NCBI GenBank assembly: GCA_020723855.1
Contig: DYIB01000025.1
Coordinates: 1 to 32,673 of the forward strand
Length of the DNA stretch: 32,673 nucleotides
Source: Uliginosibacterium gangwonense
Lineage (GTDB): Bacteria > Pseudomonadota > Gammaproteobacteria > Burkholderiales > Rhodocyclaceae
Direction of reading: 5' to 3'
Under the pieces are notes generated by a model. The model worked only from the letters and a program-made list of their open reading frames with translations, made no database searches and was not told the origin of the DNA. This document shows, in pieces, positions 1-32,673 of this stretch. Every line of letters starts with the position of its first letter. Positions within the stretch are counted from its first letter, which is position 1. The translations under genes were made by a program, and so were the position numbers.

Positions 1-53
1 GGGAGGACAGGAGGGATTTCAAACGGCGTCACGATATTTTGTAATTCTCAATA
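1..53. repeat. Half of a dispersed REPIN-like repeat
   Basis: These 53 bases recur at 15162-15214 with a single mismatch (A21 here, G there). The outer part, GGGAGGACAGGAGGGATTT, is one arm of the inverted repeat described at 15081-15214; the other arm would lie to the left of this window. The inner part contains the stop codon of the UbiD-type carboxylase gene (48-50), so the repeat abuts and terminates that reading frame. Confidence 0.85.
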
Positions 54-1469
54 GTCGATTCCGTATTCGTTCCAGCGCGCCTTGATCCGGGCCAGAGTCT
101 CCTCGTCCATGCGCGCCTCCACCGGCTTCTCCTTCCACTCGTAGGGGATGCAGGCGTCCATCAGGATGCGCGAGGTGGTGAGCTTGTCCGAGTTCGGGTC
201 CAGGGCCGGATCCAGGGGCGTGGAGCGGCCGCGCTTGATGAGCTCCGTGCCGCGCATCGGGTCGTAGCGGCAGGACAGGGCCCAGAACACCCGCTGGAGG
301 TCGTCGGCCATGATGTCCTCGTCCACGGTGATGACGCCCTTGATGCCGTAGGAGCCGGTGTTGCTGGCGATCACCGCGTCGGCCACCTGGCGCGAGTGGC
401 CGGGATAGGCCTGCTTGACCGACACCACCGCCCAGAAGCGGCCGGCCGACTCGGGCATGACGCACACCGACTGCACGCCGGGGATCTTCATCTTCTCCAG
501 CTCGGTCCACAGGGTGGCGGTGCGGGTGAAGGCCAGCAGCATATGCACGTCGGTCACCGGCCGTCCCTGTCCCGTGGCCCACAGGATGGGGTTGTTGCGG
601 TGGAGGATCTGCTTCACCTCCAGGCAAGGCTTGGGGATGGGTTTGTGCAGCTCGTCGGTGTAATAGCCGGTGTATTCGGCGAAGGGGCCTTCGGGGCGGA
701 AGTTGTCCGGGTCGATCTCCCCCTCCAACACGATCTCGGCGCCGGCCGGCACCGGCAGCCCGGTGAGCGGCGCCTTGAGGTACTCGGCCTGGTGGCCGCG
801 CACCGTGCCGGTGATGTCGAAGTCGCTGGCGCCCTTGTGCATCAGGGTGCCGGCCATGAACAGCAGGGGATCGCAGCCGATCACCGCCGCCGCCGGCATC
901 TTCCGGCCCATCTTCTTGTACTTCTTCATGATGCGCTCGCCGCGCTTGCCCGGCAGGATCTGCACGCCGCAGCTCTTCGAGTCCAGCATCTGCATGCGGT
1001 AGGTGCCCAGGTTGGTCTCGCCCGCTTCCGGGTCCTGCAGCACCACGAACACCGTGGTGCCGATGTAGCGGCCGCCGTCCAGGGGGAAGAACTTGGGCAC
1101 CGGGAACATGTTGAGGTCCACCCGGCTGCCTTCGATGACGTTTTCCAGCACCGGCCCGTCCTTGACCTCCTTGGCCTTGATCAGGCCTTCCTCGGTGATG
1201 GATTTCTTCATCCAGGCCTGGGCCGACTCGCACATGGACAAGTGGTGGGGCAGGCCCAGCATGATGGCCAGGCGCTTGGTGGTGGCAAACGCCCCGGTGA
1301 ACACCGGCGTGTCATAGCCGCGCACCTTCTCGAACAGCAACGCCGGCCCCTTCCGCTCCTCGGTGAGCTTGGAGACGTGGGAGATCTCCAGATTCCAGTC
1401 CACCTCGGCCTTGACGCGGGCGAGCTCGCCGGCGGCATCGCACTGGTCGATGAAATATCTCAGGTCCAT
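48..1469 (-). CDS. ppcB: UbiD-family phenylphosphate carboxylase subunit (probably beta)
   Basis: A 473-residue UbiD-family (de)carboxylase. Phenylphosphate carboxylase carboxylates the phenolate released from phenylphosphate to 4-hydroxybenzoate in anaerobic phenol degradation. UbiD landmarks are visible: Arg158 (in TYRMQ), and Glu260 and Glu265 in EGPFAEYTGYY, which correspond to the Arg-Glu-Glu catalytic set of prenylated-FMN enzymes. The ATG at 1469 follows AGGAGCGAAA. It lies 15 bases after ppsC, the place where Thauera aromatica has the beta-subunit gene; alpha and beta are homologous, so the subunit letter rests on position only. The other subunits (alpha, gamma, delta) would lie beyond the left edge. 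The stop codon lies inside a dispersed repeat, so the last residues may differ from relatives. Confidence 0.85.
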   Translation of the reverse strand: MDLRYFIDQCDAAGELARVKAEVDWNLEISHVSKLTEERKGPALLFEKVRGYDTPVFTGAFATTKRLAIMLGLPHHLSMCESAQAWMKKSITEEGLIKAKEVKDGPVLENVIEGSRVDLNMFPVPKFFPLDGGRYIGTTVFVVLQDPEAGETNLGTYRMQMLDSKSCGVQILPGKRGERIMKKYKKMGRKMPAAAVIGCDPLLFMAGTLMHKGASDFDITGTVRGHQAEYLKAPLTGLPVPAGAEIVLEGEIDPDNFRPEGPFAEYTGYYTDELHKPIPKPCLEVKQILHRNNPILWATGQGRPVTDVHMLLAFTRTATLWTELEKMKIPGVQSVCVMPESAGRFWAVVSVKQAYPGHSRQVADAVIASNTGSYGIKGVITVDEDIMADDLQRVFWALSCRYDPMRGTELIKRGRSTPLDPALDPNSDKLTTSRILMDACIPYEWKEKPVEARMDEETLARIKARWNEYGIDY

Positions 1470-1484
1470 TTTCGCTCCTATGGG

Positions 1485-2171
1485 TCAATGACTGGTCTTG
1501 CCGGCCTGGGGCGCCTCGACCGATTCGATGACGCGCAAGCCCGCCGCTTCCAGCACGGCCACCACCTTCTTCACCTCGGCGGCATGGAAGCGCACGATCA
1601 CCTTGCGCTCGTGGGGGCGGCCAGAGCCGCCGTTCTCGCTGCGGGCAATGGGATAGATGGCCTGCACCTCGGCGCCGGCGCCCTCCACCAGGTCGGCGAT
1701 GCGGCCGATGGTGCCCCGCTTCAACTCCAGCGGGCCCAGGGTGACGCCGCAGCGCTTCTCCCAGGCGCCCAGGAAATGGGCCGCCAGGGAGAAGATCTCC
1801 CGGGAGGAGATTACGCCCACCACCCGGCCGTCCTCCATCACCGGGAACTGGGCGACGCCCAGTTCCTGGCCCCGGCGCAGGCATTCCTCCATGGTGTCCG
1901 TGGCATTCACCGTGGCCGGGTTGCGCACCATGATGTCCTTCACCTTGAGGCGGTTGGCAAAGAAGTGATATTCGTCCGGGCTCTGGGTGCGGGCGACGAA
2001 GTGGGCGGCGCGCAGGCAATGCTGCCGCGTCACCATGCCGCGCAGGCGTCCGCCCTCGACCACGGGCAGGGCCTGCAGGTTGTGCTCCGTGAGAATGCGA
2101 TTGACCTCCGCCAGCGGCGCGTCGCCGTCCACCAGCGTCGGGTTGTGCTGCATCCAGTTGCGTACGATCAC
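1485..2171 (-). CDS. ppsC: Phenylphosphate synthase CBS-domain subunit (subunit 3)
   Basis: A 228-residue protein with two CBS repeats (about residues 5-60 and 75-130) and an ACT-like C-terminal part (about 140-220). In Thauera the roughly 24 kDa third protein of phenylphosphate synthase carries two CBS domains and stimulates phosphorylation of phenol, and this protein matches in size and architecture. The start is GTG at 2171, preceded by GGAGGACAGC. It sits between ppsB (12-base gap) and the carboxylase gene in a tight operon. It has no catalytic residues of its own; an adenylate-sensing regulatory role is inferred from the CBS pair. Confidence 0.88.
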   Translation of the reverse strand: MIVRNWMQHNPTLVDGDAPLAEVNRILTEHNLQALPVVEGGRLRGMVTRQHCLRAAHFVARTQSPDEYHFFANRLKVKDIMVRNPATVNATDTMEECLRRGQELGVAQFPVMEDGRVVGVISSREIFSLAAHFLGAWEKRCGVTLGPLELKRGTIGRIADLVEGAGAEVQAIYPIARSENGGSGRPHERKVIVRFHAAEVKKVVAVLEAAGLRVIESVEAPQAGKTSH

Positions 2172-2183
2172 GCTGTCCTCCGC

Positions 2184-3302
2184 TTACGAGACTTTCTTGC
2201 CGGCCAGCAGGCTGGCGAGGATGAAATCCATGGCGGAGGCGGCCTTCGGCACGGCGGCCGGTTCGGCCTGGCGCTTCCCGCTCCATACCGTTTCCGGGCG
2301 TGCCTGCAGGATAAAGATGTTGCCGCCGGCGGGCAGGTCCTTGTCCACCGCCCACTCGATGTCCATGGGCCGGCCATAGTGGCGCTCGATGGCCTTGCCC
2401 ATGCGCGCCAGCTCGACGATCTCCTCGTCGATGAGGGACTGCACGGTCTGGCGCTCGAAGGGGGTCTCGATCTTCACCGACTTCTGGGTCCGGGAATCCA
2501 CCGTGTAGGTGATCTCCTTGCTGCAGATGGTGCGCTCCAGGATGTCCAGGGTCACCTTGTTCACCACGAAGTGGTCCGGCGTCACCTCGCCCGAGACCAC
2601 CGATTCGCCGAAGCCGAAGTTGGAATCGATGACGATCACCGAGCGGTCGCCGTTGGCCGGGTGCAGGGTAAACATCACGCCGGCGGTGTAGGAGTTGGCC
2701 ATCTTCTGGAAGCCCACCGACAAGGCCACCTCCTCGTGGGGAAAGCCCATGCGGAGGCGGTAGGCGATGGCCCGCGCCGTGAACAGGCTGGAGATGCAGC
2801 GGCGCGCGTGGTGCAGCACGTCGTCCACGCCGCGGATCCACAGGTAGGTGTCCTGCTGCCCGGCGAAGCTGGCGCCGGGCAGGTCCTCGGCGGTGGCGCT
2901 GGAGCGCACCGCCACCGGCACCGCCGGCACCATGCAGCGCACCGACAGCCTGCGGTAGTACTCGGCGATGGCGTCCTCCAGCTCCCAGGAGAAGGGCCGG
3001 GACTCGATCATGTCGCGGATCGCCCGGCTCGCCGTCTCCAGCCGCTCCAGGTCGTCATGGTCGAGCCCCGCCAGCATGCCCGGGATCTCCCCGCTCACGC
3101 CGCTCTCATGCATGAAGCGTGCATAGCCATGGGTGGTCAGGGCGAAACCGGGCGGCACGCGCACGCCGGCGTGGATGAGCTCGCCCAGGGACGAGCACTT
3201 GCCGCCCACCAGCGCCACGTCGTCCTTGCGCACCTCCTCGAACCAGCACAACTGGGGGGCGGCGCCCGGCGCCCCCACGGCCGTGCCTGGCCTTTCCGCC
3301 AT
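2184..3302 (-). CDS. ppsB: Phenylphosphate synthase subunit similar to the ATP-binding half of PEP synthase
   Basis: About 372 residues, resembling the N-terminal ATP-binding half of phosphoenolpyruvate synthase. The N-terminus shows VGGKCSSLGELIHAGVRVPP and the middle shows RSSATAEDLPGASFAGQQD, both standard PEP-synthase/PPDK ATP-grasp motifs. With PpsA it supplies the ATP-driven diphosphoryl transfer that turns phenol into phenylphosphate; the mobile histidine domain is on the separate PpsA chain. An in-frame ATG at 3317 would add five residues, but the ATG at 3302 has GGGAG eight bases upstream and is preferred. The gene follows ppsA at 3322 almost directly. Confidence 0.9.
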   Translation of the reverse strand: MAERPGTAVGAPGAAPQLCWFEEVRKDDVALVGGKCSSLGELIHAGVRVPPGFALTTHGYARFMHESGVSGEIPGMLAGLDHDDLERLETASRAIRDMIESRPFSWELEDAIAEYYRRLSVRCMVPAVPVAVRSSATAEDLPGASFAGQQDTYLWIRGVDDVLHHARRCISSLFTARAIAYRLRMGFPHEEVALSVGFQKMANSYTAGVMFTLHPANGDRSVIVIDSNFGFGESVVSGEVTPDHFVVNKVTLDILERTICSKEITYTVDSRTQKSVKIETPFERQTVQSLIDEEIVELARMGKAIERHYGRPMDIEWAVDKDLPAGGNIFILQARPETVWSGKRQAEPAAVPKAASAMDFILASLLAGKKVS

Positions 3303-3321
3303 CGCCACCGCTCCCATGACT

Positions 3322-5151
3322 TCAGCGCGCGATGGAAATGGCGCCGGTGGAACCGTCCACCCGGATCATCATGCCGGTCTGGATGATCTTGGTAGCGTGG
3401 CCGGTGCCCACCACCGCCGGCATGCCGTACTCGCGGCAGACGATGGCCGCGTGGCTCATGATGCCGCCCACGTCGGTGACGCAGGCCTTGATCTTGGCGA
3501 AGGCCGGCGCCCAGGAGGGCGAGGTGGTGGGAGCCACCAGGATCTCGCCCTCCTGTAGCTGGCGGATGTCATCGACGGTGCGGCATACCCGCGCCTTGCC
3601 CTCCACCACGCCGGGGCTGCCGGCGAAGCCCTTGAACTCCCTGACGCTGGACGGGTCCTTCACTTCCGCCACCTTGGCCCAGTCGGCCAGCGAGGTGTTG
3701 GTCACGCCCCACAGCACGATGGTGAAGGGCTCCTGGATCACCTCCGGCACGGTGCCGATGGCCGGCGGCGGGCTCCACTCCCGGAACTTCTGCAGCACGC
3801 CCTTGCGCCACTCGATTTCCTTGGGCCAGGTGGCCGTGCCGCGCGGCCTGACGCCCGTGGCCCAGGCGGTCGTCACGTCCCACAGGGCCTGCTTGATCTC
3901 GTCGCGGCGCAGGTACCAGACGTCCTCGATGTCGTGGATGATGCCGTGGATCTTCAGGATCGCGGCGACCTCGCGGATCTTGTTCCAGAACACCGAGTGG
4001 AACCAGTGCTCCACGTAGAACAAGTGGTTCTCCACGTAGGGGAACACGGTCTTGGCGCAGCCCAGCAGCTCGTCGAACTGCTTGCGGTCCTCCTCCTTCT
4101 CGATCAGCCCGCGGTACTCGGCGGTGATGCGGTCGCGCTCGGCGCGCACCTGCTCCATGGGCCGCTCGATGTTGACGCCCTTCTTGATCTTGTCGATGTA
4201 GGTCTGGATGCCCGACAGGGGCACGTTCATGGCGTCGTTCCAGCAGCGGTCGTGGTGGTACCAGCCGGTGCCGGTGGAGATGTAGAACCAGGGATAGCGC
4301 ACCTTGTCCAGGGCCGCCAGCCACTCCCGGCCCTGGGGCAGTTCTTTCAGCGCCGGCTCCACCTCGTGCCATTCCTGGCTGAAGGTCACCGCCTGGTCGA
4401 TGCCCAGCTCCACCGCCTTCCTAGCCAGCTTCTTCAGCTCCTCGTCGGGCTGGTACATGATGACGTCGATGCCCGAGATCATCTGCGTCACCCGCTGCAG
4501 GGGAATGCTGGGGAACAGCTTCTGCACGAAGTCGAGGAAGAACACGTAGGCGGCATAGCCCAGGTTCAGGAACTCGAAGTGGTACTGCCAGCACTTGATG
4601 CCCAGGTTGATGATATCGTCATAGGCCTTGAGCAGATGGAAGCCCTTGGACTCCCCCACCGCCTCGGTCACCACGCTCAGGTCCTCCAGCTCCGGCAGGG
4701 GCGGGATCTGCAAGGCCTCCAGCTCCTTGATGGTGGCCTCCATCTTCTTTTTCCACTTCTCTTCCAGGGCGTCCCAGTTCTTGTAGTAGTAGCCGGCCCG
4801 CTCCATGAAGTTGGGCACGCGCCTGCCGATCTCCTCCGGGTCCTTCACCGGCACCGGCGAGATATAGACGTAGCCGTTGATGATGCGGTGGTCCACGCCG
4901 CGCACCGGCGGCACCTGGAAGATGCGGTTGTTGTACTGGGACAGGGCGAGATACCAGGCCTCGTCCCAGATGGTGTCGAAGGGGTAAAGGGGCTCGGGGT
5001 AATGCAGGCCGTCGTAGAACCAGAAGGTCTGCTCCTCGTACTGCCTGCGCTCCGGATCGTCGGTAACGAACTGGTACTGGTAGGGGTACATGCGCTGCCA
5101 GCCTTCGGTACCGGGAATGTCCTTGATGTCGTGCGGATTCGGGAACTTCAT
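3322..5151 (-). CDS. ppsA: Phenylphosphate synthase phosphohistidine subunit (subunit 1)
   Basis: A 609-residue protein, the size expected for the 70 kDa protein 1 of phenylphosphate synthase, which transfers the beta-phosphoryl of ATP to phenol. The C-terminal 100 residues are a PEP-utilising mobile domain with GGIMSHAAIVCREYG. The phosphorylated histidine is His567, close to the His569 recalled for T. aromatica. The frame is open up to 5229, but the ATG at 5151 is chosen because AGGAGGAG lies directly upstream and the protein then begins MKFPNPHDIK. First gene of the operon, 75 bases downstream of the start predicted from the sigma-54 promoter at 5238-5252. Confidence 0.92.
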   Translation of the reverse strand: MKFPNPHDIKDIPGTEGWQRMYPYQYQFVTDDPERRQYEEQTFWFYDGLHYPEPLYPFDTIWDEAWYLALSQYNNRIFQVPPVRGVDHRIINGYVYISPVPVKDPEEIGRRVPNFMERAGYYYKNWDALEEKWKKKMEATIKELEALQIPPLPELEDLSVVTEAVGESKGFHLLKAYDDIINLGIKCWQYHFEFLNLGYAAYVFFLDFVQKLFPSIPLQRVTQMISGIDVIMYQPDEELKKLARKAVELGIDQAVTFSQEWHEVEPALKELPQGREWLAALDKVRYPWFYISTGTGWYHHDRCWNDAMNVPLSGIQTYIDKIKKGVNIERPMEQVRAERDRITAEYRGLIEKEEDRKQFDELLGCAKTVFPYVENHLFYVEHWFHSVFWNKIREVAAILKIHGIIHDIEDVWYLRRDEIKQALWDVTTAWATGVRPRGTATWPKEIEWRKGVLQKFREWSPPPAIGTVPEVIQEPFTIVLWGVTNTSLADWAKVAEVKDPSSVREFKGFAGSPGVVEGKARVCRTVDDIRQLQEGEILVAPTTSPSWAPAFAKIKACVTDVGGIMSHAAIVCREYGMPAVVGTGHATKIIQTGMMIRVDGSTGAISIAR

Positions 5152-5237
5152 GCGAGCTCTCCTCCTGTGTTGTGATGGCGTGCCGCATATCGGGCCGGCC
5201 TCCTGGGACCGGACTTGGATTTGTGACAAGAGCTATC

Positions 5238-5252
5238 GCAAAGCACGTGCCA
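5238..5252 (-). promoter_or_regulatory. Sigma-54 (-24/-12) promoter for ppsABC-ppcB
   Basis: Read on the minus strand this is TGGCACGTGCTTTGC: the -24 GG and -12 GC are exactly ten bases apart, matching TGGCAC-N5-TTGC. Transcription would begin near 5226, giving a leader of about 75 bases before the ppsA ATG. The divergent sigma-54 activator gene and the palindromic sites 100-155 bp upstream support the call. Confidence 0.85.
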
Positions 5253-5350
5253 TGACCCGGCAGGGCGTACTAAGCCAGTGAATCGAAGGGACTAATTTCG
5301 TGGGACGGAAGAAGCTGCGGCGCATTCTCAGCGGGGAGTGCAAACAGCGC

Positions 5351-5366
5351 TTGATCATTTGGCGAA
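5351..5366. promoter_or_regulatory. Activator site 1 (imperfect DmpR/XylR-type palindrome)
   Basis: TTGATCATTTGGCGAA resembles the TTGATCAATTGATCAA-type upstream activating sequence of XylR/DmpR-class regulators, with the right half degraded. It lies about 100-115 bp upstream of the -24 element of the ppsA promoter and 41 bp (about four helical turns) from site 2, so both face the same side of the DNA. Confidence 0.6.
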
Positions 5367-5391
5367 CTTTCCCCGCGCTGCACTGCCGCAT

Positions 5392-5407
5392 TTGATCAAA
5401 TGCTCAT
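5392..5407. promoter_or_regulatory. Activator site 2 (DmpR/XylR-type palindrome)
   Basis: TTGATCAAATGCTCAT is a near match to the XylR/DmpR upstream activating palindrome, about 140-155 bp upstream of the -24 element of the ppsA promoter. Confidence 0.65.
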
Positions 5408-5528
5408 GCTGCAATGCGATGCCGCCCGCTGCCCCGACCCGGGCCGCCACCCACGGCCGTGGCCGGTACAGGTCGTAAATCCCGGCCATGCCCGGGTTTC
5501 GGCACAATGATGGCTTGCGCTCCAGCTC

Positions 5529-5544
5529 TTGATCAAATGATCAC
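5529..5544. promoter_or_regulatory. Activator site 3, near-perfect palindrome upstream of the regulator gene
   Basis: TTGATCAAATGATCAC contains the perfect TGATCA-AA-TGATCA core and is the best of the three sites. It is about 280 bp from the ppsA promoter but only 92 bp before the ATG of the regulator gene, just ahead of a TATAGT sequence. Autoregulation of the activator gene, or a distal enhancer role for ppsA, are both possible. Confidence 0.6.
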
Positions 5545-5635
5545 GAACTATAGTGCAGGCCGTTTTGTTTGACTTCCATCAAAGCGGCGGAACCGCCCCT
5601 GGTCTACAAGTGATCGATCAGGAGGAGGCAGCACC

Positions 5636-7369
5636 ATGAGAAAACTCCGCAGCACGGAGCGCCAGGACAGCGATGACCTGCGCGCACGTATCCATTTCTG
5701 CGCCGATACCGGACAGATCTGGCTGCACGAGAACCGCATGCTGCTGGTCCACGCCGAGGCCCAGGCGCTCCTGCGCAAGGAGCTGATCGACACCCTGGGC
5801 ATGGACCGGGCGCGCGGCCTGCTCCTACGCATGGGCTACGCCTCGGGCGTGCGCGACGCGGAACTGGCGGGCAGCCGCATGCGCAACGCCAACGATCTGG
5901 ATGCCTTCATGACCGGGCCGCAACTGCACACCCTGGAGGGCGTGGTGAGCGTCACCCCCATCCGCCTGGAGATAGACCGGGCCAGCGGCAGGTTCTACGG
6001 CGAATTCCTGTGGGAGAACTCCTGGGAAGGCCAGTGGCACCGCCACCACTTCGGCATCCACTCGGAGCCCGTGTGCTGGACCCAGATCGGCTACGCCTGC
6101 GGCTACACCTCGGCTTTCATGGGGCGCCCCATCCTCTACAAGGAAGTGGAGTGCGTCGGCGCCGGCCACAACAACTGCCGCATCATCGGCAAGCCCCTGG
6201 AGGAGTGGGACGACGCCGCCGAGCAGATGCGCTACTTCAACCGGGAATCCATCGCCGAGCAGTTGATGGACCTGCAGACCCAGGTATCGCAGCTGCGCTC
6301 CTCCATCATCGACCGGGAACGCCAGCCGGCGGACATGGTGGGCAACTCGCCGGGCTTCCGCGCCGCCTACGAGCTGCTGAGCCGCGCCGCCGCCACCCAC
6401 ATCACCGTGCTGCTGCTGGGCGAGACCGGCGTGGGCAAGGAGATGTTCGCCCGCTGCCTGCACAGCATGGGGCCGCGCGCCGCGGCGCCTTTCGTCGCCA
6501 TCAACTGCGCCGCCATCCCCCACGACCTGGTGGAGGCGGAGCTGTTCGGCGTGGAAAAGGGCGCCTACACCGGCGCGCTGATGGCGCGCCCCGGCCGCTT
6601 CGAGCGCGCCGACGGCGGCACCCTGTTCCTGGACGAGGTGGGCGATCTGCCCCTGCCGGCCCAGGGCAAGCTGCTGCGCGTGCTGCAGGAGGGCGAGGTG
6701 GAGCGCGTGGGGGACCACAAGACGCGCAAGGTCAACGTGCGCCTGGTAGCCGCTACCAATGCGGATCTGCCGCAACTGGTGAAGGAGGGGCGCTTCCGCT
6801 CCGACCTGTACTACCGCCTCAACGCCTACGAGATCCGCATCCCGCCGCTACGGGAGCGCAAGGAGGACATCGGCCTGCTGGCCAAGGGCTTCCTGGCCAA
6901 GTATTCGGCCATCCACGGCAAGAAGCTGCGCGGCTTCACGGACAAGGCCAAGCGGGCGCTGCTCACCTACGGCTGGCCCGGCAACATCCGGGAGCTGCAG
7001 AACATGATCGAGCGCGGCGTGATCCTGGCGCCCCAGGGGGCGCGCGTGGAAGTGGGCCACCTGTTCCCCGCCTGCGCCGAGAACGGCCCGCGCGAGCTGT
7101 CCATCGACAGCCACGGCGGTCTCGACATGCACGGCTGGAGCGCCGGGCGCAGCCTGTGCGAGGCGGTGCTCAACGGCACCATGACCCTGGACCAGATCGA
7201 GGCCATGCTGCTGGAGGCGGCGGTGGACAAGGCGCGCGGCAACCTCTCCTCCGCCGCCCGCCTGCTGGGCGTGACCCGGCCCCAGTTGGCCTATCGCCTC
7301 AAGCGCCGGCATGGTGACGACAGCCCCTCGGGCAGGCCGGCCCCGGAAGGCTCGGCCCTGCTCGACTGA
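5636..7369 (+). CDS. Phenol-responsive sigma-54 activator, XylR/DmpR/MopR class
   Basis: A 577-residue enhancer-binding protein. Residues 1-190 form the XylR_N/V4R sensor, 190-230 a linker helix, 235-470 the AAA+ domain with Walker A GETGVGKE (262-269), sigma-54 contact loop GAYTGA (309-314) and Walker [12 protein letters not shown]; a Fis-type helix-turn-helix lies near 525-560. Aligned with MopR at an offset of eight, the zinc ligands Cys147, Glu170, Cys173 and Cys181 and the phenol-contact residues His98 and Trp126 are all present. This strongly suggests direct phenol sensing and activation of the divergent ppsABC operon. The ATG at 5636 follows a strong GGAGGAGG. It is equivalent in role to the phenol regulator of Aromatoleum; no symbol is assigned. 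Confidence 0.9.
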
Positions 7370-7372
7370 GCC

Positions 7373-7834
7373 ATGGACGAAAGCGCCTACGCGGCGGCAC
7401 TGCACTACCTGGCGTCGCACCACGTGATGACGCTGGCCACCCGGGGCGAGGACGGCCCCTGGGCCGCCGCCGTGTTCTACGCCAACCGCGGCACCGACCT
7501 GTACTTCCTGTCCTCCCCCGCCAGCCGCCACGGCCGCAACATGGCCGCGCACCCCCGCGTCGCCGCCACAGTCCAGGAGGATTACCACGACTGGCGCGCC
7601 ATCCACGGCATCCAGTTGGAAGGCGAGGTGACGCGGCTGCACGGCGACGAGGCCAAGGCGGCGCGGCTGCTCTACGGGGAGAAGTTCCCCATCGCCGCAC
7701 CGCTGGCCCAGGCGCCCGCGGCAATCGTCCAGGCCCTGGCGCGGGTCGCCTGGTACCGCCTGCGCCCCGAGCGCCTGTTCTATATCGACAACAGCAAGGG
7801 CTTCGGCCACCGGGACGAGCTCCGCTGCCTGTAG
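7373..7834 (+). CDS. Pyridoxamine 5'-phosphate oxidase-like flavin-binding protein
   Basis: A 153-residue split-barrel protein of the pyridoxamine-phosphate-oxidase-related group (YhbP-like). The N-terminus HVMTLATRGEDGPWAAAVFY and the following YFLSSPASRHGRNM resemble the flavin-phosphate-binding strands of this fold. The start is three bases after the regulator's stop codon, so the two are probably co-transcribed. The substrate is unknown: many members bind FMN or F420 and reduce or sense small molecules. Nothing in the sequence links it to the CRISPR array beginning about 100 bases downstream. Confidence 0.75.
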   Translation: MDESAYAAALHYLASHHVMTLATRGEDGPWAAAVFYANRGTDLYFLSSPASRHGRNMAAHPRVAATVQEDYHDWRAIHGIQLEGEVTRLHGDEAKAARLLYGEKFPIAAPLAQAPAAIVQALARVAWYRLRPERLFYIDNSKGFGHRDELRCL

Positions 7835-7940
7835 GCTTTCAGCCCGGCCTCACGCAATGACCTTGCGCTGCGCCCTGTCCAGGGCCTCTGGCCAAGGCTT
7901 GCTCCATGGCGAGGAAGGGCACGTTGTCACGACCGCGGAC

Positions 7941-8812
7941 GTCGTAATCCCTTCTTCATCAGGGCATCGATTCTGTCAGCACGGCCTTCGATATATCATG
8001 CATATCGTGGTCGTAATCCCTTCTTCATCAGGGCATCGGTTCTGTCCATCGACGAGACGGGCATGAAGCCTGGGTTCGTGTCGTAATCCCTTCTTCATCA
8101 GGGCATCGGTTCTGTCCATTGAGGCGGCCGAAGAAATGGCCCGGCTGAGTCGTAATCCCTTCTTCATCAGGGCATCGGTTCTGTCGAAGGGAGGTGGGTA
8201 TATGCCGTCTCCCAGGAAGTCGTAATCCCTTCTTCATCAGGGCATCGGTTCTGTCGTTCGTTCTCGGGGCATCGGACCCCGAAATGGCCGTCGTAATCCC
8301 TTCTTCATCAGGGCATCGGTTCTGTCGAGGCGGGGCAGGGAATCTCCGCCGCCGATGCGTGTCGTAATCCCTTCTTCATCAGGGCATCGGTTCTGTCCCG
8401 CCGGCCGACTACGTGGCGGCCTCTTCTATGTCGTAATCCCTTCTTCATCAGGGCATCGGTTCTGTCTTCAATGTCATCGACATTCAATGACGACTTCTCG
8501 TCGTAATCCCTTCTTCATCAGGGCATCGGTTCTGTCGAAGAGAATACGCACCTGGGCGCACCCTTCCGGTCGTAATCCCTTCTTCATCAGGGCATCGGTT
8601 CTGTCGAAGCCGCCCAAGAAGAGGCGGCCCACGAGGCGTCGTAATCCCTTCTTCATCAGGGCATCGGTTCTGTCGTACAGGGTGTTCTTGGCCAGGCCTA
8701 ATTCAGGTCGTAATCCCTTCTTCATCAGGGCATCGGTTCTGTCGCTGTGCGTGCTCAGAAGAGCAACACAGGAGAGTCGTAATCCCTTCTTCATCAGGGC
8801 ATCGGTTCTGTC
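7941..8812 (-). CRISPR. CRISPR array, 13 repeats of 37 bp and 12 spacers
   Basis: Repeats start at 7941, 8010, 8080, 8149, 8219, 8290, 8361, 8430, 8500, 8569, 8638, 8707 and 8776. On the plus strand each begins GTCGTAATCC and ends GGGCATCGGTTCTGTC; spacers are 32-34 bp and all different. Only the repeat at 7941 is altered (A instead of G at repeat position 30). In the reverse orientation the repeat ends ATTACGAC, an 8-base tail of the kind left as the 5' handle of type III crRNAs after Cas6 cleavage. The degenerate repeat at the left end and the cas genes at the right end agree that the leader is on the right and transcription is on the minus strand. The repeat can form a short CCCT/AGGG stem. 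Confidence 0.97.
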
Positions 8813-8931
8813 CGCACCTTCAGGATTCCATCGCAAAAACAGTACCATAGACGGCTGATTGACATGCTACGACGATGGCTCGCGAGTCGAATCTCATGAA
8901 CAGGCGTACCGGATAGGCCAACTCAATCATA
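8813..8931 (-). promoter_or_regulatory. Probable CRISPR leader
   Basis: The 119 bases between the second cas2 gene and the cas-proximal repeat carry no gene and are visibly richer in A and T than the surrounding coding DNA. From the array orientation this should hold the crRNA promoter and the Cas1-Cas2 integration signal. No clear -35/-10 pair was recognised, so the array may also be read through from the cas operon. Confidence 0.6.
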
Positions 8932-9255
8932 TCAAGCGTGGAAAGCACGTAACAACCCGTCCAGGACGGGGCTGCGGGTCGACAACAGGTGGCTGTCGGC
9001 CGGCAGGCTGCCGCGGCCGAGGGTGTCGAACTGGGGCGTCTGGGGGAGCTGGTAGGCCCGGACGTCGTCCTCGTCCGGACGGATAAGCTGCTCGATCTGT
9101 TGCATGAGGCGGCCGATCTGCGCGTCGCTGCCTTCGAAGAGAAACACCGAGTACTGGACGGGGACCGCACGCTTCTTCAGAAAACGGTGCACTCGCGACA
9201 GTCTTCTGGGGTCGGCAATATCGTAGGTGATAAGCCAGGCCCTCGGCGCGTTCAT
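8932..9255 (-). CDS. Second Cas2-family protein (Cas2')
   Basis: A 107-residue Cas2-fold protein: WLITYDIADPRRLSRVHRF is the first strand and helix with the conserved aspartate pair region, and VPVQYSVFLFEG is the next strand. Cas2 dimers bridge two Cas1 dimers in the spacer-integration complex. The ATG at 9255 overlaps the stop of the preceding cas1-like gene (ATGA); a GTG at 9261 would add two residues. It is the last protein-coding gene before the leader and array. It is clearly divergent from the Cas2 encoded at 11056-11340, so the island has two different Cas2 proteins. Confidence 0.88.
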   Translation of the reverse strand: MNAPRAWLITYDIADPRRLSRVHRFLKKRAVPVQYSVFLFEGSDAQIGRLMQQIEQLIRPDEDDVRAYQLPQTPQFDTLGRGSLPADSHLLSTRSPVLDGLLRAFHA

Positions 9256-10055
9256 GGCCACGTTTCGTTCTCCCGCGCGAGGTGGCGTTTCAGGTCGGCC
9301 AAATGGGCACTGAGCCGCTCTTCGCGGCGGCGCGCCCAGGTTTCGAAGATCAGCATCAGCGTGCGATCCGCCGGGGCCCCGGCGGGGAGCGAGCCGCAGT
9401 CCAGGTTAAGTTCGGCCCACAACAGGTTGGCAAGCTGGTCGGCCAGTTCCAGCGGCTGGCCATCGTAGCCCCAGTAGCGCGCCTGCAGGCCTTGCAGATG
9501 AAGATGACGCACGACCAGGGCGTGGCACCAGCCGCGCCCTTCCGCCGCGAAGACTTCGGGGAACTCGCCGTTGTAGACGTACGCGCGCTTCATCTGTTGA
9601 AACGCTTCGGCGTCGGGCGCGCGGTCCTCGCGGGCGCTGCGCAGCGCCCAGGCCGTGAGGGTTTCTAGGCGCCGGCGGCGAATCCAGTTGTCGAAGCGTA
9701 CGGTCCAGTCCGGCAGCTCCAGATAGCTCTCGAGAGAGGCGGTCATCGGGCTGGCGACAGCGACCCGGGGCAGCGCGCTGCCCACCGCTTCGCTTTTCCC
9801 GTCCAGCCATATCAGCGGGATGCCATGGGCCAAGCAGGCGGCGAGTGCGGCGCCGCTCCAGTCGGCATGGCGATTGCACACGATGCGGTCGACGCGCGCC
9901 AGCGGAAAACGCTCCACCGGGGCCCCCGCCCGGCGCAGTATGAGGTGGTTGCCGTCCGCGTCGATGCGCATGGCGTTGCGGGTGGCCAGGTACAGCGGCT
10001 TGCGCGGCAGCGCGCCACGCGTCGCCGCAAAGCGGTTGGGCGCTGCGGCGGCCAT
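9252..10055 (-). CDS. Degenerate second Cas1-like protein (Cas1')
   Basis: A 267-residue protein with a Cas1-like N-terminal beta domain (about 18-95: KPLYLATRNAMRIDADG, GAALAACLAHGIPLIWLDG) and a shortened helical domain. Its segment 189-216 (GLQARYWGYDG...LADQLANLL) aligns with the Cas1 segment GLDPLLGFYH...LASDLIEP. The metal-binding histidine is lost, the second acidic residue is replaced by Ala209, only Asp206 remains, and no GLEG-type glutamate motif is present. It is therefore probably not an active integrase by itself. The ATG at 10055 lies two bases after the canonical cas1 stop, and the gene overlaps cas2' by four bases. A structural subunit of a mixed Cas1 complex is one hypothesis; the family assignment is by pattern only. 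Confidence 0.72.
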   Translation of the reverse strand: MAAAAPNRFAATRGALPRKPLYLATRNAMRIDADGNHLILRRAGAPVERFPLARVDRIVCNRHADWSGAALAACLAHGIPLIWLDGKSEAVGSALPRVAVASPMTASLESYLELPDWTVRFDNWIRRRRLETLTAWALRSAREDRAPDAEAFQQMKRAYVYNGEFPEVFAAEGRGWCHALVVRHLHLQGLQARYWGYDGQPLELADQLANLLWAELNLDCGSLPAGAPADRTLMLIFETWARRREERLSAHLADLKRHLARENETWP

Positions 10056-10057
10056 GC

Positions 10058-11050
10058 TCAGAACATCTCCTCCTCGTCGGCGACCAGCCATGCCTTGCCC
10101 TCTGCGCGCAGGCCAGCGGCCAGCCGCGCGCAGCGCCGGCGCAGCCAGCGACGCGGCATGGCGGCGAAGCGTTCCCAGTCGGCATAGAAGCGCCCGCGCC
10201 CTGCCTTGCCCAGCAGGCAGGCGCCCTTGTCGGCGGCGAAGTGCTCTTCCCGCAGGGTGCGCGCAGCGAACATGTTCCACACCCACTCGTCGGCCAGCGG
10301 ACGCAGCGGCTCGATGAGGTCCGAGGCGAGCGACTCCCGGCCGAAGGCCGGGCGGTGATAGAAGCCGAGCAGCGGATCGAGCCCGGCGATATGGGCGGCG
10401 CGCACCGCGTCGAAGTGGAGCAGCGTATAGGCTAGCGACAGGCACGCGTTGACCGGATCGCGCGGCGGGCGGCGGTTGCGCCCGGAGAACTTCAGCGCCG
10501 GCGGAAACAGTGCCGCGTAGCCCTGGAAATAGGCGCGGGCGGCGCTGCCTTCGAGTCCGCGCAGCGTCGCTGTGGAGGTCTCGCCCACCCCCGCCGCCGG
10601 CGCGATCTGGGCGGCGATACGCTCCAGGGTGGTGCAGGCATCGAAGATCGCCTTGCGCTGATCCGGCCGGCGCTGCCCGGCTGCAACCAGCAGGCGATGC
10701 TGGCGACGCACCTTGGCACTCACCAGCTGGCGCGCCCACTCGGCACAGAAAGCGTCGTCGGTTACCCTGCGCCCCTGGGCAAGGCGCACCGCCGCATCGT
10801 TGTGCGCCGGACCCAGTACGATGGCAACGCGCCGGCTCGCGCGCGGGCTGAGAAGCAGGGTGCCGGCGCCGGCCTCGGCCAGCTTCAGCAGCACACCCGA
10901 GTCGAGGCGCGTGCGCGCGCCCTGGATGACCACCCGCTCCAGCAGCTTCAGCGGCACCGTGCCGCTGCGGCTGCCCTGCTCGTAAAGAGCGAGGGCGTCA
11001 CCGTCGGCGCGGATCTCCAGTTCGGCCCGATCGAGCAACAGTGTGGCCAT
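10058..11050 (-). CDS. cas1: CRISPR integrase Cas1 (canonical)
   Basis: A 330-residue Cas1. The N-terminal beta domain spans about 1-85. The helical domain contains the catalytic metal ligands Glu167 (in GLEGSAARAYFQG), His232 (in GFYHRP), and Asp244 and Glu247 (in LASDLIEPLRP), so the nuclease/integrase site is intact. Cas1 with Cas2 inserts new spacers at the leader end of the array. It is encoded five bases after cas2 and directly before the degenerate cas1 copy. There is no reverse-transcriptase or Cas6 domain fused to it, unlike some type III Cas1 proteins. Confidence 0.95.
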   Translation of the reverse strand: MATLLLDRAELEIRADGDALALYEQGSRSGTVPLKLLERVVIQGARTRLDSGVLLKLAEAGAGTLLLSPRASRRVAIVLGPAHNDAAVRLAQGRRVTDDAFCAEWARQLVSAKVRRQHRLLVAAGQRRPDQRKAIFDACTTLERIAAQIAPAAGVGETSTATLRGLEGSAARAYFQGYAALFPPALKFSGRNRRPPRDPVNACLSLAYTLLHFDAVRAAHIAGLDPLLGFYHRPAFGRESLASDLIEPLRPLADEWVWNMFAARTLREEHFAADKGACLLGKAGRGRFYADWERFAAMPRRWLRRRCARLAAGLRAEGKAWLVADEEEMF

Positions 11051-11055
11051 ATCTT

Positions 11056-11340
11056 CTACCCCACGTAGAAGTAATCCGGATCGGCGGGCCGCAGCGCGAT
11101 GCCCAGCGCATAGCTGCGGGCGCGGGAATCGAGGCGCAGGAGGAAGAAGCGGTCTTCCTCCTCGTCGAGGATGAGGGCCATCTCGTGGAGCAGCTCGTCC
11201 TTCTCCGCCGTCGAGAGAAACACCTCGTGCACCGACTTCTGCCCGCCGGTGGCATAGCCACGCACCAGATGGAGCGCCGCGGCGAGGCGCCGGTCTTCGG
11301 AGATGTCGTAGGCGGCAAGGTAGAAGTCGCGCTGGCTCAT
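11056..11340 (-). CDS. cas2: CRISPR adaptation protein Cas2 (first copy)
   Basis: A 94-residue Cas2: FYLAAYDISEDRRLAAAL carries the first beta strand and its conserved aspartate, and GGQKSVHEVFLS is the following strand. The ATG at 11340 is preferred over the longer open frame because the fold begins there. It starts the adaptation block cas2-cas1-cas1'-cas2'. A one-mismatch copy of the GGCAAGCTTGCC palindrome lies 64 bp upstream at 11404-11415, consistent with a separate promoter for the adaptation genes. Confidence 0.9.
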   Translation of the reverse strand: MSQRDFYLAAYDISEDRRLAAALHLVRGYATGGQKSVHEVFLSTAEKDELLHEMALILDEEEDRFFLLRLDSRARSYALGIALRPADPDYFYVG

Positions 11341-11403
11341 GTACGTCTTTATCGGTTGGTCGATGCCGTCATATTGCCGCTTGCCGCACCGCGTGCGCTG
11401 ATC

Positions 11404-11415
11404 GGCAAGCTTGTC
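11404..11415. promoter_or_regulatory. Palindromic candidate operator, copy 1 (one mismatch)
   Basis: GGCAAGCTTGTC, one base off the GGCAAGCTTGCC palindrome. Its centre is about 70 bp upstream of the cas2 start, and it overlaps the stop codon of the lipoprotein gene. See the other copies at 11944, 24140 and 26121. Confidence 0.5.
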
Positions 11416-11875
11416 ATTGCCCGGCGCCTTGCTTGTCGGCGGCATCCCATGCAGCGTCCGCCGACGAGGGGCCCGCGCTCTCGTCGCGGCCCAGTTCCAC
11501 ATCGATGAGGCTCGGATAGTCGTAGGCGGCGCCGGAACCAGCGTCGACGGCCGCCCCGATCAGGCCGCCGAACAGTATGTTGCCGAAGGCCATGCCCTTG
11601 GTGGTCGACTTCGCGGCAGTGATCCCCGGCTGGAACCCTGCCTTCTCGCAGCGCACGTTCAGGTCCGCATAGGAGCGGTGTACCGTGACCGTGCCCGGCG
11701 TCGTCGCAAACCAGGTGCCCTTGTCGTTCTCCAGCTTGCAGTGAGCGCCGGCGACCGCGGCACCGCCGGCGCGGGTTGCGACGCTCAGGCTCTAGTTGTG
11801 GCCGGTGACGATGGAGGCGCAGCCGGTGGAAAGAGCGGCGATGGCCAGGGCGACGCCGGTGTACAGGTGTTTCAT
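11414..11875 (-). pseudogene. Small lipoprotein gene interrupted by an in-frame amber codon
   Basis: Translation from the ATG at 11875 (GGGGAGA eight bases upstream) gives MKHLYTGVALAIAALSTGC, a lipoprotein signal peptide with lipobox STGC at Cys19, then ASIVTGHN. A TAG at 11794-11792 stops it at codon 28, and the frame then stays open for another 125 codons. Related outer-membrane lipoproteins usually read GCASIV...QS here, so a CAG-to-TAG change is the likely cause. The rest has a PEGA-like segment (TVTVHRSYADLNVRCEKAGF) and a glycine-rich stretch (residues about 100-120). It lies between the Can2-type nuclease gene and cas2. It is a pseudogene unless the amber codon is suppressed. No role in CRISPR immunity is known. 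Confidence 0.75.
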
Positions 11876-11941
11876 GAGGATCTCCCCGTGTGTTGATTGA
11901 TGACGGGGAGATTGTGCGGAAGGCTGGCGCGGGAGTTGGGA

Positions 11942-11957
11942 ATGGCAAGCTTGCCAT
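11942..11957. promoter_or_regulatory. Palindromic candidate operator, copy 2
   Basis: ATGGCAAGCTTGCCAT, a perfect 16-bp palindrome containing GGCAAGCTTGCC. It lies in the gap between the Can2-type gene and the lipoprotein gene, with its centre about 75 bp upstream of the lipoprotein ATG. Confidence 0.6.
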
Positions 11958-11987
11958 ACCAAAGCGTCGAACGAACGTTCTGCGGCT

Positions 11988-13124
11988 CTAGCCGCCGGGC
12001 ATCATCCAGTTGCGGAGATGATCTCCAAGGTTGCGCAGCTGGCCACCTTCGATGATCTTGATACCAAGGTCTTTTGCCCGTTGCCGGTCCGCGTGCTTCA
12101 GTGTTTGAAAACTTACGATCGCCCCGCGCGTGTTGAGCCCCCCGAGTGCCGCCAGCGAGTCGAGCTTGTAGAGCATCTCTGCTCCGGGGCCCTCTTCCCC
12201 TTGCCCGTTTAGGTACTTGGTCTTGCATTCGATAAGAAAAAGCCGGTTGGCCACCAGCAATGCGACATCGATCTCGTTTCGCGCTTTGCCCGGTGATTCC
12301 ACTTTTAGGCTCCGGGCGACGTCCTGAATATGGCTCGAATCCGGGAGATCCGAAACTACTCCAGCCACATAAACCTCGAGCCAGCCGCCATTGGCAAAAA
12401 AGCGCGCATTCTCGTCCAGAAAAACGATCTCGTCGCCGCTTACCTTGGCAAGCCCATAACGGTCGAGCTTGGCGAGTAGCTCCCGCACACGCTCGGCGTC
12501 GTCCGAACGACCCACCAGTCGCGCCCTAAGACTTCCCTTAGCTTGGTGCGCCAGAGAATTGAGTGCACGCAGCGGCTTCGCAAAGCGCTCAACATCCTTG
12601 ATGAATTCCTCGCACAGAATGTGGAGCCTTGCCGGGAACTCGCGCGTATCCCGCCCAAGTTCGCGGTATCCGTGAATGGAGAGATAATCCGGCAGCTTGA
12701 CCCGCTCTTCGATTACGAAGCGCTCGTCGTCCGAGAAGAGGGGAACGATCTCGTTGCGCTCCGGGTGCACGTAGAAGACCGGCTTGCGTGCCTCCCTGAA
12801 TACATCCTGCGCTGCGATGGCCATCAGCTTCGTGCCACCCGTGACGTTGAGGGCGACACTCTTGCCATCGCACTTGAGCAGGACGTCCAGAATTTCTTCC
12901 TGGGTTCTTGTCACGCTCCATGGGTCGCTGATCGGTCTGGACCAGGCCGCGATCCCCCGTTGTTTAAGGACGGTCTCGAGCCAGCGCGCCCGTTCCTGCA
13001 TGTCCACACTGACAAGAAGGATCACCTCCTTGGGCCGGAAGCGGCTATCCAGAGCCGGGATGAAGTTGGGCGTAGCCTGCGCTGAGACAAGGCAGATGTG
13101 GGTGTCGTAGCGAGGTATGGTCAT
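11988..13124 (-). CDS. can2: CARF-nuclease effector of the Can2/Card1 family
   Basis: A 378-residue protein. The N-terminal CARF domain (about 1-150) has NVTGGTKLMA at 93-102, the ligand-binding loop typical of cyclic-oligoadenylate sensors. The C-terminal PD-(D/E)xK nuclease domain has Glu250 in GGWLEVYV, Glu284/Asp286 in NEIDV, and Glu299-Cys-Lys301 in LFLIECKT, so the catalytic set is complete. Can2/Card1 enzymes are activated by cyclic tetra-adenylate and degrade RNA and nicked or single-stranded DNA. Here the activator would be made by Cmr2. The start overlaps the csx16 stop by four bases, implying co-translation with its probable off-switch. The gene is visibly less GC-rich than its neighbours. 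Confidence 0.88.
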   Translation of the reverse strand: MTIPRYDTHICLVSAQATPNFIPALDSRFRPKEVILLVSVDMQERARWLETVLKQRGIAAWSRPISDPWSVTRTQEEILDVLLKCDGKSVALNVTGGTKLMAIAAQDVFREARKPVFYVHPERNEIVPLFSDDERFVIEERVKLPDYLSIHGYRELGRDTREFPARLHILCEEFIKDVERFAKPLRALNSLAHQAKGSLRARLVGRSDDAERVRELLAKLDRYGLAKVSGDEIVFLDENARFFANGGWLEVYVAGVVSDLPDSSHIQDVARSLKVESPGKARNEIDVALLVANRLFLIECKTKYLNGQGEEGPGAEMLYKLDSLAALGGLNTRGAIVSFQTLKHADRQRAKDLGIKIIEGGQLRNLGDHLRNWMMPGG

Positions 13125-13486
13125 GGCAGCGGCCTGTCGGAATTATGGGTCGTGTCAAATGCACTTGAAATGAACTCTGTCGTGCCTCCCGCCCGATCAA
13201 CCCGGCGCACGACATAGGTCTCCAGGCGTGCCCCGTGACGCTCCAGATCGGCCGCAGAAAGTTCCCGCCCCCGGGAATCCGGCGGAAGATCGAGCGAGAG
13301 GTTGCAGTAACGGGCGCCCCGCGCGCAGATCTCGGCGGCAAGGTGGATGGGCAAGGTGCCGATCACCGTATCACCCGGCCGGATCTCGGACGGGTCCAGA
13401 TGGGCCACGAAACGATCGACAGCGAGCCCTTGGCGCGCCGCCCACTCGATGGCGCCGGGGTGCCGCGAAACGAAGAACGTTGTCAT
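13121..13486 (-). CDS. csx16: CRISPR-associated protein Csx16 (VVA1548 family)
   Basis: A 121-residue protein starting MTTFFVSRHPGAIEWAARQG, the characteristic N-terminus of the Csx16/VVA1548 family, followed by VDRFVAHLDP, GDTVIGTLPIHLAAEIC and a C-terminal YCNLSLDLPPDSRGREL. To my recollection recent work places Csx16 among the ring nucleases that degrade cyclic tetra-adenylate and end the type III alarm. It is coupled by four-base overlaps both to cas6 upstream and to the Can2-type effector downstream, fitting an effector/off-switch pair. Confidence 0.85.
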   Translation of the reverse strand: MTTFFVSRHPGAIEWAARQGLAVDRFVAHLDPSEIRPGDTVIGTLPIHLAAEICARGARYCNLSLDLPPDSRGRELSAADLERHGARLETYVVRRVDRAGGTTEFISSAFDTTHNSDRPLP

Positions 13487-14475
13487 GCGGCCAGGAACGA
13501 GACGGTATAGCGCCCCATGCCCATGGTCGCGTTCTTGCCCGCGTGTATCCACTGGCCCAGCCATAACCAGGCGGCGAGCCCGCGCAGATCGCCCTCCAGG
13601 ATCCACTCCCCGACCACGCCGCCCAGCGTCATCTCCGCCTGCTGCCGGGAGGAGTAGCGGGTCCAGTCGTGCCAGCGCAGGTTGCGCGCGTCGCCCAGCG
13701 TCTCGGCCTGGCGGGCGAGGGCCGGCGCATCGGCGGCGACGCCTGGCAGTCCGGCATGCAGATCGAACAGGAGCGAGGCGCGGCGCATGAGGGTGGTGAG
13801 GAGTTTCCGCGGGCCGATCGCTTCGGGTCCCAGCGGATGTCCCTGGGACTGCAGGCGTAGCGGCGTTGTGATGGTGAGGCGGGCCTGGCGCGCGCCATCG
13901 AGAGCGGGAACGACCAGGCCGGGCGCATGCGGCCGTATGCAGCCGCGCTCGCCGTCCCACACCGAGACCGGGGCGACCTCGTCTTCCCATACGATATCTT
14001 CCAGCCCCCCCTGGATGCGCTTCTTGCCCAGTCCGTGGCCGAAGGCGCGCTGCAGGGCGTAGGCGATGAGAGGCAGGCGATCGAGTGCATGGCCCACCAG
14101 AACCAGCCCGAACTCGAAAGGGGTGTGGGTCGTGATCCTGCGCGTGCCGATCGGGGGAGGCTCGATCACGTAAGGGTTGGGCACCTGACTGAACTTCTGC
14201 AGGGCATGGGCCGGCGGCGCCGGGGTCTCGAAGATCGCCGGGTAGGGGCAGGTGCGCAGCAGCGGGCAGCCGGAGCAGGCCTTCGCCCCCGTCATGCACG
14301 CCACGCGGCGCAGCGCGGCGCCGAACTGGCCGCGCAGCAGCGACCCCGCGTATTCCGGCAGGGCGAGGTCGCCTTCCATGCGAAAGCGGAAGCGGTACCG
14401 GGCCACGGCCAAGCTCTGGCCGGGGCAGAGCGTGTGGCCGCCGCCGGCAATGACCGGGGTGTCGGCGTATCCCAT
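13483..14475 (-). CDS. cas6: CRISPR RNA-processing endoribonuclease Cas6
   Basis: A 330-residue RAMP-fold Cas6 with the C-terminal domain of PF10040. The N-terminus AVARYRFRFRMEGDLALPEY precedes YAGSLLRGQFGAALRR. A cysteine cluster at Cys60, Cys67, Cys70 and Cys76 is common in this group. Near the C-terminus HAGKNATMGMGRYTV is the glycine-rich RAMP loop. It would cut the array transcript within each repeat, leaving an 8-base tag. The ATG at 14475 lies one base after the truncated HEPN gene and the end overlaps csx16. A relic of a second cas6 lies at 15209-15352. Confidence 0.92.
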   Translation of the reverse strand: MGYADTPVIAGGGHTLCPGQSLAVARYRFRFRMEGDLALPEYAGSLLRGQFGAALRRVACMTGAKACSGCPLLRTCPYPAIFETPAPPAHALQKFSQVPNPYVIEPPPIGTRRITTHTPFEFGLVLVGHALDRLPLIAYALQRAFGHGLGKKRIQGGLEDIVWEDEVAPVSVWDGERGCIRPHAPGLVVPALDGARQARLTITTPLRLQSQGHPLGPEAIGPRKLLTTLMRRASLLFDLHAGLPGVAADAPALARQAETLGDARNLRWHDWTRYSSRQQAEMTLGGVVGEWILEGDLRGLAAWLWLGQWIHAGKNATMGMGRYTVSFLAA

Positions 14476-14476
14476 G

Positions 14477-14689
14477 TCAGGAATCTCCGGACAGGGCGGG
14501 CGGAATTCGATCTCTGGCCCACGCTACAACGCCGCGCAGCAGCGCCTTCAAGGATTTCTCCACTGCCTGCTGGGCATGGAAACCCACCACGGAATCGCCG
14601 ATGCCCGGCGTCTGTGCGAGGACGGCACATGCATGGAGATCCTGCTCGGCCGCGTCCAGCAGCATCCGGGCCACGCTGCGCTCAGCCAT
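14477..14689 (-). pseudogene. Truncated HEPN-domain gene
   Basis: A 70-residue product from the ATG at 14689: MAERSVARMLLDAAEQDLH, then VGFHAQQAVEKSLKALLRGV. This is the N-terminal helix pair of a PF05168-type HEPN protein. Complete members have about 120-130 residues; the second half is absent and is replaced by a short tail (ARDRIPPALSGDS). No Rx4-6H ribonuclease motif remains, so it is probably inactive. It overlaps the nucleotidyltransferase gene by eight bases and ends one base before cas6. Confidence 0.75.
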
Positions 14690-14993
14690 AGACGACCTTT
14701 CCTTCGCGCAGCGCCCAGTACAGGGCACTGCCGGGCTGGTCGCCCCAACGGGCCACATCGTCGGTTGAATAGACCAACAGATCCACCGGAACCCGCAGTG
14801 GCCGCAAGACGCGGCGCAGCCGGACCATCTCGGCGGCGCGGTCTACCACGTCCCGTTCGATCACCAGCAGGTCCAGGTCCGAGTCGTTACGGGCCTCGCC
14901 TCGTGCATGGGAGCCGAACAGCACAATGCGCTCCGGCTTTGCAGCGGCAGCGAGGGCGCTGACAATGGCGGCAAGCTGATCAGATGTAATCAT
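14682..14993 (-). CDS. MNT-type minimal nucleotidyltransferase (first pair)
   Basis: A 103-residue minimal nucleotidyltransferase with GSHARGEARNDSDLDLLV (residues 27-44), an exact GSx10DxD active-site signature with Gly27-Ser28 and Asp39/Asp41. Such proteins act as antitoxins of HEPN toxins by adding AMP to them, and are common near type III CRISPR loci. Its partner HEPN gene is truncated, so this pair is probably a degraded module. It is the first gene after the REPIN-like intergenic region. Confidence 0.85.
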   Translation of the reverse strand: MITSDQLAAIVSALAAAAKPERIVLFGSHARGEARNDSDLDLLVIERDVVDRAAEMVRLRRVLRPLRVPVDLLVYSTDDVARWGDQPGSALYWALREGKVVYG

Positions 14994-15080
14994 GGTCGCA
15001 CACTACCCGAGGCGGCAACGGCGTGTGTCACGCCATCATTTATTGATCCTTACGTAACCATGTGACGAAAGCGAGCCAGA

Positions 15081-15214
15081 TCGAAAATCTCCCCTGTCCC
15101 CTCTTTGCCAAAGAGGGGAACCTGCTGCGAACGGCCTTTAGCGGGTTCCTCCCTTTGCAAAGGGAGGACAGGAGGGATTTCGAACGGCGTCACGATATTT
15201 TGTAATTCTCAATA
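15081..15214. repeat. REPIN-like inverted-repeat element plus 34-bp tail
   Basis: Two hairpin arms face each other. CCCCTCTTT-GCC-AAAGAGGGG (15098-15118) forms a 9-bp stem, and a perfect 20-bp palindrome lies at 15148-15167. The ends, AAATCTCCCCTGTCC (from 15085) and the complement of GGACAGGAGGGATTT (to 15180), form an imperfect terminal inverted repeat. A further 34 bases to 15214 are shared with the copy at 1-53. This resembles REPIN or MITE-type small repeats. The tail supplies the stop codon of the cas6 relic. The rest of the intergenic stretch (14994-15080) shows nothing recognisable. Confidence 0.75.
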
Positions 15215-15352
15215 ATGATACAGCGCGAAGACGGCGAGCAGCAGGCGGTCGAGGGCGCCGAACTGACCGCGAAGCAACGACCCGGCATATTCCGGCAAAG
15301 TCAGCTCGTCCTTCATGCGGAAGCGGAAACGGTAGCGAGCTACTGCAGGCAT
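15209..15352 (-). pseudogene. Relic of a second cas6 gene
   Basis: From the ATG at 15352 the frame reads MPAVARYRFRFRMKDELTLP then EYAGSLLRGQFGA, nearly identical to the start of the intact Cas6 (residues 24-53). It then jumps to LDRLLLAVFALYHY, which matches the intact ALDRLPLIAYALQ at residues 130-142. About 76 codons are therefore deleted internally, and the frame is cut off where the dispersed repeat supplies a TGA at 15211-15209. The 47-residue product cannot be a nuclease. It lies downstream of cmr6, suggesting that the cmr block once had its own cas6. Confidence 0.8.
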
Positions 15353-15411
15353 TGGCCCGGGTGCAGGAGGCGTTGTCGGCGCCAGCGATGGCCGCCTCCA
15401 GGTGCCCCACG

Positions 15412-17028
15412 TCAGCTCCCCGGGCTTTCGAGCGTGGCGATGGCATCGTTCAGCCGCTGCTTGCTTTCCTTGTTGCTCGGCATGCCCCAAGCCTTGTTCA
15501 TCGTCTCCCGCAGCAGTTTCGCGGCTTCGGCCCGGCTGCGCGGCTCCGTCCATGCGAGGGCGAGCTTCATAAACTCGATACGCTTCTGGTCGAACAGGCA
15601 GCCGGGCTTGTACGCGCTCTTGCGCGCTTTCTCGAACTCGTCGCGAAAAGATTTGATGTGGCGGAGGTTGTCTTCCCACGCCAGATCTTCGGGTGACAGA
15701 CTGCGGCGGCGCGCCTCCTCGGCCTCCCGGGCAGCGCGCTCCCGTGCGCGAAGTTCCGCTCCAGCGCGCCGGTCCTCGGCCTCAGGATCGTGAGCCAATG
15801 CCCCGTAACCCACTGCGGTCTTGGCCCCGAAGCCGAGCCAGTCGCGGGCGTACTCGAAGGCGGCATCAAGTAGCGCCTTCCAGTCACCGATCGCCCGCCA
15901 CAGGGCTTCGCGGCCGAGCAGAGGGCGGGCAGCGAAGGTGAAGCGCGCGCCCGGCGCGACGGTGAGGAAGAATACCGGCACCGGGTTTTCCGCATCGTGG
16001 GGGGTGGCCTGGCGGCCATTTACCGTCTTGGCCTCGTAGTAGTCTTTGTGGTGGGGGTTGAGGATGTCCACCGCCATCGTGGCCTTCGCATCGGGAAAGG
16101 CATCCTGTACGGCGAGCAATCCCTCCCAGTGGATGGCGCGGCGCAGGCCATCGGTCCGAGCGGCGAAGGCAGCGAGGACTTCCGCCGAGGCAAGATCCCG
16201 CGACTCGCGCGGAAGCTGGTCACGGATGGCAGTGAGCCAGGCATCAAGGACGGTATCGCCCCGCTCCCGCACCCGCTCCACCCAACCTGCATAGGCATAG
16301 CACCACCTTTGTGCGTTGTCGTCGCCCTTGAAGCAGCCGCTGTTCTCGTCGAAACCGAACAGCGCCCAGACGTGAGCCATGGACCATGCCGAATCGGCAT
16401 CGAAGAGCGCCAGCTCCTCCGCCGCCCGCCGCAGCACCCCTTTGATGCCGGAGCCGGCGAGATACGGTACGCCATAGGGCGAGAGGAAGGCGAAGCCGTT
16501 TTCCACCGGGTGCGGGTTGCCCAGGCCGGTGGCGAGCGGCGCGATGAGTTCCGCGTCGCGGCGCCAGTCGTCGGGGCCGCGCAGGGCATCGGCCCGGGCG
16601 GCGAGGGCGGAGAGCAGGTCGGCGGCGACCTTGCCCATGCCGGCAGCGGCCTGAAGGGCGACGCGTTTCTGGTTCTTGAGCGGAACCCAGCGCTCGGTGG
16701 TGCGCGGCTGGTTCCTGCCGAGGGTCTCCCAGTCAGCGCGTTCGGCGGCATCACGCAGTCGGTTTCGCGCCTCCCGATCCTCCGGGGCATCCACTTCGCC
16801 TTTGTCCGCCATGCCGTGGAAATAGATCTGGAAGCGGTGGCCAGGCGGAATGTCCTGCCATGTCCGGCAGGATTGCAGCGTGTGGTAATCGCCGAGAACG
16901 GCAGTGATATACCCCGGCGCGGCCCGGCGAGGGATTTCGAAACGAATCGGCTGTGCGCTGCCACCACGCCACTGGTGTGGCCGTTGCTCACCCCGACCGG
17001 GGCGTTGTCCCTGACGTCCGTTGGACAT
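15412..17028 (-). CDS. cmr6: Long RAMP protein Cmr6 of the type III-B complex
   Basis: A 538-residue RAMP protein. Landmarks are PYLAGSGIKGVLRR (188-201), the DILNPHHKDYY segment (321-331) and GFGAKTAVGYG (399-409), the pattern and order of Cmr6 backbone subunits. It is much longer than a usual Cmr6 (roughly 250-350): about 120 extra residues at the N-terminus and a charged, probably coiled-coil and helical, C-terminal extension (415-538, rich in Arg, Glu and Ala). Cmr6 caps the Cmr4 filament near Cmr1 in the crRNA-guided complex. The ATG at 17028 follows AGGAAAAAAGAC. A related family (TIGR03986) is the alternative assignment; operon position favours Cmr6. Confidence 0.85.
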   Translation of the reverse strand: MSNGRQGQRPGRGEQRPHQWRGGSAQPIRFEIPRRAAPGYITAVLGDYHTLQSCRTWQDIPPGHRFQIYFHGMADKGEVDAPEDREARNRLRDAAERADWETLGRNQPRTTERWVPLKNQKRVALQAAAGMGKVAADLLSALAARADALRGPDDWRRDAELIAPLATGLGNPHPVENGFAFLSPYGVPYLAGSGIKGVLRRAAEELALFDADSAWSMAHVWALFGFDENSGCFKGDDNAQRWCYAYAGWVERVRERGDTVLDAWLTAIRDQLPRESRDLASAEVLAAFAARTDGLRRAIHWEGLLAVQDAFPDAKATMAVDILNPHHKDYYEAKTVNGRQATPHDAENPVPVFFLTVAPGARFTFAARPLLGREALWRAIGDWKALLDAAFEYARDWLGFGAKTAVGYGALAHDPEAEDRRAGAELRARERAAREAEEARRRSLSPEDLAWEDNLRHIKSFRDEFEKARKSAYKPGCLFDQKRIEFMKLALAWTEPRSRAEAAKLLRETMNKAWGMPSNKESKQRLNDAIATLESPGS

Positions 17029-17039
17029 GTCTTTTTTCC

Positions 17040-17414
17040 TCAGAGCGTGTCGGCGAGCTGGCGGATCCAGCGCAGGATGGCCTGGGTTTCCTCGGTGGCG
17101 CGCTGGTATTCGAGAGTGGTTCTCTCCGGTGCCACACACCAGTTCATGACCCCCTCGAAGCCGACCTGTTGACCGGGAATGACCCCCGCCTCGCGCAGCC
17201 ATTCGAGGATGTGAGTGAGCAGTCGGTCATGCTCGTTACGACTGCGGTTGTCCGCCTTGCCCTTAAGGAAGGCGAGCGTCTGCATCAGACCGTTGGTCAT
17301 CACCAGCGCCGGCAGGCTCTTGGCAAGGTTGCGGTACTTCTCGCGGACACTCTGATCCACGGCCTTCACCCGTGCCCACGCGAACTCCGCCCGAATCTGG
17401 TCAAGCGTGCGCAT
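17040..17414 (-). CDS. cmr5: Type III-B small subunit Cmr5
   Basis: A 124-residue helical protein matching Cmr5: MRTLDQIRAEFAWARVKAV at the start, then YRNLAKSLPALVMTNGLMQT, and an end rich in helix (ATEETQAILRWIRQLADTL). Cmr5 lines the middle of the Cmr complex next to the crRNA-target duplex. The ATG at 17414 lies inside the end of cmr4 (14-base overlap), and cmr6 begins 11 bases after its stop. Confidence 0.92.
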   Translation of the reverse strand: MRTLDQIRAEFAWARVKAVDQSVREKYRNLAKSLPALVMTNGLMQTLAFLKGKADNRSRNEHDRLLTHILEWLREAGVIPGQQVGFEGVMNWCVAPERTTLEYQRATEETQAILRWIRQLADTL

Positions 17415-18339
17415 CGCCGCCTCCCACGAAGTTGACGATCACCTGCCCGCGCCCTGTGGTCGCATCGCCGCCGATCTGCACTGGCCTGCCGCTGAAGGTG
17501 TCGGTGAGAGATTTCAGAATGACCTCGGCGGTCTCCTTGCCGTCGCCGATGTCGCCCTTCCGGCGCCGCTCCTGGCTCGCCATGGCGAGACTCACCATGA
17601 GGGACTCGGGCGGCAGGTTCTCGGTGAAGAAAAGCCCGCCGTCGTCGGCGGTGCCGGAGACGTCGTCGATGCGCACGTGGGGCTCGACAAGGGTGCTGTT
17701 CCTCACGAAGAAGGCGAGCTGGGTGTCGGAGAGCAGAACCAGGTGCTTCTCGAGCTTGTTGCGGAAGAAAGTGTGGCCGTCACCGTCGGGCAAGGCGTTG
17801 GCGGCGAGCCAGCGTGCGACTTCCTTCAGTCCACCATTGTCAGTCAGGGAGTCGAAAGCATAGCTCTCCAGGATCAGGCGGTTCTGGGCGAGGAGATTGT
17901 CCGCCAACACGACGGCCTGGGTGTCAGAGGGACCGGGAAGCCCGTCGGCGGGAAAATCCCTGGCCCTGGCGATGACCGCCAGCCGCCCGAGCCGCGCGAG
18001 CGCCCCTGGACTGGTGGCGTACACATAGCCCTCCCTGAGGCTCCTCACCGGAAAGGCGACGAGCTGGGCATCGGCGAAGCTGGCCGCGCCCGCGTGCTCG
18101 GAGGCGTTGGTTTCAGGGCCAAATACCGCTTTCACGTTGATCTTGGGCTTGCCTTCTGGGTCCTTGAGACCTTCCGCCTCGTGGCGCAGCGCCCCCTTGA
18201 TGCCCGAGCCGGCGAACACGGGATGGCCGGTGTGCACCTCGCGCTGGATCGGGTTGTCGATGACGCCGAGCGCGGTACCGGCGCCCATGTGCACCGGCGT
18301 GACGGCGTAGAGGAACATCAGTTTCTTGGCAGTGAACAT
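17401..18339 (-). CDS. cmr4: Type III-B backbone RNase Cmr4
   Basis: A 312-residue RAMP protein. The segment GVIDNPIQREVHTGHPVF carries Asp28, equivalent to the catalytic Asp26 of Pyrococcus Cmr4 that cuts target RNA every six nucleotides. AGSGIKGALRHE and GGDATTGRGQV are the RAMP glycine-rich loops. Several copies form the filament along the crRNA. It begins at the base after the cmr3 stop codon and overlaps cmr5. The active site appears intact. Confidence 0.95.
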   Translation of the reverse strand: MFTAKKLMFLYAVTPVHMGAGTALGVIDNPIQREVHTGHPVFAGSGIKGALRHEAEGLKDPEGKPKINVKAVFGPETNASEHAGAASFADAQLVAFPVRSLREGYVYATSPGALARLGRLAVIARARDFPADGLPGPSDTQAVVLADNLLAQNRLILESYAFDSLTDNGGLKEVARWLAANALPDGDGHTFFRNKLEKHLVLLSDTQLAFFVRNSTLVEPHVRIDDVSGTADDGGLFFTENLPPESLMVSLAMASQERRRKGDIGDGKETAEVILKSLTDTFSGRPVQIGGDATTGRGQVIVNFVGGGDAHA

Positions 18340-19476
18340 TCAGATCTCCTCGGGTTGCCAGGCGCCGAACCAGACGCGGTTGTAACCTTCGCGCCGGCGG
18401 GCAGCGTTTTCAGGATTGTCTTCCATGAGCGGCCACAGGCCGGCCTCCCGCAAGCTGGCCAGTGCCGCAGTGTCGCCTCCGGTCACGCGGAACCAGTAGC
18501 AGCTACCCATGGGTGCCGCCTTGCGGGCTGGCTTGGGAGCATGGTTCGCCAAGTCCCAGCCCGAAATGACCTCGTGGCGCGGCACGCTTGCCGCCACCAA
18601 TTCGGCGGTCAGTCCCTCGATCTCGAAGCGGCGGGTGACCGGGTCCACGCCCGGCGGCAGCCAGCCGCCGGAAAACAATCCCGGCGTGGCGAGGATCATG
18701 CGATAGCCCTTCCAGCCGGACTGTGGACATCCCAGCCCTGCGAGCACATGGGCAAGTCCGGGACCCGCCGGTTCAATACGTGCTCCCCGACCATCGCCGC
18801 CCAACCTGACCAGGCCGTCCTGGGGCAGCCCCTTCCCGGAAAAATCGGCCACGAAGCGCACGCCGGGCCGCAGCGCCACGGCATCGGTGGTGTAGATCTG
18901 GCTCTCGGCGGCGGTGCGGGATCCCGCATCCAAGGCGATTCCCAAACGGGGGGCAGTCTCCCACAGGCAGCCAGAAGCCACCAGGCAGGACGAGTCCGGT
19001 TCGCGGCCGGCCAGATGCTCGGCGAGTCCCGCAGCGGTGATCCATTGGCCGCTCATTGGCTTTCTGCGGCTCGGGGTTGCGAGCACCGGCAACGCGGGCA
19101 AGTCGCTGCTTGCCGCCACCACACCGGCAACACCTTCGCCCAGCGTTCGCGGCGAAAGAGGAACGAGATCTGGCCCTTCCAGCGCCACCAGATCGGCGGG
19201 TAGCGGAAAGAGCGCCTCGTCACCGCGCGCCAGGGCGAGCGCGGTGAGGGCGTAGTCCGCACCGAGAGTCTCGGCGAGGATGGCCTCGGCCCGGTCGGGC
19301 CCGCGTGTGATGTCGTCCACCCGACCGGCGTCGGCGAGCGAACGGGAAGCCAACGCGCCGGCGAACACGGAGGGCCAGGGCGGCATGAGGGATTCGCCGT
19401 GGACCCCACCGCCGAACAGACGGTTGCCGCGGGGCATGAGCAGATCGATCGGATCGAAGGTGAGCGTCCTGGTCAT
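18340..19476 (-). CDS. cmr3: Type III-B subunit Cmr3
   Basis: A 378-residue RAMP protein with a Cmr3-type start (FDPIDLLMPRGNRLFGGG) and the large middle insertions usual for Cmr3. The C-terminal MGSCYWFRVTGGD segment is also characteristic. Cmr3 pairs with Cmr2 and holds the 5' tag of the crRNA. The ATG at 19476 overlaps the hepT stop by four bases, so its translation is coupled to the toxin gene inserted between cmr2 and cmr3. Confidence 0.92.
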   Translation of the reverse strand: MTRTLTFDPIDLLMPRGNRLFGGGVHGESLMPPWPSVFAGALASRSLADAGRVDDITRGPDRAEAILAETLGADYALTALALARGDEALFPLPADLVALEGPDLVPLSPRTLGEGVAGVVAASSDLPALPVLATPSRRKPMSGQWITAAGLAEHLAGREPDSSCLVASGCLWETAPRLGIALDAGSRTAAESQIYTTDAVALRPGVRFVADFSGKGLPQDGLVRLGGDGRGARIEPAGPGLAHVLAGLGCPQSGWKGYRMILATPGLFSGGWLPPGVDPVTRRFEIEGLTAELVAASVPRHEVISGWDLANHAPKPARKAAPMGSCYWFRVTGGDTAALASLREAGLWPLMEDNPENAARRREGYNRVWFGAWQPEEI

Positions 19477-19835
19477 TCATTTGCTCCCTTCGTCAAGCGC
19501 TGGCGCATCCTGTCAACGGCTGATGACAGCGCCGGAAGATCGTCCCTGACGATGCTCCACACGGCTTCGAGATCCACGCCGAGGTAGTCATGCACCAGCA
19601 CGTTGCGAAAACCCGCGATCTGCCGCCATGGAATGGCGGGCTCGCTGCTCCGCAAGGCGTCGCTCAGCCGCTGGCTCGATTCGGCCAAGGTCTGGAGATT
19701 GCGGATCACACCATCCTGGACGAGGGTCGACCCAAAAAACCGATCCCGGTCCGATCCTGTGTAATCCATGATGCGGTCGATGCACATGCGCATATGATCG
19801 AGCAGCGCCTTGTCGGACACCTTGCTTGGTTTCAT
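19473..19835 (-). CDS. hepT: HepT-type HEPN ribonuclease toxin inside the cmr operon
   Basis: A 120-residue DUF86/HepT protein. The motif RNVLVHDY gives Arg77, His82 and Tyr84, the Rx4HxY active site of HepT RNase toxins, whose tyrosine is the residue AMPylated by the MntA antitoxin. It appears full length and intact. Four-base overlaps link it to mntA upstream and cmr3 downstream. It is unrelated in subfamily to the truncated HEPN gene at 14477-14689. Confidence 0.9.
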   Translation of the reverse strand: MKPSKVSDKALLDHMRMCIDRIMDYTGSDRDRFFGSTLVQDGVIRNLQTLAESSQRLSDALRSSEPAIPWRQIAGFRNVLVHDYLGVDLEAVWSIVRDDLPALSSAVDRMRQRLTKGANE

Positions 19836-20116
19836 AGCGGCTGAGCCTCCTTGAGGACGATGTCGCGCACGGCAGGGTTAAGGCCCCCGTCGGTAACGAC
19901 ATCGACCTTTCTTCCGGTAAGGTCCTGCACATCCATCAGCAGTCCGCCCAAGGCCAGGCCGCTCACTTCCGGCGGAAGCGTAACCAGCAGGTCTACATCG
20001 CTATTCTCGTCCGCGTCGCCGCGCGCCATAGAGCCGAAGACGCGGACATTGGTAAGCCCGTATCGCCGAGCGATGTCGAGAATGGCTTGGCGGTGGGTTT
20101 CGATCAGGGGATGCAT
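19832..20116 (-). CDS. mntA: MntA-type nucleotidyltransferase antitoxin inside the cmr operon
   Basis: A 94-residue minimal nucleotidyltransferase with GSMARGDADENSDVDLLV: Gly28-Ser29 and Asp40/Asp42 form an exact GSx10DxD signature. MntA neutralises HepT by transferring AMP to its active-site tyrosine. Its ATG shares one base with the cmr2 stop codon (TGATG) and it overlaps hepT by four bases. The gene lies where Cmr operons normally go straight from cmr2 to cmr3. Confidence 0.92.
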   Translation of the reverse strand: MHPLIETHRQAILDIARRYGLTNVRVFGSMARGDADENSDVDLLVTLPPEVSGLALGGLLMDVQDLTGRKVDVVTDGGLNPAVRDIVLKEAQPL

Positions 20117-23010
20117 CAGTCGTCCTCCTTTCCGTTACCGATTCTTCCCTCGCGAGCAAGGAATTCGGCGCTAAGCAGCAAGTCGCGCAGCCAGCGGTTG
20201 GGACCGGGCCATTCGGGCTCGCCGCGGTTCGCCGGGCGCCCGTCGGCGGCGCGGGCAAGACGCCTGGCAAGCTGAACCGGGTCAAGATACCCAGTCGTGC
20301 CTTGGCGGCCGAAACGGTAGGCCAAGGCAGCGGCGAGAGCATCTCCTGAAGCCGGCAGGTCGCGCAGGGACTCGGCGAGCAGGTAGGCGGCACGCCGCGA
20401 CACCTGCCGGGCGATGAGGTCGCGCAGCTCGAGCAGCAGTCCCATGTCGCCGTCCATGCCAGCATCGAGTCGCCACTTGCCCACTAAGTTCGTGGCACCG
20501 CCGGCGCGCTTGGTCAGGGTGAGACAAAAGGCATCCCGCCCGCCCTCACCCTTGGCGCGTTTTTCCGCCTCGCGCAGGTCGGCCAGCACCCGCGCGAGCG
20601 GCGCCTGGTGGTGGGCAATGACGGCGCCCATGGAAGCGGTCGCCCCGTCCCCCATGAGGCGAAACATGCGCGTTACGTTCCGGCCATCGTGCCGGTCCGT
20701 CAGCACAGCGAAACCATTGCTGATGCGCAGTCGTTCCTGACTCTCGCCGGTAACCCGCTGCCAGAAGGCATCCTCCTCCACTCCTTCCGGCAGCACGCCG
20801 GAATAGGCGCAACGCAGGGCCAGCATGAGCCCGGGCAGGTCGTGCACCGCTACCATGGCCATCAGGTCGTCGCCGCCGGCGTAGATGAGCTTGCCCATGA
20901 ACAGGTCTTCCACCACCACGCGGGCGAGATGGAGTGCGAAGCCGTTGAGCGCAGTGGAAATGGCCTGGTGGCGGGCGGGCGAAGCGGGCCGGTCGGCAGC
21001 GAGGTAATCCGCGAATCGGCCTTCGCGCCGCAAGGCGGCCAACGTGCCCTCATGGAAGCGCCGTTCCATTTTCTGGCGGCCTTCGGTGCCAGCGAGCCAG
21101 GCACCGAGCCGGTCCCCGTCCATGAGCACCAAGGCGTAATAGGTTTCGGCCTTGCCGCCGAGGAAGGTGTCGATCTGCTCTTGAACACGCTGGACGGAGC
21201 GGTTGTCGGTCTCCTCGCCCGCCATGGCGTCCGCCAGCGCGGGCAGACCCTTCAGGAATCGGATGTCTGCGGGTCGCCGCTGCGCAATCTCGCGGTAGAG
21301 CTTGCGCGGCAGCGCGGCGCCTTTGACGCCCTCCGCTTGGGATCGCAACGGGGGGTCCGGAGTTCTCGCTTCCGGGTCATGCAGCCAGTTGCGGATTGAA
21401 GTGGACATCGCAACCGACCGGGTGGACAGCACGAAACGGTCGAGCTTGTCGATACCTCCGACCGCACTTTCCGTCTCCTTCACGAACAATCGCGGCCAGG
21501 CGCGCTTGAGGGCGCACACGCTGCACAGGTGCTCGCCTTCCTTGGCGAGCGCCGGCTTGTTCTTCGCTACCACCGTCCAGAGCGATTTTTCCTTGCGCTC
21601 GCCTGAAGGCTTGTCGAGCAGCGTCGCGTCATCGGTGAGCCATTCCCGCTCGCCGCACAAGGTGCACCGGTAGCCGCTCTCGACCTGGCCGTCGAAGAGC
21701 CTGGCCGCCTTGGCAGCGGCGTGGAGCCGCTCCAGGGCCTCAAACAGGCCAGGGTAGGCGATGCCGGGATTCGGTGCGAAGAACGAATGGCCTTCGAGCA
21801 TGATCTCGCCGCGCAGCAGGCCGTCGAGTTGGCGGTCGAGGTAATTGGCGTCCGCCCCCACCCGGGCGAGAAGATCCTTGAGTTTGCCGTCGTCCAGCTC
21901 GATTTCCCCAGCCAAATGCCAGGGAACGACTGCCCAGTGCACCTCGGGGAAATGGGCGAACTGACGCTCAATCTGCGCCTCGGCGGGAGCGGCTTCCAAG
22001 CGGCGAGCGGCTTGAAGCAGCTCATCGAGCGCCGCCCGGGCTTGATCCTTCGCCCAACGGCGCACCGCAGCTGCGATCTCGCGCGCCAGGGCTGGCGCCT
22101 GCCCCGCAGGCACCAGCGCGACGAAGCGGTTGGGCAGCGCCGCGGCGAAGAGGGGGTTGGTGTCGTCCTCCTTCTCGGCCCAAGGCTGCGGCACGCCGTC
22201 GGGCCATTCACCCAATTGGTCCTTCACCCACAGGTCGGCCACCGCCACGCCGTGCAGGTCGGGGAAGAGCACCGCGTCGGGTCCGAAGCGCTCGCACACC
22301 ATCCGCATGGCTTCCCAGGCGATGCGGGAGAGCAGGTGCGAGCCTGCCCACAGGTCGGAGATGCTGCGGGCCTGGGCGATGAAGCCCTGCACCGGGCCGA
22401 AACTCATGAGCAGCAGCGCCGGCCCGGATCGGTCGGCCGCCATCGGGCCGGCGAAGGCGGAGCTGAGCTTGAGGTGCTCCCAGATGGTGTGATCCGGGCT
22501 TCGGGTGTCGGCGGGCAGCAGGCTCCACAGCACGCCCAGGTCCCTCGCGGGGGTTTCGGGACCGAATCGCCAGAGCTTGAGAAAGGTGCGTTTCCAGTCT
22601 ATGGGCCCATCCGCTCCTTCCTCGCGGACGACGAGGTCCTTGAAATGAGCGAAGCTCACCTCCTCGACCGCCTCCGGGTGGGCATCGCTCGCAAGTTCCA
22701 GGAGACGGAAAAGTTGGCCGGTGAGCGGGTGGATGATCTGCGGATCCTTGGCGAATACCACCTTGCCGGACAGGTTCATTGGCAGGCTCGGGCGGTCGGC
22801 GGCAGCGGCCCAGCGATCACCGGTCCTGACGGCCTCTTTGAGCCCTTCGGCCTCGCGGTACGCCCGCGCGAGGTCGTCGCCGAGCAAGGCCTTCATGTCC
22901 GCCACAGTGCCGGCCTCGTGGCTTTTGCCGCGCAGCAGGATCAGCGCCTTTTCCGCCGGGTCGTGGAGGTAGGCGAGGACCTTCGCCTGCCACATCACTC
23001 GTTCGTTCAT
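20116..23010 (-). CDS. cmr2: Type III-B signalling subunit Cmr2 (Cas10)
   Basis: A 964-residue Cas10. The N-terminal HD domain has His16-Asp17 in AYLHDPAEKAL, the DNase site. Zinc-binding pairs CTLCGEREW and CSVCALKRAWPRLF lie in the middle. The Palm domain GGDD is at residues 712-715 (LIYAGGDDLMAMV), with ASMGAVIAHH after it. With GGDD intact the enzyme should make cyclic oligoadenylate when the complex binds target RNA, feeding the CARF proteins encoded nearby. The ATG at 23010 follows AAGGA, ten bases after cmr1. Confidence 0.96.
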   Translation of the reverse strand: MNERVMWQAKVLAYLHDPAEKALILLRGKSHEAGTVADMKALLGDDLARAYREAEGLKEAVRTGDRWAAAADRPSLPMNLSGKVVFAKDPQIIHPLTGQLFRLLELASDAHPEAVEEVSFAHFKDLVVREEGADGPIDWKRTFLKLWRFGPETPARDLGVLWSLLPADTRSPDHTIWEHLKLSSAFAGPMAADRSGPALLLMSFGPVQGFIAQARSISDLWAGSHLLSRIAWEAMRMVCERFGPDAVLFPDLHGVAVADLWVKDQLGEWPDGVPQPWAEKEDDTNPLFAAALPNRFVALVPAGQAPALAREIAAAVRRWAKDQARAALDELLQAARRLEAAPAEAQIERQFAHFPEVHWAVVPWHLAGEIELDDGKLKDLLARVGADANYLDRQLDGLLRGEIMLEGHSFFAPNPGIAYPGLFEALERLHAAAKAARLFDGQVESGYRCTLCGEREWLTDDATLLDKPSGERKEKSLWTVVAKNKPALAKEGEHLCSVCALKRAWPRLFVKETESAVGGIDKLDRFVLSTRSVAMSTSIRNWLHDPEARTPDPPLRSQAEGVKGAALPRKLYREIAQRRPADIRFLKGLPALADAMAGEETDNRSVQRVQEQIDTFLGGKAETYYALVLMDGDRLGAWLAGTEGRQKMERRFHEGTLAALRREGRFADYLAADRPASPARHQAISTALNGFALHLARVVVEDLFMGKLIYAGGDDLMAMVAVHDLPGLMLALRCAYSGVLPEGVEEDAFWQRVTGESQERLRISNGFAVLTDRHDGRNVTRMFRLMGDGATASMGAVIAHHQAPLARVLADLREAEKRAKGEGGRDAFCLTLTKRAGGATNLVGKWRLDAGMDGDMGLLLELRDLIARQVSRRAAYLLAESLRDLPASGDALAAALAYRFGRQGTTGYLDPVQLARRLARAADGRPANRGEPEWPGPNRWLRDLLLSAEFLAREGRIGNGKEDD

Positions 23011-23020
23011 GGCCTATCCT

Positions 23021-24082
23021 TCAAGGGAGACGGGTGAGCTTGTCGTTCAGAACGGCATGGACGCCGCTCCATACTTGCTGCTCGCGGGCATTCAGACCGG
23101 GTCGATCAGCAGAAGACAGCCGTCGCACCAGCGGTTCGGGCAGACTGTGTGGCAGATGGGCTACCAGACCGACATAGCCGCCGCTCGTCGGAAAGACCTT
23201 GAACAGCACCTGATTCGCCGAGCGTGCATCTCCCCAGGCATCGAGCGGGTGGTTGGTGACGGGGTATGACAACAGCTGGCGATCGCACAATGTGGAGTGC
23301 CGGCCACCGCCCTTGAAATGGAACTGGGTGCGGAAGGCGATCTTCACCTCGGCGAGTGTCATGAGCACGTCCTCCCACTTCTGCATCGCTTCCGTCCGCC
23401 ACAGCAACAGGCCTGCATCGTCCTTTCCAAGAGCGTGGCACCAGTCGGTATCGAGTGCATCCTTCCAGCCGCGCGAAAAGCGTCGCAACCAGTCGCGGCC
23501 GGCCCGGTTGGCAGGGTCGAACAGTGCTGTCAGCTCCTCGGCGCTGAGCCCGCCTTGCTCGAAGTGCAGCGAGCCCCAGCCGTTGCGGCAGCGCGAGCCG
23601 AGCGCGCCGAACAAGTGAACGAGTCTGATCACCTCCTCGAAGCGGGGTGCCTCCGCCGCGGGAAAACCGAGGGAGAGTTTTCGGCTTTCCCCGGCAGGGA
23701 TGTAGGTCTCGCGTTTAAGCGTACCGCCCACGTCCACCGGTCCGTAGCCCAGGTACAGATCGGCGCCGGGTTTATGGGTCACTTCCGGATGGGATATTGG
23801 GGCCAGCCCCTTCCACCGTGCTTTGGGCGCGGTTCCGCCCCGCCAATCCAGCCTCAGCTTCACCCGGCTGGCCGTGGTGCCCTCGTCGGCCGCTTGGCCA
23901 AAGAGTTCGCCTTCCCGCCGACGGATGTCGGCGGTGACGGGCCGCTGGCCCGCCGTTTCCGCCACCCGCCACCACTGCCGCAGCAGCGCCTTGAACGGCG
24001 GCGTGCGCCACTGGCCGTTCTGCTCGGCGTTGCCGAGGAAGGCCGGGGTCGTGAAGCTCAGCTTGTACGCCGGTTGTTTCAC
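23021..24082 (-). CDS. cmr1: Type III-B subunit Cmr1
   Basis: A 353-residue RAMP protein with the Cmr1 signature TPAFLGNAEQNGQWR near residue 12 and FKALLRQWWR after it. HLFGALGSRCRNGWGSLHF is the glycine-rich loop. Cmr1 sits at the 3' end of the crRNA and helps capture target RNA. The start is GTG at 24082 with GGGAGG six bases upstream. The candidate operator at 24139-24152 is about 60 bp upstream, within the end of the DUF2130 gene, and TTAAGAT follows at a distance that could serve as a -10. Confidence 0.93.
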   Translation of the reverse strand: MKQPAYKLSFTTPAFLGNAEQNGQWRTPPFKALLRQWWRVAETAGQRPVTADIRRREGELFGQAADEGTTASRVKLRLDWRGGTAPKARWKGLAPISHPEVTHKPGADLYLGYGPVDVGGTLKRETYIPAGESRKLSLGFPAAEAPRFEEVIRLVHLFGALGSRCRNGWGSLHFEQGGLSAEELTALFDPANRAGRDWLRRFSRGWKDALDTDWCHALGKDDAGLLLWRTEAMQKWEDVLMTLAEVKIAFRTQFHFKGGGRHSTLCDRQLLSYPVTNHPLDAWGDARSANQVLFKVFPTSGGYVGLVAHLPHSLPEPLVRRLSSADRPGLNAREQQVWSGVHAVLNDKLTRLP

Positions 24083-24123
24083 GGGATCCTCCCTGAAGTC
24101 GTGCGAATTCTGATCTTAATGGC

Positions 24124-24908
24124 TCAGGTTTCCACGCGCGGCAAGCTTGCCGATGTCGGCTCCAGTTCATCGTCCAGCTCCAGCGACGCGATCGGCTGCA
24201 TCGCCTGCCCGATGGTGCCGCGCGCTCGTCGTACATGCCGGCCGTGCCGGTGATGATGCGGTCGAGCTGCTTTTCGCGCTCCTTCCAGAGGCGTTCCATG
24301 GCACGGCGCTCCCGGTCGAGCTGCTCGCGTAGCGCCACCGCGAGCGCCGGCCACGCGGCCAGGCTCGCGACCCAGACGCCGTCGATGAGGGCGAAGCCGT
24401 TGCGGGCTTCCTCCGGCAGCGCCACCGACACCAGCACCGCGAGGCTTGCGCCGCAGGCCCGCTGATCGTCCTTGAGCTTGGCCAGCCAGCCCGGCTGCCA
24501 GGCCTTGGTGTTCTTCACTTCCCAGACAATGCGGCCGCAGGGTTTGAGGGCGGCGTCGCGCACCTCCTGGATCAGGTCGACGCCGGTCATGCCCTTGGGG
24601 ACGGGCCGGATGGCGTCGCGCGGAAAGCGGCCTTCGAGGGCGGCCTTCTCCCTACGCAGCGCCAGCTCCGCCTCCTGCGCCTGGCGGGCCTTCTGGCGCT
24701 GCTCCGCGAGCAGCGCCTGGAACAGCTTCAGATCTTTTTCGGACTGCTCGCGGGCGCGCGCCTCGGCCTCGGCGACGGCCTGCTTGAGCCCTGCCTCGTG
24801 GGCGGCGTGCAGGCCCGCTTCGAGCTGGCCGCGCAACTGGGCGGTCAGTGCCTCGGTAAGGGGAATGGCGTGGCCGCAGTTGGGGCAGTTAATGACGGTA
24901 TCGGTCAC
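24124..24908 (-). pseudogene. Frameshifted DUF2130 (RmuC-like nuclease) gene
   Basis: The frame from the GTG at 24908 (AAAGGAAA upstream) starts with a zinc-ribbon pair CPNCGHAIPLTEALTAQL, then a charged coiled coil (about 25-95), then the DUF2130 nuclease core with DAIRPVPKGMTGVDLIQ and IVWEVKNTKAWQPGWLAKLK. At TAGMYDER the family C-terminus moves to another frame near 24219-24226 (RGTIGQAMQPIASLELDDEL), consistent with loss of one base, and ends at the TGA at 24126-24124. Without repair the product continues with unrelated sequence. The coil is also shorter than expected for the family (usually about 400 residues). It follows the CARF gene by 12 bases. DUF2130 is a PD-(D/E)xK-like fold of unknown role. 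Confidence 0.75.
24139..24152. promoter_or_regulatory. Palindromic candidate operator, copy 3
   Basis: CGGCAAGCTTGCCG, a perfect 14-bp palindrome about 64 bp (centre) upstream of the cmr1 GTG. It lies inside the 3' end of the DUF2130 reading frame. Its TTGCCG half could also overlap a -35 element. Confidence 0.6.
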
Positions 24909-24920
24909 AACGGTTTCCTT

Positions 24921-26054
24921 TCAGGAGTCGGGCGCATCAAGCGTGGCGAAGCGCACCGCGTCGGGCGGCAGGGTGAGACGATAGCGGCGCGGGCGCGTGC
25001 CGCCGTTGTCCACGAGATACGGCGCAGCGGCGGCGCCGAGCGCCTCGCGCAGCCGGCGCTGCAGGCGTGACAGGTGCTGCGAAAACCAGGCCTCCTCGAC
25101 TCCTTGGGTCAGCGCATCCTCCAGGCCATCGGGCACATGCATGAGGCCACATGCCTCGCGGAGATCTGCGAGATATGCGTCTGCCCAGTCGCGATCCTTG
25201 ACATCCTTGAGCGGCGCCTGCAGCGGCGCGGCGCCGCGCTGAGTCCGGCGGGCAAGCACCGCGAGGAGTGCGAACTGGGCCGGCGGGAGCGTGAGGGTCC
25301 TGCCGGCCGCGCAAATCCTGCGCGTGCGCGGGTCCAGGGTGAGCATTGCCGGCCCGAGCGCGGCGCGAGCGGCCTCGACCGTTTCCCCGAAGCTCGCCTT
25401 GCCCTCGAGCAGGGCCTTCGGCAGACCATGACGCAGGCTCACAAAGGGGATCTCGGCCAGGGTGACCGCAGCGGTGGCCGCATCGGCGAGCTTGCGGTCC
25501 CTCGTCTCGATGACGCGCCCATAAGGCGTCGGGTAGAAGAATTCCCAGCTCGATTCGAAGGGCTCGGAGACGAGAACGTGGGACAGCCGATCCTGGGGGC
25601 GTCCATGGAGCGACAGGGCATAGCCGAGGAAGAAGCCCATGGTCTTGCGTCCGCCGGCGATGGACACATGAAGCGCGGCCTCCGGGTCGGCGGTGAGATC
25701 CCGCATCATGCCGGTGATGAAGTCGGCGGCGAGCAGGTTGTCTTGGGGACTGCGGATGTCGTCCAGGGCGGTGCCGCTGCCATCGTTCAGCACGTGGATG
25801 TGGCGAGCGTCGAAGGCGATCGGCGGCAGGCCATAGTCGGCGCGCAGCCGGTGGAACCATCCCGGCGAGTCGGAAAGCAGCGCCAGGCGGGCGCGCTCGG
25901 CGCCTTCGGCAGTCGTGATGAGATGGACCTCGGTGGGAATGAAGCGCGGCGTTTGGCGAAGCGCGAGCGCATAGAGGGTTTCCGTCACCACCTGGGGCGA
26001 CAGACCGGTGACGGCGAGCAGAATACGGCGCGGGTAGGTGTGGGGCGCGTTCAC
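24921..26054 (-). CDS. CARF-domain protein of the NE0113 family with a winged-helix-like C-terminus
   Basis: About 377 residues of the CRISPR-associated NE0113 family (TIGR02584/PF09623). The N-terminal CARF-like domain begins RRILLAVTGLSPQVVTETLY, with HLITTAEGAERARLALL next and the ligand loop HVSIAGGRKTMGFFLGYAL. The C-terminal part (about 245-365: RTLTLPPAQFALLAVLARR onward) looks like a winged helix rather than a HEPN nuclease; no Rx4-6H motif was found. It may sense cyclic oligoadenylate and act as a transcription factor or accessory signal protein. The GTG at 26054 is chosen because the conserved domain starts nine residues later; a GTG at 26120 is the other option. It is the first gene of the cmr operon. 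Confidence 0.82.
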   Translation of the reverse strand: MNAPHTYPRRILLAVTGLSPQVVTETLYALALRQTPRFIPTEVHLITTAEGAERARLALLSDSPGWFHRLRADYGLPPIAFDARHIHVLNDGSGTALDDIRSPQDNLLAADFITGMMRDLTADPEAALHVSIAGGRKTMGFFLGYALSLHGRPQDRLSHVLVSEPFESSWEFFYPTPYGRVIETRDRKLADAATAAVTLAEIPFVSLRHGLPKALLEGKASFGETVEAARAALGPAMLTLDPRTRRICAAGRTLTLPPAQFALLAVLARRTQRGAAPLQAPLKDVKDRDWADAYLADLREACGLMHVPDGLEDALTQGVEEAWFSQHLSRLQRRLREALGAAAAPYLVDNGGTRPRRYRLTLPPDAVRFATLDAPDS

Positions 26055-26119
26055 GTAGGGATCCGGGTGGATTCGATGGTGGTGCCATCTTCTCGCGGAA
26101 CGGCGGGCTTCATGGGGCA

Positions 26120-26133
26120 CGGCAAGCTTGCCG
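26120..26133. promoter_or_regulatory. Palindromic candidate operator, copy 4
   Basis: CGGCAAGCTTGCCG, a perfect 14-bp palindrome whose centre lies about 72 bp upstream of the GTG of the NE0113-family gene, the first gene of the cmr operon. Confidence 0.6.
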
Positions 26134-26256
26134 CGTGCGCATGTTCGCCGCTGGCGCGCGGGGGAGAGACAGCGAAAAGCAGCGGCGCGATACCGGCTGG
26201 CATTTGCTTCATGAGTCTGAGCCTGAAGAACCCGCCTCTCTGGGCGGCGTTGGAAA

Positions 26257-26282
26257 CGGGTTTATCTTCTGTGCGAAACCCG
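26257..26282. terminator. Inverted repeat in the gap between sspB and the CRISPR island
   Basis: CGGGTTT and AAACCCG pair over a 12-base loop. On the minus strand the stem is followed by only a short T run (TTTCC), so it is a weak candidate for an intrinsic terminator after sspB; an operator is also possible. Apart from this and the palindrome at 26120, the 339-base gap 26055-26393 shows no gene. Confidence 0.4.
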
Positions 26283-26393
26283 ATTATGCCGTATGAAGAA
26301 GGAATGGTGGTAGGCGGGGTGTCCGTCGCCCGCGAGCGCAGATCGAGGATGGGGGTCGTGCTGGAGCGGCCGGGGGTGCCGCCGGAGACGAGC

Positions 26394-26801
26394 TTACTTG
26401 ATGCGCGTCAGGCGCGGGCGGCCGGGTGGAGTGGGCTCGCTGGGAGGGGACGGCTCGCCCTCGGCGGGCGCGGCGTCCTCGGCGGGCATTGCCGGCGCGA
26501 TCTCGAAAGCCATGCCTTGCCCGTTCTCTCGGGCGTAGATGGCGGCGACGTTGTCTACGGGGATCGACAGGGAATGGGCCACCCCGCCGAAGCGGGCGTT
26601 GAAGGTGATGAGTTCGTTGCCCATCACCAACTGGTGGGTGGCGTCGTGGCCGATGTTGAGCACGATCTGGCCGTCGCGCACGTACTGGCGCGGCACCACG
26701 GTGCGCTCGTCCACCACCACGGCGATGTAAGGCGTGAAGCCCTGGTCCATGCACCATTCGTAGATGGCGCGCATCAGGTAGGGCTTGGTGGACTGGGTCA
26801 T
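26394..26801 (-). CDS. sspB: ClpXP specificity-enhancing adaptor SspB
   Basis: A 135-residue SspB. The N-terminus STKPYLMRAIYEWCMDQGFT and the core ELITFNARFGGVAHSLSIPV are typical of the ssrA-tag-binding domain. The tail is Pro- and Glu-rich and ends PRLTRIK, matching the ClpX-binding C-terminal motif. It delivers ssrA-tagged proteins from stalled ribosomes to ClpXP. The ATG at 26801 is chosen over the longer open frame because the domain begins there. It follows sspA, its usual partner. Confidence 0.93.
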   Translation of the reverse strand: MTQSTKPYLMRAIYEWCMDQGFTPYIAVVVDERTVVPRQYVRDGQIVLNIGHDATHQLVMGNELITFNARFGGVAHSLSIPVDNVAAIYARENGQGMAFEIAPAMPAEDAAPAEGEPSPPSEPTPPGRPRLTRIK

Positions 26802-26828
26802 GGTGAAATCCCCCGGCGGCTGCGCCGC

Positions 26829-26850
26829 CACCCCCTTTTCGAGGGGGGTG
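26829..26850. other. Hairpin between sspA and sspB
   Basis: CACCCCC and GGGGGGTG pair over a short loop (TTTTCGA) in the 53-base gap between sspA and sspB. A second GC-rich hairpin (GGCGGC-TGC-GCCGCC) adjoins it. Similar C- and G-run hairpins are common dispersed repeats in betaproteobacteria; it may lower sspB expression relative to sspA. Confidence 0.5.
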
Positions 26851-26854
26851 CCTT

Positions 26855-27451
26855 TCAGCGGCGCATGACCTTCTCGGAGGGCGTCAGGGCGTCGATGAAG
26901 CCCTGGCGGCTGAAGATGCGCTCGGCATACTTCATCAGCGGCGCGGCCTGCTTGCCCAGCTCGATGCCGTAGTGGTCCAGGCGCCACAGCAGGGGTGCGA
27001 TGGCCACGTCGAGCATGGAGAACTCGTCGCCCAGCATATATTTCTGCTTGGTGAAGATGGGCGCCAGCTCGGTGAGGCGGTCGCGCACATGGACGCGCGC
27101 CTTGTCGGCGGCCTTGAGGTTCTTCTCCAGGCTCTCGATATGGGAGAACAGCTCCTGCTCGAAGGTGAACAATAGCTGGCGCGCCCGCGCCCGCATGATG
27201 GGATCCGGCGGCATCAGTTGCGGATGCGGGAAGCGCTCGTCGATGTACTCGTTGATGATGTTCGCCTCGTACAGCACCAGGTCCCGATCAACCAGCACCG
27301 GCACGCGGTTGTAGGGGTTGATTACGGCGATGTCTTCCGGCTTGTTGAACAAGTCGACGTCGATCACCTGGAAGTCCATCCCCTTTTCGTACAGGACGAT
27401 GCGGCAGCGATGGCTGAACGGACACGTGGTGCCCGAGTACAAAGTCATCAT
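26855..27451 (-). CDS. sspA: Stringent starvation protein A
   Basis: About 198 residues with a glutathione-S-transferase fold. The N-terminal thioredoxin-like domain starts MMTLYSGTTCPFSHRCRIVL and contains NPYNRVPVLVDRDLVLYEAN; the helical domain follows (ARQLLFTFEQELFSHIESLE). SspA binds RNA polymerase and supports survival under starvation and acid stress. Two adjacent ATGs (27451 and 27448) can start it, with GGGG about ten bases upstream. It is encoded after petC, the standard betaproteobacterial arrangement. Confidence 0.93.
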   Translation of the reverse strand: MMTLYSGTTCPFSHRCRIVLYEKGMDFQVIDVDLFNKPEDIAVINPYNRVPVLVDRDLVLYEANIINEYIDERFPHPQLMPPDPIMRARARQLLFTFEQELFSHIESLEKNLKAADKARVHVRDRLTELAPIFTKQKYMLGDEFSMLDVAIAPLLWRLDHYGIELGKQAAPLMKYAERIFSRQGFIDALTPSEKVMRR

Positions 27452-27480
27452 GGTGGTGGTACCCCAGGAATAGTCGGCAT

Positions 27481-27507
27481 CGCGCACCACACGGCGTACG
27501 CGTGGTG
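27481..27507. terminator. Strong hairpin between petC and sspA
   Basis: CGCACCACACG pairs with CGCGTGGTGCG (10 of 11 bases) around a 5-base loop. No T run follows on the minus strand, so it could be a weak terminator or an mRNA-processing hairpin that separates petABC from sspAB. Confidence 0.4.
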
Positions 27508-27556
27508 CGGTCATATCACGATGCCCAAATAACTGCATAAACCGGCCTGCGATGAA

Positions 27557-28273
27557 TTAATGGACGTCTTTCCAATATTCGCGCTTGAGAGAATAGGCGA
27601 CCACCAGCAGCACGGCGAGGAACAGCAGCACGCCGATGCCGATCTGCTTGCGCCACTCCGCCGCCGGCTCGCCCACGTATACCAGGAAGGAGACCAGGTC
27701 GGCGACGGCGTCGTTGTACTGTTCCGGCGTCATGGTGCCTTTGGTCACGAGCGTCAGCTTGTGGTCCTTCATCACCTGCTGGCCCTGCAGCTCCCACAGG
27801 GCGTGGGGCATGCCGACGTTCTCGAACACCACGTTGTTCCAGCCGGTGGGCCGGGACGGGTCGCGATAGAAGGTGCGCAGATAAGTGTAGAGCCAGTCGG
27901 CGCCGCTGCCGAACTCGGAGGCGCGCGCGCGGGCGATGAGCGACAGGTCGGGCGGCCAGGCGCCGAAGAACTCCTTGGCCTCCGGCCGGCGCAGGGCTAT
28001 CGTCATGGGTTCGCCCACCTTCTCGGCGGTGAACATCAGGTTGTCCCTGATCTGCTGCTCGGACAGGCCCAGGTCGCGCAGGCGGTTGTAGCGCATGTAG
28101 CTCAGGCCGTGGCAATTCAGGCAGTAGTTCACGAACAGCTTGGCGCCGTTTTGCAGGGCTGCCACGTCGCGGGTCTTGTCCGGGGCGCGATCGAGCTTGA
28201 GCTCGGCGCCGGCGGCGAGCACCGTCAGGGGCGCGAACAGGACGGCAAGGAGCAGTTTCTTCATGGTTTTCAT
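27557..28273 (-). CDS. petC: Cytochrome c1 subunit of the bc1 complex
   Basis: A 238-residue cytochrome c1. It has a signal peptide (MKTMKKLLLAVLFAPLTVLA), the haem-attachment motif CLNCH (Cys51, Cys54, His55), and one C-terminal membrane anchor (about 211-230, IGIGVLLFLAVLLVVAYSL). It passes electrons from the Rieske protein to soluble cytochromes on the periplasmic side. The ATG at 28273 is chosen by the signal peptide; MKKLLLA at 28264 is an alternative. It lies 11 bases after petB. Confidence 0.95.
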   Translation of the reverse strand: MKTMKKLLLAVLFAPLTVLAAGAELKLDRAPDKTRDVAALQNGAKLFVNYCLNCHGLSYMRYNRLRDLGLSEQQIRDNLMFTAEKVGEPMTIALRRPEAKEFFGAWPPDLSLIARARASEFGSGADWLYTYLRTFYRDPSRPTGWNNVVFENVGMPHALWELQGQQVMKDHKLTLVTKGTMTPEQYNDAVADLVSFLVYVGEPAAEWRKQIGIGVLLFLAVLLVVAYSLKREYWKDVH

Positions 28274-28284
28274 CGCATCCGTCC

Positions 28285-29556
28285 TCACTTCGTCACCCGA
28301 TCCGGCACGGGTTTGCACTTGTCTATCCTCGTATACCAGGGCATGAGGAAGAAGAACAGGAAGTAGATGATGGTGCAGATCTGGGCCACCAGGGTGCGGC
28401 CGGGCGTGGGCGCCAGCATGCCCAGATAGCCCAGGATCAGGAAGGCGACGACGAAGATCGCCAAGGCACCCTTGTAGATCGGGCCCCTGTAGCGGATCGA
28501 CTTCACCGGGCTGCGGTCCAGCCACGGCAGGAAGAACAGGATCACCACGCCCAAACCCATGAAGATCACGCCCCATAGCTTGGCGTCCACCCAGAAGAAG
28601 TTGATGGTGTTGGCCCGCAGGATCGAGTAGAACGGCGTGAAATACCATACCGGGGCGATATGCGGCGGCGTCTGCAGCGGATCGGCCGGGATGAAGTTGT
28701 TGTACTCCAGGAAGTAGCCGCCGAGCTCGGGGGCGAAGAATACGATCACCGAGAATACCATCAGGAATACCACCACGCCGACGATGTCCTTCACCGTGTA
28801 GTACGGATGGAAGGGGATGCCATCCAGCGGGATGCCGGTGTTCGGGTCCTTCTTCTTCTTGATCTCGATGCCGTCCGGGTTGTTGGAGCCCACTTCGTGC
28901 AGCGCAATGATATGGGCGAACACCAGGCCCAGCAACACCAGGGGGATGGCAATGACGTGGAAGGAGAAGAAACGGTTCAGCGTGGCGTCGGAGATGACGT
29001 AGTCGCCGCGCACCCACACACCCAGATCCGAACCGATCACGGGAATGGCGGACACCAGGTTCACGATCACTTGGGCGCCCCAATAGGACATCTGGCCCCA
29101 GGGCAGCAGGTAGCCGAAGAAGGCCTCCGCCATCAGGCACAGGTAGATGAACATGCCGAAGATCCACAGCAGCTCGCGCGGCTTGCGGTAGGAGCCGTAC
29201 AGCAGGCCGCGGAACATGTGCAGATACACCACCACGAAGAAGGCCGAGGCCCCGGTGGAGTGCATGTAGCGGATCAGCCAGCCCCAGGGCACGTCGCGCA
29301 TGATGTACTCGACGCTGGCGAAGGCCACCGGCACGCCGTTGGCGTTGAGCGAGGCGTCCGGCTTGTAGTGCATCACCAGGAAGATGCCGGTGACGATCTG
29401 GATCACCAGCACCAGCAGGGCGAGCGAGCCGAAGAAGTACCAGAAGTTGAAGTTCTTCGGCGCGTAGTACTCGGAAAGATGGGCTTTCCAGGTGGCCGTC
29501 AGCGGGAAGCGCTCGTCAACCCACTGCAGCATCGCCGTCATTTTGTTGTTGGCCAT
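28285..29556 (-). CDS. petB: Cytochrome b subunit of the bc1 complex
   Basis: A 423-residue cytochrome b with eight or so membrane segments. Haem histidines lie in HSTGASAFFVVVYLHMFRG and in FHVIAIPLVLLGLVFAHIIA. The quinol-oxidation loop reads PVWY (in IAPVWYFTP) in place of PEWY, which is usual for beta- and gammaproteobacteria. It oxidises quinol and translocates protons across the cytoplasmic membrane. It begins three bases after petA. Confidence 0.96.
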   Translation of the reverse strand: MANNKMTAMLQWVDERFPLTATWKAHLSEYYAPKNFNFWYFFGSLALLVLVIQIVTGIFLVMHYKPDASLNANGVPVAFASVEYIMRDVPWGWLIRYMHSTGASAFFVVVYLHMFRGLLYGSYRKPRELLWIFGMFIYLCLMAEAFFGYLLPWGQMSYWGAQVIVNLVSAIPVIGSDLGVWVRGDYVISDATLNRFFSFHVIAIPLVLLGLVFAHIIALHEVGSNNPDGIEIKKKKDPNTGIPLDGIPFHPYYTVKDIVGVVVFLMVFSVIVFFAPELGGYFLEYNNFIPADPLQTPPHIAPVWYFTPFYSILRANTINFFWVDAKLWGVIFMGLGVVILFFLPWLDRSPVKSIRYRGPIYKGALAIFVVAFLILGYLGMLAPTPGRTLVAQICTIIYFLFFFLMPWYTRIDKCKPVPDRVTK

Positions 29557-29559
29557 CGA

Positions 29560-30156
29560 TTACGCTCCCTTTTTGTCCTCGCCGATGAGAATGCGCGTAT
29601 CGGAGAGATATGTGTGCGGCGGAACTTCCAGGTTGTCGGGGGCGGGCTTGTTCTTATAGACGCGCCCGGCCAGGTCGAAGGTCGAGCCGTGGCAGGGACA
29701 GAGGAAGCCGCCCGGCCAGTCGCTGGTGATACCGGACTCTGCACCGGCCTTGAATTTGTCCGTGGGCGAGCAGCCGAGGTGGGTGCAAATACCCACCACC
29801 ACCAGGTACTCGGGCTTGATGGAGCGGTACCGGTTCTTGGCGTATTCGGGCTGATTGGGCCGCTGGGACTGGGGATCGCTCACCTCGGACTCGGTCTTCT
29901 CGAGGGAGGCCAGCATCTCCGGCGTGCGGTGGATGATCCATACCGGCTTGCCGCGCCATTCGACGCGCATCATTTCGCCGGGGGCGAGCTTGCTGACGTC
30001 GGCTTCCACCGGCGCCCCGGCGGCCTTGGCCCGCTCCGAGGGCGCCATGCTGGCGAGGAACGGCACTGCGGTGGCGACTGTCGCGACCCCTCCTACCGCA
30101 GCCGTGGCGAGAACCAGGTTCCGCCGGCCGCCATCTACTTTCTGGTCACTACTCAT
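29560..30156 (-). CDS. petA: Rieske iron-sulfur subunit of the bc1 complex
   Basis: A 198-residue Rieske protein. An N-terminal twin-arginine anchor (GGRRNLVLATAAVGG, Arg11-Arg12) precedes the soluble domain, whose 2Fe-2S ligands are Cys124 and His126 in CTHLGC and Cys153 and His156 in CPCHGS. The Cys129/Cys155 disulfide pair is present. The ATG at 30156 is preferred to the one at 30222 because a perfect TATAAT lies between them at 30210-30205, placing the upstream ATG outside the transcript. Confidence 0.95.
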   Translation of the reverse strand: MSSDQKVDGGRRNLVLATAAVGGVATVATAVPFLASMAPSERAKAAGAPVEADVSKLAPGEMMRVEWRGKPVWIIHRTPEMLASLEKTESEVSDPQSQRPNQPEYAKNRYRSIKPEYLVVVGICTHLGCSPTDKFKAGAESGITSDWPGGFLCPCHGSTFDLAGRVYKNKPAPDNLEVPPHTYLSDTRILIGEDKKGA

Positions 30157-30204
30157 GGCCTCAATTTTCCCGAAGATAAAAGACGCAAACCGTAAAACCG
30201 CAGG

Positions 30205-30234
30205 ATTATACCGAGAAATCAAGGGGGATTAAAG
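30205..30234 (-). promoter_or_regulatory. Probable sigma-70 promoter for petABC
   Basis: On the minus strand a perfect TATAAT (30210-30205) is preceded, 17 bases upstream, by a weak -35 hexamer TTTAAT. Transcription would start near 30198, about 40 bases before the petA ATG. Confidence 0.6.
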
Positions 30235-30371
30235 CCTCACCGGCACCTGGCTTATGGCCGCCGGGGCGCACCGTCAGATGGCGCCGATGATGACCTTTCG
30301 GGCGAAGGACGCCTCCAGCGCCTGCCTCTTGGCGACGAGCGGGTGCTCCTCGCCCGGACGCCGTGCGCTTG

Positions 30372-32558
30372 CTACGAGCCGCGCACGGCGCGCACCGCCT
30401 CCAGGATGGCGGCGGCCCGGGCATCGGCCGCCCAGTCCTCCAGCTCGCGCGGCAGCTTGCGCCGCCAGTTGGGGAAGCGCTCTTCCGAAGTGCCGGGCAG
30501 ATTGATCTGCTCGATCTGCCCCAGGAGGTCCTCGGGCTGGATCAGCAGCAGTTGCGACGGCGTGCGCGCCAGATAGACGTGCACCGCCCGGGCCAGCTCC
30601 GGCGTCATGTCCGGGCTTCCCACCGGGTGCACGCTCATGCCTTCCGGCAGCAGCCCCTGGGACTCCAGCGCCACCAGCAGGCGGGCGCGGCCGACGGAGC
30701 GGTCCACGATCTGCTGCTCGCGCACCTCTTCCGAGGGAAACAGCGCCAGCGCGGTGCGCTGGTCCAGGTCGTAGCCGCGCCAGTAGCCGCACAGGGTGGG
30801 CAGGTCGTGGGTGGCGACGGACACCGCCGCCTGGCGCGGATAGGCCTCGGGCGGGCGGAAGGAGCCGGCCTGGTCGCGCTCGAAATAGAACGGCCGGCAG
30901 GACAGGATACCCACGGCCGCCAGGGCGTGGCGCACTTCGTCGGGCACCGTGCCCAGGTCCTCGCCCACCACCAGGCAGCGGTTGCGCTGGCTCTCCAGGG
31001 CCACGATGCCCAGCAGGTCGCGAAAGGGATAGCTCACGTAGGCGCCGTCGGCCGCCGTCCCTCCCGGCGGCACCCAGAACAGGCGCATCAGGCCCATGAC
31101 GTGATCGATGCGCAGCGCGCCCGAGTGGCGCATGTTGGCGCGCAGCATGGTGACGAAGGGCTCGTAGGCGGCGGCTACGAGCCGCTCCGGTACCGGGGGC
31201 GGCAGCCCCCAATCCTGGCCCTGCAAGTTGAGCTCATCGGGCGGCGCGCCGAAGCTGGCCCCCAGGGCGTAGAGATGGGAATCGGACCAGCACTCGGCGC
31301 CGCCCCGGTCGGCACCCACCGCCAGGTCCTGGTACAGCCCCACCCCCAGCCCCAGCTCGAAGGAGCGGCGGCCCACCGCCGCCAGTTGCAGGTCCGCCTG
31401 CCACTGCAGATAGGCGTAGAACTCGACCCGCTCCGCCTGCTCCTCGGCAAAGCGTGCCACCGCCGCAGCTTCCGGATCCTGATAGTCCCGGGGCCAGGCC
31501 GGCCAGCCCCACACCGTCGGATCCCGGGCGTGAAAATGTTCCTGCAGCGCTTCGAACAGCACGTGGCGGCGCAGGCGCTCGCCGCCCGCGGCCAGGAAGG
31601 CGCGGAAAGCGCGCGCGCGTCCGGTGTCGCGCGCCAGATGGTGGCTGCGGAAATGGGCATGGAGCCGCTCCAGCAGGGGGCGCTTGACCGCCGCCACCGC
31701 CGGGTAGTCCACCAGCTCTTGCGCGCGCAGCGCCCGCAGGCGCGCCTGGAACGCCGGATCGGCCACGGCCATGCGCACCGCCTCGCATTCGGCGAAGTCC
31801 TCCACCGCCTCCACGTCCAGGTACAGGGTGTTGAAGAAGCAGCGATGGGACGGGCTGTAGGGGCTGGCGCGTGCGGGGTTGTGGGGAAACAGGGCATGCA
31901 GCGGATTGACGCCCACCAGGTTGCCGCCCTGGCGCGCCGTCAGCTCGATGAGCGCCTTAAGGTCGGTGAAATCCCCCATGCCCCAGTTGCGCCGCGACGG
32001 TACGGCATAGAGCTGGGTCGTCAGCCCCCACGCCCGCCCTTCCCCGCTCAAGGCCTCGGGCTGGTAGGCGCGCGCCGGCGCGCAGATGAGGCGCAGCACG
32101 CAGACGCTATCGCCCTGGACCACTTCGCAGCGGTGATAGCCGGGCGGCGGCAGGTAGGGCAAGGGCAGGGACACGCGCAGGTAGCGTACCCCCGCTACCT
32201 CGCGCGCGTCCTCGTGGGGCAGGAGCGCCGGCATGCACTCCCCCCGCAGCGTCTCGCCGCCCTCCAGGGTGAGGGTCCAGGCGAAGCCGCGCTCGGCCCG
32301 CGCCGCCGGCACGGTGAGGGGCAGCCGCGGCGCGTCCCCGGGCCACAGCACGGCGACCTCCGGCAGCAAGCGGCGCCACTGGCGCCCCTCCGCCTCCTCG
32401 ACCAGGGCGACCAGGTCCGCCCCCTCCCCGGCCGGAATGCCCATGGCCGTCAGCAGGGCGCGCCTGGTGGCGACGGAGGGCCGGTGCCGGCGGCCCCAGA
32501 TGTCATAATAATCCAGCCCGATGCCGTGCAGCACGCTCAGCCGGTCGAGGAGGTCCAT
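30372..32558 (-). CDS. malQ: 4-alpha-glucanotransferase (amylomaltase)
   Basis: A 728-residue GH77 enzyme of the long bacterial MalQ type, which moves alpha-1,4-glucan segments between chains. Catalytic motifs appear in order: ALRIDHVMGLMRLFW (Asp nucleophile), LVVGEDLGTVPDEV (Glu acid/base) and VATHDLPTLCGYW (transition-state Asp). The N-terminal 150 residues form the extra domain of this subgroup. The ATG at 32558 begins MDLLDRLSVLHGIGLDYYDI. It is a separate unit from petABC; the gap 30157-30371 holds only the pet promoter. Confidence 0.95.
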   Translation of the reverse strand: MDLLDRLSVLHGIGLDYYDIWGRRHRPSVATRRALLTAMGIPAGEGADLVALVEEAEGRQWRRLLPEVAVLWPGDAPRLPLTVPAARAERGFAWTLTLEGGETLRGECMPALLPHEDAREVAGVRYLRVSLPLPYLPPPGYHRCEVVQGDSVCVLRLICAPARAYQPEALSGEGRAWGLTTQLYAVPSRRNWGMGDFTDLKALIELTARQGGNLVGVNPLHALFPHNPARASPYSPSHRCFFNTLYLDVEAVEDFAECEAVRMAVADPAFQARLRALRAQELVDYPAVAAVKRPLLERLHAHFRSHHLARDTGRARAFRAFLAAGGERLRRHVLFEALQEHFHARDPTVWGWPAWPRDYQDPEAAAVARFAEEQAERVEFYAYLQWQADLQLAAVGRRSFELGLGVGLYQDLAVGADRGGAECWSDSHLYALGASFGAPPDELNLQGQDWGLPPPVPERLVAAAYEPFVTMLRANMRHSGALRIDHVMGLMRLFWVPPGGTAADGAYVSYPFRDLLGIVALESQRNRCLVVGEDLGTVPDEVRHALAAVGILSCRPFYFERDQAGSFRPPEAYPRQAAVSVATHDLPTLCGYWRGYDLDQRTALALFPSEEVREQQIVDRSVGRARLLVALESQGLLPEGMSVHPVGSPDMTPELARAVHVYLARTPSQLLLIQPEDLLGQIEQINLPGTSEERFPNWRRKLPRELEDWAADARAAAILEAVRAVRGS

Positions 32559-32583
32559 GTTGTTTTAAGAAAAGCGTTTTCAA

Positions 32584-32616
32584 CGCAAAGATCGCAAAGG
32601 CGCAAAGGCCGCAAAG
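32584..32616. repeat. Four CGCAAAG heptamers upstream of malQ
   Basis: CGCAAAG occurs at 32584, 32593, 32601 and 32610, spaced 8-9 bases apart, in the non-coding sequence before malQ. Such short iterated repeats are common between genes in this group of bacteria. The remaining bases to the end of the window show no gene. Confidence 0.7.
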
Positions 32617-32673
32617 AACGATCCGCAGCCTCACCTTTTTGGTGTCGGCCATCCTTCAGGATTTTCCTTCGCG

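What the first reader, a model, noticed from the sequence alone, without database searches (positions are those of the whole stretch)
8932..11340. Duplicated adaptation module cas2-cas1-cas1'-cas2' with a catalytically degenerate second Cas1
Seen: two different Cas2-fold proteins (94 and 107 residues) flank a canonical Cas1 (Glu167, His232, Asp244, Glu247 intact) and a 267-residue Cas1-like protein. The latter keeps the beta domain and the GL-LAD-L segment, but has lost the histidine, has Ala209 in place of the second acidic residue, and lacks the GLEG motif. All four genes overlap or nearly touch. Known: a standard module has one cas1 and one cas2, and Cas1 works as a dimer of dimers bridged by Cas2. 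Inference: this may form a mixed Cas1/Cas1'-Cas2/Cas2' complex with an asymmetric integrase, for example setting spacer orientation or size. I do not know of a published description of this arrangement.
Basis: partly seen in the sequence, partly recalled or inferred. Interest (0 to 1): 0.78.

Follow-up and report, generated by a model that had tools for sequence, protein, structure and literature searches.

The report
Four-gene CRISPR adaptation module, inactive Cas1
Next to a type III CRISPR immune system, this bacterium carries a conserved set of four memory-writing genes, two different Cas2 genes around one working Cas1 and one Cas1 that has lost its active site, which suggests a spacer-integrating machine built from unlike halves instead of identical ones.

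Summary
Confirmed. Minus-strand genes cas2a-cas1-cas1'-cas2b (11340-8932) lie between a type III-B (Cmr) operon and its CRISPR array. Cas1' is a true Cas1 homologue (profile-profile E 3e-18; AlphaFold2 pLDDT 92.7, Z 18.8 to solved Cas1) that lacks the segment with the catalytic glutamate and has lost the other catalytic residues. The arrangement is widespread: 67 of 80 fetched loci have the same four genes in order; 20 of 24 class-sample genomes with this Cas2a have Cas1'. Cas1' is under purifying selection and its divergence follows Cas1 and Cas2a, hardly the effector. PADLOC already holds the family as "Cas1, diverged variant, second in the loci"; my ten paper searches found no description of the module. 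Best reading: Cas1' is a dedicated non-catalytic partner of Cas1 on a mixed Cas2a/Cas2b core. The complex is untested. Against strict need, five modules with intact cas1 lack cas1' but keep both Cas2 genes. Spacer lengths there look unchanged, so a role in spacer size is not supported.

The parts
11056..11340 (-). cas2a, first Cas2, 94 aa, motif GGQKSVHEV (family GGQKSVxEC)
   Evidence: (PF09827 37.4 bits)
10058..11050 (-). cas1, canonical integrase, 330 aa, E167/H232/D244/E247 intact
   Evidence: (PF01867 E 1.8e-68)
9252..10055 (-). cas1', diverged non-catalytic Cas1, 267 aa
   Evidence: (PDLC01185 E 3e-96)
8932..9255 (-). cas2b, second Cas2, 107 aa from ATG (GTG start possible at 9261)
   Evidence: (PF09827 62.9 bits)
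8813..8931 (.). presumed leader between cas2b and the array
   Evidence: side inferred from repeat orientation and from the changed repeat at the far end (7941)
7941..8812 (-). CRISPR array, 13 repeats of 37 nt, 12 spacers of 32-34 nt
11988..13124 (-). Card1-like CARF nuclease
   Evidence: Card1_endonuc E 2.2e-30
13121..13483 (-). csx16 (Cas_VVA1548), C-terminal part of a longer open frame; start approximate
13483..14475 (-). cas6
   Evidence: PF10040 E 4.1e-14
15412..17202 (-). cmr6 (596-aa frame; true start may lie inside)
17040..17414 (-). cmr5
17401..18339 (-). cmr4
18340..19476 (-). cmr3
20116..23010 (-). cas10/cmr2
23021..24082 (-). RAMP protein, probably cmr1
   Evidence: RAMPs E 7.4e-7; the name cmr1 is inferred from position

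Best explanation
The four genes encode one spacer-integration machine for a type III CRISPR system. Cas1 is the only catalytic subunit. Cas1' is a Cas1-fold subunit whose active-site helix and basic loop have been deleted. It most likely pairs with Cas1 through the conserved N-terminal beta domain and fills the non-catalytic position of each Cas1 dimer, the position that contacts Cas2 in the E. coli complex. Cas2a and Cas2b most likely form a mixed Cas2 core. The result would be an integrase with built-in asymmetry, in which a division of labour that other systems reach with identical Cas1 copies is fixed in the genes. Shown here: homology, predicted fold, loss of catalytic residues, conserved linkage, purifying selection, shared divergence. 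Inferred: pairing, stoichiometry, position in the complex and any effect on spacer orientation.
For: Cas1' against Cas1 profiles: prob 99.0, E 3.1e-18 over residues 18-267 against 1-322. AF2 model pLDDT 92.7, pTM 0.89; the 50 best entries listed are Cas1 or the related casposase, best Z 18.8 over 234 residues at rmsd 3.4, Foldseek E 1.9e-9. E167, H232 and D244 in 95 of 95 distinct module Cas1, E247 in 93 of 95 (D in 2). In the 90 distinct Cas1' the segment with E167 is deleted; the D244 position keeps D in 65 of 90, but the H position has H in 5 of 90 and the E247 position E in 7 of 90. Four-gene order in 67 of 80 loci. All 30 loci with Cas1' from the profile survey, the window's own included, have canonical Cas1 beside it. 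Cas1' dN/dS 0.09-0.35 in 14 computable of 17 pairs (13 of 16 distinct). On the same 15 loci, distance correlation Cas1-Cas1' 0.68, Cas2a-Cas1' 0.58, Cas1'-effector genes 0.00-0.22, effector genes among themselves 0.76-0.89. In E. coli only one Cas1 of each dimer is catalytic and the other (Cas1b) contacts Cas2 (PMC10011333, passages); helix 7 and loop 7 of the Megasphaera Cas1a' read the PAM (PMC10284694, passages). That this is the element lost in Cas1' is my mapping, not a tool result.
Against: No complex was predicted or measured. Five modules with intact cas1 lack cas1' (L070, L098, L115, L150, and Aeromonas plasmid pMC64A = L130), all keeping both Cas2 genes; in the genomes of L070, L098 and L115 every other match is a canonical Cas1. 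So Cas1' is not strictly needed, or its loss can be compensated. Cas2b follows the other genes less tightly (Cas1-Cas2b 0.27, Mantel p 0.06; Cas1'-Cas2b 0.34, p 0.006), and Cas1 itself is not fully free of the effector (0.19-0.33, p 0.06-0.17; Cas1'-Cmr6 0.22, p 0.05). The idea that the Cas1' model sits in a non-catalytic conformation failed its control.
Confidence: 0.58

Rival explanations
1. Cas1' is an accessory DNA-binding or prespacer-handling protein derived from Cas1 that docks transiently on the integrase (as Cas4, Csn2 or exonucleases do elsewhere) instead of replacing a Cas1 subunit.
For: Repeated loss of cas1' while cas1, cas2a and cas2b stay fits an accessory factor. Its sequence is more diverged than Cas1's (identity to the window protein 15-57% in A2; 39-73% in A3).
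Against: The whole Cas1 fold is kept, the N-terminal beta domain best of all, and its distances follow those of Cas1 most closely (0.68).
Confidence: 0.2
2. Cas1' is a regulator: by forming inactive mixed dimers it damps spacer acquisition and limits self-targeting.
For: Catalytically dead paralogue encoded directly after cas1; dispensable in some lineages.
Against: Nothing measured; a mere brake does not explain the second Cas2, which stays when Cas1' is lost.
Confidence: 0.12
3. Two separate complexes, Cas1-Cas2a and Cas1'-Cas2b, with Cas1'-Cas2b doing something other than integration.
For: Gene order cas2a-cas1 / cas1'-cas2b; Cas2b follows Cas1 weakly (0.27).
Against: Both Cas2 genes remain when Cas1' is gone, and Cas1' follows Cas1 and Cas2a more closely than Cas2b.
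Confidence: 0.07
4. Cas1' is a decaying duplicate with no function.
For: All catalytic residues lost in the window copy; frameshifted in L112; reduced to a short relic in L150.
Against: Open frame in 69 of 76 loci where it can be judged, dN/dS 0.09-0.35, own conserved residues such as P51 in 90 of 90, W124 in 85 of 90, C74 in 83 of 90, confident fold.
Confidence: 0.03

Closest known systems
PADLOC-DB PDLC01185, 'Cas1, diverged variant, second in the loci'
   Same: Same protein family: Cas1' residues 22-267 match positions 1-245 of 246, E 3e-96.
   Different: The profile only names the protein; the entry as shown says nothing of function, of the second Cas2 or of the fixed four-gene order.
Canonical Cas1-Cas2 integrase (E. 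coli type I-E; P. aeruginosa I-F Cas1-2/3)
   Same: Same folds, cas1 and cas2 side by side, array beside the genes; in E. coli too only one Cas1 per dimer is catalytic (PMC10011333, passages).
   Different: There the Cas1 dimers and the Cas2 dimer are homodimers, in a C2-symmetric heterohexamer (PMC12259127, passages, for I-F); here two unlike genes exist for each.
Type III-B (Cmr) CRISPR loci with Card1, Csx16 and CARF effectors
   Same: Effector genes, Cas6, Card1, Csx16 and array of the window.
   Different: Ordinary III-B adaptation modules have one cas1 (or RT-cas1) and one cas2 (general knowledge; the plasmid of Gloeothece, NC_014534, is an example). The four-gene module also occurs near a Csm-type (III-A) Cas10 in L055.
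Three-gene cas2-cas1-cas2 modules (Aeromonas media pMC64A, Sphaerotilus pSna507_unt13)
   Same: Same Cas1 clade and both Cas2 types.
   Different: No cas1'; by the quick Cas1 trees these are losses, not the ancestral state (Aeromonas placed at support 91, on a long branch).

Membership tests
Cas1 superfamily (PF01867) | Profile match over the curated cut-off | tested here: met
   Cas1' 34.1 bits, cut-off 22.3, N-terminal domain; full length by profile-profile comparison
Cas1 superfamily (PF01867) | N-terminal beta domain plus C-terminal helical domain fold | tested here: met
   predicted model
Catalytic Cas1 integrase | Conserved Glu, His, Asp, Glu/Asp active-site residues | tested here: not met
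   Cas1': Glu segment deleted, D198/G199, Q207, N210. The neighbouring Cas1 has all four
Catalytic Cas1 integrase | Integrates prespacers with Cas2 | not testable with these tools
   needs biochemistry
PDLC01185 diverged second Cas1 | Profile match, second cas1 in the locus | tested here: met
   E 3e-96, profile 1-245 of 246
Cas2 (PF09827), both genes | Profile match over cut-off | tested here: met
   37.4 and 62.9 bits, cut-off 23.8; cas2a falls below NCBIfam's Cas2 cut-off (21.5 against 24.5)
Heteromeric Cas1/Cas1'-Cas2a/Cas2b integrase (proposed) | The four proteins occur in one complex | not testable with these tools
   only single chains could be predicted
Type III-B CRISPR-Cas | cas10/cmr2, cmr1, cmr3-cmr6 operon | tested here: met
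   (cmr1 by RAMP match and position only)

The most novel reading that the evidence does not exclude
A spacer integrase asymmetric by construction: Cas1-Cas1' heterodimers, one active and one dead subunit, on a Cas2a-Cas2b heterodimer, so that the two prespacer ends are told apart by the protein itself and spacers enter in the orientation that an RNA-targeting type III system needs.
Probability: 0.3. Interest if true: 0.85.

Novelty: new variant of a known kind. Interest (0 to 1): 0.62.

Why it matters
An integrase of identical halves must still put spacers in the right way round. For type I-E this is explained by delayed trimming of the PAM end (PMC10011333, passages); for type III systems, which need crRNAs antisense to transcripts, it is much less clear (general knowledge). 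A natural module in which active and inactive Cas1, and two Cas2s, are separate genes would let each half be mutated alone. It occurs in named strains of Thauera, Thiothrix, Ectothiorhodospira, Rhodoferax and Thioalkalivibrio and has natural versions without Cas1' for comparison.

Tried and rejected
Conformation argument: Cas1' matches some chains of a Cas1 entry better than others, which looked like a preference for the non-catalytic state. In the two entries where both lists show both kinds of chain (4xtk, 4wj0) the canonical Cas1 of the same module prefers the same chains, so I dropped it. The E. coli complexes are not among the chains listed for canonical Cas1 and could not be compared.

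First hhalign run (E 4e-42) was inflated by canonical Cas1 rows among the Cas1' sequences; repeated without six rows (L070, L076, L091, L098, L115, L116) (E 3e-18).

Spacer-size role: 53 spacers beside four loci without cas1' (L070, L098, L115, L116) average 33.5 nt (s.d. 1.3), against 33.3 (s.d. 1.6) for 881 spacers of the other arrays. 35 of the 53 are from L116, whose genome holds an intact module elsewhere, so only 18 are clean; 5 spacers of the decayed L091 stand among the 881. Not supported, on few cases.

Orientation role: arrays of the window, L084 and L111 against phages gave one matching spacer (L111); the other arrays were not tried.

Plasmid and phage records: no relative of Cas1' by tblastn with the window protein. 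Plasmid search with Cas2a gave five records; three were opened.

Weak hits of PDLC01185 (L025-L030, L037; E 1.3e-5 or worse) are ordinary Cas1 and were not counted.

The careful Cas1 tree did not finish; only quick trees are used.

Known lean: the Cas2a alignment behind searches was built from Cas2a genes standing in Cas1' modules, so both searches favour such modules and the share of modules without Cas1' is a lower bound. 214 of 294 relatives were not fetched.

Papers: ten searches of open-licence PubMed Central. Passages found by search terms were read in PMC3150331, PMC12669027, PMC9048733, PMC5513706 (no passage found), PMC6452270, PMC12259127, PMC10011333 and PMC10284694; none of the passages described the module; of other papers only listings were seen. 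Supplementary files could not be searched. Two papers that I thought likeliest to list the family (recalled) were not held.
Full report
What is there. On the minus strand of the window four open frames follow each other at 5 and 2 bases, then overlap by 4: cas2a (11340-11056), cas1 (11050-10058), cas1' (10055-9252), cas2b (9255-8932). Upstream lie Card1, Csx16, Cas6, Cmr6, Cmr5, Cmr4, Cmr3, Cas10/Cmr2 and a RAMP that is probably Cmr1. Downstream, after 119 bases, lies a 13-repeat CRISPR array in the same orientation. The window belongs to an incomplete genome (155 contigs, 84% complete), which holds one more canonical Cas1 elsewhere.

Cas1' is a Cas1. Pfam sees only its N-terminal domain and NCBIfam gives matches below its cut-offs, while PADLOC's PDLC01185, 'Cas1, diverged variant, second in the loci', covers residues 22-267 at E 3e-96. 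A clean profile of 98 Cas1' against 103 module Cas1 gives prob 99.0, E 3.1e-18 over the full length. AlphaFold2 on 69 sequences gives pLDDT 92.7, pTM 0.89; the listed PDB matches are Cas1 proteins or the related casposase (best Z 18.8, 234 residues, rmsd 3.4, 14% identity).

It is not catalytic, by sequence. In the module Cas1, E167, H232 and D244 are present in 95 of 95 distinct sequences and E247 in 93 of 95 (D in the other 2). In 90 distinct Cas1' the D244 position keeps D in 65, but H is found in 5 and E (for E247) in 7, and the stretch with E167 is missing (eight near-duplicate loci shared by the two surveys were removed). A GxEG pattern occurs once in 98, near an N-terminus, outside the place it should hold. 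Comparing the two models, Cas1' lacks the helix 160-179 with E167, the loop after it, and the small hairpin 271-280. In the window copy all four positions are lost.

It is conserved. Sorting the 37 loci left 30 with true Cas1' (own included), each beside canonical Cas1 on the same strand; the other seven were ordinary Cas1. A search of genome contigs with the distinctive Cas2a matched 302 stretches, 294 of them relatives; the best 80 were fetched, so 214 were not seen. Of the 80, 67 have cas2a-cas1-cas1'-cas2b, 2 more end after cas1' at the contig end, 1 has a frameshifted cas1' (L112), 4 are cut before cas1', 3 are cas2a-cas1-cas2b, and 3 are decayed (L089, L091, L116). Of the 67, L065 has a frameshift in cas1 and L045 no standard start codon near the usual start of cas1'; other loci were not checked one by one. 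By record title they span Beta-, Gamma- and Alphaproteobacteria, Acidobacteria, Nitrospirae and a Clostridiales bin. In the class sample of 369 genomes, 24 had this Cas2a at E 6e-21 or better (the next genome stands at 2e-15): 20 of these have Cas1', 1 is cut by the contig end, and 3 lack it: one with a short relic of the cas1' start (L150) and two with broken cas1 (L154, L155). The Cas2a profile itself came from Cas1' modules, which favours such modules in both counts.

It is under selection and belongs to the unit. dN/dS (NG86) of Cas1' is 0.09-0.35 in the 14 computable of 17 pairs (one pair is the same pair of genomes twice, so 13 of 16 distinct, and some share a sequence), against 0.06-0.28 for Cas1. 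On the same 15 loci, distances correlate 0.68 for Cas1-Cas1', 0.58 for Cas2a-Cas1' and 0.57 for Cas2a-Cas1; Cas2b joins less tightly (0.48, 0.34 and 0.27 with Cas2a, Cas1' and Cas1). Cas1' against four effector proteins gives 0.00-0.22, Cas1 0.19-0.33, while effector proteins among themselves give 0.76-0.89. So the adaptation genes seem to travel apart from the effector. In line with that, L055 (with Cas1') and L115 (without) lie near Csm-type Cas10.

Losses. L070, L098 and L115 keep cas2a, cas1 and cas2b but have no cas1' in the gap; every other match in their genomes is a canonical Cas1. An Aeromonas media plasmid has the same three-gene set, and L150 a relic. On the quick Cas1 trees the rows of L070, L098, L115 and Aeromonas lie apart inside the four-gene clade, so they look like separate losses (several forks of low support, some long branches). 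L116 and L112 lie in genomes with a second, intact four-gene module. Cas1' is therefore useful but not strictly needed; the pair of Cas2s is the more constant feature.

How it most likely works. In E. coli, two asymmetric Cas1 dimers flank a Cas2 dimer, only one Cas1 of each dimer catalyses integration, and Cas1b and Cas1b' make the contact with Cas2 (PMC10011333, passages read). In Megasphaera, helix 7 and loop 7 of Cas1a' read the PAM and the tail of Cas1b' caps it (PMC10284694, passages read). The segment deleted in Cas1' appears to be this helix and loop (my mapping, from the place of the catalytic Glu, partly recalled). A protein that keeps the fold but drops what the non-catalytic subunit does not use is what a dedicated Cas1b would look like. 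The second Cas2 would then break the symmetry of the core. Pairing and position are inference.

Novelty. The family is in a public profile library, so it was noticed by others. In the open-licence papers searched (ten searches, listed under Tried and rejected) I found no account of a module with two Cas1 and two Cas2 genes or of its function; titles, starts of abstracts and passages of eight papers were seen, not whole texts. I rate it a new variant of a known kind.

Noticed in passing
window 19473-20116 (-): A HepT-like / nucleotidyltransferase (MNT) toxin-antitoxin-like pair sits between cmr2 and cmr3, inside the effector operon.
   Followed up: no
window 14477-14993 (-) and 14317-14409 / 15254-15346: A second, shortened HEPN/MNT pair lies between cas6 and what looks like a duplicated 5' piece of cas6 (93 nt, 80% identical).
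   Followed up: partly
window 1-53 and 15162-15214: A 53-nt repeat, 98% identical, at the contig end and inside the Cmr operon; perhaps the end of a mobile element.
   Followed up: no
window 11414-11875 (-): A short lipoprotein-like frame between card1 and cas2a is ended by a TAG at 11794-11792, with an open continuation to 11414; a pseudogene or an assembly error.
   Followed up: no
window 23772-26120 (-): A Cas_NE0113 protein (24921-26120) and a DUF2130 protein (23772-24908) stand at the upstream end of the Cmr operon.
   Followed up: no
L111 12867-16907: One spacer (34 nt, exact) matches Pseudomonas phages phiH1, phiH2 and PA_LZ02, and PaMx28 over 33 nt.
   Followed up: no
L129 (Sphaerotilus plasmid NZ_CP035707): A three-gene cas2-cas1-cas2 set lies beside BREX genes (pglW, pglX) on a plasmid.
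   Followed up: no
L038-L117 arrays: Most repeats beside these modules are 36-37 nt with a CCCTGA...AAGGGATTAAGAC end, and 881 spacers average 33.3 nt with s.d. 1.6.
   Followed up: partly
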